A program made the translations under genes and the position numbers. From Bacteroidia bacterium (GTDB lineage: Bacteria > Bacteroidota > Bacteroidia > Bacteroidales > GWF2-35-48): 58,858 nt of DNA. The stretch covers positions 1-58,858 of the forward strand of contig JACREX010000147.1 in NCBI GenBank assembly GCA_016212695.1, in the 5' to 3' direction. Under the pieces are notes generated by a model. That model did not search any database, had not been told where the DNA came from, and saw nothing but the letters and a program-made list of their open reading frames with translations. Shown here piece after piece: positions 1-58,858 of the stretch (the stretch's first letter is position 1; every line of letters begins with the position of its first letter).

Positions 1-132
1 AAGGAACTGTTTGCGGTGGTTCGAGTTTTATGGTCTTTGTGCCGGATTTAGTCTGGATTACAACAGGTGTTACTCCAGTTTTGGGAATTGTAAAGATTCG
101 GGGCTTTGGGCAGGTGTCTGTGATTATGGTTT

Positions 133-254
133 TTGGGAGTTGGTTCTTGGGACTTGGTTCTTGGTTCTTGGCGCTTGGTTCTTGGCTCTTGGTTCTTGGT
201 TCACTTCGACTGCGCTCAGTGCATGCTTGGGACTTGGTGCTTGGTTCTTGGTTA
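133..254. repeat. Heptad array TTGGNNC interrupted by a 24-nt insert
   Basis: Consecutive 7-mers 133-202 and 227-254; insert ACTTCGACTGCGCTCAGTGCATGC at 203-226. Confidence 0.9.
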
Positions 255-496
255 GGATTATTGGTGCATTGAATGAAGAGGAAAGATAAAAGGAAAAAGG
301 AGAAAGATAAAAAGAAAAACAATATCGAGTGTCGAAGTGAAAAGCGCCGATGGGATATATGAGTTGCCCCGTCCTGAATTGCCCTGCCCTTTAGGGCGGG
401 GTACCAAAGCGCAGCCTCTCTGTATCGGCGCTGCACGCTGGAATGCAACCATGAAACACCCCTGCTCAATGCAGCGCAAAGGGAAAAGGGTAAAAT

Positions 497-531
497 GAAT
501 AACGAATATCGAATATCGAATAACGAATGCG
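497..531. repeat. Heptad array GAATAAC GAATATC GAATATC GAATAAC GAATGCG
   Basis: Five consecutive 7-mers; directly followed by ATGCATTGAGCCTGTCGAAATG. Confidence 0.85.
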
Positions 532-683
532 ATGCATTGAGCCTGTCGAAATGTAGAAGTATTTTATAGTTGTTCATGACCGTAAATTTTTATTTGAAAA
601 TTGGTTTTAAAGATAGAGATTTAAATATAAAAAAAAAACAGAGCGAATAATATTTAACATTAATATATTTTTAAATTAAATAC

Positions 684-807
684 ATGAGTCCACTCTGAAA
701 AGTCCGATATTTGGGAATGATGGAAAAATGGAATATCGGGAAAGCCCATAATTCCAACATTCCATTATTCCAATTCATAAAAAAATTACTTTTCGGAGCA
801 GGCTCAT
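684..807. repeat. MITE-like element: 20-bp imperfect TIRs around an octad-iterated palindrome
   Basis: TIRs ATGAGTCCACTCTGAAAAGT / ACTTTTCGGAGCAGGCTCAT (16/20); core GGGAATGA TGGAAAAA TGGAATAT CGGGAAAG | CCCATAAT TCCAACAT TCCATTAT TCCAATTC. Confidence 0.75.
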
Positions 808-1069
808 ACATCGTATATTTGCAGAATAAATGAACAGTTCAATATTAACATTAAATTAAAATAAAATGGCAGGACTAACTTATGCACAAAAGTTCTCATT
901 TGTAGAGACCATAACAGAAATCTTATCGCAAAACAAGCTTTTGTAACAGTCCAGCAACCATTTGGACTTGTCCGGCAAGTGTTTGTACTTGTCCGGCAAG
1001 TGTTTGGTGAGGAAAGGAAGGTTTTGGGCTTGGAAAAATTCTCAAAGTGAAATATTGCAGCTAATTTTT

Positions 1070-2428
1070 TTATTTAAACAGGCGGAAAATATCATTCCCG
1101 ATCACAAGCGCCATGAGCGTTAATAAAATAACCATACCGGCGATCTGAACCCGTTCCATAAATTTATCGGAAAACTTTCGCCGGGTAATTGCCTCGATGG
1201 TTAAAAAAATCACGTGCCCGCCATCCAATGCGGGAATGGGCAATATATTCATGAAAGCAAGAATCATTGACAGCAGCCCCGTAATAGACCAGAATTTTCT
1301 CCAGTCCCACTTACTGCCATAGATCTTTGCAATCCCGATAGGACCCTGAATTGACTCGGATACTTTCTCTTTGCCCTGAAATATTTTCTTCAGGCCTTTT
1401 GCATTGGCAACAAGGGTTTCAAAGGCGTCGGCATATCCGAATTTAAGAGCGCTGAAAAACGTATATGACTTTAGCGGATAGGGAGGCTTTGTGGGCGCTA
1501 TACCAATCATTCCAACAGAATCTACATTAATATATAATTTTACAAATTGCTTATTCCTTTCAATAGTCATGCATACGGATTTCCCTGCGTTTTCAACTAA
1601 AATTTCCCTGAAATGGCCAAAGCTTTCTATTAAGGTTTTGTCCACATAAATAAATTTATCTCCCTTTTTAATCTGCGCCAGGTACGCAGGAGTTATGATC
1701 CGCTGTTTGCGAGCTATTCGTTCCGGATAATCTTCATAAACCAATAATACGCTGTCTACGGAAAAGCTATAATTATCAAAATCTATAAATGAGCCTTTAT
1801 ATTTTTTCATCACCATCCTGTAAAGAGTGTCCGGAACAATGATGCCCGTGCGAAGGCCTTTTCTTTCGATGGTCACGGTTGCCCCAAAAAGAACTCTTGT
1901 TGATACGATATCTTCGAATCGTTCAATTTTTTTTCCATTAATCGTTATAATCTTATCGCCTGGCTGAAACCCGATTTTCCGCGCCTGTTCATATGCATAA
2001 ATCCCGTCTTTAACCGATTCGTTGGGTAAATACTGTTTAGTGTAAAACAGCAGTATGCAGGAATAAATAATAACACCCAGTATTACATTCATCAGCACTC
2101 CGCTCACCATCACAATAAGCCGCTGCCAGGCGGGGCGTGAACGGAATTCCCAGGGTTGCGGGGGTTTTTTCAACGCTTCGGTATCCATGGATTCATCAAT
2201 CATCCCGGCAATCTTTACATACCCGCCCAGCGGGAGCCAGCCAATGCCATAATCTGTGTTTCCTTTTTTAATACTGAAAAATTTAAAACCCCATGCATCG
2301 AAAAAAAGATAAAACTTTTCTACCCTGATACCAAAAGCCCGCGCCGCCATATAGTGACCCAGTTCGTGCAATATAACCAATATGGATAATCCCAGTATCA
2401 ACTGGGCTGCCATTACTAATCCGTTCAT
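1070..2428 (-). CDS. rseP: RseP-like site-2 zinc metalloprotease (M50 family) with PDZ region
   Basis: 452 aa; HELGH motif near the N-terminus, NILPIPALDGGH near the C-terminus, membrane segments. Confidence 0.93.
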   Translation of the reverse strand: MNGLVMAAQLILGLSILVILHELGHYMAARAFGIRVEKFYLFFDAWGFKFFSIKKGNTDYGIGWLPLGGYVKIAGMIDESMDTEALKKPPQPWEFRSRPAWQRLIVMVSGVLMNVILGVIIYSCILLFYTKQYLPNESVKDGIYAYEQARKIGFQPGDKIITINGKKIERFEDIVSTRVLFGATVTIERKGLRTGIIVPDTLYRMVMKKYKGSFIDFDNYSFSVDSVLLVYEDYPERIARKQRIITPAYLAQIKKGDKFIYVDKTLIESFGHFREILVENAGKSVCMTIERNKQFVKLYINVDSVGMIGIAPTKPPYPLKSYTFFSALKFGYADAFETLVANAKGLKKIFQGKEKVSESIQGPIGIAKIYGSKWDWRKFWSITGLLSMILAFMNILPIPALDGGHVIFLTIEAITRRKFSDKFMERVQIAGMVILLTLMALVIGNDIFRLFK

Positions 2429-3591
2429 TAATTTACTTTGTTTTTAATTAAACTCAACGCTAATTTCCGGGCTTCATTATCCGACTCGACATAATCCTGA
2501 TACGATGGATTCTGAATATTTGATATAGTGTGCATGGTCTTTTCAATAACATCAGGTATATCGAAAAACCCAATCCTGTCTTTAAGAAATGCCTCTACTG
2601 CTATTTCATTTGCCGCATTTAAAACACATGGCATGTTTCCTCCTTTTCTCAATGCCTCGAAAGCGAGGGCAAGGTTTGGAAATTTTTTCATGTCCGGTTG
2701 TTCAAACGTAAAACTCTTATAATTCATAAAATCAAAACGGGGAAAATCAGACGTCAGCCTGTTGGGAAAACCAAGCGCATACTGAATAGGTAATTTCATA
2801 TCGGGCAGGCTCATCTGGGCTTTTATCGATCCATCCTGAAACTGAACCATAGAATGAATGATTGATTGCGGATGGATGATCACCTGTATCTGTTCCGGTT
2901 TCATATTAAAAAGCCAGCGCGCCTCTATTGCTTCTAGGCCTTTATTCATAAGCGTAGCAGAATCGATCGTTACTTTTGCGCCCATATTCCACACAGGATG
3001 TTTCAATGCGTCTTTTGAAGACACATAAAATAACTCCTCAATTGACATCTCTCTGAAGGGGCCGCCGGAAGCCGTGAGATATATTTTTTCGACCGGATTG
3101 TGATATTCGCCAACTAAGCATTGAAAAATAGCCGAATGTTCCGAATCAACCGGAAGGATTACCACCTGATTTTCAGAAACGATTTTATTAATTAATTCGC
3201 CCGCTACCACTAAGGTTTCTTTATTTGCCAGGGCAATATCCTTGCCTGCTTCAATGGCTTTTATTGCGGGAAGCAGTCCGGCATAGCCCACCATTGCCGC
3301 CAATACCATATCTATCCCGGACATACCGGCTATCCGGGCCAATGATTCCTTGCCTGCAAACACTTTGATATCGCGCTTCGACAGCGCTTCTTTAACCTCT
3401 TTATATTTTGATTCATTAGCAATAACTACCGTATTCGGATTAAATTTCAGAGCCTGCTTAATAAGCAATTCAGAATTATTATTAGCGGTCAGCGCTTCTA
3501 CTTCAAAAATATCAGAATGGCTTGCAATTACTTCTAAAGCCTGGATTCCGACAGAACCTGTAGAACCGAATATTGCAATCTTTTTCTTCAT
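2428..3591 (-). CDS. dxr: 1-deoxy-D-xylulose 5-phosphate reductoisomerase
   Basis: 387 aa; GSTGSVG nucleotide-binding motif, ALANKETLVVAG, PVDSEHSAIFQ, family-typical length. Confidence 0.97.
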   Translation of the reverse strand: MKKKIAIFGSTGSVGIQALEVIASHSDIFEVEALTANNNSELLIKQALKFNPNTVVIANESKYKEVKEALSKRDIKVFAGKESLARIAGMSGIDMVLAAMVGYAGLLPAIKAIEAGKDIALANKETLVVAGELINKIVSENQVVILPVDSEHSAIFQCLVGEYHNPVEKIYLTASGGPFREMSIEELFYVSSKDALKHPVWNMGAKVTIDSATLMNKGLEAIEARWLFNMKPEQIQVIIHPQSIIHSMVQFQDGSIKAQMSLPDMKLPIQYALGFPNRLTSDFPRFDFMNYKSFTFEQPDMKKFPNLALAFEALRKGGNMPCVLNAANEIAVEAFLKDRIGFFDIPDVIEKTMHTISNIQNPSYQDYVESDNEARKLALSLIKNKVN

Positions 3592-4457
3592 TAAAAAACT
3601 ATATAATTTTCCGGATTCAGGGGCAGTCCGTTATACCAGAGTTCAAAGTGCAGGTGCGGGCCTGTTGTCTGTTCTCCGGAATTTCCTAAAATGGCTATAG
3701 CTTCTCCCGCCCTCACATGTTCGCCCACTTCTTTCAAAAGCCTGTAATTATGTTTATATACCGATAATAAATTATTATCATGCTGTATCTGTATCACATA
3801 TCCTGTCTCTAATGTCCATTCAGCCATCACAACCGTACCATTCAGGGTGGCGCATATCACCTGGTTTTCTGCAGAAACTATATCCGTTCCGTAATGATCC
3901 TGCGACGGGCTGAAATGGTTAGACACCATTCCTTTTAAAGGAGGGAAAAACTTAAGTTTATTAATATCCGTACCCGACTTACGCACATCGCTCATAGAAA
4001 TTGTATACCGCTCTTCCTGTTCAATCTGGCTCACAAATAAAGAATCTTCTGTTGTTTTCTTAAAATTTAATTTGGAATGATCCACTTTCCCCTTTTTTGC
4101 CGTATCCCTTTCGAGCGGTACGCCGCCATTCATAATAATTTTAAGATTCTCCATATATTGTTCCTGTTGGCGGAGAAGCTGCTCAATGGAATCTGTTTTT
4201 AACGTATTCATAAGTAATGTGCGCCGCATGACAGGATCTGCATACCCGGGTATAAATTCACGTATGGGAGTAAAAATAATCAGGATGGCAACAATAGCTG
4301 CAATCAGCGTAGCTAAGAATCCCACGAGCGAAAAAAAAGACATCCTGGAAATATTCTGAACCCATACCTCTTCCAATGTACTGTAATTGTATATGGTAAT
4401 ACGATATTTCAGTTTCAGCCTGTCCCAAAATTTTCTTTTCTTTTTCGGAGCCGTCAT
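3591..4457 (-). CDS. M23 (LytM-type) metallopeptidase, membrane anchored
   Basis: 288 aa; N-terminal TM segment, HYGTD and GPHLHFELW motifs. Confidence 0.92.
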   Translation of the reverse strand: MTAPKKKRKFWDRLKLKYRITIYNYSTLEEVWVQNISRMSFFSLVGFLATLIAAIVAILIIFTPIREFIPGYADPVMRRTLLMNTLKTDSIEQLLRQQEQYMENLKIIMNGGVPLERDTAKKGKVDHSKLNFKKTTEDSLFVSQIEQEERYTISMSDVRKSGTDINKLKFFPPLKGMVSNHFSPSQDHYGTDIVSAENQVICATLNGTVVMAEWTLETGYVIQIQHDNNLLSVYKHNYRLLKEVGEHVRAGEAIAILGNSGEQTTGPHLHFELWYNGLPLNPENYIVF

Positions 4458-4530
4458 TCTATAAAATTCTGACCTTTAACTTTCTGTTTTTATACTGCAA
4501 ACGGTTACAAATTTAACTTTTATTGAACAG

Positions 4531-4637
4531 ACATTGTCAAATTGTTATATTGCTAAATTGTTATAAATCAATCATTAATAATCTATGTGATAATTAAAAT
4601 AACCATTTAACAATGTCAACAGTTTAACCATTTAAAG
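4531..4637. repeat. Octad-iterated palindrome
   Basis: Left ACATTGTC AAATTGTT ATATTGCT AAATTGTT; right ACCATTTA ACAATGTCA ACAGTTTA ACCATTTA. Confidence 0.75.
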
Positions 4638-4732
4638 TATAACTATATAAACTGACAAACCTACATGATTTTTTTGAAAAACACAAATGACAATAATCGG
4701 CCCGATGTGTCGAAAAATCTTCAAAATGCAAT

Positions 4733-4740
4733 TATATTTG
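4733..4740 (+). promoter_or_regulatory. Bacteroidota-type -7 element (TAnnTTTG) upstream of recO
   Basis: TATATTTG 20 bp before the ATG at 4760; the -33 element is not clear. Confidence 0.4.
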
Positions 4741-4759
4741 TCGTATAAACATTCCTTAT

Positions 4760-5488
4760 ATGCTTGGAAAAACCAGAGGTATTGTATTGCGTCATATAAA
4801 ATATTCCGATACTGGTATTATTGCACATATATATACTGAACAGTGGGGAAGACAGTCGTATTTTATTAAAAGGGCGCATGGTAAAAAATCAAAAATCAAA
4901 GCCAATTATTTCAGCCCGCTTTTTTTGCTCGAATTAGAGGTTTCCAATAAAACAAAAAGAGAATTACAGGTTATCACCGAAGCAAAAATTTCCGATCCCT
5001 TAACCGCTATCCCGTTTAACATAGTTAAAAGTTCGCTGGCTATTTTCATTTCTGAAGTTCTTTATAAATCCATTAAGGAAGTAACGCCAAATCCTGAACT
5101 GTTCAATTTTTTATACAATTATATACTGCTGCTCGATAAAGAAGAAAAGGGATTACAAAATTTCCATATTATTTTTCTTATGCAGTTGACAAAATACTTA
5201 GGATTTTTTCCAAACAATAACTACTCGGAAACGAATATTTTCTTTGATATGGCCGATGGCCGGTTTACCTCGCTGATGCCCAATCATTCCTATTTTTTGG
5301 GCAGGGAAACAAGTCCTTATTTTTCAAAACTTATAGATACCGCTTATAAGGAAGCGGTGAATTTTAAAATTACAAAATCATTGCGTAATGAACTTCTCTC
5401 TAAGCTAATTCTTTATTACAAGGTACATCTGATTTCTTTAAACGAAATCAAATCTTATGAAATACTGAAAGAGGTTTTCAGGAGATGA
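4760..5488 (+). CDS. recO: DNA repair protein RecO
   Basis: 242 aa; N-terminal TRGIVLRHIKYSDTGIIAHIYTEQWG typical of RecO. Confidence 0.92.
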   Translation: MLGKTRGIVLRHIKYSDTGIIAHIYTEQWGRQSYFIKRAHGKKSKIKANYFSPLFLLELEVSNKTKRELQVITEAKISDPLTAIPFNIVKSSLAIFISEVLYKSIKEVTPNPELFNFLYNYILLLDKEEKGLQNFHIIFLMQLTKYLGFFPNNNYSETNIFFDMADGRFTSLMPNHSYFLGRETSPYFSKLIDTAYKEAVNFKITKSLRNELLSKLILYYKVHLISLNEIKSYEILKEVFRR

Positions 5489-5501
5489 TAAAAAAAATTC
5501 T

Positions 5502-8500
5502 TTATTTTTTCAACAATAATTTTTCTAATGCTTCTATTCTTTTTTGCAGGTCGTCAATTATTTTTTGTTGTTCATCGCTTTTTTTCTTTTGCTTTTGTGC
5601 TTCTTTTAATAACAAAACCGATAAAAGTGGGTATTGAACGGCATCAGGAATAAGCTTTTCTGAAGCGCTTCCTTTGATTACATCTTTTTCTATTGCAAAT
5701 ACAGCAAGTTCAGGAATTGCTTCGGCTACTTCTTCGGCAATGAGGCCAAAAAAACGCTGTGTCTTGCTGTCGCTTTCATTAATACTATTATAGGATACAG
5801 GCCTTAGTTTATAAATATTTTCCGTATTAATCTCCAAATCTGTAATGTTACTTTTATATCTTTTTGAAGATGTACTTCGGAGTATCTGGCCTGTTGAAAG
5901 AACAACCATGTTGGCGGCACTGGCAGAAGTAGCCGCATAAGCTCCCTGACAAAAAAATGTAGTAACAAAAGCGTCTCCTATACTCACCTGATTGCTTGCG
6001 GTTATCGCAGCATTATAACCTAAAGCAGTGGAATTGGAATAATTTATTCCATCAAAGAAAGCATAAAACCCTAAAGCGGTATTATTGCTACCATACATGT
6101 TATTAAAAAGCGCTGCTACTCCATCTGCGGTATTGTTGTTTCCATTGATATTTGATAAAAGTGCAGCATATCCGTTGGCGGTATTGTAGTTTCCTATGGT
6201 GTTAGATTGAAGCGCATTCATTCCGTTGGCGATATTGGAGTTTCCTGTGGTGTTGGAATAAAGCGCCTGAAATCCGCTGGCGGTATTTTGGTATCCTATG
6301 GTGTTGGAAAAACCTGTCTGAAAACCAACAAATACGTTGTAGTCACCATTATTGGTATATCCTGCCTGATAACCATTAGCTACATTATAGACTCCTTCTG
6401 TGTTATAATAAAACGCCTGATAACCAATAGCTACATTATTTATTCCTCCTATGTTATTATAAAGTGCATGATAACCATTAGCTACATTATTTGTTCCTCC
6501 AGTATTAGAGTATAAGGCATAATAACCATTTGCGGAGTTGCCCATTCCTGATGTATTGGAATAACCTGCATGATCGCCAATGAACACATTGTAGTCTCCA
6601 TTATTGATATATCCTGCATAATAACCAAGAAATACATTTTGTTTACCGGTTGTATTAGAATAGCCACAGTTATCGCCAAGAAATATATTGCCTCTACCAC
6701 TTGTATTGAAATAACCGCAGTTATCTCCAATAAATATATTGCTGTAACCACTGGTGTTGGAATATCCGGCTTTGTATCCGATAAAATAATTATTATATCC
6801 TGAGGTATCGGAATAGCCAGCCTGATACCCGATAAATGAATTGTATTTCCCTGTATAATTCAGAGAACCAGAAAGGCTGTAACCGGCATCATTCCCGATA
6901 AAATTATTTGCAGGATTGATATAAAAAAAATTGTTTGTTGTAGATTTGGTGGAACTTTTACCGCTAACAGCAAAGCAACCCTTGTTTTGAGATTTTGCTC
7001 CGCCGGGGTCTTTCACCCAGAAATGCACGCTGTCTTTGTAAACAACCATAGCGGTTTGTCCATTCTGGTCTTTAATTTCAAAAATAGGAGAAGTGGCAGG
7101 AAGAGATGCATCAGCGACAATCTGTACCTTTCCCGAAGGAGTGGTGGTGCCGATACCGAGATTAACGCCATTTTGGTATATGACAGAATTATCCAAACCG
7201 GTTGCAGAAACAAATTTCGGAATATAATTAGCCGTTCCGTCAGAAGAACCTATTGCAGGAGTTTGCCATGAACCAAACCCATTGGCATCGGAAGTCAATA
7301 CTTTTCCGGCAGCTAATGTTCCGCCATCATCCATCCGGATGTTTCCTATTACATCTAAAGCCGCCTGCGGATTTGCAGTACCGATGCCAAGCATGTTCGA
7401 GGAATTGTTCCAGGAAAAGAGATTGCTGGAAGTAACCGATGATGTCCCGTTCCAGAATGTAATTTTGTTTGATGCACCGGAACCTGTAACCATGCCTGTA
7501 TGCGAGTGGTCGCTCCTTGCTGAAGTATTGGCAGAACCATTTCCATCAAAAGAAACAGCCCAGTCTGAAACAGCGGCAGAAGCGTTGTAAGCAGCGCCTG
7601 TCAATCCTGTTCCCGGAGAAAGTAATGCATGGCTGTGCGCAGGTAAATCAGCGGCAACCAATAATCTGAACGAAGGTGTTCCGGCAGTTCCATCCGGCGC
7701 TGCAAAAAATGTATTGGCAGCCTGTGATGCAAATGTTGCAGTCAATGTGCCTGATGAAATAACAGGCGAGTTGGCAATCGTAAAAACAGAAGGCATAGAT
7801 AAACCAACACTTGTTACAGTCCCTGAATTCGGCGTACTCCATGTCGGAATTGCAGAAATTCCCGCTGAGGTTAGCATTTGCCCGGATGTTCCAAGCGATA
7901 AGTCATTTATCTGCCCGCTTCCGTTTGAATAAAATAGGTTCCAGTTATTTGCCGAATGATCGCTCACAGATGTCATGGTATGCGATTGGTTATGCAATTG
8001 TGTATGTGTGTGGTTCCCTTCAGCTATCGTACTGGCTGAAGTCCCAAACTCAGCGCTGAAAACATCGCCTGTAAGAGATAATCCTGTTCCTGCGGAATAC
8101 GTAGTATTATTATCTGTTGAATTAATGGTAAAATTCGGATACGTTCCCGTTACCATTGTTGCGCCTGTGCCGTTTAAAGTAATCGCCTGATCGGGATTTG
8201 TGTTGGTAATGGTAAAATCAGGATACGTACCTGTTACAGATATTCCATTACCATTGGTTAAAGTTACAAGCTGGTTTGGCAAAGTGTTTTTAATCGTGTC
8301 GTTCGAAATACTTATCCCGATTCCCGCTTTGTAATTACCCGGCGAATACAGCGCATATGGAACAGAAAGCAACTGGTTTGTGCCCATTACCGAGTAATTA
8401 TTCCCTGCGTTAATATCTAATTCAACTTTGATGTAATAGGTATTGTTTCCCCAGTCTATCGTAGAAAAATTACCGGACGGATTTGTGCCATTACCAACTT

Positions 8501-8732
8501 CTAAGTTCACCAAACCAAAGGGATTGGTAGTTGCAGAATGTTCCTCTGAATATACAGATAAGCCTGTAGAACTTCCCTGCAGAATGTTTATCCTGAAACT
8601 CACATTCTGGTTTGGAATTATTGTACCACTGCTGTTACGCACTACGGCCTGGTAGCTGAAGGCATTAGGCGATTGTGCAAATATTGTAGCACTAATCAGC
8701 ATACTGATAAGAAAAACTAAAAACTTTTTCAT
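5502..8732 (-). CDS. Tail-fiber-like / YadA-head-repeat protein with C-terminal S74 intramolecular chaperone domain and coiled coil
   Basis: Signal peptide MKKFLVFLISMLISATIFAQ; many NxFIGYxAGYSNTSG repeats; SSKRYKSNI...FFGLIAEEVAEAIPEL S74 signature. Start moved from 8798 to the internal Met at the signal peptide. Confidence 0.88.
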   Translation of the reverse strand: MKKFLVFLISMLISATIFAQSPNAFSYQAVVRNSSGTIIPNQNVSFRINILQGSSTGLSVYSEEHSATTNPFGLVNLEVGNGTNPSGNFSTIDWGNNTYYIKVELDINAGNNYSVMGTNQLLSVPYALYSPGNYKAGIGISISNDTIKNTLPNQLVTLTNGNGISVTGTYPDFTITNTNPDQAITLNGTGATMVTGTYPNFTINSTDNNTTYSAGTGLSLTGDVFSAEFGTSASTIAEGNHTHTQLHNQSHTMTSVSDHSANNWNLFYSNGSGQINDLSLGTSGQMLTSAGISAIPTWSTPNSGTVTSVGLSMPSVFTIANSPVISSGTLTATFASQAANTFFAAPDGTAGTPSFRLLVAADLPAHSHALLSPGTGLTGAAYNASAAVSDWAVSFDGNGSANTSARSDHSHTGMVTGSGASNKITFWNGTSSVTSSNLFSWNNSSNMLGIGTANPQAALDVIGNIRMDDGGTLAAGKVLTSDANGFGSWQTPAIGSSDGTANYIPKFVSATGLDNSVIYQNGVNLGIGTTTPSGKVQIVADASLPATSPIFEIKDQNGQTAMVVYKDSVHFWVKDPGGAKSQNKGCFAVSGKSSTKSTTNNFFYINPANNFIGNDAGYSLSGSLNYTGKYNSFIGYQAGYSDTSGYNNYFIGYKAGYSNTSGYSNIFIGDNCGYFNTSGRGNIFLGDNCGYSNTTGKQNVFLGYYAGYINNGDYNVFIGDHAGYSNTSGMGNSANGYYALYSNTGGTNNVANGYHALYNNIGGINNVAIGYQAFYYNTEGVYNVANGYQAGYTNNGDYNVFVGFQTGFSNTIGYQNTASGFQALYSNTTGNSNIANGMNALQSNTIGNYNTANGYAALLSNINGNNNTADGVAALFNNMYGSNNTALGFYAFFDGINYSNSTALGYNAAITASNQVSIGDAFVTTFFCQGAYAATSASAANMVVLSTGQILRSTSSKRYKSNITDLEINTENIYKLRPVSYNSINESDSKTQRFFGLIAEEVAEAIPELAVFAIEKDVIKGSASEKLIPDAVQYPLLSVLLLKEAQKQKKKSDEQQKIIDDLQKRIEALEKLLLKK

Positions 8733-8817
8733 AATTCTAAATTTATTTGTTAATTTATTTATTTGATGATGTTCCGATGGATAATTTAATATTGGCAATC
8801 TCTGCTTTTAAATTGTC
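8714..8817. repeat. 104-bp identical direct repeat (copy 1) at the S74 paralog junction
   Basis: AAACTAAAAACTTTTTCATAATTC...CTTTTAAATTGTC identical to 11553-11656. Confidence 0.9.
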
Positions 8818-11571
8818 GATTTCCTGAATTTTGGATTTTAATATAGTGTTATCACTTTTTAAAATCGTGTTATCGGATTTGAGTTGTGAATTTTCATTTT
8901 TCAATGTTTCGATTTCTTTTTCCTGGTCGTTAATTTTATTATTAAGTGATTTCACAGCTTCCAGAAGAATTGGTGTGAACTTTTCATATGCAACGCTTTT
9001 ATATCCTTCATTGTCTGTAGTAATCAATTCAGGGAATATTTCTTCTATTTCCTGTGCTATTACACCTATCTGGTGGCCTTTAGGAAAATTTTTATCAACG
9101 AATTCCGAATATTTCCAATCATAGCAGACACCTCTGAGTTTACATATTTTTTCAAGTGAGTTTTCAAGGGTAAGGATATTTGTTTTATATCTTACATCAG
9201 ACCAAGTAGCAGAGCCAGCAGTAATTGTAGCGCCATTTGCCCATATTGTGCCCCCGACCTCGAGAGTATACGTTGTAGGCATTCGGTTGATACCTACTCT
9301 GTCGCCTGAAAAGTCGCCTCCAATCAAAGGTGTAGCGCTTGAGGAATTTTCAATATACAGTTTATTAGAGCCTGTTTCATTAAAGCCTGCTTGGTACCCT
9401 ATAAATACATTGGAAGAGCCGCTACTGAGATTTCCAACTTCATAGCCTATATAAGTATTATAATTTCCTGTAGCGTTGTTCTCAGCAGCGAATGTACCTA
9501 TATAAGTATTATACGAACCTGTAGTAGTCCAACGTCCGGCAACATGACCAAAAAATGAGTTTCCATACCCGTTTGCTGCAGCGCCAGCCCAATTTCCGAT
9601 ATATGTATTTTGTGCGCCATTAGTATTTGCAGCGCCGGAATATGTACCCATACACACATTTGAACTCGCAGTAGTATTCGAATATCCTGCATAGTAACCA
9701 ATAAAAATATTATAATGACCAAGAGTATTTGAATAACCACTATTATTTCCCAAGCAAACATTTATAGTGCCAGTTGTATTATTTCGACCTGCTCCATTTC
9801 CAATAAATGCGTTAAAAAAACCAGATGTATTAGAAAACCCTGTACTATCGCCTATAAAAATATTGCTGTATCCATCGGCATTATTATATCCTGTTTTATA
9901 TCCTATAAAATAATTTTTAGAACCTGCTGTAGTTTTGTATCCGCTTTTATAACCGATAAACGAATTATATAAACCGCTGGTAACAGATTTTCCCGCTTCA
10001 TGCCCGATAAAATAGTTATTTGGCGTTAATTGCATATAACTGGTTTTGCTTGAGGCTCCGATATTTTTTACACCAAATCCCATTGTCGTGTCGGTAGTAT
10101 AAATTCGTGTACTGTCAGAATTTATTAACAAAAAATTATTCGTAAATGCTTTTGTAGAACTTTTCCCGCTAACAGCAAAACAGCCTTTGTTCTGTGCTTT
10201 ACTTGGGTCGTCTTTTACAAAAAAATGAACGCTGTCCTGATAAACCACCATTACGGTTTTCCCTGTTTTGTCTTTTATTTCAAACAAAGGTTCCGTATCA
10301 GCCGCGCTTGAGTCAGCCTGTATTTGTAATCTTCCGGAAGGGACAGTTGTCCCAAGGCCAATTCTCGTTCCATTTTGAAACATCAAAGAATTCCCTAAAG
10401 AATTTGAAGAAATAAATTTAGGAATATAATTCGTATCTCCGTCTGAAAAACCTATTACTGGGCTTGACCATATGGCATTACCCAAAGCATCGGATGTTAA
10501 AATTTTGCCTGAACCTTCGCTATCGTCGGTGATTCGTAAGGTACCATTCAGATGCAATGAAGTAGTTGGGCTTGATGTTCCTATTCCTAAGCGTGAATTG
10601 GCATTATCCCAGAACAAATTAGTATTGCCTCCGAATGTTCCATTATTGTTGAATTGTATATTTCCATTTGATCCGCCTGCAGTATAATCCGGATGCGTGT
10701 GATTGCCTTCCGCTATTGTTCCGGCGCTTGTTCCAAAATCTGCGCTGAAGGTTGTTCCATTCATACTTAAACCTGTCCCGGCCTGATACATTGTATTGCT
10801 GTCTGTCGAGTTTATAGTAAAATTCGGATACATACCCGTAACCGTTGTCGCTCCTGTGCCTGATAAAGTAATGGCCTGATCGGGCTCTGTATTTGTGATG
10901 GTTCCTCCCGTAATATCAATTCCTGTTCCTGCATTATAGGTTGTGTTACTATCTGTGGAATGTATGGTGAAACTCGGATACGTACCCGTTACCGTTGTTG
11001 CGCCTGTGCCTGTTAAAGAGATGGTCTGATCAGGGTTTGTGTTGGTAATGGTAAAATCAGGATATGTGCCCGTGACGGATATCCCGCTGCCATTAGTTAA
11101 TGTTACCAACTGGTTTGGCGAAGTATTTTTAATCGTGTCGTTTGAAATACTTATCCCGTTTCCCGCTTTGTAATTGCCGGGCGAATACAGCGCATACGGC
11201 ACAGATAGCAACTGGTTTGTGCCCATTACCGTATAGTTATTCCCTCCGTTTATATCCAATTCAATCTTGATGTAATAGGAATTATTTCCCCACTCTATCG
11301 TTGAAAAATTACCGGACGAATTTGTGCCATTTCCGACTTCGAGGTTTACCAAACCAAAAGGATTGGTAGTTGCAGAATGTTCCTCGGAATATACAGAAGC
11401 GCCTGTAGCGCTTCCCTGCAGAATGTTTATCCTGAAACTTATATCATGGTTTGGAATAACTGTACCGCTGCTGTTACGCACTACAGCCTGATAATTGAAG
11501 GCATGGGGGGATTGTGCAAATATTGTAGCACTAATCAACAAACTGATAACGGAAACTAAAAACTTTTTCAT
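8755..11571 (-). CDS. Paralogous tail-fiber-like / S74 protein
   Basis: Near-identical N-terminal module to the neighbours; repeats; WSDVRYKTNI...IGVIAQEIEEIFPEL. Start moved from 11637 to MKKFLVSVISLLISATIFAQ. Confidence 0.88.
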   Translation of the reverse strand: MKKFLVSVISLLISATIFAQSPHAFNYQAVVRNSSGTVIPNHDISFRINILQGSATGASVYSEEHSATTNPFGLVNLEVGNGTNSSGNFSTIEWGNNSYYIKIELDINGGNNYTVMGTNQLLSVPYALYSPGNYKAGNGISISNDTIKNTSPNQLVTLTNGSGISVTGTYPDFTITNTNPDQTISLTGTGATTVTGTYPSFTIHSTDSNTTYNAGTGIDITGGTITNTEPDQAITLSGTGATTVTGMYPNFTINSTDSNTMYQAGTGLSMNGTTFSADFGTSAGTIAEGNHTHPDYTAGGSNGNIQFNNNGTFGGNTNLFWDNANSRLGIGTSSPTTSLHLNGTLRITDDSEGSGKILTSDALGNAIWSSPVIGFSDGDTNYIPKFISSNSLGNSLMFQNGTRIGLGTTVPSGRLQIQADSSAADTEPLFEIKDKTGKTVMVVYQDSVHFFVKDDPSKAQNKGCFAVSGKSSTKAFTNNFLLINSDSTRIYTTDTTMGFGVKNIGASSKTSYMQLTPNNYFIGHEAGKSVTSGLYNSFIGYKSGYKTTAGSKNYFIGYKTGYNNADGYSNIFIGDSTGFSNTSGFFNAFIGNGAGRNNTTGTINVCLGNNSGYSNTLGHYNIFIGYYAGYSNTTASSNVCMGTYSGAANTNGAQNTYIGNWAGAAANGYGNSFFGHVAGRWTTTGSYNTYIGTFAAENNATGNYNTYIGYEVGNLSSGSSNVFIGYQAGFNETGSNKLYIENSSSATPLIGGDFSGDRVGINRMPTTYTLEVGGTIWANGATITAGSATWSDVRYKTNILTLENSLEKICKLRGVCYDWKYSEFVDKNFPKGHQIGVIAQEIEEIFPELITTDNEGYKSVAYEKFTPILLEAVKSLNNKINDQEKEIETLKNENSQLKSDNTILKSDNTILKSKIQEIDNLKAEIANIKLSIGTSSNK

Positions 11572-11656
11572 AATTCTAAATTTATTTGTTAATTTATTTA
11601 TTTGATGATGTTCCGATGGATAATTTAATATTGGCAATCTCTGCTTTTAAATTGTC
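11553..11656. repeat. 104-bp identical direct repeat (copy 2) at the S74 paralog junction
   Basis: Same string as 8714-8817; offset 2839 bp. Confidence 0.9.
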
Positions 11657-14600
11657 AATTTCCTGAATTTTGGATTTTAATAAGGTGTTATCATTTTTTA
11701 AAATGGTGTTATCAGATTTTATCAATGTATTTTCCTTTTCGAGATTTTGAATTTTATCATTTAGTTCTTCAATCATTTTCTGCTGTTCCTGCACTGCTTT
11801 TACCAGAGGAACTGTAAATTCTGCATAACGCAAACCATAATAATCTCTTTCATTTTTTGGTTTGTCCACACCGCTGAAATCAAAACCAAGTTCATTGGCT
11901 GCTTTTTCAACATCCTGTGCAACAAATCCTGTTTGCAGTATGGATTCCTTTATTTTTTCAGCGTCAAACAATCGTAACGAATCGGGGGTTTGTAAAAATT
12001 CAGCCAGTTGATTCATATCTAAATGATAGGTTATCGGTTTAAGTTTCATGATAAAAGCAAGGCCCGGCACATTTTCGGCAACATCTTTTTTGAATCGTTT
12101 ATCGGAAAGATTTGTCCATGCCGCATAGCCCCCTATACTGGTAACGGAATTGTTGCCTACTCTGACCTGATTGCTGGCAGTAATGGCAGCGCTGTTACCT
12201 AAAGCAGTGGAGTTTGTATAAGAAGTAGAAACCGGAGAAAAGAATGCTCCGAATCCAAGAGCAGTATTATAATCACCGGTATTGTAATATAATGACCACC
12301 GCCCAATTGCAGTATTTCCATAACCTATACCATAATACATAGCTTGGTCTCCAATTGCAACATTAGAGTTTCCGGTAGTATTACTATACAAAGCAGCATT
12401 TCCTTCGGCAACATTTGAATTACCGGTTGTATTAGAATACATAGCCTGGTAACCGTTAGCTGTATTTTTAGTACCCGTTGTATTAGAATACAAAGCCTGA
12501 TAACCATTTGCAACATGGTATCCTTCAGTATTATTATAAAGCGCCCGATAGCCATTTGCAACATTGTAATTTCCTGCGCCTCCGGTATTAAAATAAAGCG
12601 CCTGATAACCATTAGCAACATTGTTTATTCCTGTTGTGTTTGAATAAAGTGCAAAATAACCATTTGCGGTATTGCCCCATCCTGATGTATTGGAATAACC
12701 TGCCCTGCTGCCAAGGAACACATTGTAGTTTCCATTATTTGTAAATCCTGCAAAAAAACCAAGAAATACATTTTGGTTACCGCCTGTATTTGTGTATCCA
12801 CAACTGTTTCCAATAAAAACATTGCTCTCTCCGGTTGTATTATCCCGGCCTGCCTGGTAACCCATAAATGAATTGTTAGCGCCCGAAGTATTTTGTCTCC
12901 CGGCTTCATACCCTAAGAATACATTGTAGTTTGCATTATTAGTGTATCCGGCATAATAGCCAAGAAATACATTATTATTTCCTGTTGTATTTGTATAACC
13001 CGCCCTGTATCCAAGAGCAACATTCTCATTACCTGAAGAATTACTGTAAAGCGACTGATAACCCATAGCAATATTCCTGTTGCCTGAACTGTTACCTCGT
13101 ATAGCTTCAACACCCACAGCTACATTATATGTCCCAACGGAATTGTAATACAATGAGTTATTCCCCAATGCAACATTATATTCACCGCCTGTATTATATG
13201 CCAGCGACTGATTACCAACAGCTACATTGGAACTCCCTGTATTGGAAATTCCCAAAGCATTTGAACCAACTGCCACGTTACTCTGCCCGTTGCTGTTCCA
13301 GCCCGCAGAATAACCAAGAAAAGTATTGGAGCTGCCATCAATATTATTTTTCCCTGAATTATATCCGACAAATACATTATAATAACCGCTTGTTGTAGCC
13401 AGACCGGTTTCATAACCCATGTAATTATTGTACATACCCGTAGTATTGGCGTTACCCGATTTATATCCAATAAAGTAATTATCAGGAGTAAGTTTCATAT
13501 AACTTGTTTTTGAAGAGACACCGATATTTTTTATACCAAATCCCATTGTCGTGTCGGTAGTATAAATTCGGGTGCTGTCAGGATTTATTAATAAATAATT
13601 ATTGGTAAAACTTTTTGTGTCGCTTTTACCGCTCACTGCAAAACACCCCCTGTTCTGCGCTTTGGCGCCACCCGGGTCTTTCACGAAAAAATGAACGCTG
13701 TCTTTATAAAGCACCATCACCGTCTGCCCGCTTTTGTCTTTTACTTCAAAAATCGGTTCATTATCTAAGGCCGCCAAGTCCTGCTGTATCATGAACCTTC
13801 CCGAAGGCGTGGTGGTGCCGAGCCCGATATAATTTCCATTTTGATATAACAGGGAATTGTCTAAAGAGTTTGCGGAAATGAATTTGGGAATATAATTGGT
13901 ATTACCGTTTGAAGAACCGATTGCCGGAGTTTGCCATGAGCCTACCCCATTGGCATCGGATGTGAATATTTTACCTGCTCCTTCAGAGTCGTCGGTGATT
14001 CGTAAGGTACCGTTCAGATGCAATGAAGCAGTAGGGTTTGATGTTCCTATTCCAAGTCGTGAATTGGCATTATCCCAGAACAAATCAGTATTGCCTCCGA
14101 ATGTTCCATTATTGTTGAATTGCACATTTCCGTTTATTCCGCCTGCCGTATAATCTGAATGAGCGTGATTGCCTTCTGAAACCATACCGGCGCCTGTTCC
14201 GAATACAGCGCTAAAAATGTCGCCTGAAAGCAATAATCCTGTTCCTGCCGAATACGTAGTATTATTATCTGTAGAATTAATGGTGAAATTCGGATACGTA
14301 CCTGTGACCGTTGTTGCGCCCGTACCGTTTAAAGTAATCGCCTGATCGGGATTTGTGTTGGTGATGGAAAAACCGGGATATGTGCCCGTTATGGAAATCC
14401 CATTCCCATTGGTTAAAACTACCGTTTGATCCTGGGCGGTATTAATGATCTGGTTCGAGCCATTAATATTGATACCTGCTCCTGCGCTGTAGGTGGTATT
14501 ATTGTCTGTTGAATTAATAGTATAATTCGGATACGTACCCATGACCGTTGTTGCGCCTGTGCCTGTTAAAGAGATGGTCTGATCGGGGTTTGTGTTGGTA

Positions 14601-15136
14601 ATTGTAAAATCAGGATATGTGCCTGTGACGGATATCCCGCTGCCATTGGTTAATGTTACCAACTGGTTTGGCGAAATGTTTTTAATCGTGTCGTTCGAAA
14701 TACTTATCCCGTTTCCCGCTTTGTAATTACCCGGAGAATACAGCGCATATGGCACAGAGAGCAACTGGTTTGTGCCCATTACCGTGTAATTACTTCCACC
14801 GCTTATGTCTAATTCTATCTTGATGTAATAGGAATTGTTTCCCCAATCAATCGTGGAAAAATTACCTGACGGATTTGCGCCATTGCCTACTTCGAGGTTC
14901 ACCAACCCAAACGGATTGGTAGTTGAAGAATGCTCCTCGGAATACACAAGCGAACCCGTGGAACTGCCTTGCAGAATGTTTATCCTGAAACTTACGTTTT
15001 GGTTTGGAATTACATTGCCACTGTTATTACGCACTATGGCCTGGTAATTAAATGCGTGCGGAACTTGCGCAAAAATATTTTCACTACAGCTTGCACAGAT
15101 AAAACAAAGGACGAGGGGTATAAAAATTGCTTTCAT
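11594..15136 (-). CDS. Paralogous tail-fiber-like / S74 protein, longest repeat region
   Basis: More than 20 [V/I]A[L/N]G-type repeats; LSDKRFKKDV...GFVAQDVEKAANELG S74 signature. Start moved from 15211 to MKAIFIPLVLCFICASC. Confidence 0.88.
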   Translation of the reverse strand: MKAIFIPLVLCFICASCSENIFAQVPHAFNYQAIVRNNSGNVIPNQNVSFRINILQGSSTGSLVYSEEHSSTTNPFGLVNLEVGNGANPSGNFSTIDWGNNSYYIKIELDISGGSNYTVMGTNQLLSVPYALYSPGNYKAGNGISISNDTIKNISPNQLVTLTNGSGISVTGTYPDFTITNTNPDQTISLTGTGATTVMGTYPNYTINSTDNNTTYSAGAGININGSNQIINTAQDQTVVLTNGNGISITGTYPGFSITNTNPDQAITLNGTGATTVTGTYPNFTINSTDNNTTYSAGTGLLLSGDIFSAVFGTGAGMVSEGNHAHSDYTAGGINGNVQFNNNGTFGGNTDLFWDNANSRLGIGTSNPTASLHLNGTLRITDDSEGAGKIFTSDANGVGSWQTPAIGSSNGNTNYIPKFISANSLDNSLLYQNGNYIGLGTTTPSGRFMIQQDLAALDNEPIFEVKDKSGQTVMVLYKDSVHFFVKDPGGAKAQNRGCFAVSGKSDTKSFTNNYLLINPDSTRIYTTDTTMGFGIKNIGVSSKTSYMKLTPDNYFIGYKSGNANTTGMYNNYMGYETGLATTSGYYNVFVGYNSGKNNIDGSSNTFLGYSAGWNSNGQSNVAVGSNALGISNTGSSNVAVGNQSLAYNTGGEYNVALGNNSLYYNSVGTYNVAVGVEAIRGNSSGNRNIAMGYQSLYSNSSGNENVALGYRAGYTNTTGNNNVFLGYYAGYTNNANYNVFLGYEAGRQNTSGANNSFMGYQAGRDNTTGESNVFIGNSCGYTNTGGNQNVFLGFFAGFTNNGNYNVFLGSRAGYSNTSGWGNTANGYFALYSNTTGINNVANGYQALYFNTGGAGNYNVANGYRALYNNTEGYHVANGYQALYSNTTGTKNTANGYQAMYSNTTGNSNVAEGNAALYSNTTGNSNVAIGDQAMYYGIGYGNTAIGRWSLYYNTGDYNTALGFGAFFSPVSTSYTNSTALGNSAAITASNQVRVGNNSVTSIGGYAAWTNLSDKRFKKDVAENVPGLAFIMKLKPITYHLDMNQLAEFLQTPDSLRLFDAEKIKESILQTGFVAQDVEKAANELGFDFSGVDKPKNERDYYGLRYAEFTVPLVKAVQEQQKMIEELNDKIQNLEKENTLIKSDNTILKNDNTLLKSKIQEIDNLKAEIANIKLSIGTSSNK

Positions 15137-15218
15137 AATTTTTTTGATTAAAGGTATTTCTTTGTAAAGATACTGGAATTTTATATAAAAAAAATCAAAA
15201 ATGTTTGTCAAGCAAATA

Positions 15219-15280
15219 AGTACTTAGAGTAAGCTATAGTTTGGAGTACTTAAAGTACATTAGGCACTCAAGGCGCTCCA
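15219..15280. repeat. Nonad-type iterated array with palindromic core upstream of lon
   Basis: AGTACTTAG AGTAAGCTA TAGTTTGG AGTACTTAA AGTACATTA GGCACTCAA GGCGCTCCA; GTACTTAAAGTAC palindrome. Confidence 0.55.
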
Positions 15281-15494
15281 AATTTTAGGCAAGTATTAAA
15301 AAAATAAAATTTTAGGGTGCAATAGTATAATTGGCTTTTATTTATTAAATTGGCACAAGACTTGACAAAAAGGGGGGCACAAAGTTTTGAGAATTACAGG
15401 CAGATAAAGGGAATTGCTTATCTGTCATTCCTGTTTTTAAATAATGTAATGATAAACAGAGTGTCAATTTGTCTGTTTTAAAAGGTTTGACATT

Positions 15495-17948
15495 ATGAGT
15501 TCTGAAATTAATATGGGTTTTTCCGGCATTCTGTTTGGCGATCTGTCCGCCAATACGGAGATAATACCAATTGGCGCCGATGAAATAAAAGATTTTAACA
15601 GTAAAATTGAAATTCCTGATACGCTATCCATCCTGCCGCTGAAGAACACGGTTCTTTTTCCGGGAGTTGTATTGCCCATCAGTGTCGGAAGGAATAAATC
15701 CATCAAACTTCTCAGAGATGCTTACAGAGAAAATAAAATTATCGGAACTGTTTCGCAAAAGGATGTATATGTAGATAACCCGGAGATTAAAGACCTGAAT
15801 ATGGTGGGCACCGTGGCGCAGATATACAAAATCATCGAAATGCCTGACGAGTCTACAACCGTGATAATACAAGGCCTGAAGCGATTCAGGATAGACGAGA
15901 TTATTTCTGATGATCCGTATTTCAAAGCCCGGATAACCAGTCTCGAAGATATAAATCCCCCGGAAAAAGATAAGGAATATGAAGCCCTGGTGGCATCCCT
16001 GAAAGACCTGTCGTTAAAGATCATTCAGTTGTCGCATCATATCCCTCCGGAAGCCTCGTTTGCCGTAAAAAATATTGAGAACTATCCGTTTCTTATAAAT
16101 TTTATCTGTTCGAACAGCGATATAAAACCTATCGAAAAGCAGAAGTTGCTCGAAACCGATGATTTAAAAATCCGTTCAACGCTGCTGCTTGAATATCTGT
16201 CGCACGAACTTCAGATGCTGGAGTTGAAAAATAATATACAATCTAAAGTCAATGTAGAGATAAACAAACAACAGAAAGAATACCTGCTTCACCAGCAGAT
16301 GCGGACGATCCAGGAAGAGCTTGGCGGAAACCCGCTGGAGAAAGAAGCTGAAGAGATTAAGATCAAAGCGAAAGAAAAAAAATGGAAACAGGAAGTGGCA
16401 AAGCATTTTGAAAAAGAACTGGAAAAACTTCAACGGTTAAACCCGGTTGCCGGAGAATATTCCGTTCAGTTGAATTACCTGCAGACCTTACTGGAAATGC
16501 CATGGAATGAATATTCGGAAGATAAATTCGACCTGAAAAATGCAGAGAAGATTTTAGATGAAGATCATTTCGGGCTTGAAAAGGTAAAAGAACGAATTCT
16601 TGAGCATCTCGCCGTATTGAAACTGAAGGGCGATCTGAAAGCCCCGATAATATGCCTTTACGGACCTCCCGGAACAGGAAAAACATCACTCGGAAAATCC
16701 ATTGCCAAAGCGCTGGGACGAAAATATGTGAGAATGTCGCTGGGCGGACTTCACGATGAAGCCGAGATACGCGGGCACAGAAAAACATATATCGGCGCTA
16801 TGCCGGGCAGGATTATGCAGAGTATTAAAAAAGCAAAATCTGCAAACCCGGTTTTTGTTCTTGACGAGATTGACAAGGTGGGTAATGATTTTCGCGGCGA
16901 CCCGTCGTCTGCCCTGCTCGAAGTATTAGATCCGGAGCAGAATTCGGCATTTTATGATAATTACTTGGAGATTGAATTTGATCTATCAAATGTAATGTTC
17001 ATTGCTACCGCCAACACCACTACCACCATTGCCCCCGCTTTGCGTGACCGGATGGAAATCATCAATGTTACCGGGTATATTGTGGAAGAAAAAATTGAAA
17101 TCGCCAAACAGCACATCATCCCGAAGCAGTTGGAAATACATGGATTAAAGAAGGATCAACTTGTATTCAATGATAAAATTATTGAGAAAATCATTGAACA
17201 GTACACACGGGAATCCGGCGTAAGGGAGCTTGAGAAAAAAATCGCAAAAGTTATCCGCAAGCTTGCAAAAAAAATAGCTTTCAACGAAAAATTCAATAAA
17301 AATTTTAGCGCAGGTCATTTTAAAAATATTCTGGGAACGCCGGAATATTTCAGGGAGGCATACCAGGGAAATGAATTTGCGGGAGTTGTAACCGGCCTTG
17401 CATGGACGGCCAATGGCGGCGAGATTTTATTTATCGAAACAAGCGTCAGCAGGGGCAAAGGCAATCTCACGATAACCGGAAACTTAGGCGAAGTGATGAA
17501 GGAGTCTGCGGTGATTGCCCTTGAATATATCAAAGCGCATGCGGATCTGCTGAACCTGCCCGGGAAGATTTTTGAAAACTGGAATTACCATGTACATGTG
17601 CCGGAAGGAGCCATTCCGAAAGACGGCCCCTCAGCAGGAATTGCCATGGTTACTTCGCTGGCATCGGCATTCACGCAACGAAAAGTGAAACCGCATGTTG
17701 CCATGACCGGCGAGATCACGCTTCGCGGAAAAGTGATGCCTGTGGGCGGAATCAAAGAAAAAATCCTGGCGGCAAAACGCGCCGGAATAAAAGAGATCGT
17801 AATTTCTGAAGAAAACAAAAAAGACATTGAAGATATCAAAGCGATTTACCTTGCAGGTTTGAAATTCCTATATGTAAAAACCATCATGGATGTGCTGAAT
17901 ATTACCCTGATGAAAGAGAAGGTGAAGAAACCGGTTAAGTTTATTTAA
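15495..17948 (+). CDS. lon: ATP-dependent endopeptidase Lon
   Basis: 817 aa; [29 protein letters not shown] Walker A and [11 protein letters not shown] catalytic Ser motif. Confidence 0.98.
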
Positions 17949-18010
17949 CGCTTTATCGGGAACATCTTTTATACTTCAATTGGTCATAAATTAAGATTTA
18001 TACTAAAAAC

Positions 18011-18129
18011 GGGATAAATTATCGCATTTTGAAAAGTTGGTAGTAGTAGTTGGTAGTTTGCAGTAACAGAGCGACTACCAACTACCGCTACCATCTTCCA
18101 ACTCATATTTTGTTGCGGAAATTTACACC
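18011..18129. repeat. Heptad-iterated palindrome with TIR-like ends, between lon and rnhB
   Basis: Left GTTGGTA GTAGTA GTTGGTA; right TACCAAC TACCGC TACCATC TTCCAAC; ends GGGATAAATTATCGCA / TGCGGAAATTTACACC (12/16). Confidence 0.75.
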
Positions 18130-18170
18130 ATCTGCAGTATAATACAAAAGAAATTTATAGCAAAGCAAAG

Positions 18171-18178
18171 TATATTTG
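18171..18178 (+). promoter_or_regulatory. Candidate -7 element TATATTTG upstream of rnhB
   Basis: Matches TAnnTTTG, about 76 nt upstream of the ATG at 18255. Confidence 0.35.
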
Positions 18179-18254
18179 GAATTTAATTTTTTTTAATATT
18201 TTTACATATCTTTTTTATGTATTCTGAATTCCGTAAAGAATAATAATTTGAACT

Positions 18255-18860
18255 ATGGCTGATCTGCACAGTTTTTATAAAAAAGGAGTTACCGAGGCAG
18301 GATGCGACGAGGCCGGAAGAGGCAGCCTGGCAGGCCCTGTATTTGCCGCTGCCGTTATCCTGCCTAAAAATTTCAAATATGCCCTGATAAATGATTCTAA
18401 AAAGCTAAGCGAGAGCGACCGGTATGAATTAAGAGAGATCATAGAAAAAAAAGCGCTGGCCTTTTCTGTAGCCATGGCAGATAATCAAGAGATCGACAAG
18501 ATTAATATTTTAAAAGCCTCTATTCTTGCGATGCACCGGGCTCTTGACAAACTGAAAACAAAACCCAAACACCTGATTATTGACGGCAACCAGTTCAGGA
18601 ATTATAAAAAAATACCACACACCTGTATTGTCAAAGGAGACGGGTTATATTTATCCATTGCGGCAGCATCCATTCTTGCAAAAACTTACAGAGACGACTA
18701 CATGAATAAACTCCACGAAGAATATCCGGATTACGGATGGGATGAAAATAAAGGCTATGCTACAGAAAAACACAGGGCTGCCATTAAAAAACACGGCATA
18801 ACGTCGTATCACCGGAAATCATATAAGCTGCTCGAAACCCAACTGTCGTTTAATTTTTAA
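18255..18860 (+). CDS. rnhB: Ribonuclease HII
   Basis: 201 aa; GCDEAGRGSLAGPVFAAAV motif. Confidence 0.97.
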   Translation: MADLHSFYKKGVTEAGCDEAGRGSLAGPVFAAAVILPKNFKYALINDSKKLSESDRYELREIIEKKALAFSVAMADNQEIDKINILKASILAMHRALDKLKTKPKHLIIDGNQFRNYKKIPHTCIVKGDGLYLSIAAASILAKTYRDDYMNKLHEEYPDYGWDENKGYATEKHRAAIKKHGITSYHRKSYKLLETQLSFNF

Positions 18861-21800
18861 AATATTTCCCGGTTATTGTTATCAATGCTTTAATGTCTAT
18901 AGGCTTTGATAAATATTCATCACAACCGGCAGCAACACATTTCTCTTTATCTTCAGCCATGGCATACGCCGTCTGGGCAATTACCGGCAGGTCTTTGCGG
19001 AATCCCTTAATGATTTTTGTGGCTTCAAACCCGTTCATAACAGGCATCTGTATATCCATCAAAACGATATTGATGTGTTTGTTTTTCTGGCAGAGATCAA
19101 TGGCTTCCTGTCCGTTTTCCGCCCGCAATATCTGTGCATTGGTTTTTTTCAGGAGCACCTTTAAGTATTGAAAATTCACATGGTCGTCTTCCACGATCAG
19201 TATCGTTTTATTTTTCCAGTCGGGTTCTTTCGGAATATCCTGTTTCTCTTCCCCTGTATTTTTTGAAGAAACAGAGAGCGGCCTGTAGGGCAGATAAAAA
19301 GAAAATTTTGAGCCGGCTCCGGTTTCTGATTCCAGCATCATATAGCCACCCATGAGTTTGACAAGGCTTTCTGAAATGGCGAGGCCCAGTCCTGTTCCTC
19401 CGTAATGTTTGGTGGTGCTGTCGTCTGCCTGGCGGAAACGGTCAAAAATTATTGCCTGTTTTTCTTTAGAAATCCCAATGCCGGTGTCTTCAACATAAAA
19501 ACACAGCATATCGTTTTCAAGGGTATATCCGAATTCGATAAACCCTTTTTCAGTAAATTTAACGGCATTACCGATAAGGTTTGTAAATATCTGTTTTAAC
19601 CGGAAATCATCCATGAAAACAAAACTTTCTTTGTGAGATAAGGAAGTGCGCGCCCTGAGTGAAACGTCCTTTTTTTCTTTAAACGTAATATCCGACTCGA
19701 AGATGCTGTAAAGTTCAAGGACGATAGCATTTAAAGAACATTCGATATTGTTTATTTTGATCTGCCCGGCTTCGATTTTGGAGATGTCTATAATATCGTT
19801 GATAATATTTAACAGGTCTTTTCCCCGTTTGCTGATGATATCAATGAATTCGTTCCGCTTATAAGCAGACAGCCCTTCGTCTTTGAGCAATTCGGTGAAC
19901 CCGAGAATGGCATTCATCGGCGTACGGATTTCGTGCGACATGTTTGCAAGGAACGCCGTTTTCAGGCTGTCTGATTCCAATGCCCGTTCTTTTGAGCGGA
20001 CGATTTCTTCATTTCTGATCTGTTGCGCGATAGCGCCGCCAATCGAATTTGCTAAGTTCTTCAACAGGTTTTCTTCTGCCGTAGTCCATTTCCTGTATTT
20101 TGAATCATCCGAAAAACTGATGAATCCCCAGAATTTATTTTCTATGAAAACAGGAATGAGCAGGATAGATAAAATATTTTTTCTTTCAAGAAATTGCTGT
20201 TCTTTAAACGGCATGTCCTTTGAAAGTCCTTTAATGATTTCGCCTGAATCAAGTATGGTCCACCATCTGTCGAGGCCGTTTTCAGCATAGGAGATATTTT
20301 TATAGTTGGGATTATCTGTTATAAAAGAAGTAAGAGTCCATTCGAATTTCTGGTTGATCATTTTGTGCTTTTTCCCATCCTCATGATTTTTGAAAATACA
20401 GATATACGTTATTCCAAGCGTCTTTCCAATAATATCAAGAGACTTAAAAATGGCATCATGAAACTGTTCTTCGGTGAGCAATATTCCGGCTGCCTGGTTA
20501 ATGCCTTTTAATAGCCTGTCGGTAGAAATAAGGTGTTGTTCGGTAAGTTTCCGTTCGGTAATATCCTGTATAATGCCGTAAATTACGTCTTTCTCGAATA
20601 ATTTGGCATGAACTTCCATATACCGGATTTCTCCGGATGCATATTTTATTCTGTACTCAAAGGGTTCCCGGGGCGAGCTTTTTTCATTCAGGTTTGTTGC
20701 AGCCTGGAATTGTTTTAATATGACCGGGATATCGTCGCCGACAATAAATTTTTCAGCATATTCAAACAACGACATGGTGACGGGCCTGGCGCTTATGGTA
20801 TCTATGCCGAGCAGCAACTGGTGTTCTTTGCTCAGGGTTATTTCTCTTTTGATAATATCAAGTTGCCAACTGCCGATTTTTGCAATCTGGTAAACTTCGC
20901 CGAGCTTCCGTTCGTTCTCTTTTATTTTTTGTTCGTTTTTCAGCCGGGCGGTAATATCCCGGATGGTGGCAATAATGAATTTTTCTCCTTTAATAGGGAG
21001 AGCCTTCAAAATAATTTCCGTATCTATCAGCGTATTGTCTTTCTTTTTATGTTTCCAGTAAAAATACTGAGGTTCAACATTCAGCGCCGCCTGTATTTTC
21101 TCATTAGCCGCCTCTGTTGATTTTCTTCCGTCCGGTTGAAATATCGGCGACAGATCGGCAGGATGCCTGCCTATAATATCTTCGCGGCTGCATCCGAAAA
21201 TTTCACAGGATGCGTTATTGCAATCAAATATATTTTCTTTGAGAATAAAATAACCTTCCGTAGAACTTTCAAATAAAATATGATATTTTCCTTCGCTTTC
21301 AAAAAGTTTCTCATTTACCTTTTGAATATTGATATTGCGTGAATGCAGCTCTTCGTTGATAGACCGGAATACTTCGTTCTGCGAAGCGATCTCCTGCGTT
21401 TTTTCCAAGAGTTTGTGTTCGCCCCATTGTATTTTGAGTTCGTGAAGTTTTATTTTCGTAATATCGTCGAAAAGCGCAACCACATGTCCGTTTTCCGGGC
21501 AAAAAAGCGACAGGTAGAGCCATTTGTTCAACACCTCGGAATAGACCTCTGTTTTTTGGGACAACCCGGTTACAGCGGTTTCCCCGAGCAGGCCGATCCA
21601 GTTAAATTTATCTTCTCTGATTCCAGGCAGCACCTCCGTAATGTTTTTCCCGATAATTTCTTTTTTGCCAGACCCGATGAGTTTTTCAAAGTTTTCGTTA
21701 ATCTCAATAAACATTAAATCAACAGGTGATTGCTTGCCGTCCGTAATAACCTTCAGGTGAGAGAAGGGAAGTGATAAATGTTCTATAAATAGACTATATT

Positions 21801-21900
21801 TCTGCCGGTATAGGGTTTCTGCAGATTTCAACGCCTTGATTTTTTCTTCCATGTCGGAAATTTTTTTCAGGTGCATTTCATTTTTTTTATCAGCAGCCAT
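18850..21900 (-). CDS. PAS/GAF hybrid sensor histidine kinase with C-terminal receiver domain
   Basis: NMSHEIRTPMNAILGF H-box, ATP-binding GTGLGLAIS, receiver LMDIQMPVMNG; no obvious TM segment. ATG at 21900 preferred over the GTG at 21927. Confidence 0.93.
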   Translation of the reverse strand: MAADKKNEMHLKKISDMEEKIKALKSAETLYRQKYSLFIEHLSLPFSHLKVITDGKQSPVDLMFIEINENFEKLIGSGKKEIIGKNITEVLPGIREDKFNWIGLLGETAVTGLSQKTEVYSEVLNKWLYLSLFCPENGHVVALFDDITKIKLHELKIQWGEHKLLEKTQEIASQNEVFRSINEELHSRNINIQKVNEKLFESEGKYHILFESSTEGYFILKENIFDCNNASCEIFGCSREDIIGRHPADLSPIFQPDGRKSTEAANEKIQAALNVEPQYFYWKHKKKDNTLIDTEIILKALPIKGEKFIIATIRDITARLKNEQKIKENERKLGEVYQIAKIGSWQLDIIKREITLSKEHQLLLGIDTISARPVTMSLFEYAEKFIVGDDIPVILKQFQAATNLNEKSSPREPFEYRIKYASGEIRYMEVHAKLFEKDVIYGIIQDITERKLTEQHLISTDRLLKGINQAAGILLTEEQFHDAIFKSLDIIGKTLGITYICIFKNHEDGKKHKMINQKFEWTLTSFITDNPNYKNISYAENGLDRWWTILDSGEIIKGLSKDMPFKEQQFLERKNILSILLIPVFIENKFWGFISFSDDSKYRKWTTAEENLLKNLANSIGGAIAQQIRNEEIVRSKERALESDSLKTAFLANMSHEIRTPMNAILGFTELLKDEGLSAYKRNEFIDIISKRGKDLLNIINDIIDISKIEAGQIKINNIECSLNAIVLELYSIFESDITFKEKKDVSLRARTSLSHKESFVFMDDFRLKQIFTNLIGNAVKFTEKGFIEFGYTLENDMLCFYVEDTGIGISKEKQAIIFDRFRQADDSTTKHYGGTGLGLAISESLVKLMGGYMMLESETGAGSKFSFYLPYRPLSVSSKNTGEEKQDIPKEPDWKNKTILIVEDDHVNFQYLKVLLKKTNAQILRAENGQEAIDLCQKNKHINIVLMDIQMPVMNGFEATKIIKGFRKDLPVIAQTAYAMAEDKEKCVAAGCDEYLSKPIDIKALITITGKYFKN

Positions 21901-21953
21901 CCTTTTAAAATCAAAAGAGATAAACACTTAAAGTTTGTCTATAAACCGTAATT

Positions 21954-22044
21954 TTGAAAATCTGCATTTGCCCCAAACCCTGAAGGGAGTGCAGATTTTC
22001 AATGACTTTCCCTTTAGGAATCAAGGGCAAAAAAGTCATTGAAA
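21954..22044. promoter_or_regulatory. Two overlapping 13-bp hairpins in the leader of the hybrid histidine kinase
   Basis: TTGAAAATCTGCA/TGCAGATTTTCAA and TTTCAATGACTTT/AAAGTCATTGAAA share 21997-22002. Confidence 0.6.
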
Positions 22045-22214
22045 CTATTTTTAGCGAATTTATGGACAGACACTACATAGTAGTGAATAAAAACAAAAAT
22101 AAGCGATTATCCTGAAATAATTCATTATTTGCCGGAATTTTTATTAATACACAATATTAGCAGTTCTGCAGACGAGATACTCCCGACAAGTCGAGGCAGG
22201 AATTTATACATTTT

Positions 22215-22309
22215 GTAATCGGTGTTCGGTTATCGGTTATCGGTAGTTTCTCTTGACTACTGATTACCGCTTACTGATTACTGATTACTGATTACCGGCA
22301 CCTGATTAC
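22215..22309. repeat. Heptad-iterated palindrome
   Basis: Left GTAATCG GTGTTCG GTTATCG GTTATCG GTAGTTT; right TGATTAC CGCTTAC TGATTAC TGATTAC TGATTAC CGGCACC TGATTAC. Confidence 0.85.
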
Positions 22310-22440
22310 CCTTTGTAATATGTATTATTTTATACCAATCTGAGTATAACCTGATGATACGGGGATATTTTTTTGACGGAACAGATTAATCTTTTAATTT
22401 TGAGATCTAACAAAAAGGCATATTGCTGAATAGTGTATTC

Positions 22441-23307
22441 ATGAAGCGTATTGTTTATTTTATATTTTTATTTACGGTTTACTGGTTTAAAATAACGCCG
22501 TTTCGTGTTTTATATCTCCTGTCCGGAATTTTATACTTTGCCCTTTATTATATCGTACGGTACAGGAAAGAAATTGTTATTTCAAATCTGCGTTGTGCAT
22601 TTCCTGATAAAACGCCAGATGAAATTATGTTGACCGCCAAAAGATTTTACAGGCATCTGGGCGACATTACCCTTGAAAGCATAAAAGGATATACTCTCGG
22701 CCGGTCTGCGGTACTGAAACGCTATACCGTAGCAAATCCGGAAATATTAGAAAAATATTATCATGCCAGTAAAAATATTATCTGCCTTGCAAGCCATTAC
22801 GGAAACTGGGAATGGGGAGTTCTTGCCGTTGCCCCTCAGGTAAAATATACTATGGTTTCCCTTTATAAACCCTTATCGAATCTGTTTGTTGAAAAATTTA
22901 TTGCGGCAAAGCGTGCCGGTTCCGGAATGAAAATGGTTTCGATATATGATACAAAAAAGTCGTTTGAATTGGTAACAGAAAATCCCACCGGCTTTATAAT
23001 GGCTGCAGATCAATGCCCCTCGAATATTGAAAAAGCTATATGGGTGCGATTCCTTGATAAAGATACAGCCTGCCTGCATGGCGCAGAATATTACACAAAG
23101 AAATATAACATGCCGGTTCTCTTTTTTGACGTTCAAAAACGCAAGCGGGGGAATTATATCCTTACTATTAAAGAAGTCTATAAAGATCCCGTGAATGCAC
23201 AAAATGGCGAAGTCACAGCAGCGTACATGAAATTGCTGGAACAAAGCATCCGGGAGCGGCCGGAATACTGGCTCTGGTCGCATAAAAGATGGAAACATTC
23301 CAGATAA
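22441..23307 (+). CDS. Lysophospholipid / lipid A biosynthesis acyltransferase (LpxL/HtrB family)
   Basis: ASHYGNWEWG acyltransferase motif, WLWSHKRWKH C-terminus. ATG at 22441 chosen over the upstream TTG. Confidence 0.9.
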   Translation: MKRIVYFIFLFTVYWFKITPFRVLYLLSGILYFALYYIVRYRKEIVISNLRCAFPDKTPDEIMLTAKRFYRHLGDITLESIKGYTLGRSAVLKRYTVANPEILEKYYHASKNIICLASHYGNWEWGVLAVAPQVKYTMVSLYKPLSNLFVEKFIAAKRAGSGMKMVSIYDTKKSFELVTENPTGFIMAADQCPSNIEKAIWVRFLDKDTACLHGAEYYTKKYNMPVLFFDVQKRKRGNYILTIKEVYKDPVNAQNGEVTAAYMKLLEQSIRERPEYWLWSHKRWKHSR

Positions 23308-23348
23308 AAAAAACATAAAATAATTTACTGGGGAAAGTATATTGTATC

Positions 23349-23909
23349 ATGGATTTTATCACAATTTTTCTTATTTCCGTAGGCTTGTGTTTTGATACCT
23401 TCGCTGTTTCCATTTCCATCGGGCTGATGAAAAAAAAAATCCGTTTTTTCCCGGCAACCCGTATCGCCTTTTCTTTCGCATTCTTTCAGGCCCTGATGCC
23501 TCTGCTTGGCTGGGCTATCGGTATACGGGTGAAAGAATTTGTTTCAGAAATCGATCACTGGCTGGCTTTTATCCTATTGGCTTTGATTGGCGGAAAAATG
23601 ATATATGAAAGCTTAAAAAAAGATCATGAAAAGAAAAATTTTGATCCTTTAAATCTATGGGCGCTTATTGGAATGTCTGTTGCAACCAGCATAGACGCTT
23701 TTATTATTGGCATCAGTTTTGGTTTTATTAATGTCAACATCATTTTTCCCATTATCGTTATAGGATGCGTTACTTTTTTTGTGGCCATGCTGGGAATACT
23801 TTTCGGTAAAAAAACAGGAGGCGTTTTCGGAAAAAAAATGGAAATCATCGGGGGACTGATTCTTTTTGGGATCGGGTTGAAAATACTGATTGAGCATTTA
23901 TATTTTTAG
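23349..23909 (+). CDS. mntP: Manganese efflux pump MntP
   Basis: 186 aa; GLCFDTFAVSISIGL and SVATSIDAFIIGISF DxFAVS-type motifs; multiple TM segments. Confidence 0.92.
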   Translation: MDFITIFLISVGLCFDTFAVSISIGLMKKKIRFFPATRIAFSFAFFQALMPLLGWAIGIRVKEFVSEIDHWLAFILLALIGGKMIYESLKKDHEKKNFDPLNLWALIGMSVATSIDAFIIGISFGFINVNIIFPIIVIGCVTFFVAMLGILFGKKTGGVFGKKMEIIGGLILFGIGLKILIEHLYF

Positions 23910-23965
23910 CTAAAAATAATGCACATTAAAAATGCAATTTATCCGTTCATAGTTATATTGCAACC

Positions 23966-24157
23966 GGGATAAATTAGTACATTTTGAAAAGGTCGTTGGT
24001 TTACCTGCTTGCCGCAGGCAAGTAGTCAGAGCGGCTAGTTTGGTTTTAGGTTAAAGGTCTTGAGTAAGTACCATTATCCACCTGCCTGCCGGTAGGCAAG
24101 GTTGACTTTTAACCAAACCGGTTGCCCAAACCAAAAACAAAAGACTAATTTTTATAG
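23966..24157. repeat. Heptad-iterated palindrome with TIR-like ends and two inserted GC hairpins
   Basis: Left TTTGGTT TTAGGTT AAAGGTC TTGAGTA; right GACTTTT AACCAAA CCGGTTG CCCAAAC; hairpins 24008-24022 and 24084-24099. Confidence 0.7.
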
Positions 24158-24194
24158 TTAAAGAAAGTAAGGTTTTAAACCGTTTTAAGTATAT

Positions 24195-25601
24195 ATGAGC
24201 AAATGTAAACTAATAGTTTTAATGATTTTCATTATCTGCGGCCCGGTGTCATTCTCCCAGAATGTTACTGTTTCCGGTACAGACAAAGAATGGTCAGGGA
24301 AAGAACTTCTCTTTTATACATATTCTGACCAGATCACTTATATTCCGGATACTTTGTGCAGATGTAAAATCAATACTGCCGGAGATTTTTCATGTTCTTT
24401 TATCCTGCACGAAACAAAACCCGTCTATGTTTTGCTGGGGAAATACATAGGCGTATTATATGCCGAACCCGATAAAACCTACCAAATACAATTTCCTGAA
24501 AATAAAGAAAAAACAAAAGCAGAGTTGCTGAATCCCTATTTTGAAGAAGAACAGATTTACCTGGATATTGAGAATGCCACAAAAAATGAACTGAATAATC
24601 TCATCAGAAGGTTTGACAGAATGTATAATGATTATACCAGTTCACGGTTTTATGAGATATATAAGTTTGCTAAGCATTCAGGGGTTGATTCTGTAATTAC
24701 ATTTATGGATACAACGGTTGCTTTTAAGGAAAATAAATATTTCGATAACTATAAAAAATACAAATTTGCTCATCTCCGGTATTTTGCTTACATCCGGCAT
24801 GAGAATGTACTTACTAAGGAATATTACAGAAACCAGCCGATTTTATATAACAACACAGCATATATGAACCTGTTCAACCAGGCCTATGACAATTACTTTA
24901 AATATTATGCCAAAACGCCCGAAGGTGCGAACCTGCCGATAAATATTGCCAAATCAAAAAGTGTTAGAGAGATTAAAAAAACGCTTTCGAAAAATATGGC
25001 GCTTGATAATGACGACCTGAAAGAATTCGTTATTTTAAAAGGCCTGCACGATGCTTACTTTTCCCATGATTATAAAGAAAGCGTTTTACTGCAGACCCTT
25101 GATTCCTTATGCCTGCAAACGGCAAACCCCGAGCATAAAAAAATCGGAGAAAACATCAGGAAAAAGATTTTGCAATCCGTAACCGGCAGTTTTACCCCGT
25201 CATTTGAGTTGTATGGTACGGACAGCGCGCTCTATCGTTTATCGGATTTCAGGGGTAAATATGTTTATCTCTGTTTCTGCAATACCCTGAGTTATGCCTG
25301 CAGGGAAGAATTTGAACTGCAGAAAAAAATGTTTGAAAAGAACGACCCTACCCTTGAATTTATAACCATCTTCACGGATGAGGATACGAAAAAAATAAAG
25401 GATTATGTTAAAAAGAACGGGTATAAGTGGCTCACTCTTTCTTCAGGCAGTCATCCCCAGATTACTAAAGAATACAATGCAAAAGTATCGCCATCATACT
25501 ATCTCATAGACCCCAATGGAAAGCTGATCGTATCTCCGGCAAAGACCATGAAAGAAGGATTCGAGGAATTTTACCACAAATCGTTTAAAGAAAAACCATA
25601 G
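24195..25601 (+). CDS. Secreted thioredoxin-fold (TlpA/AhpC-TSA-like) protein
   Basis: Signal peptide; C-terminal FTPSFELYG...LSDFRGKYVYLCFCNTLSYACREEF...FITIFTDED...VSPSYYLIDPNGKL. Confidence 0.75.
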   Translation: MSKCKLIVLMIFIICGPVSFSQNVTVSGTDKEWSGKELLFYTYSDQITYIPDTLCRCKINTAGDFSCSFILHETKPVYVLLGKYIGVLYAEPDKTYQIQFPENKEKTKAELLNPYFEEEQIYLDIENATKNELNNLIRRFDRMYNDYTSSRFYEIYKFAKHSGVDSVITFMDTTVAFKENKYFDNYKKYKFAHLRYFAYIRHENVLTKEYYRNQPILYNNTAYMNLFNQAYDNYFKYYAKTPEGANLPINIAKSKSVREIKKTLSKNMALDNDDLKEFVILKGLHDAYFSHDYKESVLLQTLDSLCLQTANPEHKKIGENIRKKILQSVTGSFTPSFELYGTDSALYRLSDFRGKYVYLCFCNTLSYACREEFELQKKMFEKNDPTLEFITIFTDEDTKKIKDYVKKNGYKWLTLSSGSHPQITKEYNAKVSPSYYLIDPNGKLIVSPAKTMKEGFEEFYHKSFKEKP

Positions 25602-25662
25602 TTATACTATGAATGGGTTAAATTATTACATTTTATTTTAAGGGATCCTGTTTCTGGTATAT

Positions 25663-26853
25663 TTATGCCATAACCCGGTGAATCCCGGAATTGCATAATG
25701 TTTTTAAAATTTTTACCGGATATTTGAAGCGGTTTGTTAATATCATGGCGGCAATGATGTAGGGTTTATATCCTGCCTCGATATAGGTTTCGATCCTGTA
25801 TTTTTCAAATATTTTTGCCGACACTTCGCCTTCTCTGCATGAAACATCGGTGATATCTGCCGGCAGACAATGCATATACAGCGCTTTGCCTCTTTTAGTA
25901 ATCTTCATCTTTTTTTCATCGCATTCCCAGTTTTTAAATTTTGCATTATTTGCAAGGCACTGTTTTTCGAGATCTTTTAACCCTTCTTTATCTCCGGCCT
26001 GCAATAACTTGGTTCTTTTTTGCATCACGCTGTATGGAGCCCAGCTCTTGGGATACACAATGTCTGCATTCTTGAAAGCCTCCTCCATACTGTTGGATAC
26101 TTTGAATTTTCCGCCGCTGGCCTTTGCATTTTTCTTTGCTGTTTCAACAACATCCGGAATCAATGAGTATCCTTCGGGATAAGCTAATTCCACTTCCATT
26201 CCAAAGCGGGTCATCAGTCCAATAATACCCTGCGGAACAGAGAGAGGTTTTCCATAACTTGGCGAATATGCCCAGGTCATGGTGATTTTTTTCCCTTTTA
26301 ATTTATCGAGCCCGCCGAAATAATTTTTCAGGTGCAGCAGGTCGGCCATGGATTGTGTGGGGTGGTCAATATCGCATTGTAAATTAACAATACCGGGCCG
26401 TTGAGCGAGGACGCCCTTTTTGTACCCTTCGTTCAGCGCTTCTCCGACTTCGAGCATATAGGTATGGCCGGCGCCCAGGAACATATCGTCGCGGATGCCG
26501 ATAATATCGGTCATGAACGAAATCATGTTTGCCGTTTCACGAACTGTTTCGCCGTGTGCAATCTGCGATTTTGCTTCATCCAGATCCTGTACTTCGAGAC
26601 CTAATAAATTGCAGGCGCTTGCAAACGAAAAACGGGTGCGGGTGGAGTTATCCCTGAAATTTGAAATAGCCAGGCCGCTGTCGAAACATTTTGCTGAAAT
26701 ATTATGGTCTCTTAACTGTTTCAACGCTTCTGCAACATAGAGAACAAGCTCAAGTTCATTTCTTGATTTATCCCAGGTGAGTAAAAAATCTTTCCCATAA
26801 AGGTTCGCTTTTGTGGATTTAACCTTTTTTAAAAGAGCAGAAAAATTATTCAT
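25663..26853 (-). CDS. ygeW: YgeW-like knotted carbamoyltransferase
   Basis: 396 aa; FRDNSTRTRFSFASACNLLGL, AHGETVRETANMISF, CDIDHPTQSMADL, YMHCLPADI. Recalled resemblance to E. coli YgeW is very high. Confidence 0.88.
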   Translation of the reverse strand: MNNFSALLKKVKSTKANLYGKDFLLTWDKSRNELELVLYVAEALKQLRDHNISAKCFDSGLAISNFRDNSTRTRFSFASACNLLGLEVQDLDEAKSQIAHGETVRETANMISFMTDIIGIRDDMFLGAGHTYMLEVGEALNEGYKKGVLAQRPGIVNLQCDIDHPTQSMADLLHLKNYFGGLDKLKGKKITMTWAYSPSYGKPLSVPQGIIGLMTRFGMEVELAYPEGYSLIPDVVETAKKNAKASGGKFKVSNSMEEAFKNADIVYPKSWAPYSVMQKRTKLLQAGDKEGLKDLEKQCLANNAKFKNWECDEKKMKITKRGKALYMHCLPADITDVSCREGEVSAKIFEKYRIETYIEAGYKPYIIAAMILTNRFKYPVKILKTLCNSGIHRVMA

Positions 26854-26884
26854 AAATTATATTTAAAATTATACGAAAGAAAGA

Positions 26885-28072
26885 CTAAATTAAATACGCA
26901 TATGCTGCATAAAATGCGGATGCTGCAACCAAATCGCTCACCGGAACTTTTTCATCCGGGGCATGAGCCAGCACTTCGTTGCCTGGACCAAACCCGATAG
27001 TCGGGATTTTATGAATACCATTGGTTGCAATACCGTTTGTGGAGAATGTCCATTTATCTACTTTAGGTTTTTTGTTAAACAGACCTTCAAAGGCTTTTAC
27101 ACCCGTCTGCACAGCGTGTTCTGACTCTTCGATTTTCCAGGTGGGGTAATATTTTTCCATGCCATAGCGCAACCCGGTGTAAGCTACTTCATCGTAATAA
27201 AGAACTTCAACCGTTGCATCCATGCCCTTTATTATTTCTTGTATTTCTGCCACTGCAGACTCTTTGGTTTCGCCCCATGTCAACCGTCTGTCGAGATGAA
27301 ACTGTGCATAATCGGCAACAGCGCACAATGAAGGGCTGCCCGATTTTATTTCAGAAATGGTAACGGTTCCTTTGCCAAGAAATTCATCAGATTTTAACCG
27401 TTCGTTTAATTTTTCAATTTCAAGAGCTGCCCGTGCTGCCATGTAGATTGCATTTTTACCTCTCTCCGGCGCGCTTCCATGACATGATACTCCTTTGAAT
27501 TTTACTACGATCTCCATTCTGCCTCTGTGTCCCCTGTAAATATTAAGGTTTGTAGGTTCTGTGCTGATCACAAAATCAGGTTTCAGTTTTTCTTCTTCAA
27601 TAAGATAATTCCAGCAAAGGCCATCGCAGTCTTCTTCCATTACTGTTCCGGTTACATATATTGTTACATCACGGTCAAAGCCCATTTCTTTAAGAATTCT
27701 TCCGGCAGTAACCGCAGCAGCCGGTCCGCCTTCCTGGTCAACGGTTCCGCGTCCTAAAACAAATCCCTCTTTAATGTCGCCGCAGAAAGGATCGAATGTC
27801 CAGTTTGCAATATTGCCAACATCCACTGTATCCATGTGGCCATCAATAGCAAGAATTTTTTTGCCATTGCCAATTCTTCCGATAACATTACCCAGTCCGT
27901 CGATGCCCACTTCGTCAAAGCCTGCCTCTTCCATCTGTCTTTTCAGTTCAAGTTGAACATCCCGCTCCTGCAAACTCACTGATTTTATCTTTACAAGTTT
28001 TGATAAATTCTGTGCTGTGTAATCTTTATATTTTTCTGCAAGGGTATTGATCTTTTGAAAAATTTCAGTCAT
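26885..28072 (-). CDS. ygeY: YgeY-like M20 family metallohydrolase
   Basis: AIDGHMDTVDVG, GRGTVDQEGG, EEDCDGLCW motifs; start moved to MTEIFQKINTLAEKY because the upstream extension runs into an intergenic repeat. Confidence 0.82.
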   Translation of the reverse strand: MTEIFQKINTLAEKYKDYTAQNLSKLVKIKSVSLQERDVQLELKRQMEEAGFDEVGIDGLGNVIGRIGNGKKILAIDGHMDTVDVGNIANWTFDPFCGDIKEGFVLGRGTVDQEGGPAAAVTAGRILKEMGFDRDVTIYVTGTVMEEDCDGLCWNYLIEEEKLKPDFVISTEPTNLNIYRGHRGRMEIVVKFKGVSCHGSAPERGKNAIYMAARAALEIEKLNERLKSDEFLGKGTVTISEIKSGSPSLCAVADYAQFHLDRRLTWGETKESAVAEIQEIIKGMDATVEVLYYDEVAYTGLRYGMEKYYPTWKIEESEHAVQTGVKAFEGLFNKKPKVDKWTFSTNGIATNGIHKIPTIGFGPGNEVLAHAPDEKVPVSDLVAASAFYAAYAYLI

Positions 28073-28091
28073 AATATTTATAGTATTTCGG

Positions 28092-28223
28092 GCGTGTAAA
28101 AAATTAAAGTTTACTTTTACATTAATTATGAATATCGAACCGTAGAATTTTGAAGTAATATCACACTTCGGCATTCATTATTCAGTGTTCATTATTCGAT
28201 ATTTTTAAGTTTAAAATGACAAT
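28092..28223. repeat. Heptad-iterated palindrome, copy 1 of a dispersed pair
   Basis: GAATATC GAACCGT A GAATTTT ... GGCATTC ATTATTC AGTGTTC ATTATTC GATATTT; flanks shared with 58721-58858. Confidence 0.8.
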
Positions 28224-28412
28224 GTTATTTCTAAACAAATACTTATAACGTAAGAATTTCTGATCCTGTTTGTTTTATAAAAACAAAAATAATGAAATTT
28301 TTATAAACCGAAAGTTGAAGGCTATACATGGCTCGATTTCTAAATAAAAGTTTAAAAAAATTAAAAATGTATTGTCTGAAATCCCGGCACTGGCGCCATT
28401 TTGCACACTTCT

Positions 28413-28514
28413 ATCATCAGCATACTTGCCTGCTGCCTGCCTGCCGGTAGGCAAGCAAGCAGGTATGCGTAGCATTAGCTTTATCAATCCCTGCAAAAAT
28501 GCGGCTTGCACGAT
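28413..28514. repeat. 102-bp direct repeat (copy C), attC-like, downstream of the ALDH gene
   Basis: 100/102 identical to 30000-30101. Confidence 0.92.
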
Positions 28515-28526
28515 TAGGTGTTCGTA

Positions 28527-29894
28527 TTAAAGCCTCATTAATCTTTTTAACCATGTTAGTTTTTTTTCTGTATTTGGTGGATATCTTAAATTAGGTTCTA
28601 ACCAAAATGGTTTGTCAATAATACTTTTAAAATGAGAAAATGCAATAAATCCGGCATAGCCGTGATAATTACCAAGCCCGCTGTTTCCAATACCGCCAAA
28701 TGGTAAATTGCTATTAGTAATATGCATCATGGCATCATTTACTGCTCCTCCGCCAAATGATATATCCTTCAATAATTTATTTTTAATAGCAATATCGTTT
28801 GTAAAGATATAGCAAGCTAACGGTTTAGGTCTATATTTTATTTCTAAAATGGCATGATTCAAATCGGAATATGAAATTACTGGTAGTATTGGGCCAAATA
28901 TTTCATCTTCCATTACTTTGTCATCAAAAGTCACATCTGTTAATATTGTTGGGGCGATATAACGCTTTTGAAGATCGACTTCGCCACCATAATATATTTT
29001 CTTTTTATCAATTAATTCGATTAAACGATAAAAGTTTCGTTCGTTTATAATTTGAACATAATTGTTGTTTTCAAATGAATATTCAAATTTCCGGATGTAG
29101 TCTTTTAAGTGAATAAGAAATTCTTTTTTAACAGCTTCATCTACCAATATATAATCAGGAGCAATACATGTTTGGCCAGAATTTAAAAATTTTGCCCAAA
29201 CTAAACGCTTTGCAGATTCTTTTAGGTTACAATTCATAGTAACTAATGCAGGACTTTTCCCTCCTAATTCAAGTGTTACAGGTGTCAGATTTTTTGCTGC
29301 TGCTTGATATATAATTTTGCCAACCGGACTACTTCCGGTAAAAAATATTTTGTCGAAATTTTGTTTAAGAAGCTCTGTGGTTTCAAGTATTCCTCCTTCT
29401 ACTACTATCATGAATTCCGGAGAAAAATTTTCATTAATTAGCTTTGCCATTATTGCACTTGTAGCAGAAGGAATTTCGCTGGGCTTTAGAACAACTGTAT
29501 TACCTGATGCAATTGCAGCTACTACTGGAGAGAGTGATAGTAGATAAGGATAGTTCCATGCTCCAATAATCAAACATACTCCTAATGGTTCAGGAATAAT
29601 ATAACTTCGCGCTGGTAGATTTATAAGATTAGTTTTAGTTCTTCTTCGTTTAGCCCATTTGGGCAGTTTATTTATAAATTCATCAATTTCATGGTAGATA
29701 AAACTCAATTCTGTCGTGTAGGTATCAAATTCAGATTTCTTAAAATCACTATAAATCGCCTCATATAAAGCCATTTCATAACCCATTACAACAGACTTGA
29801 GCTTTACTAATTGTTTAATTCTAAAGACAACATCTTTGGTTTGATTAGAATTGAAATAATCAGTTTGATTTTTTACGATTTCATTATAATTCAT
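28527..29894 (-). CDS. Aldehyde dehydrogenase family protein (ALDH3-like)
   Basis: 455 aa; GAWNYP, LELGGKSPALV, NSGQTCIAPDY, LPFGGIGNSG motifs. Confidence 0.95.
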   Translation of the reverse strand: MNYNEIVKNQTDYFNSNQTKDVVFRIKQLVKLKSVVMGYEMALYEAIYSDFKKSEFDTYTTELSFIYHEIDEFINKLPKWAKRRRTKTNLINLPARSYIIPEPLGVCLIIGAWNYPYLLSLSPVVAAIASGNTVVLKPSEIPSATSAIMAKLINENFSPEFMIVVEGGILETTELLKQNFDKIFFTGSSPVGKIIYQAAAKNLTPVTLELGGKSPALVTMNCNLKESAKRLVWAKFLNSGQTCIAPDYILVDEAVKKEFLIHLKDYIRKFEYSFENNNYVQIINERNFYRLIELIDKKKIYYGGEVDLQKRYIAPTILTDVTFDDKVMEDEIFGPILPVISYSDLNHAILEIKYRPKPLACYIFTNDIAIKNKLLKDISFGGGAVNDAMMHITNSNLPFGGIGNSGLGNYHGYAGFIAFSHFKSIIDKPFWLEPNLRYPPNTEKKLTWLKRLMRL

Positions 29895-29960
29895 ATGATT
29901 TTCAATTTTTACAAAGTTGCATTAGATTTCTGAACTCAGGCAGGCTTTGCTCAACTGGTT

Positions 29961-30111
29961 TCTAACGGTACTCGCATAGGCGACGTGCCACATACAATAA
30001 TCATCAGCGTACTTGCCTGCTGCCTGCCTGCCGGTAGGCAAGCAAGCAGGTATGTGTAGCATTAGCTTTATCAATCCCTGCAAAAATGCGGCTTGCACGA
30101 TGTCAGGGGGC
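29961..30111. repeat. Direct repeat copy B, attC-like palindrome between ALDH and AbiEii-like genes
   Basis: TCTAACGG...GGCGACGTGCCACATAC...GTATGTGTAGCA; contains the 102-bp repeat. Confidence 0.85.
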
Positions 30112-30144
30112 GTTTTATTAATCGTGAAATTTATTATTATAGAA

Positions 30145-30777
30145 TCAAACGTACTCTTTAACTTTTATTTGTATGAATTGTTTTATTTCATCCCAAGAAC
30201 ATTTTTTTAAACACTTTGGGCTAATGTCATTCTCTGCATCTTCAAAATATGTGAGACTTTTTATCACATAAAAATTATTGTAATTAGAGAACTTTTGCTC
30301 AAAGGATGAAATCATCTCTTTTAAAGTATATTCCTGTAAGAGAAAATAAATATCGTAGAAGTCTTTTTTTGCTCCTCTATTTGCAATAGCTGCTAATTTC
30401 ATCGGAATTATATCTTCCTTAGATAATAAGCGAATCCCATCAATATTTAATGGAGGATTTATTAATTGGTAAGAATATTTTACTATATCTACTTTGATAT
30501 AATTATTTGAATTCTCAGGATAAGCTATTTTTTGATTAAGTCCTCCTTTATTTTCTGATACATCTTGCAATTGATAATGTTGTTCTAATAGCATTCTTAT
30601 TTCTGATGGATTAAATATTTTATCTGTGAATAAATCCAAATCAACGGATATTCTATGTCCTAATTGTAAACCTAAAGCAGTTCCACCGACTAAATTAAAA
30701 TCTGTCAGAAAATATTGCTGCATTAAGCTCTTTAATAATTCCAAAGTTCTTTTGTCGATGGCGGTATATTGTAGCAT
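30145..30777 (-). CDS. Nucleotidyltransferase, AbiEii/AbiGii toxin-like
   Basis: GGTALGLQLGHRISVDLDLFTD nucleotidyltransferase signature. Confidence 0.85.
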   Translation of the reverse strand: MLQYTAIDKRTLELLKSLMQQYFLTDFNLVGGTALGLQLGHRISVDLDLFTDKIFNPSEIRMLLEQHYQLQDVSENKGGLNQKIAYPENSNNYIKVDIVKYSYQLINPPLNIDGIRLLSKEDIIPMKLAAIANRGAKKDFYDIYFLLQEYTLKEMISSFEQKFSNYNNFYVIKSLTYFEDAENDISPKCLKKCSWDEIKQFIQIKVKEYV

Positions 30778-31016
30778 TTGAACTCAGTTTTTGATATATT
30801 AAAATAAATACTGCAAAAATTTAATGTTTTTTGGTCTAAATATCTCATCTTAATAATTTCCTGTTTTATTCTCTCTAAACCATAATAACTCTTTAATTCC
30901 TGCCAATCTTTTATAGTACCTCTCAATAATACACGATTAATGATGAATTGAGAATATTTTTGATAGTCAATATTATTAAAATCCACGTCCCAAAATAATG
31001 AAATATCAATGTTCAT
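30732..31016 (-). CDS. Small protein overlapping the AbiEii-like gene; possible antitoxin partner
   Basis: 94 aa, overlaps the next gene by 46 bp in operon order; no recognised motif, role inferred from position. Confidence 0.6.
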   Translation of the reverse strand: MNIDISLFWDVDFNNIDYQKYSQFIINRVLLRGTIKDWQELKSYYGLERIKQEIIKMRYLDQKTLNFCSIYFNISKTEFKCYNIPPSTKELWNY

Positions 31017-31095
31017 TTTATAATATTTTTAAGTCTTTAAGTATTACTATAGCTGACTTGTACAAAGATAATTATAATATTGTTATTTTCAAAAT

Positions 31096-31192
31096 GCCCC
31101 CTAACGGCCCGCTGGCAGGCGACGTGCCACACACCATAAATCATCAGCGTATATCCGCCAGTTGGCGGATTAGCTTTTCAATACGTGTGGCA
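31096..31192. repeat. Related attC-like palindrome copy A upstream of the AbiEii-like pair
   Basis: CCCTAACGG...GGCGACGTGCCACAC...GTGTGGCA with inner ATCCGCCAgtTGGCGGAT hairpin; TGCCACAC/GTGTGGCA perfect inverted arms. Confidence 0.8.
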
Positions 31193-31312
31193 TTTTTCTT
31201 ATGCTTTGGTTATTAATCCTCCGTTGTTTCTGTATCAATAGGAAATCTGATATTATTTATTTGTATTATTAATTTGTCCCCAAATACTACTCTTTTATTC
31301 AAACTTAAAAAA

Positions 31313-31849
31313 CCACCTTCAAAGAAGGTGGTCATGTTTTTAATAGCTTTGCTCAAAAATAAATATGAGCAAATATAAGAAAATATCACACGTAATCTAT
31401 TATCATGTTTTTCATATAGTATGGACACCAAAATATAGATACAGAGTATTATCAGGTCCCCTAAAGGAATTTGTAGAAGAGTCCGTCCGAATGCTATGTG
31501 AGTGGAAAAGAGTAGAAATATTGGAATTAAATATACAACCAGATCATGTTCACATTGTAGTATTTGTAGAGCCGAAGTTGTCAACATCAAATTTCATGGG
31601 GATCTTAAAAGGTAAGACTGCCATAAAAATATTTAAAAGTTTTCCAGGGTTGAAAAAGAAACCATACTGGGGAAATCATTTTTGGTCAAGAGGATATTGT
31701 TCAAGTACTGTCGGTTTAGATGAGGAGAAAATAAGAAAATATGTCAAATACCAAGAAGAACAGGAAAAGTTATATGAACAGGAGCAAGGGTCATTCGATT
31801 TTTGAGCCCTATGGGCTCTTTCTCACAAAGCCACCTTCTAAGAAGGTGG
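31313..31849. mobile_element. IS200/IS605-type insertion element bounded by matching hairpins
   Basis: Left hairpin CCACCTTCaaaGAAGGTGG (31313-31331), right hairpin CCACCTTCtaaGAAGGTGG (31831-31849), transposase between. Exact cleavage ends not determined. Confidence 0.85.
31365..31805 (+). CDS. tnpA: IS200/IS605 family HUH (Y1) transposase TnpA
   Basis: 146 aa; HIVWTPKYRYRVL, PDHVHIVV HUH motif, YVKYQ Tyr region. Confidence 0.95.
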   Translation: MSKYKKISHVIYYHVFHIVWTPKYRYRVLSGPLKEFVEESVRMLCEWKRVEILELNIQPDHVHIVVFVEPKLSTSNFMGILKGKTAIKIFKSFPGLKKKPYWGNHFWSRGYCSSTVGLDEEKIRKYVKYQEEQEKLYEQEQGSFDF

Positions 31850-32260
31850 ATTCTTTACTTCGTAATCAAAAAATTTATAATTTTTTTTTGCAAAGGCAAC
31901 AATATGTCCGTCCGGATCGCTGACATAAGCTACGCAGTCGCCCCAGTCGCGCGGAAGGGGTTCGCTCACTGCTTTTGCGCCGGCATCTATAGCTCTTGTA
32001 AAACAAGATTCAACTGCATCCACATACAGGTACAGCTCGCACCTGGGAATACCGTTTCCCGCAGAAGGATGAGGCGTTTTATCCTGCAATATTTTGGCAA
32101 TGCTTTTTTCTGGCATAAGGCCTAATTTGCAGTCGCCGGATAATTGAAACTCTGTCATCCCGGGAACATCCAGAACCGGGTCTGACTGTAGCGCCTGTTT
32201 GTAAAAATTCCTGCTTTTCTGCTGGTCTGCTACATACAGGATGAATTCGATTTTTGTCAT
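31838..32260 (-). CDS. VOC (glyoxalase/bleomycin resistance-like) family protein
   Basis: 140 aa; MTKIEFILYVADQQKSRNFYKQAL...VSDPDGHIVAF. C-terminal tail reads into the IS end. Confidence 0.88.
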   Translation of the reverse strand: MTKIEFILYVADQQKSRNFYKQALQSDPVLDVPGMTEFQLSGDCKLGLMPEKSIAKILQDKTPHPSAGNGIPRCELYLYVDAVESCFTRAIDAGAKAVSEPLPRDWGDCVAYVSDPDGHIVAFAKKNYKFFDYEVKNPPS

Positions 32261-32264
32261 AGTA

Positions 32265-33155
32265 TTATTTTAAAAACCTAAAACTTTTCAGTTGAGATAT
32301 CATCACGCCGGCAATTACAATTATGATTCCTGCTGTTTTTTGAAGTGTGATTTCTTCTCCTATCACAAAGAACGAGAATATCACGGTAAAGATGGGAATG
32401 ATGTTCACAAAGATGATGGATTTTACCACGCCTAATTTTTTCACGCTGTATGTATAAAAAATATAAGCAAGCGACGAGGCAAAAATTGCCAGGAAAATGA
32501 TTGAAGAAATTGCTTTTAGATTGTGGTCTGCCTGCACAAATCCTTTTGCATCGAAGGCCAGGAACAGGGGCAGGAAATACGCTATGCCGAAAATATTCTG
32601 ATAGGTAATAATTGAGACAGCATTGTATTTCGAAGATATTTTTTTCAACACAATGGAATAAAAAACAGCCGAGAAAACAGCGATAAATAACAGGCCGATC
32701 CCAACAGGAGAAGCCGATATGGAAAGGCCGCTGACAGAGATCACGAAGTATATGCCGGCCATGGATAAAATAATGCCGAGCAGGTTCATGACGGTTATTT
32801 TTTCCTTCAGGAAATAGAAGGCGGCAATGGGCGAAAAAAGCGGAATGGTAGAAATGATTACCGATGCCGTGGTGGGCGATACCCGCTGCAATCCGAACGA
32901 TTCGCCAAGAAAATATAACAGCGGCTGGAACAAAACCAATAGCAGAAAATGTTTGATGTCTTCACGTTGGAGTTTTTGCAATTGCTTCACCGATGTGAGC
33001 ACAATTACCAGCATTGCAGAAGAAAGGATCAGCCTGATGAAAATAATTGTGATCGGTTGATAGGTCTGCAGGGCTATCTTGCTCCATACAAACGAAAAAC
33101 TCCAGAAGATCATCGAAAGGGTTACGCAGGCGTATGTCTTGAAAGATTCGTTCAA
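32265..33155 (-). CDS. EamA/DMT family transporter
   Basis: 296 aa, two five-TM-like halves; WSFSFVWSKIAL...GVVKSIIFVNIIPIFTVIFSF. Confidence 0.9.
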   Translation of the reverse strand: MNESFKTYACVTLSMIFWSFSFVWSKIALQTYQPITIIFIRLILSSAMLVIVLTSVKQLQKLQREDIKHFLLLVLFQPLLYFLGESFGLQRVSPTTASVIISTIPLFSPIAAFYFLKEKITVMNLLGIILSMAGIYFVISVSGLSISASPVGIGLLFIAVFSAVFYSIVLKKISSKYNAVSIITYQNIFGIAYFLPLFLAFDAKGFVQADHNLKAISSIIFLAIFASSLAYIFYTYSVKKLGVVKSIIFVNIIPIFTVIFSFFVIGEEITLQKTAGIIIVIAGVMISQLKSFRFLK

Positions 33156-33160
33156 AGGGT

Positions 33161-33637
33161 TCAGGATTTTATCAGTTCTTCGATCACCCGCAGCGACAGG
33201 TTAGTTTCAAATCCTTTGCCCTGCGCAAATTTCAGGAGCTTTCCCATAAGCTCGTATTTGTTTTTTGCAGATACATTTTTTAATTTGCTTTTGATCTCTT
33301 TTTTCAGAACGCCGAGGTAATCTTTATCATCAATACGGCCGAGCGCCGAGTGAATGATTTCGCCGGGAATGGATTTTTCTTTCAGCGCATATTCAATCTT
33401 TTTTTTCCCCCATTTGTTAAAGCGGAATTTGTCGTTTACAAAAGCATTGGCATAGCGGGTTTCGTCTATGTATCCCTCTTTTATTAAGAGTGTAATAACC
33501 GCATCAAACTGTTCGGAAGAAAGGCTCCATTCTTTCAGTTTATGTCTGATTTCAGAAGTGCATTTTTCCCGTCCGCTGCATAATTTTTTTGCTTTTTTCA
33601 GCGCTTCTTTTACATCTGTCGGTTTGGTTTTTTCCAT
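33161..33637 (-). CDS. recX: Regulatory protein RecX
   Basis: 158 aa; LIKEGYIDETRYANAFVNDKFRFNKWGKKKIEYALK. Confidence 0.9.
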   Translation of the reverse strand: MEKTKPTDVKEALKKAKKLCSGREKCTSEIRHKLKEWSLSSEQFDAVITLLIKEGYIDETRYANAFVNDKFRFNKWGKKKIEYALKEKSIPGEIIHSALGRIDDKDYLGVLKKEIKSKLKNVSAKNKYELMGKLLKFAQGKGFETNLSLRVIEELIKS

Positions 33638-33645
33638 TTAAAAAA

Positions 33646-34512
33646 TTATTGCCGGATACCCCGGATCATCCTGTATTTCCCGTTGAGATCTTTTTTCAGT
33701 TCAATATCTTGGAACCCTTTTTCAAGGAGCAGGAGTTTTACATCCATATACAGGTACTCGTTGAGTTCAAAATAAATCCTGCCGTTATTTTTCAGGTGTT
33801 TGGTTGCAAAATCGGTAATCGTCTGGTAAAAGATCAGGGGATTATCGTTGGGCACGAACAATGCGGTCGCAGGTTCGTAATTCAGCACATTCGGCCTCAT
33901 CTGTTGTTTCTCGCTTTCCCTCACATATGGCGGGTTGCTTACGATGATGTCGTAATTGTTGTCGAATTTCTGAAGCGGCCAGTTGAGTATGTCGCCCACA
34001 AAAAAATTCACTAATGAATTATGTTTGAACCCATTTTCTGTGGCAAGGGTGATTATTTTTTCGGATATATCAAAGGCATCCACTTTTGACCGGAAAATAT
34101 TTTTGTTCAGCGCAACGGCTATGCAACCGCTGCCGGTTCCGATATCAAGAATTTTTACAAGCCGGCTACCGGTTTCCTGGATGATCCAGTCCACAAGTTC
34201 TTCGGTTTCCTGGCGCGGAATCAGTACGTCGGGCGTAACCGTAAATTCAAGATTGTAAAATTCCGTTTTTCCGAAGATATACTGAATCGGTTTGTGATTT
34301 TTAAGCTGACAGGTAATATCGCGTATTTTATGCCAGCCCTCGTCCGGGATTTCTAAGTTTGAATTAGCATACAGGTCAACCTTGGAGTAGCCCAGCGCTT
34401 CTTCAAAAATCATATAAATAAAATTCTGAATTTCACGCTCTGGATATAAGCCTGCCAGTTCTTTTTTAATGAAATTGCTGATCCTGTTGATGGTATTTTG
34501 AGAATTATTCAT
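33646..34512 (-). CDS. prmC: Peptide chain release factor N5-glutamine methyltransferase
   Basis: 288 aa; DIGTGSGCIAVAL SAM motif and IIVSNPPYV. Confidence 0.94.
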   Translation of the reverse strand: MNNSQNTINRISNFIKKELAGLYPEREIQNFIYMIFEEALGYSKVDLYANSNLEIPDEGWHKIRDITCQLKNHKPIQYIFGKTEFYNLEFTVTPDVLIPRQETEELVDWIIQETGSRLVKILDIGTGSGCIAVALNKNIFRSKVDAFDISEKIITLATENGFKHNSLVNFFVGDILNWPLQKFDNNYDIIVSNPPYVRESEKQQMRPNVLNYEPATALFVPNDNPLIFYQTITDFATKHLKNNGRIYFELNEYLYMDVKLLLLEKGFQDIELKKDLNGKYRMIRGIRQ

Positions 34513-34548
34513 TTATTTTGAATTAAGATTTGATTTAAAAACAAGATG

Positions 34549-34673
34549 GTACACTGACCTGCCTGCCGCAGGCAAGTAAAACTGATTGTACTGATTTGGA
34601 CTGATTTTTTTCATTTACAACAGATTCATTTATATTATCAGTATTATCAGTCGCATCAGTAAAATCAGTGTAC
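34549..34673. repeat. Nonad-iterated palindrome between prmC and ribD with inserted GC hairpin
   Basis: Left ACTGAT words at 34581, 34590, 34600; right ATCAGTATT ATCAGTCGC ATCAGTAAA ATCAGTGTA; TGCCTGCCGCAGGCA at 34560-34574. Confidence 0.85.
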
Positions 34674-34678
34674 TATTA

Positions 34679-35770
34679 TTGTACTATTATTCCCTTTTCA
34701 AAAATAAAAAAATTAAAATGGATTTCAGCACAGAACATAAAAAATATATGCAACGCTGCCTTGAACTGGCATCCGGCGGACTTGGCAATACCGCCCCCAA
34801 TCCCATGGTCGGCTGTGTTATCGTGCATGATCATAAAATAATCGGGGAAGGATATCATATCAGATATGGCGAGGCTCATGCCGAAGTGAATGCCATAAAT
34901 TCGGTTAAGCAAAAAGCATTGCTTGAAAAGTCAACGTTGTATGTAAATCTTGAACCTTGTTCTCATTATGGAAAGACGCCTCCCTGCTCTAACCTGATTA
35001 TTGAAAAAAAAATACCGTATGTAGTGGTGGGATGTATCGATACCTTTTCACAGGTTTCGGGGAATGGCATCCGCAACTTAAAAAATTCCGGGTGTAAGGT
35101 AATCGTCGAGGTACTGCAGGACGAAAGCAGGGAACTGAACCGCAGGTTTTTTACATTTCATGAGAAGAAAAGGCCTTATGTGATTTTGAAATGGGCGCAG
35201 ACCGTAGATAATTTTATTGATAAGATACGGAAAATAAATGCTGTGAACGAACCTACACGGATCACTAATGATATTTGTAATATATGGGTTCATAAATGGA
35301 GGGCAGAAGAAGACGCATTCATGGTCGGAACAAATACAGCTATTAACGACAACCCCCGGCTTACAACGCGGGAATGGGCCGGAAAAAATCCGCTCCGTGT
35401 GGTGTTGGACAAAGACCTGAGGATACCTTTAACGTATCATATTTTTGATCAGAGCGCCCCAACGCTGATTTTTACAAATAAAAAGGCAATCTCAAAAAAA
35501 AATATTGAGTATTGTAAAATTAAGGTTGGAAAAAATATGCTGAGAAATATTCTAACGGAATTGCATGCCCGGAACATTCAATCTGTGGTGGTTGAAGGAG
35601 GGGCGCAATTACTGAATAATTTTATTGAAGAAAACCTCTGGGACGAGGCAAGGGTATTTACAGCCGATACTCTCTTCTATAAAGGGCTGTCCGCTCCTAA
35701 AATCAATGGAACCATCATTGCTGAAGAAAAAGTGGGAAATGCAGTGTTAAAAATTTTCAGAAATACGTGA
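34679..35770 (+). CDS. ribD: Bifunctional riboflavin biosynthesis deaminase/reductase RibD
   Basis: GEAHAEVNAI and EPCSHYGKTPPC zinc-deaminase motifs, C-terminal reductase. The ORF starts in an intergenic array; the native start may be the Met at MDFSTEHKKYMQRC. Confidence 0.95.
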   Translation: MYYYSLFKNKKIKMDFSTEHKKYMQRCLELASGGLGNTAPNPMVGCVIVHDHKIIGEGYHIRYGEAHAEVNAINSVKQKALLEKSTLYVNLEPCSHYGKTPPCSNLIIEKKIPYVVVGCIDTFSQVSGNGIRNLKNSGCKVIVEVLQDESRELNRRFFTFHEKKRPYVILKWAQTVDNFIDKIRKINAVNEPTRITNDICNIWVHKWRAEEDAFMVGTNTAINDNPRLTTREWAGKNPLRVVLDKDLRIPLTYHIFDQSAPTLIFTNKKAISKKNIEYCKIKVGKNMLRNILTELHARNIQSVVVEGGAQLLNNFIEENLWDEARVFTADTLFYKGLSAPKINGTIIAEEKVGNAVLKIFRNT

Positions 35771-36778
35771 ATTTTTTTCATATGCAAGGTTCAACCGATG
35801 CAGCACATTTTCCGGCTTAATGCTCCGTATGCAAACGCAGTCTTTTGTTTTCCGGCAGTCGTTACACTTTTTATCCAGCACAAGGTATTCGGCGTTTAAC
35901 CCTACGGGTGCCCATCGCTTAGGATAAATAGGTTTCATGGGTGCATAAATACCAAGCGCATATTTTCCCAGTGCAGCCGCAATATGAAGGGGTCCGGTGC
36001 TTGCGGCAACCATGCCGTCTGTTGAATTTATAAAACCTATCAATTCCCGGAGATCAAACTTCCCGGTGAGGTCGGTAATTTCTGACTGGTATTTTTCTAA
36101 AAACCCGCTGATAATTTTTCCTTCGTCGCTGGTTCCTGTGATAAATATTTTGAATTTATCTTTTGGCAGAATTTCAATGAGAGCGGAAAAATTAGCAAGC
36201 CCCCACTCGCGGGCGCTGCCTTTCGATTTAGGATGAAGTATCAAATTGAATTTACAGGGATCAATCAGGTTTTGATAATCAATAGCGGCTGGTTCTTTAA
36301 CAGATAAACCATAGTATGAAGGGATATCGGAAAGCAGAAAATTATTTTTTATTCCCAGGGCTGATAGTAATCCTAAATTAAGCTGCGATTCGTGCAGGTC
36401 GGATTTTTTACGGCTCAGGTTGATTATTTTATTGCAATACAGCAAATGGTGCGTCCTTCTGCTGGTTCCTGCCCTTACCGGTATTTTGGCCAGGAAGGCT
36501 AATCTTGATATTTTCCGGTTTGGAAAAACATGAATAATAGCGTCGGCTTTAAGCGATCTGAAAAAAGTAAGTTGAGATTTTTTAGGCATGGCAAGGATAG
36601 ATTCCCAGTCGATGAAATCATTTATGTTTTCTGATGCGTCAATAAGAGGCTTCGTATATTTTTTTGCAAAGAAAGAGATTTTGCAGTGTGGATATAATTT
36701 TTTTAAAACGCCGGCGACCGGCAGCGTAAGCGCCACGTCTCCGATATTATCAACCCTGCTGATGATTACATGATTCAC
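35747..36778 (-). CDS. Glycosyltransferase family 9 (heptosyltransferase-like)
   Basis: MNHVIISRVDNIGDVALTLP...ILHPKSKGSAREW...AASTGPLHIAAALG. Confidence 0.9.
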   Translation of the reverse strand: MNHVIISRVDNIGDVALTLPVAGVLKKLYPHCKISFFAKKYTKPLIDASENINDFIDWESILAMPKKSQLTFFRSLKADAIIHVFPNRKISRLAFLAKIPVRAGTSRRTHHLLYCNKIINLSRKKSDLHESQLNLGLLSALGIKNNFLLSDIPSYYGLSVKEPAAIDYQNLIDPCKFNLILHPKSKGSAREWGLANFSALIEILPKDKFKIFITGTSDEGKIISGFLEKYQSEITDLTGKFDLRELIGFINSTDGMVAASTGPLHIAAALGKYALGIYAPMKPIYPKRWAPVGLNAEYLVLDKKCNDCRKTKDCVCIRSIKPENVLHRLNLAYEKNSRISENF

Positions 36779-36784
36779 AAAAAA

Positions 36785-38974
36785 CTACCGATCAATTTCG
36801 TAATACTGGTCTGTTGAGCCTACAATCTTGAATTCAGTTCTCCTGTTCTTTTCGCGGCCAGTGGGATTATCTGTGCCATCGGGATTGGTATTGCGTGCAA
36901 TCGGTTGCGATTTCCCATATCCTTTTGAAATAAGCCTGTCTATTGTAATGCCTTTGCTGATTAAGTATTTCACTACATTATCTGCTCTTTTCTGTGATAG
37001 CTTCAGGTTATATGCATCCGAACTGACCGAATCGGTATGCGCGGATATTTCAACAACAATCTTCGGCATTTTCGTCATGGTGGTCAAAACAAATTTATCA
37101 AGATAATCCAATGCATCCGGTGTCAAATCGGATTTGGCGAATTCATATGTAATATTCTTCAGAACGATGGCTTCTTTTTCTTTGATTATTTTTCCGGTAT
37201 TATCGGCCATTACTTTCATGTAAACAGCATCTAATTTTATGGTATCCGATTTGGTTATATTCCATGTTGACACATTCATGCGTTTGTTATCGTAACCATA
37301 ATTTTCAATTCTCACAATGTAACTGTTTCCCTGTTCAAGGTTGAAGGAATATTCGCCTTTTGAATCAGTGCCGGTATTGCTGATAAAAACGGAATCCCGG
37401 GTATTTTCTTTGATCATGAAAAGCGAAACTAATTTATTCCCCAGGAGCGTAACCGTATTTGTATCAATTTTATTTTTATCAATATTGACAAATTCGGAGT
37501 TTGCAGATTTTGTAAGCAGTTTAAACAGGCTGCTGTCTTTAACGGCAAACAGGGTCCCTTTCGCTACGATTTTGATAAGATCCGGCGCCTGGAATGTATA
37601 CAGGTCGTCGCAGCAGGTAACATTTCGCAAGGTCACTCCGCCGGCCCTGTTGGATGCAAAAAATCCTTCGCCTTTGGTTTTTGATAAGACAAAATATATA
37701 TCGTCTGCGCTCGAATTTATCGGATAACCTAAGTTTTCGGGCCGGGTCCAATTTTTTTGTTCGCCGATGGTTTTATATACATCCAGCCCTCCAAAGCCGG
37801 GGAGCTTGTCAGAACTGTAATACAAGGTTCTGGTTGGAATATCGTAGTACGGAGTTAATTCCTCTCCGGGAGTATTTACCAGTTTTCCCATATTTTTTAC
37901 TTCGCTCCATGTTTTTGTTTTTTTATTGAAAACAGAAAACCAGAGATCCATCCCTCCCAAACCTTCGGGCCGGTCGGATGTAAAATAGAGCACTTCCTGT
38001 CCGGTCCGGGAATCGGTTCCCAAAGCCGGCATGGTGGATGAGTATTTGCGTAGATTGATGGGTTTGGGAAGCATTTCCGGAGGCATCCAGAATTCGTCGC
38101 TGTCTTTTTTACTAACATAAATCGCACAGACCGGTTTGTTTTTCCAGTTTCTCACACAATATGTGAAATAGAATTTTTTCCCGTCCGGCGAAAAGGCTCC
38201 GTTGCCAACATCCATTTCGTCGTCGTTAAACGGGCCCGGATAAGCGATACCGCCCCGCCACTCGTTTTTTATTTTCCTGGCTACATAAAATTTTCTGACC
38301 GGCCTTTTTGCCGTATCATCCGTATTGTAAAAAGGGACGGAATCCTTTTTTAGCGCCGCATAAATAAAAGAGGTTTCGTTAACCGGTATGGGAGAGAATT
38401 CAATATTCGCTTTATTAATCGAGGTATCGAGATGTGTTACGATAACTTTGTTTTTTGCCTTGTTCCATACCGTATCAATATAGCTCTGGGCGAGTTCGCA
38501 TCCCGTTACTTCCGCCTTAGAAAGGTTTTTATAAAATTTCTCATCCTTCTGCCCCCTGTATTCTTTTCCGAATTTCATATAATTCTGCACAGCTTCCTTA
38601 TATTTTCCGTTCATTTTTTGCATAGTCGAATAATAATATAAAGCAAGCGGAAAATCTTTGGGCGCGCCTTCATAAACTTTTTGATAATACGTTTCGGCAT
38701 TCACATAATCCCTCGATCTTCTGTACAGTTCGGCCAGCTTATATGTGATTTTGAAATTTTTGGGTTTTTTCCGGCAATAGGTTTCATAGTAATCAATGGC
38801 GGTGTAAATATCCCCGACCCGTTCGGCATTTTTCCCAAAGCGTTTCAACCGCCAGGGTTTCATGGATTTTGACTGCTCGGCCGGTTTTTCAGAAGATGTA
38901 GCGTAGGGAATGTATAGAAAAATGAATGTGATAATGAAAATAACCTGTAATATTTTTTTGAATGGATGCTTCAT
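36785..38974 (-). CDS. OmpA family protein with PD40/WD40-like repeats (T9SS-associated type)
   Basis: 729 aa; N-terminal TPR-like region, FTSDRPEGLGGMDLW PD40 motifs, C-terminal OmpA domain VVEISAHTDSVSSDAYNLKLSQKRADNV. Confidence 0.92.
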   Translation of the reverse strand: MKHPFKKILQVIFIITFIFLYIPYATSSEKPAEQSKSMKPWRLKRFGKNAERVGDIYTAIDYYETYCRKKPKNFKITYKLAELYRRSRDYVNAETYYQKVYEGAPKDFPLALYYYSTMQKMNGKYKEAVQNYMKFGKEYRGQKDEKFYKNLSKAEVTGCELAQSYIDTVWNKAKNKVIVTHLDTSINKANIEFSPIPVNETSFIYAALKKDSVPFYNTDDTAKRPVRKFYVARKIKNEWRGGIAYPGPFNDDEMDVGNGAFSPDGKKFYFTYCVRNWKNKPVCAIYVSKKDSDEFWMPPEMLPKPINLRKYSSTMPALGTDSRTGQEVLYFTSDRPEGLGGMDLWFSVFNKKTKTWSEVKNMGKLVNTPGEELTPYYDIPTRTLYYSSDKLPGFGGLDVYKTIGEQKNWTRPENLGYPINSSADDIYFVLSKTKGEGFFASNRAGGVTLRNVTCCDDLYTFQAPDLIKIVAKGTLFAVKDSSLFKLLTKSANSEFVNIDKNKIDTNTVTLLGNKLVSLFMIKENTRDSVFISNTGTDSKGEYSFNLEQGNSYIVRIENYGYDNKRMNVSTWNITKSDTIKLDAVYMKVMADNTGKIIKEKEAIVLKNITYEFAKSDLTPDALDYLDKFVLTTMTKMPKIVVEISAHTDSVSSDAYNLKLSQKRADNVVKYLISKGITIDRLISKGYGKSQPIARNTNPDGTDNPTGREKNRRTEFKIVGSTDQYYEIDR

Positions 38975-38994
38975 TTTAAATAATGGATTTCACT

Positions 38995-40032
38995 TTAATA
39001 TCTGTCACACGGTATCGCTTTATTGGGTGTTATAGTGCTTGGTGCCGTATAAATAACAGATATTTCAAAAGCGCCTCGGCTTTGAGTGGCTGCTTTCAGT
39101 TCGGAAATATTCAGGTCATAGCTGAACCCGATATCAAAATCATGATAATTCAATCCGGCGACAAAAAACACGGCATCCATATTCCTGTTATACCCATTTC
39201 TTGCATAGCTGCCAATCCAGAATGAATTTAGTTTAAGAAAATTTGCAGGCAGAACATATCCGATATTAGCTCCCGCAACAATATCGTTCGCATTTTGCAT
39301 ATTCATGAAAAGCGCTTTGGGCGCGGCATAGAACTGCTTGGTGATATTGAATTTCACTTCTATATGGAAAACCTGCCTCATGGGCAATTGGTTGTTTGAA
39401 GACAGATACGATTCTTTCGGTTGTGTAAGATGATACATGGCAAATCCCACCTGCGGCTCGAACCGTTTGAATTTTTTGCTCCAGAGAGCGCCTGCATTTA
39501 GATCAAAATACGAAGGTTGTTCGGTGCTGCCCGGTTCATTGCTTAACAAGTTTGAGTTAAATTGTCCGATGGTGATATCCCATTGTGCCGGATACGTCTG
39601 GCCGCTGAGAGAATAAGACTTCATAACATATCCGGCCTGGATGCCGAAATGCAGGGAATTAAAATCAGCGAGTTTTTTATGATATGCAAAAGAAAGATAA
39701 AATTTATTTGCCACCAGGTCAATGTTCCCGGATTTATCATTGATATAATTGATTCCCCAACTGAAATTTTCAGTGTAAATATACCACTGGTGATCGAACC
39801 CCAACGATTGCGTAATATATGGAACAGAGATGGATTTCCATTGGGAACGGTATATGCCCATGGCCCGCCAGTCTCCGTTACAATATCCTGTTAATGCCGG
39901 ATTCAGGGCAAGAGGGGCGGCATAAAATTGTGAAAAATGAATATCCTGCGAAAAGGAGTTTTTTCTCACAAGCATCAATACTGCAAGGAATACCAATAAA
40001 AAATATTTTTTCAATTCAACTGTATTTTGCAA
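38995..40032 (-). CDS. PorP/SprF family type IX secretion membrane protein
   Basis: QDIHFSQFYAAPLALNPALTGYCNGDWR signature; start is probably a TTG codon (40032 or 40014). Confidence 0.92.
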   Translation of the reverse strand: MQNTVELKKYFLLVFLAVLMLVRKNSFSQDIHFSQFYAAPLALNPALTGYCNGDWRAMGIYRSQWKSISVPYITQSLGFDHQWYIYTENFSWGINYINDKSGNIDLVANKFYLSFAYHKKLADFNSLHFGIQAGYVMKSYSLSGQTYPAQWDITIGQFNSNLLSNEPGSTEQPSYFDLNAGALWSKKFKRFEPQVGFAMYHLTQPKESYLSSNNQLPMRQVFHIEVKFNITKQFYAAPKALFMNMQNANDIVAGANIGYVLPANFLKLNSFWIGSYARNGYNRNMDAVFFVAGLNYHDFDIGFSYDLNISELKAATQSRGAFEISVIYTAPSTITPNKAIPCDRY

Positions 40033-40034
40033 AC

Positions 40035-40088
40035 AAAAATAGTATTATTTTTACAAAATTAAAAAATAGTATTACTTTTACAATAAGT
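40035..40088. repeat. Two copies of a 27-bp tandem repeat between divergent porP/sprF and the PKD-repeat gene
   Basis: AAAAATAGTATTAtTTTTACAAaAttA / AAAAATAGTATTAcTTTTACAAtAagt; possible regulatory region. Confidence 0.6.
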
Positions 40089-40106
40089 TAAAAAATTAAA
40101 TAGCCG

Positions 40107-43100
40107 GTGAAAGACAGAATTTATCTCATATTTCTTTTTGTATTCTTTTTTTCTGTTTCGTTAAGAGCTCAGGTTACAGCGTCTTTCTCTGCATCCCAGA
40201 CAACGGGTTGCGGCAATCTTCCTTTGGTTAATTTTTTCAATATGTCAACAGGTTCCGGATCATTATCATATGTATGGAATTTCGGAAACAGTAACACATC
40301 TGTTTTACAGAATCCATCTACAAGCTATCCGAATCCGGGCGATTACCTTGTTGTATTGACTGTAACTAACGGTACACAGAGCGATACTGCTGCGGCCATG
40401 ATTCATGTATATAATATTCCTACTGCTATTTTTACATCAGGTAATCATGACGGATGTATTCCGCTTACTGTAAATTTTCAGGATGGCTCCACAGTTACCG
40501 GATCTACAATTATTCAATGGCAGTGGTATTTTGGCGACGGGTATGAATCCAATGATCAGAATCCGGTTCATATGTATCAGACAGCAGGCAGCTATCCGGT
40601 TTCATTACAGGTTACGGATGCGCACGGTTGCGTTTCCACAACCTATAACCTGTCTGATTATGTTCATGCCACGATTGTCCCTGTCATCCAGTTTACATCC
40701 GATTATACAAGTTATTGCCTTGTACCGCTCACTGTGAATTTTACCAATACCACGGTGGGATCAACCGCCCTGACCTACAACTGGACCTTTGGCGACGGTG
40801 GAACATCAACCTTACAGAATCCTTCACATACGTATGTTGATTCGGGTTTCTATGATGTGTCTTTAACTGTTATTGACCAATATGGCTGTTCAAATGATAC
40901 AACTATTACCGACTACATGGACCTTACTATCGTAACCGCATCTTTTTCGGTAGTTGAGGGCGATACGGTTTGCCAGAACCAGATGGTGCATTTTAACAAT
41001 ACATCCGGCGTACCAGGCTGGTGGATTTATGGCAATGGCACAAGCGGAACATTAGATTCAACAATATACCCGAATACCGGAAACGTTACCGTTACGCTGA
41101 TCGCCGCGCCGGGAACACCCTGTGCCGATACGATCTCCCGGAATATTGTTGTCATTGCGCCTCCCATCGCAAATTTTTCTCTCGACGATGAATACGGCTG
41201 CAAGGTGCCACATACCGTTCATTTTACTAATCAGTCCACGGGGGCTGTTTCGTGGGCATGGGCTTTTGGAGACAATAATACTTCTGCCGTTCAGAATCCA
41301 ACAAATATTTATAATACCCAGGGAACTTTTATTATAAATCTGGCCATAGCCAGTTATTACGGTTGCCGGGCCGCTCATTCCGATACCGTTTATATTGAGT
41401 TCCCGGTTGCCGATTTTTTGAATGATACAAATATGGGCTGTAAACCGTTGCCCGTACCCTTTACCAACAGCAGCCACTGCAATACAACTTTTGACAATAT
41501 ATCTTCATATATCTGGACTTTTGGCGACGGGGGCACATCAATACTACAGAATCCCACGCACACTTACACGCAGCCCGGAAATTTTTGGGTACGCCTGACC
41601 ATTACAACTGCGCATGGATGCACGGCCAAAGATTCATTAATCGTTAACGTGGGCTCGCACCAGCATCCGGGATTTGTTCTGGATAATTATATTATCTGCG
41701 CTCAGGACACCATAAAATTTACAAATACATCAACCGATAGAGACACGATCGATTATTACAACTGGTCGTCATCGAGTCCTGTCATATTCGGAAGCGACAC
41801 AATCCCTCTGCCTCCGACCATTGTTAGAAATACTGTTGATACCGGTTATATGAGTATTCAACTGATCGTAGGGTACAATGGATGCAAGGATACCCTTATT
41901 GACAGCATTTATGTAAACGGCCCGATAATAAAAACCCGGTCTGTTGTTACTTCTTTGATGAACTGTAATAATCCGTATCAGTATTTTATGACAACTGTCA
42001 CACAGGGCGTCCAGTACTGGGTATGGAACTGGAGAGACTCTTCGCTTGTTGATACAACTATTCAAGATACCATTATGCATACTTTTCCGGTATCAGAGCC
42101 AAGCACTCCCGATAGAATGGTGTTAATATATGCCGTAAACGATACTACCGGTTGCATATATAAAGACAGCATCTTGGTTCATCCGAAAGATATTCATGCG
42201 AATTTTGACTCGATGGCATGGCACGATACGATTTGTTATACCCCGAATTTGTTTACTGCAAGCAGTTTTAAAGATGCATTTTTCTGGAACTGGAATTTTG
42301 GCGACAATACACCGGCTACAGGGTGGGGCGGCAACATGGTAAGCCACGTGTATGATACATCCGGAACTTTTACTGTCTGGCTGTATGCAAAATCCGAAGT
42401 GCAGAACGAACTTCAGTGTGTGGATTCCGTTTCGAGGCAGGTTCGGGTATTTAAACCTGAAGTCGAATTTAGGGCAGACACATTAATCGGTTGCGCACAA
42501 TCGCCTATTACCGTACCTTTTCATAGCCAGGCATTTTCGAATGATATCGGCCTTATGGCCTGGTTATGGACTTTTGGAGACGGCCAGGTTGCAACCGATA
42601 CATTTGTTACACACTCGTATCCAATAGCAAATTATTATACCGTATCTTTGCAGGTTACCGATTCATTAGGTTGCATCAACTCATTAACAAAAAATAATTT
42701 TATCGCCTCCCTGTCAGTAACGTCTGATTTTAATTCTCCCGATACCATATATTGCACAGGTGAGCCGGTTTCTCTTAATTCAACTTCATCTTTTGGCACG
42801 CCTACTGATGCTGCATACCAGCCAATACATTGGTTATGGTATTTTGGAAACGGCGATTCCAGTCTGGTTCAAAACCCAATGATGTCTTACCCGGTAAAAG
42901 GAGATTATGATGTTACGCTGATTGTATATGATACGCTGGGATGTTCAGACACGCTGATAATAACAAATTATCTGCAGGCGCAAAGTATAAACGCTCAATT
43001 CCGGCTGGTGTTAAATGGCGTTTATGTTTTTTCCGATTCTGCGGTTTCTGTTGCTGATACTAATTGCTATCCGGTTCAGATAGGGTCGCATAATTTAACA

Positions 43101-44546
43101 AATCAAACCCTGACTGAATATAATCCCACTTATATTTGGGATTTTGGCAACGGAGGATCTTCCATTTTGGAAACGCCCAGTTTCAGTTATGTTATGCCGG
43201 GAACTTATTACCTGACTATGCAAACAACCACGTCGCATGGATGCATTGATAAAGACACGATGATTATTCAGGTGGGAGGCCCCTGGGCGGAAATTATTTT
43301 AAGCGACAGTATGATCTGTAAAAGCGATACGGTTGCATTTAATATTACTGATACAATTTCTATTAGTTCCGTGTCATGGAATTTTGGCGATGGGTATGCC
43401 AGTACAAATTTTGCTCCTCAGCATCAATACAGCTATTATCCTGATACCGGGTATTTTGTTGTTACGCTGAATGCTTATTCCGGCTCATGCCAGATGTATC
43501 CTGCAAAAACCGATACGATACATGTTATTGATGTTATAGCCCGTTTTAACAGGGGCAACCAGGATGCAGATACATCGGAATGTCAGCCGTACACTATTTA
43601 TTTCTTCAATCTTTCTACAGGCGCTGATTTATGGAGTTGGAATTTTGGCGATGGAACAACATCAAATACCCAGTTTCCTCCTCCGCACTTATTTGTTAAT
43701 GCCAACCAAAGCAATATGGTTTATAATGTATCCCTGATTATTGCCAGTAGTATAGCCGGTTGTAAAGATACCGTCATAAAACCCGTGGTCATCTATCCCA
43801 CACCGGATATAACAGTTTCAAATGATACGTTAATCTGTATTGGCGGTAATGCCAGCCTGCATGCAACCGGAGGATCCGGCATACTGTGGAGCCCGGTTCA
43901 GGGATTGAGCAGCGCTACATCTTATGACCCGGCAGCGGGGCCGACATTGACAACAAATTATCATGCATTGATTGCAAGCATGTATGGTTGCCAGAATACG
44001 GATTCTGTTATGGTACAGGTTCAGCAAATGCCTACATGGATAAACCTTCATGATACAACTATTGTTATCGGCGAAGTTGTGAATATTTCTTTTGATGTGG
44101 ATCAGAATAATATTTCTTATCAATGGACTCCGGATTATCACCTTTCCTGCACCACTTGCCCGAATCCTGTTGCACAACCGTTGCATTCCACGGAATATAT
44201 AATCAGGTTTGTTGACAGTTCAGGATGTTTTGTACGCACAGATACTATACGTATTAATGTTGACGCTAATTTTTCAGTTGCTGTTCCAACTGTTTTCACT
44301 CCCAATGGAGATACTCATAATGATACTATATATGTTAAAGGCTGGGGAATAAAAAGAATTAAAAAGTTTTCGATATACAACCGGTGGGGGCAGTTGATGT
44401 TTCAGACAGATGACATCCATGTTGGATGGGATGGAACCTATAACGGCCAGAAACAGCCGCCGGATACTTATACCTATTTTGTAGAAGTTGAACTTCTTGA
44501 TGAAACTACCATGAGCAAAAAGGGAAACTTTAGTTTACTGCGATGA
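40107..44546 (+). CDS. Large secreted PKD-repeat protein with T9SS type B (gliding-motility-type) C-terminal domain
   Basis: 1479 aa; many WxFGDGxxSxxxNPxHxYxxxGxYxVxLxV PKD units; C-terminal VFTPNGDTHNDTIYVKGWGIKRIKKFSIYNRWGQLMF...GWDGTYNGQKQPPDTYTYFVE. Confidence 0.94.
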   Translation: MKDRIYLIFLFVFFFSVSLRAQVTASFSASQTTGCGNLPLVNFFNMSTGSGSLSYVWNFGNSNTSVLQNPSTSYPNPGDYLVVLTVTNGTQSDTAAAMIHVYNIPTAIFTSGNHDGCIPLTVNFQDGSTVTGSTIIQWQWYFGDGYESNDQNPVHMYQTAGSYPVSLQVTDAHGCVSTTYNLSDYVHATIVPVIQFTSDYTSYCLVPLTVNFTNTTVGSTALTYNWTFGDGGTSTLQNPSHTYVDSGFYDVSLTVIDQYGCSNDTTITDYMDLTIVTASFSVVEGDTVCQNQMVHFNNTSGVPGWWIYGNGTSGTLDSTIYPNTGNVTVTLIAAPGTPCADTISRNIVVIAPPIANFSLDDEYGCKVPHTVHFTNQSTGAVSWAWAFGDNNTSAVQNPTNIYNTQGTFIINLAIASYYGCRAAHSDTVYIEFPVADFLNDTNMGCKPLPVPFTNSSHCNTTFDNISSYIWTFGDGGTSILQNPTHTYTQPGNFWVRLTITTAHGCTAKDSLIVNVGSHQHPGFVLDNYIICAQDTIKFTNTSTDRDTIDYYNWSSSSPVIFGSDTIPLPPTIVRNTVDTGYMSIQLIVGYNGCKDTLIDSIYVNGPIIKTRSVVTSLMNCNNPYQYFMTTVTQGVQYWVWNWRDSSLVDTTIQDTIMHTFPVSEPSTPDRMVLIYAVNDTTGCIYKDSILVHPKDIHANFDSMAWHDTICYTPNLFTASSFKDAFFWNWNFGDNTPATGWGGNMVSHVYDTSGTFTVWLYAKSEVQNELQCVDSVSRQVRVFKPEVEFRADTLIGCAQSPITVPFHSQAFSNDIGLMAWLWTFGDGQVATDTFVTHSYPIANYYTVSLQVTDSLGCINSLTKNNFIASLSVTSDFNSPDTIYCTGEPVSLNSTSSFGTPTDAAYQPIHWLWYFGNGDSSLVQNPMMSYPVKGDYDVTLIVYDTLGCSDTLIITNYLQAQSINAQFRLVLNGVYVFSDSAVSVADTNCYPVQIGSHNLTNQTLTEYNPTYIWDFGNGGSSILETPSFSYVMPGTYYLTMQTTTSHGCIDKDTMIIQVGGPWAEIILSDSMICKSDTVAFNITDTISISSVSWNFGDGYASTNFAPQHQYSYYPDTGYFVVTLNAYSGSCQMYPAKTDTIHVIDVIARFNRGNQDADTSECQPYTIYFFNLSTGADLWSWNFGDGTTSNTQFPPPHLFVNANQSNMVYNVSLIIASSIAGCKDTVIKPVVIYPTPDITVSNDTLICIGGNASLHATGGSGILWSPVQGLSSATSYDPAAGPTLTTNYHALIASMYGCQNTDSVMVQVQQMPTWINLHDTTIVIGEVVNISFDVDQNNISYQWTPDYHLSCTTCPNPVAQPLHSTEYIIRFVDSSGCFVRTDTIRINVDANFSVAVPTVFTPNGDTHNDTIYVKGWGIKRIKKFSIYNRWGQLMFQTDDIHVGWDGTYNGQKQPPDTYTYFVEVELLDETTMSKKGNFSLLR

Positions 44547-44560
44547 AGGAATTTTAATGT

Positions 44561-44601
44561 AATAACAAAAAAGCAGGTGTCGAGCCTGCTTTTTTGTTAT
44601 T
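44561..44601. terminator. Bidirectional intrinsic terminator between convergent genes
   Basis: Perfect 17-bp stem AATAACAAAAAAGCAGG / CCTGCTTTTTTGTTATT with 7-nt loop TGTCGAG; A-run on one side and T-run on the other. Confidence 0.88.
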
Positions 44602-47600
44602 GTAGTATTAATTTTAGAAGATTTCTTTTATCTCCTTTACATATTTTTAATAAGTACACGCCCCTAGGTAAATTTTTCACATCAATGATTTCCTTATTTA
44701 TATTATGTATTATCTTCTTAGTCATAACGGCTCCTGTAATATCTGTAATTTCAAAAAATGATTCTTGTTGGAGTATTTCAGAGAACTCAATTGTTAATTT
44801 ATTTTTTGCAGGATTGGGATAGACGGTGATAAAACCATCGTCTTGTTCCATTGTAAGAATACCGACATTATCATCAACATAAATCGAATCGGTTGCATAA
44901 CATCCATGAATATTTCCAACAGTGACAAAATACCATCCGTATGCATTTACGCTGATTTGTTGAGTGCTTTCACTTGTAGACCATAGATAACTGTCAAACC
45001 CGGAACCGGCGTCAAGGGTTGCAGGCAGCGCTGTATGCAATGTGTCAGGAGTTAAATTAACAGGAGGCAGCGGATGAACCAGTACAATTATACTGTCTGT
45101 ACTGCTGCACCCTGAAGTATTCGTAACCGTAACGGTAAAAACAGTATTTGACGTAGGCGATACAACTATATTGGGTTGGTTATCGCCATTGCTCCATTGA
45201 TATACCGTTCCTCCGCTTGCCGTAAGAGAAACGCTGTTGCCCACGCAAATGGTAGTATCATTGCTTAGGGTAATAACCGGCGAGGGCGATACTGAAACCA
45301 GCAATGAGTTTGAAATAGTTCCGGTTCCGCAAGCATTAATTCCTTTTACGGCGAGCATTACATTTCCAAAATATGTGGGACTCCATGAAACGGCTGCTGT
45401 TAAGCTATCGCCGGTAATTGTTCCTGCACTGGATGGTAAAAGATACCAGATGTATGAAGTAGCGCTAGGGGCTCCCTGCGTTGTGTAAGAGGTAACTGTA
45501 GTGTCATTCGTACAAACCGATGTCGGCCCGGTTGGCGTTCCGGCTATAGAAGGAATTTGGTTTATTATTATATGAACGCTATCAGCCGCAGTACAGTTAT
45601 TGGCGCCTGTTACGGTTACATAATATACTCCTCCGGTTGAAACATTAATTACGTTTGTCGTGTCGCCAGTATTCCATAAATATGTTATGCCGCCGCTTGC
45701 AAAAACCGCCACTGTATCACCGTAACAGAATGTTGTGTCAGGCCCTGCAGATGCATTTACAAAATAAACCACGACACTTACTGTATCTGAATTATGACAA
45801 CCGTTTCCATCTGTTACCGTAACCATATAATCTGTGGTATTTTGAGGAGCAACAGATATGGTAGCCAAATCTTCTCCCGTGCTCCAGTGATATAATATTC
45901 CTCCGGTTGCCGTAAGAGAAGTATCGTTTCCCCTGCATATAGAGACGTCATTTCCTGCATTGGCAACAGGCAATGGGTTTACAAAAAGATGAATGCTGTC
46001 GCTTGCAGTGCAGCCATTACTATCATATACGGTAACATAAAATATTCCCGCTATTGTAATGAAAATATCTGCTGTGGTATCGCTATTGTTCCATAAATAG
46101 GTAACGCCTCCGCTTGCCGTAAGATGTGCGGTATCGCCAAAGCAGATGGTCGTATCCTGTCCCGCCTCCGCAATAGGCGAAATATTAAAATTAACAGTTA
46201 CGCTGTCAGTAGAAAAACATCCGGTTGATCCGGTTACGGTTACAAAATATATTCCCGCAATAGTAACACTTATTTCTGAAATTGTGTCACCCGTATTCCA
46301 CGCATAAGATGTTCCTCCGCTGGCCAAAAGGATTGCAGTGTCTCCATTACAAATCGTAACATCCTGTCCCGCCTCTGCGTCAACAAAATTGACAACTACC
46401 AAAACCGTATCAGAATTGTGGCATCCGTTATTGTCGGTAGCCGTTACGATATATTCTGTTGTATTAAACGGTACGGTATAGATTGTTGAAATCGTATCTC
46501 CTATGCTCCACACAAAGTGAATACCTCCGGTAGCCGAAAGAAAGGCGGTATCATAACGGCAAATGGTTACATCAACTCCTGCGTCTGCCAGGGGCAAAGG
46601 ATTTATTGTTACGAGGATACTGTCATAGGAATAGCAACCAATATTATCAAAGACTGTAACATAATAATAAACATCGGAAGCAGGGCTCACATCAATTCCT
46701 TGAGTGGTTTCGCCTGTATTCCAGAAATAGGTAACACCTCCGCCAGCCAGCAGATGAGCCGTATCTCCAAAACAAACGGCAATATTATTCCCGGCCTCGG
46801 CAATAGGTAAATTATGAACTGACAATGGCAATGAAAACGATTCTGTGCATCCGTTAGAGCCGGTTATTGTAACACTAAACGGACCCGCAATGGTAACATA
46901 AATAACTGAATCCGTAGCGCCTGTATTCCAACTGTAGGAAGTACCGCCGGTTGCCGTGATAGTGGCAGTATCTCCCGTGCAAATAGCCGTGTCGCCGGAA
47001 ACCGAACCGCCGGAATAATTCACTATAACAAGAACACTGTCCCTGTCAGAACAACCCAAAATATCAAATACTGTGACCTGATAAGCTGTTGAGGAATCCG
47101 GGCTGACAGATATGGATTGAGTGTTTTCATTGGTACTCCATAGATATGAAATACCCCCTGATGCATTCAGTATCGCTGTGTCATACCTGCATATTGCCAA
47201 ATCATTTCCCGCAAAGGCAGAAGGGAGAGGGTTAATAGTAATGAGAACTGTGTCGGTATTGGAACAAGCATTCATGTCTGTGACAGTAACAATATAGGCA
47301 CCTCCTGTAACAACCGGATTCAGAGCATTGGTAACATTATTGCTCCAGAGGTACGAAACGCCGCCGCCGGCATAAAGCATGGCAGTATCATTCTGACAAA
47401 CTGAAGTATCATTTCCGGCATATGCAATAGGTAAACTTAGTACCGTAACAGTGAGGCTGTCGTTTTTCGAACATCCCTGGGGACTGGTAATTGTAACAAA
47501 ATAAGTAGTTGTGATTGATGGAGAGACCGAAATATTTTGGAACGTCTCTCCTGTACTCCATGAATAACCCGATCCTCCATGCGCTGAAATCTGAATGGTG

Positions 47601-50350
47601 TCTTTGAAACAGATCGCTGTGTCGGATCCTGCTCCTGCTGCATCGGCAAACAGGTTGACAGTAACCGTATCACTGTTACTGCAGTTGTTCGCATCTGTTA
47701 CTGTAACTGAATAATCAGCAGTTGCAACAGGATTGACACTGATCTGTTGTGTATTTTCTCCCGTACTCCATGAATAACTGATACCGCCTGTTGCATTAAG
47801 CAAGATGGTTGATCCGATACAAATTATTGTGTCGCTACCGGCAAAAGCGGCAGGCAGAGGATTAATGGTAACAATAACCGTATCTTTATTTGCACATCCG
47901 TTTGAGCCTGTAACTGTAACATAGTATATGTCTGCGATCGTAACAGGATTCTGTGAAACATTAACACCATTGCTCCACTGATAAGAAATACCGCCTGAAG
48001 CATGAAGAAAAGCCGTGTTACCAAAACAAACAGCAGTGTCGGATCCCGCATTGGCATTGGGTAAGCTGAGAATATTTACGATTACGCTGTCGGTATCAGT
48101 ACAGTTATTGGCGCCTGTAACTGTAACATGGAAAATGGTACTGGCCGATGGAGTCACAACAATAATCGGGTTGGTTTCTCCTGTTGACCAGGAATATGAA
48201 TTTCCGCCGCTTGCATGAAGAATGACAGAAGAACCCTGACATACTGTTGTGTCGGGTACTGCAACAGCAGTTATTGTAATAACAGTCACAACAACAGTGT
48301 CTGTTTTTGAACAGTTATTGGCATCAGTCGCGGTTACAATGTAATCAGATGTTGTATTCGTGGAAACAGTTATTTGCTGCAAAGTTTCTCCTGTGCTCCA
48401 GGAATAAGACGTGCCTCCTGAAGCTGTTAATGTAGCCGATGTTCCTATGCAAATAGTATCGTCAATTCCGGCATTGGCAACCGGAAGGGGATTTACTGTT
48501 ACCACAACGCTGTCAATGCTGCTGCAGTTTCCGGCATTTGATACAGTAACACGATATATCCCGGCAGTAACAACATTATTGGAAGCCGTATTAATCCCGT
48601 TGCTCCATTGATATATTGTTCCGCCGCCGGCAAGCAGGTGGGCCGTATCGCCTGAGCAAACTGCGGTGTTGGGCCCTGCTTCTGCAACAGGGTATTGATA
48701 AACAGAAATATTTGAACTATTGGTAGTGCCCGTAACTACAGGGCTTGATGACACAATCCTGATCCTGTAGCCTGTGCCTGCAGGAGTGATTAAAGGAATT
48801 GTCGCATGAATGGTTCCTGCGTTTGACCCGTTTAATGTTCCAATATCAACAGGCGATGCAAAACTGCCTGTAGCATCGGAAAGCTGGGCTGTAAAAATAT
48901 TGCCGCTGTCGAAAACGCCGAAAATAGTAAAGGGGACATCAATGGCTGATCCCACGCAATAGACGAGCGGAGTAATTGTTCCGGTGAAAATTCCATATAA
49001 ATCGAGAATTTCAATATGCCCGTGTTGAAGTACGGTTGATAATGTTGTAAAAGTTGAATCAATAACTTCTACGGGAGTCGGTGAGTTAATAAAATTCAGA
49101 TCAGTATGTTGTCCGATAGTGCCATTGACTGTGAATTTCACGGCGAATATTATGGAAGAATCAACTTTGTCTTGTCCTGCCAAAGTGAGGTCGTACCATG
49201 AAAAAGTGAGTTTTCCGTTTGCTGTCTGCGATGTGCCGAAACTACTTGCATCCATGCCGGGCAATCCGAACTGCTCCACGCTGAGGTATGATACAAGCGA
49301 CTGGTCAAACTGAATAGTCCCCTGCAAAGAAATGATGTTGTAAAAATCTTTTACACGGACCGGAACCACCACCTGTGAGGCCGGAGCTGCGGCAATAGAA
49401 TCTATAATGAGCGTTACAGTTCCGGATGGATTTCCGGTGATATTTACTTTACCGTTTGTTGAATTATATGGAATAGCGGACAAGCTTGTATCAACGAATT
49501 CAAGAGGAGTAACAGAATTAGTAAATGAAATATCAGAATACTGCCCCGCATTTCCGGCTGCATTAAAACGAATGGCGAAAAGGGCCGTATTATCCGGTTT
49601 TGTCTGCCCGGCAAGCGTCTGATCCGACCAGGAGAATGTGAGTTTTCCTGTTGACGTTTGTGTAGTACCGAAATTGCCGGCGCTCAACCCGGAAAGGTTG
49701 AATTGTTCAACATTCATGAATGATGCCACGGCAGGATCAAATTCAATGGTCCCCTGCATGGAAACTATGTCGGTGAAATTATCTACTCTAACAGGAACGA
49801 CAACCTGGGTTCCTGTTAAAGTATTAACAATATCTGCTTTGATAGTAACTCCGCCCGGGCCGGTTCCTGTTATTTGTATTAGTCCAGGAGATGTGGTATA
49901 AGGAACCGTATTAAATGTGATATCAACAAACTCTACTGCTGCAACAGAACTTGTGAGGCTCACCGAAGAGTTTTGTCCGGTATTTCCGGTAAGCTGAAAA
50001 CGCAGGGCAAAAACCACTGAATTGTCGGCAAGAGATTCACCTGATAAATCGCTGTCGAACCAGGAAAATGTAACTTTTCCGTTTCCTGCCTGAGCAGCGC
50101 CGAAATTTGAACTGTTCAGCCCGGGAAGATTATATTGTTCAGTTCCGGAAAAAGTTGCAACAGCCGGGTTGAACTCGATGGTCCCCTGCATGGAAAGTAT
50201 GCCTGTGAAATTTTTTACCTTTGCGTGAATCACCACCTGCTGTCCCTGTGATCCGCTAACTGTATCAAATGTTAAAATCACATTCGATGAAAAAACCGGG
50301 TAAAATGGGATTATAAATAACAGGATTAATAAAGATAATTTTGTATTCAT
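44597..50350 (-). CDS. Large secreted protein: three N-terminal cohesin-like domains, many Ig/PKD-like repeats, T9SS type A C-terminal domain
   Basis: 1917 aa; three copies of VxVPVRVxxFxxIxSxQGTIxFDPxxxxFxxVEQxxLxGLxxxxFGTxQ...KLTFSW; ~80-aa repeats AGxDTxICxGxxxxLxAxGGxxYxWSTGE; C-terminal VYPNPAKNKLTIEF...RGVYLLKI. Confidence 0.92.
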   Translation of the reverse strand: MNTKLSLLILLFIIPFYPVFSSNVILTFDTVSGSQGQQVVIHAKVKNFTGILSMQGTIEFNPAVATFSGTEQYNLPGLNSSNFGAAQAGNGKVTFSWFDSDLSGESLADNSVVFALRFQLTGNTGQNSSVSLTSSVAAVEFVDITFNTVPYTTSPGLIQITGTGPGGVTIKADIVNTLTGTQVVVPVRVDNFTDIVSMQGTIEFDPAVASFMNVEQFNLSGLSAGNFGTTQTSTGKLTFSWSDQTLAGQTKPDNTALFAIRFNAAGNAGQYSDISFTNSVTPLEFVDTSLSAIPYNSTNGKVNITGNPSGTVTLIIDSIAAAPASQVVVPVRVKDFYNIISLQGTIQFDQSLVSYLSVEQFGLPGMDASSFGTSQTANGKLTFSWYDLTLAGQDKVDSSIIFAVKFTVNGTIGQHTDLNFINSPTPVEVIDSTFTTLSTVLQHGHIEILDLYGIFTGTITPLVYCVGSAIDVPFTIFGVFDSGNIFTAQLSDATGSFASPVDIGTLNGSNAGTIHATIPLITPAGTGYRIRIVSSSPVVTGTTNSSNISVYQYPVAEAGPNTAVCSGDTAHLLAGGGTIYQWSNGINTASNNVVTAGIYRVTVSNAGNCSSIDSVVVTVNPLPVANAGIDDTICIGTSATLTASGGTSYSWSTGETLQQITVSTNTTSDYIVTATDANNCSKTDTVVVTVITITAVAVPDTTVCQGSSVILHASGGNSYSWSTGETNPIIVVTPSASTIFHVTVTGANNCTDTDSVIVNILSLPNANAGSDTAVCFGNTAFLHASGGISYQWSNGVNVSQNPVTIADIYYVTVTGSNGCANKDTVIVTINPLPAAFAGSDTIICIGSTILLNATGGISYSWSTGENTQQISVNPVATADYSVTVTDANNCSNSDTVTVNLFADAAGAGSDTAICFKDTIQISAHGGSGYSWSTGETFQNISVSPSITTTYFVTITSPQGCSKNDSLTVTVLSLPIAYAGNDTSVCQNDTAMLYAGGGVSYLWSNNVTNALNPVVTGGAYIVTVTDMNACSNTDTVLITINPLPSAFAGNDLAICRYDTAILNASGGISYLWSTNENTQSISVSPDSSTAYQVTVFDILGCSDRDSVLVIVNYSGGSVSGDTAICTGDTATITATGGTSYSWNTGATDSVIYVTIAGPFSVTITGSNGCTESFSLPLSVHNLPIAEAGNNIAVCFGDTAHLLAGGGVTYFWNTGETTQGIDVSPASDVYYYVTVFDNIGCYSYDSILVTINPLPLADAGVDVTICRYDTAFLSATGGIHFVWSIGDTISTIYTVPFNTTEYIVTATDNNGCHNSDTVLVVVNFVDAEAGQDVTICNGDTAILLASGGTSYAWNTGDTISEISVTIAGIYFVTVTGSTGCFSTDSVTVNFNISPIAEAGQDTTICFGDTAHLTASGGVTYLWNNSDTTADIFITIAGIFYVTVYDSNGCTASDSIHLFVNPLPVANAGNDVSICRGNDTSLTATGGILYHWSTGEDLATISVAPQNTTDYMVTVTDGNGCHNSDTVSVVVYFVNASAGPDTTFCYGDTVAVFASGGITYLWNTGDTTNVINVSTGGVYYVTVTGANNCTAADSVHIIINQIPSIAGTPTGPTSVCTNDTTVTSYTTQGAPSATSYIWYLLPSSAGTITGDSLTAAVSWSPTYFGNVMLAVKGINACGTGTISNSLLVSVSPSPVITLSNDTTICVGNSVSLTASGGTVYQWSNGDNQPNIVVSPTSNTVFTVTVTNTSGCSSTDSIIVLVHPLPPVNLTPDTLHTALPATLDAGSGFDSYLWSTSESTQQISVNAYGWYFVTVGNIHGCYATDSIYVDDNVGILTMEQDDGFITVYPNPAKNKLTIEFSEILQQESFFEITDITGAVMTKKIIHNINKEIIDVKNLPRGVYLLKICKGDKRNLLKLILQ

Positions 50351-50405
50351 AATTTTTTTTCAGGTCTAATGTTATTGAATTTATTTTGAAATGAAAACCT
50401 GTAAA

Positions 50406-50436
50406 AGCCACGCCATTGAAGGCATGGCTTCTTTTT
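50406..50436. terminator. Candidate intrinsic terminator at the end of the 2590-aa gene
   Basis: GCCAcGCC attgaa GGCaTGGC stem followed by a T-rich tract (plus sense). Confidence 0.5.
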
Positions 50437-53400
50437 ATCGGATTACCACCATCTTCTTCATCCCCGTAAACTTATCAGCCTGCATCTTTACAATGTACGA
50501 TCCGCTGCCGGTATTACAATCCCATGTAACCTGATTCATCCCTTTTGCATAATTATCTGTAAACTGTTTAACCGTTTCGCCGAGATAGTTGAGAATTGTG
50601 ATAGTAACTTTTTCATCTTTTGGTAATACAAAACTGATGTTTGTATAATCGCTGAATGGGTTCGGATAGTTCTGTAAAAGCGCGTATCCGCAGTTTTCAT
50701 GTTGCAGCAAAGCGGTAGCATTTTCAATAGTAATACTTGAATTACCGCTGATGATGTCAAGCGTATTCAGGTTGTTGTCGTATGCTTCCGCAAGGGTTGA
50801 CGAAGAATTAATCGAAATCTGTGCTTGTGTTCCGGCATTGCCCATCACATTAAATAAAAGTTCAAAGGCAACAGATCCATCCGGTAGCGTAACGCCATTA
50901 AGATTTTCTGTGCTCCATAATGCCGTGAGTATTCCTTCGCCTGTCCTGTTTGTCCCGAAGAAATTTGTAAGTGCAGAATTATTTGTGCCAACATAACTTA
51001 GCAGTGACGGATCCCAGGTAATGGTAAACTGATATCCGCTGACAGCATTGAAATTTTCAACTTTCACGGGAACTGTAATCAGATTTCCTTCTGGAGCAGT
51101 AACACTTTCCATTGTAAACGTAACACTGCCTGTTTCGCCAGATTTTGAAATGGATGCGTTCCAACTGTTATTTACGTCTCCGAGTTTCGCTGCCACAAAA
51201 TTCTGGTCGGTCAATACAGAAATATCACTGTAGGATCGTGAATTTTCAAACGGGAAAGGATTCATTACATCGGTAAACGAGAAATCAGAATTGACAAATT
51301 TCCATAATGCTCCGTTCGGGAACGTAGTTGATGTCTGCAACACAACAGAACGCATCAGCACAAGATCGAGCGAGCTAACCGAAGAAGAAGCATTCACGTC
51401 TGCGGCAATAATTTTGTAAGCCGAATTCAGTGCTTGTGTTCCGAGAATGTGACGCTGCGTTAAAATAATATCAAGCGTGGTGATGCCATTGCTGGTATTC
51501 ACATCATTGTTTTTATCAGGGGTGATGGTATAGCTCTGACCGTCGTTTACGCTGAACAGGTACTGTCCGTTGGTAGTGGTGGAATAGGTTTGGGTGGTTC
51601 CTCCAGCGCATGTAAGCGTAACTCCTGGAACTGCCACGCCGGTTTCTGTGCGGACAATACCGCTGACATTAACAACGGCCGGCGTGGATGAAACGGTCAC
51701 ACTGACTGTTCCCGCAGTACTATTGCATCCGTTCACACTGGCAACTACCGAATAAGTTCCACTCATAGTTTGCTGTGCATTGGGTATGCTTGGATTCTGC
51801 AAAGCAGACGTAAAAGAATTAGGACCTGTCCATGAATAAGAAGCGCCTGCAACAGTGCTTGCATTAAGCTGTATGGTTCCATTAAGCATTACCGGTGAAT
51901 TGCTGGATGCAACCGGCGCTCCCGGCAATGGATTCACGGTAACATTTACGGTATTGGATGTTGCGCTGCAACTGCCGCTTGTAACAACTACATAATAGCT
52001 GCCTGTTGAACTTACCGTAATGGCCTGTGTTGTCTGCCCTCCGGGCGACCATACATTTCCCGTAGAGCTGCTTGAAGTGAGAATAACAGAATTTCCGGCA
52101 CAGAAGGTGGTTGGCCCGCCGGGTGTTACTGTGGCAGCTACCGACTGGCTTATGGTGAAATTTGTATTGCTTTCATCCATTACCGTGGGGCTGCTGAAGT
52201 CTTTTATTTTGACTTTGCACTGTGTTGATGAAACATTGGGAACTGTCCATGCATAGGTGCCGCTTAGAGTATTATAATTGCTTACAATAGTTGTCCATGT
52301 TGCGCCATTATCTTTGGTGTAATCAATAGTATAATTATTGGAAGTGGAAACAGAATTCCATGTGATGTTCATGGTATTGCAGCCTGTTAGAGTTTCTCCG
52401 CCGTTTGGCGCTGTCACTGTGATGGTGGCGGCAGGAAGGCCTATGGCAAATGTTGCATTGCTCTGGTCGGTTTTGCAGGTATTGAGATTATCGGTGATTT
52501 TTATAAGGCAGTTTGAAGAACTTGCAGATGGAACCGTCCATGAATATGTATTATTCGTGATGGTCTGATTGAAGACGATATTTGTCCAAGCGCTTCCATT
52601 GTTGGTTGAGTAATCAATGTTATAACTGTTCGATGCGCCCAGCGATGTCCATGTGATACTATAAGATCCTCCAACCGTAAGACTTTCTCCACCGTTAGGC
52701 GTTGCCACGGTAATAGCCGGTTTTAATGTAAAAGTGGCATCGCTCACATCGGTTTTGGCAGAATTTCCGGCATCGGTTACCCGCACAAGACATAGTGTGG
52801 AAGGGGTGTTTGGCATAGCCCAGTCATAAGTGATGCTCCCCGTTCCTCCGGCGCTGTAACTTGATGTGATGGTGCTCCATGTGCTGCCGTTGTTGGTTGA
52901 GTATTCAATCTTATATGTACCGGAACATCCGCCTGCAGTCCAGTGTATCGAGGTTTGCGTGCATACGCGCCACTCTTCGCTGCCATTGTCGCCGTTGGGC
53001 GAAGAAATCACCAGCGCAGGATTAATGCTGAATACGGCATTGCTCACATCGTACACTGAAGGATTATTATATTCCGTAACTTTTACCAGACACTTGTTGG
53101 AGTAAATAGCCGGAATGGTCCATGAATAGGTGCCATCGTTTTCAGTAACGCTGGCAATAGGCGACCAGGTTAATCCGCTGTCGGCAGATAAATACAGGCT
53201 CACATAGGTTCCGTTGAAATACTGGTTTGTCCATGTTATACTATAGGATGAAGCATAATATAATGTATTGCCCCCGTTAGGTGTGAGCAGTTGCGGCTGG
53301 GCCGGAGTAACCGTGAAAGAGGCATTGCTCACATCGTACTTGCAGGTATTATTATAATCTTCAACTTTGATTAAATAATTGCTTCCCGGCGAGTTTGGAA

Positions 53401-56400
53401 TAGTCCAGGAAACAGAGTGGGCAGAAGTATAAGAATTAATACTCGTCCATGTTGATCCATTGTTGCTCGAATAATAAACAGCGAAATAAGTCGAACCCGG
53501 ATCAGAAACCCAACTGATGGTTTGCGATGTGGCTACCTGCCAGCTTTCTCCGCCATTGGGCGATGTTACAATCACATCATCGTTCGGCTTCATGGTAAAT
53601 GTTGCATCGCTTGAATCAAATGCCGAGGGATAATTTACGTTCTGCACTTTTATTCTGCAATTACCCGAAAGGGGCGATACGGTCGGGATCGTCCAGTTGT
53701 AGCTTGAACCGGAAGCAGAACTTGTAATGAGGTTCCAAGCAGCGCCGTTATTGGTTGAATAATAAATTTTATAAGATCCACTCAATCCCCATGAATTCCA
53801 TGTTACAGACTGAGTGTTGCATGCTTCCAGGTTCTCGCCCCCGTTCGGAGCGGTAACAACTAAAGAAGGAATGGCAATGGTAAAGTTCGCATTGCTCACA
53901 TCATAGGTTGTGGGATTATTATATTCACTCACCCTTACCAAACAGTTTACAGAAGGGGCATTGGGAACAGTCCATGAATAAGTGCCGTCGTTCTCTGTTA
54001 CATTAATTATTTGCGTCCAGGATGTACCGTTGTTGGTCGAGTAATCTATAGCAACAAAACTCGAAGTGAGATACCCGCTCGACCAGGTAATATTATATGC
54101 GGTGCCTACATACCATGTAACTGCTGTATTTGGGCTGTTAACCGTAATGTAAGGAGTCGGAGGAGCAATGGTAAAGTTTGCATCTGATATATCATAAATG
54201 CAACTGTTATAATAATCTTCAACTTTCACCAGATTCTGTGTGCCCGGATAATTGGGAATGGTCCATGCATAGGTATGACTTGAGGTGTAAGAGTAAAGCG
54301 AAGTCCACCCTGTTCCATTGTTCGTGGAATAATATACATTATAATAAGTTGACGTTGGTTCAGTCACCCATGTGATGTTCTGCGATGTGGCCACCTGCCA
54401 GTTTTCACCGCCATTGGGAGCGGTTACTATGATATCGGTATTTTTCACAAGAGTAAATACGGCATTGCTGGAATCTTTATAAGCGGCATTGCCATTGTCT
54501 GTAACTTTAACCAAGCAGTTTGCAGAATTAATGCTGGGAACAGGATTCCACGTATAGCTTCCGCTCGAAGCGCTGCTTGTGATCGTTGACCACGAAGAGC
54601 CATTGTTAGTTGATAATTTCAAATTAAATGAATTGGATGTTCCCGCATAATTCCATGTAATGCTTTTTGATGAGCAGCCTTTCCAGCTTTCGCCGCCATT
54701 GGGCGAGGTAACGGTGATATAGGGAACAGCAATGGTAAAGTTTACATTGCTTACATCAAAAGTTGCCGGATTGTTATATTCACTCACCCTTACTAAACAA
54801 GTTGCCGAAGGAGCATTGGGAACAGTCCACGAATAGGCGCCGTCGTTCTCTGTCACATTAATTACCTGTGTCCATGATGTTCCGTTGTTGGTCGAGTAAT
54901 CTATAGCGACAAAACTCGAAGTGAGATATCCGCTCGACCAGGTGATATTGTATGCATTGCCCACATACCAGGTAACTGCTGTATTTGGGCTGTTAACCGT
55001 TATGTAAGGCATTGGAGGAGCAATGGTGAAGTTTGCATCCGAAAGATCATATATGCAACTATTGTAATAATCTTCCACTTTCACAAGGTTCTGTGTGCCC
55101 GGATAATTGGGTATAGTCCATGCGTAAGTATGACTTGACGTATAGGAGTAAAGCGATGTCCATCCTGTGCCATTGTTGGTGGAATAATATACATTATAAT
55201 AAGTAGAGGTCGGTTCTGTCACCCATGTGATATTCTGCGATGTGGCCACTTGCCAGTTTTCACCGCCATTGGGAGCAGTTACAATGATGTCGGTATTTTT
55301 CACAAGAGTAAACACAGCATTGCTGGAATCTTTATAAGCCGCATTGCCATTGTCTGTAACTTTAACTAAGCAGTTTGCAGAATTAATGCTGAGAACAGGA
55401 TTCCATGTATAGCTTCCGCTTGAAGCGCTGCTTGTGAGTGTTGTCCACGAAGAGCCGTTATTGGATGATAATTTCACATTAAATGAATTGGATGTTCCGG
55501 CATAACTCCATGTAATACTTTTGGAGGAACAGCCCTTCCAGTTTTCTCCGCCATTGGGCGAGGTAACGGTGATATAGGGAACAGCAATCGTAAAGTTTAC
55601 ATTGCTCACATCATAGGTTGTCGGATTGGTATAGTCGCTTACCTTTACAAGGCAATTTGCCGAAGGTGTATTCGGAACATTCCATGAATAGGCGCCGTCG
55701 TTCTCTGTTACCGCAGCAACATCTGTCCATGTTGAACCATTGTTTGTGGAATACTCAATTTTCACATACGTTGCAGTTACGTATTGGGTAGACCAGGTAA
55801 TATTGTAACTATTGCCCACATACCAGGTAACTGCCGTATTCGGGCTTGTCACGGTGATCACCGGCGTTGGAGGAGTGATGGTAAATACCGCATTGCTCAC
55901 ATCAAATTTGCATGTATTATTATAGTCTTCCACTTTTACTAAATTCTGCGTTCCCGGATAGTTGGGAATGGACCAGGAATACGTATGGTTTGACGTATAG
56001 CTTATAAGCGATGTCCACCCAGTACCGTTATTGGTCGAATAATAAACATTAAAATAAGTAGAGGTCGGCGCAGAGACCCACGTTACAGTTTGTGATGTTC
56101 CAACCTGCCAGTTTTCGCCTCCGTTAGGAATGGTTACAATTACATCCGTATTGGGAGTAATGGTAAATACGGCATTGCTGGAATCAAGAACCGCGGGTGT
56201 GCCATTGCTGATTACTTTTACTAATGCAGTTGCAGATGAAATGCTCGGCACAGGATTCCATGAATAAGAGCCGCTGGTTGCCGAAGCGCTGAGCGTTGTC
56301 CATGCAGCGCCGTTATTGGTAGAATATTTAACCGTAAAACTATTGGTAACGCCGGCATAATTCCATGTGATGCTTTGCGTGGAGCATCCGTTCCAGCTTT

Positions 56401-58207
56401 CGGTTCCATTAGGCGCTGTAACGGTAATGTATGGCGCGGCGATCGTAAATGCCGTATTGCTGACATCATAAGTAGAGGGAGTATAATAATCGCTGACTTT
56501 GACAAGACATTGTGTTGACAATGTGTTTGGAACAGTCCATGCATACGTGCCGTCATTCTCTGTTACGGCAGCGACATCTGTCCACGTAGAACCATTGTTT
56601 GTGGAATATTCTATTTTAACATACGAAGAAGTGACATACTGTGTTGTCCATGTAATGTTGTAACTGTTGCCCACATACCAGGTAACTGCCGTATTCGGGC
56701 TTGTCACGGTTATTACAGGAGTTGGAGGCGAGATGGTGAAAACCGCATCGCTGATATCATATTTGCAGGTGTTGTTGTAGTCTTCCACTTTCACTAAATT
56801 CTGCGTTCCCGGATAGTTGGGTATAGTCCATGAATAGGTATAGTTTGACGTATAGCTTGTGAGCGATGTCCACCCTGTACCGTTATTGGTTGAATAATAA
56901 ACATTGAAATACGTTGAAGTCGGCGCAGAAACCCATGTTACAATTTGCGATGTACCCACCTGCCAGCTTTCTCCCCCGTTTGGAACCGTAACTATCACGT
57001 CCGTATTGGGAGAAATGGTAAATACAGCATTACTTGAATCAACAGTAGCGGAGTTTCCGGTATCATATACTTTAATCAGGGCTTGTGTTGATGAAACATT
57101 CGGAACAGGGTTCCAGTTATAGCTGCTGCCCGATGCGGATGAGGTAATGGTTGTCCATGTAGAGCCGTTATTAACCGAATATTTTATGGTGAATGATGTG
57201 CCGGTTCCCCCGGAGTTCCATGTAATGGTCTGGGAATAACAACCGGTGAGCGTCTCGCTGCCGTTTGGCGCAGTAACCGTAACAAAAGGCGGAGCAATGA
57301 TAAAATTCACATTGCTAATATCATAGGTGGCCGGATTTCCCAGGTCGGTAACTTTTACCAAGCATTGTGTTGACGGTGTATTGGGTATGAGCCATGAATA
57401 CGAACCGGAATTGGTGGTATTGGTTACAACAGGCACCCAGCTTGTGCCATTATTGGTGGAGTAGTCAATTTTAATGGCATTGGAGGTAACCCACTGCGAT
57501 GTCCAGGTGATGTTGTAAGTTTTCCCCACATACCAGGTGACATTTGTATTGGGCGAGGTAACTGTGATTACCGGCGTTGCGGGAGTAATGGTGAACAGGT
57601 TGTCGCTGATATCGTACATGCAGGACGTATTGGTATGATCCTGAATTTTTATGAGGCACGATGTGGAAGGATTGTTAGGCACGCTCCAACTGTAGGTGCC
57701 GTTTGTGATATTTTGGTTGTTGACAATATCCGTATAGGAAGCGCCTCCGTTGAGCGAATATTTTATATCGTAATAATTGGTGGTGCCGGAAGCCACAAAT
57801 GTGACCGCCTGTGTGCTTCCGCCCTGCCAGGTTTCACCTCCGTTAGGGGTAATAAGCAACAGGGGCGCAGTGATAGAGAATGTGGCATCGCTCACGTCGA
57901 AGGTTGCCGGGGTATTTGAATCAGTTACCCTCACTAAGCAGGATGTTGACGACACATTGGGAACTGTCCACGTATATTGGTAATTCGTGATATAAAGCCC
58001 GCTGGTGACCGATATCCACGACGAGCCGTTGTTTACGGAATAGTCAATGGAATAATTGTTCGATACCCCCGATGCGTTCCACGTAATTATTTTCTGCGTG
58101 CATCCCGGCCACACTTCGCCGCCATTGGGCGCTGTGATGGTGATGGTTCCTGCAAATAATGCCAATGACACAAACATTAATCCGAGTAAAAGATAAAATT
58201 TCTTCAT
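50435..58207 (-). CDS. Very large secreted repeat protein: ~21 Ser/Thr-rich Kre9/KNH-like repeats, Ig-like domain, dockerin-like motifs, cohesin-like domain, T9SS type A C-terminal domain
   Basis: 2590 aa; repeats ITVTxPNGGExWxxGxSxxITW...YSTNNGxxWT; DVNTSNGITTLD and DVNASSSVSSLD; ITVPVKVENFNAVSGYQFTITWDPSLLSYVG; C-terminal LLQNYPNPFSDYTNISFVLP. Confidence 0.93.
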   Translation of the reverse strand: MKKFYLLLGLMFVSLALFAGTITITAPNGGEVWPGCTQKIITWNASGVSNNYSIDYSVNNGSSWISVTSGLYITNYQYTWTVPNVSSTSCLVRVTDSNTPATFDVSDATFSITAPLLLITPNGGETWQGGSTQAVTFVASGTTNYYDIKYSLNGGASYTDIVNNQNITNGTYSWSVPNNPSTSCLIKIQDHTNTSCMYDISDNLFTITPATPVITVTSPNTNVTWYVGKTYNITWTSQWVTSNAIKIDYSTNNGTSWVPVVTNTTNSGSYSWLIPNTPSTQCLVKVTDLGNPATYDISNVNFIIAPPFVTVTAPNGSETLTGCYSQTITWNSGGTGTSFTIKYSVNNGSTWTTITSSASGSSYNWNPVPNVSSTQALIKVYDTGNSATVDSSNAVFTISPNTDVIVTVPNGGESWQVGTSQIVTWVSAPTSTYFNVYYSTNNGTGWTSLTSYTSNYTYSWTIPNYPGTQNLVKVEDYNNTCKYDISDAVFTISPPTPVITVTSPNTAVTWYVGNSYNITWTTQYVTSSYVKIEYSTNNGSTWTDVAAVTENDGTYAWTVPNTLSTQCLVKVSDYYTPSTYDVSNTAFTIAAPYITVTAPNGTESWNGCSTQSITWNYAGVTNSFTVKYSTNNGAAWTTLSASATSGSYSWNPVPSISSATALVKVISNGTPAVLDSSNAVFTITPNTDVIVTIPNGGENWQVGTSQTVTWVSAPTSTYFNVYYSTNNGTGWTSLISYTSNHTYSWSIPNYPGTQNLVKVEDYNNTCKFDVSNAVFTITPPTPVITVTSPNTAVTWYVGNSYNITWSTQYVTATYVKIEYSTNNGSTWTDVAAVTENDGAYSWNVPNTPSANCLVKVSDYTNPTTYDVSNVNFTIAVPYITVTSPNGGENWKGCSSKSITWSYAGTSNSFNVKLSSNNGSSWTTLTSSASSGSYTWNPVLSINSANCLVKVTDNGNAAYKDSSNAVFTLVKNTDIIVTAPNGGENWQVATSQNITWVTEPTSTYYNVYYSTNNGTGWTSLYSYTSSHTYAWTIPNYPGTQNLVKVEDYYNSCIYDLSDANFTIAPPMPYITVNSPNTAVTWYVGNAYNITWSSGYLTSSFVAIDYSTNNGTSWTQVINVTENDGAYSWTVPNAPSATCLVRVSEYNNPATFDVSNVNFTIAVPYITVTSPNGGESWKGCSSKSITWNYAGTSNSFNLKLSTNNGSSWSTITSSASSGSYTWNPVPSINSANCLVKVTDNGNAAYKDSSNAVFTLVKNTDIIVTAPNGGENWQVATSQNITWVTEPTSTYYNVYYSTNNGTGWTSLYSYTSSHTYAWTIPNYPGTQNLVKVEDYYNSCIYDISDANFTIAPPTPYITVNSPNTAVTWYVGTAYNITWSSGYLTSSFVAIDYSTNNGTSWTQIINVTENDGTYSWTVPNAPSVNCLVRVSEYNNPTTYDVSNANFTIAIPSLVVTAPNGGENLEACNTQSVTWNSWGLSGSYKIYYSTNNGAAWNLITSSASGSSYNWTIPTVSPLSGNCRIKVQNVNYPSAFDSSDATFTMKPNDDVIVTSPNGGESWQVATSQTISWVSDPGSTYFAVYYSSNNGSTWTSINSYTSAHSVSWTIPNSPGSNYLIKVEDYNNTCKYDVSNASFTVTPAQPQLLTPNGGNTLYYASSYSITWTNQYFNGTYVSLYLSADSGLTWSPIASVTENDGTYSWTIPAIYSNKCLVKVTEYNNPSVYDVSNAVFSINPALVISSPNGDNGSEEWRVCTQTSIHWTAGGCSGTYKIEYSTNNGSTWSTITSSYSAGGTGSITYDWAMPNTPSTLCLVRVTDAGNSAKTDVSDATFTLKPAITVATPNGGESLTVGGSYSITWTSLGASNSYNIDYSTNNGSAWTNIVFNQTITNNTYSWTVPSASSSNCLIKITDNLNTCKTDQSNATFAIGLPAATITVTAPNGGETLTGCNTMNITWNSVSTSNNYTIDYTKDNGATWTTIVSNYNTLSGTYAWTVPNVSSTQCKVKIKDFSSPTVMDESNTNFTISQSVAATVTPGGPTTFCAGNSVILTSSSSTGNVWSPGGQTTQAITVSSTGSYYVVVTSGSCSATSNTVNVTVNPLPGAPVASSNSPVMLNGTIQLNASTVAGASYSWTGPNSFTSALQNPSIPNAQQTMSGTYSVVASVNGCNSTAGTVSVTVSSTPAVVNVSGIVRTETGVAVPGVTLTCAGGTTQTYSTTTNGQYLFSVNDGQSYTITPDKNNDVNTSNGITTLDIILTQRHILGTQALNSAYKIIAADVNASSSVSSLDLVLMRSVVLQTSTTFPNGALWKFVNSDFSFTDVMNPFPFENSRSYSDISVLTDQNFVAAKLGDVNNSWNASISKSGETGSVTFTMESVTAPEGNLITVPVKVENFNAVSGYQFTITWDPSLLSYVGTNNSALTNFFGTNRTGEGILTALWSTENLNGVTLPDGSVAFELLFNVMGNAGTQAQISINSSSTLAEAYDNNLNTLDIISGNSSITIENATALLQHENCGYALLQNYPNPFSDYTNISFVLPKDEKVTITILNYLGETVKQFTDNYAKGMNQVTWDCNTGSGSYIVKMQADKFTGMKKMVVIR
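52140..58150 (-). repeat. Coding repeat region: triplet supermodules, ~855-bp period in the best-conserved copies
   Basis: Three alternating ~95-aa unit types recur in order; TTTTTCACAA at 54441 and 55296 within otherwise near-identical context gives 855 bp. Confidence 0.8.
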
Positions 58208-58329
58208 AGCGTTTAGGTTTAAAATATTACTAAATCTTTTTGGGTTACTTTAAATAAAATGAAATGTAAAACTACAAAAAAAAAGATAAAGAAAAAAATA
58301 GCTGAATATTATTTTGAGGCACCGGCTCG

Positions 58330-58530
58330 CTCGTTGCAAACGAGTGACCAATATCATCAGGTTAAAAATGATATGATGGATATGAGATTATCCCGAATGG
58401 ATAAAATATCAATAACCCCGATACATCGGGGTGGTAATAATGAAGACATCCGTTCAACCCATCAAGGGTTGAATTTTCGGTTTATTAATTTACCGCCGGT
58501 TATTCAATCATATTCAAGCCTTACAGGCTT
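58330..58530. repeat. Cluster of four short perfect hairpins upstream of the 2590-aa gene
   Basis: CTCGTTgcaAACGAG, ACCCCGATacATCGGGGT, TTCAACCCatcaaGGGTTGAA, AAGCCTtacAGGCTT. Confidence 0.75.
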
Positions 58531-58720
58531 TATTTAATGACATTGAACGAGAGACAGCCTATGCCGCGGTAAAAATGCAGAAACCCGAACATTTTAAAAC
58601 TCAGCGTTTGGCCGGATTCCGTTTCTGAAACTGATTATGTTTTAATATATATTTCTATACCTGTTTCCCATCGGCGCCTTCGGGAGCCTCAGTCGCCTTA
58701 TACTCCCACATACCTTTAGG

Positions 58721-58858
58721 GCTTGTAAAATATTAAAGTTTACAATTGCTTTAATTATGAATATCGAATGTCGAACCGCAGAATGCCGAACTTTTACGCA
58801 CTTCAGAATTCGTTATTCGACGTTCGTTATTCGATATTATTAACTTTAAAATGACAAT
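58721..58858. repeat. Heptad-iterated palindrome, copy 2 of a dispersed pair (runs to window end)
   Basis: GAATATC GAATGTC GAACCGC A GAATGCC ... AGAATTC GTTATTC GACGTTC GTTATTC GATATTA; flanks match 28092-28223. Confidence 0.8.

Follow-up and report, generated by a model that had tools for sequence, protein, structure and literature searches.

In the window, i.e. the whole stretch of 58,858 nucleotides of Bacteroidia DNA that was analysed, an aldehyde dehydrogenase (ALDH) gene and an AbiEii-type gene pair are accompanied by palindromic repeats (28,371-31,214). The question raised by this locus is whether the repeats are attC sites of integron cassettes and, if so, to which recombinase they belong. 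The first-pass annotation had described them as attC-like and had left a choice between a CALIN-like array and a distinct cassette system. Sequence comparisons indicate that the region is very probably a decayed two-cassette array of an integron-type system of Bacteroidota. Both halves of the earlier proposal hold: the sites are of the attC type and the recombinase is not a classical one.

Attachment sites and cassettes in the window

The direct repeats at 28413-28514 and 30000-30101 comprise 102 nt and are 98% identical (100/102), so that the coordinates and identity given before were reproduced. A third related site had also been noted, and a partly related copy indeed starts at 31101: the arrangement CTAACGG-N10-GGCGACGTGCCACA is present at 29962 and 31101 (39 nt, 77% identity), and these two are the only exact copies of the core GGCGACGTGCCACA in the 4.03-Mb genome. 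The 102-bp repeat is thus real but is not the natural unit, the full sites and a remnant having the extents listed in Table 1. For scoring we used a genus-level covariance model (CM R2) whose training sites came from other genomes only, the genome of the window being excluded. The general attC model R1 gave no match to the window sites, which are matched by the genus-level R2 alone, and an Rfam scan of the window matched nothing. Site 1 aligns full-length with a chain-confirmed site in genome G295 (L075:17334-17453), and the window sites also align over their full length with relatives from another public genome and from a genome of the same genus. Because of the full-length match to two other genomes and the training of the model without this genome, chance is ruled out as the origin of the sites. 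With this custom model, two strong sites and one remnant lie within 2.9 kb, which places the region under the CALIN definition, where two or more attC occur in 4 kb without an integrase next to them. Folding of the window sites as single-stranded DNA is weak (z of -1.2 and -2.0), compared with a z of -3.6 for the intact site of a relative. In public genomes, the pattern TAACGN{6,16}GGCGACGTGCCAC was found at 26 loci, among which there is one genuine relative (two loci on one contig); the other loci of this search were dismissed as chance matches, two viral loci being also chance-like.

Table 1. Coordinates of the attachment sites, cassettes, genes and embedded or adjoining elements in the window.
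Feature	Position	Strand	Basis or remark
attC site 1, upstream edge of the array	31094..31214	-	CM R2 47.6 bits, E 2.4e-8
attC site 2	29955..30113	-	CM R2 46.8 bits, E 3.6e-8
attC site 3, remnant	28371..28524	-	CM R2 24.2 bits, E 0.007; holds repeat 28413-28514
Cassette 1: DUF6922 and AbiEii nucleotidyltransferase	30102..31105	-	starts G^TTAGGGGGC, ends GCCCCCTGAC
DUF6922 gene	30732-31016	-	Pfam DUF6922 6.5e-21
AbiEii nucleotidyltransferase gene	30145-30777	-	Pfam AbiEii 1.4e-16
Cassette 2: aldehyde dehydrogenase (28527-29894)	28515..29966	-	sequence
REP-like palindrome TTGCCTGC...GCAGGCAA	30016-30052 and 28429-28465		inserted in attC loops
IS200-type transposase	31365..31805	+	Pfam Y1_Tnp 4.7e-38

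Read on the gene strand, the order is attC, DUF6922/AbiEii cassette, attC, ALDH cassette and attC remnant, with ALDH, AbiEii and DUF6922 all on the minus strand, in agreement with the single gene orientation described earlier. In an integron cassette the R'' and R' of attC pair only in the circular form, and self-complementary ends define such cassettes. The R' of site 1 (31096-31105) is GTTAGGGGGC and the site end on the gene strand reads GGGCC^GTTAGGGGGC. This start of cassette 1 is complementary at 9/10 positions to the cassette's own end (GCCCCCTGAC-AT-CGTGC) and hence bears the integron-cassette signature. The R'' of site 1 itself (about 31209-31216, TTAATAAC) derives from an upstream cassette that has been lost. 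In site 2, R'' is at 30102-30111 and R' at 29957-29966 (GTTAGAAACC). The ends of the ALDH cassette, GTTAGAAACC and ACACCTAAT, are unpaired; since they are no longer complementary, we regard this cassette as decayed. The R' half of site 3 is gone, its left half and loop being retained.

At the centre of the 102-bp repeat, the loop of the site contains a G+C-rich palindrome, a REP-like element in its own right whose core has tens of other short matches genome-wide. This genuine palindrome, embedded in two sites, could lead one to read the repeats as intergenic palindromes of the REP or terminator kind, in an ordinary gene order. Nevertheless, we consider that reading extremely improbable, as the REP part is missing from homologous sites in other genomes, the rest of the site has covarying arms and cassette-specific complementary ends, and the OTC-M20 neighbourhood of a sister species is without these genes. 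The earlier annotation had also asked whether the synteny of ALDH and AbiEii is conserved in relatives devoid of the repeats; a same-genus relative keeps the OTC-M20 pair without either cassette.

An IS200-type element (about 31299-31857), overlooked in the first-pass annotation, adjoins the array and has its own hairpins at both ends. As these hairpins differ from the window sites, the candidate explanation that the sites are the ends of this Y1 transposase element was rejected.

Recombinase-headed arrays in related genomes and apparent decay in the genome of the window

It had been considered that the repeats might not flank genes elsewhere; in other genomes they do. Along five adjacent sites in a genome of the same genus (G090), the 9-mer at the start of a cassette matched the one at its end exactly in 4/4 cases, and the 9-mers vary between cassettes. 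Two contigs of this genome share their first 95 nt and split exactly at ^GTTAGAAAC, one of them continuing into attC and the other into a short sequence that immediately follows a tyrosine recombinase gene. As the shared cassette is preceded by either attC or the recombinase-adjacent sequence, the latter represents attI. In the complete genome G223, a recombinase-headed array showed 9/9 matches in 11/14 neighbouring pairs, while the other three pairs hold an extra short attC; matches to the attC model span >50 kb. The attI motif, TATAAACAA with up to 2 changes followed by GTT, was searched for within 600 nt of the recombinase stop codon at 59 loci and was found downstream of the stop in 47/59 and upstream in 0/59, against 3.5 on average and 8 at most in shuffled downstream sequence. 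We draw the cut as TATAAACAA^GTT, often preceded by a palindrome such as GTCTGATGATGTCAGAC; about one fifth of the integrase loci are without a recognisable attI.

A generic hairpin scan around the integrases was too noisy, and the arrays were resolved by the own-end test of the cassettes. Walks from attI by own-end complementarity gave cassettes in at least 16 genomes and in a Chryseobacterium plasmid. The ends were exact (9/9) in 42 of 47 cassettes (median length 995 bp) and the longest ORF was in the array sense in 41/45, counts that include two cassettes (L190) walked from a spurious start. In the Chryseobacterium plasmid array (L217, NZ_CP041688.1), a gene-less 101-bp cassette recurs at 8951-9051, 11046-11146 and about 13430-13530, which hints that it has moved recently. 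In an alignment of 38 attC, AAC and GTT do not vary, and compensatory changes are seen in 12 of the 13 pairs that make up the stem. The sites are therefore assigned to the attC type by self-complementary cassette ends, a covarying hairpin and one cassette orientation, where the first annotation had noted a likeness. It had also found the arm spacing unusual: the spacers are asymmetric, with 1-2 nt beside R'' and 4-6 nt beside R', and the R stem reaches about 15 nt, both features differing from integrons.

The Y1 transposase adjoining the array, together with cassette ends that resemble terminal inverted repeats of 9-15 nt, could suggest that the repeats are transposon ends (IS200/IS605-like or TIR) and that the genes were carried by transposition. 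However, the ends of neighbouring cassettes differ and each fits its own partner only, a pattern not expected from a sequence-specific transposase; the hairpins of the Y1 element are different ones of its own, and the starting point of the arrays is a fixed attI next to a tyrosine recombinase, making transposition a very improbable explanation. In the integron-type system that we favour, a tyrosine recombinase of its own clade would recombine a double-stranded attI, located close behind the recombinase gene, with cassette attC, which is predicted to fold into a long hairpin on one strand and to be cut before the TTA of GTTA. Circular cassettes would enter at attI and stack into a co-oriented array, each retaining 9-15 nt through which its two ends are complementary. 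The sequences themselves show the sites, their boundaries, the complementarity and covariation, the position of attI and the disruption of the integrase; the folded strand, the cut position and the chemistry in this scheme are predictions, and the link between integrase and attC is suggested by their adjacency and conservation.

In the window's genome, a search with the integron-integrase model gave no match on the contig of the window, in accordance with the absence of IntI remarked on before. An orthologue of the recombinase is present at C181:114-1049, where the N-terminal part is kept and the gene then enters a sequence found eight times in the assembly, i.e. an insertion element. The C-terminal part was not found in this assembly (90.5% complete), and neither was attI in the genome. 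At E 0.1, 5 sites were detected in the species of the window versus at least 67 in a same-genus species with an intact integrase. With few sites and an integrase cut by a multicopy insertion element, the species looks decayed for this system. The insertion element has broken the integrase gene and would thereby have left the AbiEii and ALDH cassettes stranded. In view of the unpaired ALDH ends, the half-lost site 3, the few sites and the broken integrase, the region is best read as stranded, decaying, CALIN-like cassettes. Another cassette in this genome, on contig C169, has exact 9/9 ends (GTTATGGGC/GCCCATAAC). In addition, a fourth attC-like site on contig C149 (G000:C149:9678-11303, L071; CM R2 E 0.004) is followed by a co-oriented Fic-domain gene, probably another stranded cassette.

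The recombinase and its relation to integron integrases

Integrons have been thought to require IntI with a dedicated extra helix for single-stranded attC hairpins. The recombinase described here aligns with archaeal XerA across the whole catalytic part, and its alignment with IntI4 (2A3V) falls into two pieces, with 32 residues in place of 74. The IntI-specific insert is missing and the score lies below the TIGR02249 integron-integrase cut-off. An unrooted tree of 80 sequences has separate clades for the 13 canonical IntI of the phylum (100/100), for the host Xer proteins (100/98) and for the new enzymes (81/87), the last of which includes array-linked members together with tet(X3)-linked and blaVEB-3-linked fragments. 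Because of the missing insert, the sub-cut-off score and the separate clade, the enzyme falls outside canonical IntI as judged by the test that we used, IntI with a specific additional domain around patch III (PMC9668308). With XerA, XerC and XerD (NCBIfam NF040815, PDB 4A8E) it has in common a catalytic domain without the IntI insert, but the new enzymes form a separate clade linked to cassette arrays, and the N-terminus of some is extended by up to about 200 residues. The name at NCBI for the plasmid members is 'site-specific tyrosine recombinase/integron integrase'.

The system shares with integrons a tyrosine recombinase whose gene adjoins the primary site, cassettes that face one way, and attC in which GTT/AAC cores are combined with hairpin folding and with R'/R'' pairing specific to each cassette; a cargo of toxin-antitoxin, defence and unknown genes and integrase-less clusters are also common to both. 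Among the features that mark a canonical integron we found attI beside the integrase, a covarying attC hairpin, self-complementary cassettes and co-orientation. In contrast to integrons, the Bacteroidota integrase is without the IntI-specific insert and in its own clade, and attI, a palindrome plus TATAAACAA^GTT, is located at the 3' end of the integrase gene and reads into the array. On the evidence of its sequences, the system functions in the manner of an integron, but its enzyme does not pass the IntI test.

Since classical integrons likewise have GTT/AAC cores and co-oriented cassettes, and canonical IntI is frequent in other parts of the phylum (84/297 genomes), the sites might be regarded as ordinary attC of canonical IntI integrons, with the window a classical CALIN and the Xer-like recombinase incidental. 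This is unlikely, since nearly all IntI carriers are outside the class of the window, the surroundings of IntI that were examined in G338, G588 and G301 held no cassette arrays, arrays in many IntI-less genomes start right at attI beside the other recombinase, and the array-linked recombinase has no IntI insert.

Distribution, resistance-gene plasmids and cargo

The integron-type system is widespread in Bacteroidota. In the order, 65/295 genomes have homologues of the recombinase, and a second query detected them in 49/396 genomes of the phylum; a search for integrase homologues in phages found none. At E 1e-3, the attC model built from the 38-site alignment has matches in 191 of the 295 genomes sampled from the order, i.e. 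about two thirds, and the numbers of sites from this search are lower bounds, no more than 10 candidates per genome being scored. Many genomes have attC matches and no close integrase match, at thresholds that differ for the two. We also observed several to many attC matches in, for example, G024:C3, G213:C1 and G073:C38, some of them distant from a recognised integrase. The IntegronFinder 2.0 survey reported one complete integron in Bacteroidetes proper, in Salinibacter (PMC9024848), and our full-text search of the open literature found no description of this Bacteroidota system.

The recombinase is also found next to genes for resistance to tigecycline, tet(X3), and to beta-lactams, blaVEB-3. 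A plasmid search with the recombinase identified 'xerD/tpnF' directly upstream of tet(X3) in Acinetobacter (L225, NZ_CP041297.1 4929-7058; L226, FJ012881.1) and a fragment about 110 nt upstream of blaVEB-3 in Klebsiella (L219, NZ_CP084417.1 4133-5754; L227, CP006657.1). On the 5' side of tet(X3) there is an attI-like palindrome, ATACGCCATTTGGCGTATAGCCACTT^GTTATGTGCC, with GTTATG preceding the gene, and on the 3' side an attC-like left half, CTAAC-AAGCAGTTTTGCAATAGTGGGG; the two ends pair at only 7/10 positions. Similarly, an attI-like palindrome, CGAATATTTTATTCGGATATTAGGGA^GTTAGCG, lies between the recombinase fragment and blaVEB-3, its core departing from the consensus at 4/9 positions. PMC8635130 presents the tet(X3) region as ISCR2-xerD-tet(X3)-res-ISCR2, and no integron interpretation of xerD was seen in that description. 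Our analysis places the xerD/tpnF of this Acinetobacter tet(X3)-ISCR2 region in the new clade. On balance we lean towards the view that Bacteroidota harbour a second, previously undescribed integron class, overlooked by standard surveys, with a recombinase without the IntI-specific domain and an attI/attC grammar of its own, from which tet(X3) and blaVEB-3 reached clinical plasmids as first cassettes together with a piece of the integrase. If true, an insert-less recombinase clade running large arrays would represent another solution to folded-site recombination, and the system may explain the origin of both resistance genes.

The cargo ranges from phage defence and toxin-antitoxin genes even to a diversity-generating retroelement. 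Cassettes elsewhere hold a type VI retron reverse transcriptase, type II methyltransferases and a HigB-like/HTH pair. In G295 (L075, G295:C58 12441-17388), the retroelement and a caspase gene are contained within one cassette of about 5 kb with complementary ends. This retroelement consists of a reverse transcriptase, a template repeat and a target of the formylglycine-enzyme fold, in which 16/17 substitutions are at template adenines.

What the first reader, a model, noticed from the sequence alone, without database searches (positions are those of the whole stretch)
44597..58207. Adjacent tri-cohesin and dockerin-plus-cohesin giant T9SS proteins: possible cellulosome-like surface assembly
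The 1917-aa protein begins with three cohesin-like domains (about 49000-50290). The 2590-aa neighbour, same strand and upstream, carries two dockerin-like motifs (DVNTSNGITTLD, DVNASSSVSSLD; about 51335-51530) followed by a cohesin-like domain (about 50750-51130). Both end in T9SS type A sorting domains. Cohesin-dockerin pairs mediate Ca-dependent assembly in clostridial cellulosomes. Here no glycoside hydrolase is present, so the inferred role is polymerised adhesin or sheath. The dockerin loops have Ser instead of Asp at position 5, so affinity is uncertain.
Basis: partly seen in the sequence, partly recalled or inferred. Interest (0 to 1): 0.7.

Follow-up and report, generated by a model that had tools for sequence, protein, structure and literature searches.

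The report
Conserved enzyme-free cohesin–dockerin surface pair
Two giant secreted proteins made by neighbouring genes of an uncultured Bacteroidota bacterium carry genuine plug (dockerin) and socket (cohesin) modules like those that assemble cellulose-digesting machines, but no enzymes, and the same gene pair recurs across the phylum, so it is probably a self-assembling surface scaffold or adhesin rather than a cellulosome.

Summary
Protein A (44597-50350, 1917 aa) begins with three Pfam cohesins. Protein B (50435-58207, 2590 aa) carries one two-loop type I dockerin followed by one cohesin. Both end in T9SS type A sorting domains. In the whole 4.03 Mb genome these are the only four cohesins and the only dockerin, although at least 150 proteins carry T9SS tails. 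No enzyme domain is present, so this is not a cellulosome.

The pair is a conserved module. B's unit (small beta 'X-like' domain, dockerin, GDVNxSW motif, cohesin, T9SS tail) recurs across Bacteroidota, including cultured Hymenobacteraceae. In 25 of 42 relatives with readable downstream sequence, the next gene also carries a cohesin, usually three or four at its N-terminus. B's cohesin belongs to a separate, well-supported clade from the A-type cohesins.

AlphaFold gives a confident X-dockerin-cohesin fold (pLDDT 93, pTM 0.89) with a helix after each calcium loop. The two loops vary in concert at the cohesin-contacting positions, as dual-mode dockerins do. A read-through B-A1 model (pTM 0.74) hints at docking.

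Best reading: an enzyme-free, probably Ca-dependent B-on-A surface scaffold or adhesin. Binding and function are untested. It is a new variant of a known kind.

The parts
44597..50350 (-). protein A: 1917 aa, three N-terminal cohesins, Ig_7-like repeats, T9SS type A tail
50285..50350 (-). signal-peptide-like N-terminus of A (MNTKLSLLILLFIIPFYPVFSSN), read by eye
   Evidence: translation; no signal-peptide program was available
49865..50287 (-). cohesin A1
   Evidence: PF00963 43.5 bits; profile A3 E 5.6e-27
49433..49852 (-). cohesin A2
   Evidence: PF00963 48.7 bits; profile A3 E 3.5e-30
49007..49426 (-). cohesin A3
   Evidence: PF00963 45.9 bits; profile A3 E 4.4e-28
44831..48970 (-). stalk of Ig_7 (CHU_C-associated Ig-like) repeats of A
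   Evidence: PF19081 81.5 bits, 8 stretches
44606..44824 (-). T9SS type A sorting domain of A
   Evidence: PF18962 58.2 bits; TIGR04183 38.9 bits
50435..58207 (-). protein B: 2590 aa, Kre9/KNH-like repeat stalk, X-like domain, dockerin, cohesin, T9SS tail
51968..58150 (-). stalk of about 20 Ig-like repeats of about 95 aa (PNGGE-type, Kre9_KNH), then Ig/PKD-like segments
   Evidence: PF10342 35.8 bits, 5 stretches; motif spacing of about 95 aa
51515..51682 (-). CarboxypepD_reg-like beta domain directly before the dockerin (X-module-like position)
   Evidence: PF13620 24.5 bits, below its cut-off of 32.3; five strands predicted
51341..51505 (-). type I dockerin
   Evidence: PF00404 32 bits; helices at model residues 69-80, 88-94 and 104-114
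51470..51505 (-). dockerin loop 1, DVNTSNGITTLD
   Evidence: D1, G7 and D12 conserved, positions 3 and 5 variable
51365..51400 (-). dockerin loop 2, DVNASSSVSSLD
   Evidence: D1, N3, S/D5 and D12 conserved in 44 relatives
51161..51181 (-). conserved GDVNNSW motif between dockerin and cohesin (possible third Ca half-site; role unknown)
   Evidence: G, D and N in 44 of 44 relatives, W in 43 of 44
50714..51133 (-). cohesin of B, member of a separate post-dockerin cohesin clade
   Evidence: PF00963 43.6 bits; clade support 97/94; Foldseek E 6.7e-12 to a solved cohesin
50444..50668 (-). T9SS type A sorting domain of B
   Evidence: PF18962 44.2 bits; TIGR04183 35.6 bits
50351..50434 (.). 84-nt gap between the two genes; B is upstream and A downstream on the same strand

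Best explanation
The two genes encode an enzyme-free, T9SS-exported cohesin-dockerin scaffold. Both proteins are secreted through the type IX system and left on the cell surface or in the matrix. Protein A is a small scaffoldin: three cohesin sockets on an Ig-like stalk. Protein B is a long Ig-like fibre whose X-like-dockerin-cohesin head plugs, probably with calcium, into the sockets of A, so that one A can gather up to three B fibres. B's own cohesin belongs to a different cohesin class and either steadies the dockerin in cis or accepts the dockerin of another B, extending the assembly. The product is a multivalent adhesive or protective coat, not a degradative machine. Shown by computation: module identity, gene pairing and its conservation, T9SS tails plus a T9SS translocon gene, and absence of enzymes and of other dockerins. 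Suggested by models only: fold, dual-face symmetry, docking of cohesin A1. Inferred: binding, calcium dependence, stoichiometry and adhesive role.
For: Only dockerin and only four cohesins of the genome lie in these two adjacent genes, among at least 150 T9SS-tailed matches, with a SprA translocon gene present. Pair conserved: same-genus genome and 10 further family-level lineages of the order; named genomes from Bacteroidales, Flavobacteriales, Cytophagales and Chitinophagales; cohesin in the next gene downstream for 25 of 42 relatives. Cohesin and dockerin co-occur in 25 of 99 order-level genomes against 12.9 expected, p 1.5e-7. X-Doc-Coh folds as one rigid unit, pTM 0.89, with cohesin matches to solved structures. 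The two dockerin loops vary in concert at positions 9-11, 13-14 and 22-23 but not at positions 2-7, still at p 0.001-0.007 after thinning to 14 sequences below 40% identity. Read-through B-A1 chain: pTM 0.74; calculated values are about 0.52 if A1 and the tail float and 0.69-0.77 if A1 is placed.
Against: No binding was measured. Loop 1 lacks canonical Asp at position 5 and its positions 3 and 5 drift, so one Ca site may be weak. Each protein has its own T9SS tail, so assembly is not needed for anchoring. 17 of 42 relatives lack a detectable cohesin in the next gene. The read-through model joins two proteins by an artificial linker, coordinates and PAE were not available, and A1 could be packed on B's cohesin rather than on the dockerin. 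The genome is 90.5% complete, so an extra dockerin could be missing.
Confidence: 0.58

Rival explanations
1. Cis clamp: the dockerin of B binds B's own neighbouring cohesin within the same chain, forming a compact calcium-stabilised cap before the T9SS tail; A is a separate adhesin with cohesin-fold decoration.
For: X-Doc-Coh is a conserved unit and is predicted as one rigid body, pTM 0.89 against about 0.49 calculated if the cohesin floated. The post-dockerin cohesins form their own clade that travels with the dockerin.
Against: It does not explain why a multi-cohesin gene so often follows or the concerted variation of two symmetric faces. Rigid packing need not use the dockerin's cohesin-binding face.
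Confidence: 0.2
2. Cell-to-cell adhesin: A on one cell and B on its neighbour form a trans cohesin-dockerin bridge and hold aggregates or biofilms together, rather than a complex on one cell.
For: Both proteins are independently tailed for T9SS surface display, both have long fibre-like stalks, and A has three sockets.
Against: Co-expression from adjacent genes favours assembly on the same cell first; no aggregation data exist.
Confidence: 0.12
3. A degenerate remnant or a true cellulosome: the pair once organised, or still organises, dockerin-bearing hydrolases encoded elsewhere.
For: Relatives in the same order carry tens of dockerin proteins, some with peptidase domains.
Against: No second dockerin in the own genome, even with a family-specific profile. 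Neither A nor B carries an enzyme domain. The module is maintained in many lineages.
Confidence: 0.05
4. Passive modules: cohesin-fold and dockerin-fold units serve only as structural beta and EF-hand spacers in large surface proteins and do not bind each other.
For: Bacteroidota surface proteins carry many Ig-like spacers, and dockerin-like hits without cohesins exist in the same order (15 of 40 dockerin genomes).
Against: Significant co-occurrence and adjacency; concerted loop variation at contact positions.
Confidence: 0.1

Closest known systems
Noncellulosomal cohesin-dockerin proteins of archaea: Archaeoglobus fulgidus (cohesin structure 2xdh; Bayer 1999, Voronov-Goldman 2011, cited in PMC9012536 and PMC9705933) and ANME archaea (PMC9012536)
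   Same: Cohesin and dockerin modules without cellulases, in some ANME proteins a dockerin together with several cohesins; B's cohesin matches 2xdh at E 1.1e-10, TMt 0.77. From my own knowledge, A. fulgidus also keeps a cohesin+dockerin gene beside a cohesin gene.
   Different: Here export is by T9SS, with a long Ig-like stalk, an X-like domain before the dockerin and a separate three-cohesin partner gene conserved across a phylum.
Scaffoldin-like T9SS system of Candidatus Stygibacter (Cloacimonadota; PMC8542988)
   Same: A multi-cohesin scaffoldin with a surface-attachment C-terminal domain in a Gram-negative.
   Different: Stygibacter docks peptidases and glycosidases; here there is no enzyme, and the only dockerin lies in the neighbouring gene's product.
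Clostridial cellulosome (type I and type II cohesin-dockerin, e.g. A. cellulolyticus ScaB 5nrk/5nrm, C. thermocellum CipA X-Doc)
   Same: Cohesin fold, type I dockerin with two loop-helix repeats, and a beta domain directly before the dockerin that resembles the X-Doc arrangement.
   Different: No enzymes, no CBM detected, no SLH or sortase anchor; a cohesin follows the dockerin in the same protein; T9SS export.

Membership tests
Cellulosome | non-catalytic scaffoldin with several cohesins | tested here: met
   three PF00963 cohesins in A, 113.6 bits
Cellulosome | dockerin-bearing hydrolases in the genome | tested here: not met
   single dockerin in 4.03 Mb, in B, with no enzyme domain; genome 90.5% complete
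Cellulosome | carbohydrate-binding module on the scaffold | tested here: not met
   no CBM among Pfam hits of the full-length A and B
Type I dockerin (PF00404) | profile score over curated cut-off | tested here: met
   32 bits against a cut-off of 22.9
Type I dockerin (PF00404) | two Ca loops with ligands at 1, 3, 5 and 12, each followed by a helix | tested here: inconclusive
   helix after each loop; loop 2 ligands conserved, with Ser at position 5 usual; loop 1 positions 3 and 5 drift
Type I dockerin (PF00404) | binds a cohesin, Ca-dependent | not testable with these tools
   indirect only: concerted contact positions, pTM of read-through model
Cohesin (PF00963) | profile score over cut-off and cohesin fold | tested here: met
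   four of four over 24.1 bits; Foldseek TMt about 0.8 to solved cohesins for B's cohesin
T9SS cargo | C-terminal sorting domain plus T9SS machinery in the genome | tested here: met
   TIGR04183 on both; SprA_N at E 1.3e-185; a PorP/SprF gene in the window
Noncellulosomal cohesin-dockerin system | cohesin and dockerin on non-enzymatic proteins in a genome without dockerin-bearing enzymes | tested here: met

The most novel reading that the evidence does not exclude
A phylum-wide, enzyme-free 'plug-and-socket' surface polymer of Bacteroidota. X-Doc-Coh heads link long T9SS fibres to each other through the post-dockerin cohesin and to multi-socket scaffoldins through A-type cohesins, giving a two-specificity, calcium-switchable extracellular lattice used for adhesion or as a sheath. 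The Coh-Doc-Coh chain genes of Pontibacter, Sabulibacter, Botryobacter and Adhaeribacter would be the most elaborate form.
Probability: 0.3. Interest if true: 0.78.

Novelty: new variant of a known kind. Interest (0 to 1): 0.6.

Why it matters
What cohesin-dockerin pairs do outside cellulosomes has been an open question since they were found in archaea. This module gives a recurring, genetically linked pair with an obvious partner assignment (one dockerin and four cohesins in this genome) and relatives in cultured, named strains, so binding, calcium dependence and an adhesive role can be tested directly. It would also add a new type of T9SS cargo: one that assembles after export. The domains could supply new orthogonal cohesin-dockerin pairs for protein engineering.

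Tried and rejected
Pfam scan of the full-length giants did not report the cohesins; rescanning segments did. No plasmid record holds a relative of B's unit. Paper searches combining cohesin, dockerin and Bacteroidota terms found no description of this pair; the key survey (Peer et al. 2009) and most subscription papers are not held, so absence of prior description is not proven. A search for fibrils in Adhaeribacter found nothing useful. Cellulosome membership was rejected on the single dockerin and lack of enzymes. Cohesin array positions A1-A3 do not each form one clade in the tree, so the array seems to have been reshuffled or homogenised within lineages; that tree has few columns and rough support.

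Full report
What is there. Two large ORFs lie tandemly on the minus strand: B (50435-58207, 2590 aa, upstream) and A (44597-50350, 1917 aa, downstream), 84 nt apart. A starts with a signal-like peptide and then three cohesins (A1 49865-50287, A2 49433-49852, A3 49007-49426; together 113.6 bits for PF00963), followed by Ig_7-like repeats and a T9SS type A tail. B has a long stalk of about 95-aa Ig-like repeats (Kre9_KNH type), then a CarboxypepD_reg-like beta domain, one type I dockerin, a conserved GDVNNSW motif, one cohesin and a T9SS type A tail. No enzyme domain was found in either full-length protein. A1-A3 are 38-49% identical to each other and 31-35% identical to B's cohesin.

Is it more than chance. 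Yes. All four cohesins and the dockerin exceed Pfam's curated cut-offs in a whole-genome six-frame search. At E<=0.001 the cohesin search rings in only one of 14 control genomes, an archaeon. A 44-sequence profile of B's unit finds solved cohesins and dockerins in the PDB by sequence. AlphaFold on that alignment gives pLDDT 93.2 and pTM 0.89, with helices directly after each dockerin loop, and Foldseek matches the cohesin to solved cohesins at E down to 6.7e-12, including the noncellulosomal cohesin of Archaeoglobus.

Genome context. The window is contig C64 of a 4.03 Mb, 90.5% complete genome, of the same genus as the MAG Bacteroidetes bacterium GWF2_35_48 (G001 contig C132 and MEOG01000132.1 have the same length and the same coordinates). 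It holds a SprA-type T9SS translocon gene and at least 150 T9SS-tail matches (150 is the number scored). Only A and B carry cohesin or dockerin. A family-specific profile found no further dockerin: the only other matches are weak hits to the CarboxypepD-like part. This rules out a normal cellulosome, in which many enzymes carry dockerins, subject to the missing tenth of the genome.

Conservation. In the same order, cohesins occur in 32 and dockerins in 40 of 99 genomes, together in 25 (12.9 expected, p 1.5e-7). In the loci fetched by place, a dockerin or dockerin-cohesin gene is followed on the same strand by a cohesin gene in 11 genomes, each from a different family-level lineage (L064/L065, L068, L069, L072/L073, L074, L075/L076, L077, L078, L081, L082, L083; in L081 the first gene shows a cohesin only, and in L082 the cohesins lie mostly in the same giant ORF). 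A genome-wide scan returned 56 loci from Bacteroidales, Flavobacteriales, Cytophagales, Chitinophagales and a few Verrucomicrobiota, Lentisphaerota and others. Of 42 B-type genes with more than 900 bases of sequence downstream, 25 have a cohesin in the next gene. The closest ones repeat the exact plan 'X-Doc-Coh, then three cohesins' (L084, L086, L087, L090-L095, L098, L102-L103; in L102 and L103 an extra one-cohesin gene lies between). Cultured Hymenobacteraceae (Pontibacter, Sabulibacter, Botryobacter, Adhaeribacter) have strings such as Doc-Coh, Coh-Doc-Coh and single-Coh genes.

Clues to mechanism. (1) The cohesins that follow a dockerin form their own clade (31 rows, 28 of them post-dockerin, support 97/94), apart from A-type and upstream cohesins: two cohesin classes, hence perhaps two roles. 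(2) In 44 relatives the two dockerin loops change together at positions 9-11, 13-14 and 22-23 but not at positions 2-7; this survives thinning to 14 sequences under 40% identity. Positions 10-11 are the established cohesin contacts of type I dockerins (general knowledge), and a symmetric binding face with dual binding modes is the known hallmark (PMC12484212). Phylogeny can inflate such counts, but the neighbouring variable positions show no effect. (3) Loop 2 keeps its Ca ligands (D1, N3, S/D5, D12); loop 1 keeps D/E1, G7 and D12 only. (4) B and A happen to lie in one reading frame, so a chain reading through the stops was modelled from native DNA: X-Doc-Coh-tail-linker-A1, 607 aa, pTM 0.74. 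A simple calculation gives about 0.52 if A1 and the tail float and 0.69-0.77 if A1 is placed (this calculation was printed after the model came back). This suggests a defined position for A1, but without coordinates I cannot say that the dockerin face makes the contact, and linked chains favour compact models.

Interpretation. The most economical explanation is that B's dockerin uses A's cohesins, because they are the only other cohesins in the genome and are encoded next door, and that B's own cohesin either buttresses the dockerin or accepts another B. The result would be a multivalent fibre bundle on the cell surface. Adhesion or coating is inferred from the stalk-like architecture and absence of catalytic domains; nothing here measures it.

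Relation to known systems. Cohesins and dockerins outside cellulosomes are known in archaea (PMC9012536 and references therein), and a multi-cohesin protein with a surface-attachment C-terminal domain that docks enzymes is described for Ca. Stygibacter (PMC8542988). I found no description of a conserved, enzyme-free X-Doc-Coh plus multi-cohesin gene pair in Bacteroidota, but the library lacks key subscription papers. I therefore call it a new variant of a known kind.

Noticed in passing
G004 (same-order genome), loci L177-L181 and L197-L216: A 2.6 Mb Bacteroidota genome with 38 dockerin matches and two adjacent poly-cohesin proteins. Dockerin cargo includes three gingipain-like C25 peptidases, two C10 peptidases, an M14 carboxypeptidase, a peptidyl-arginine deiminase, Omp28 and BspA-LRR proteins; no glycoside hydrolase was seen among about 25 proteins scanned. 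It looks like a protease-loaded cellulosome-like system and deserves its own study.
   Followed up: partly
G049, G053, G076, G094, G095 (same-order genomes): Eleven to 58 or more dockerin matches per genome; G094 also has 21 cohesin matches, including ORFs of 6522 and 8081 aa with many cohesins.
   Followed up: partly
window 5502-15211, minus strand: Three tandem paralogous 960-1205 aa proteins with repeated GYSNTSG-type motifs and a C-terminal Peptidase_S74 (endosialidase chaperone) domain, as in phage tail fibres.
   Followed up: no
window 36785-44546: OmpA/PD40/TPR gene and PorP/SprF gene next to a divergent 1479-aa protein with 11 PKD matches and a T9SS type B tail: a typical PorP-linked T9SS type B export cluster beside the cohesin pair.
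   Followed up: no
window 51161-51181 (GDVNNSW): A short motif between dockerin and cohesin, nearly invariant in 44 relatives across phyla; it resembles the first half of an EF-hand loop and may be a third calcium half-site. Unexplained.
   Followed up: partly
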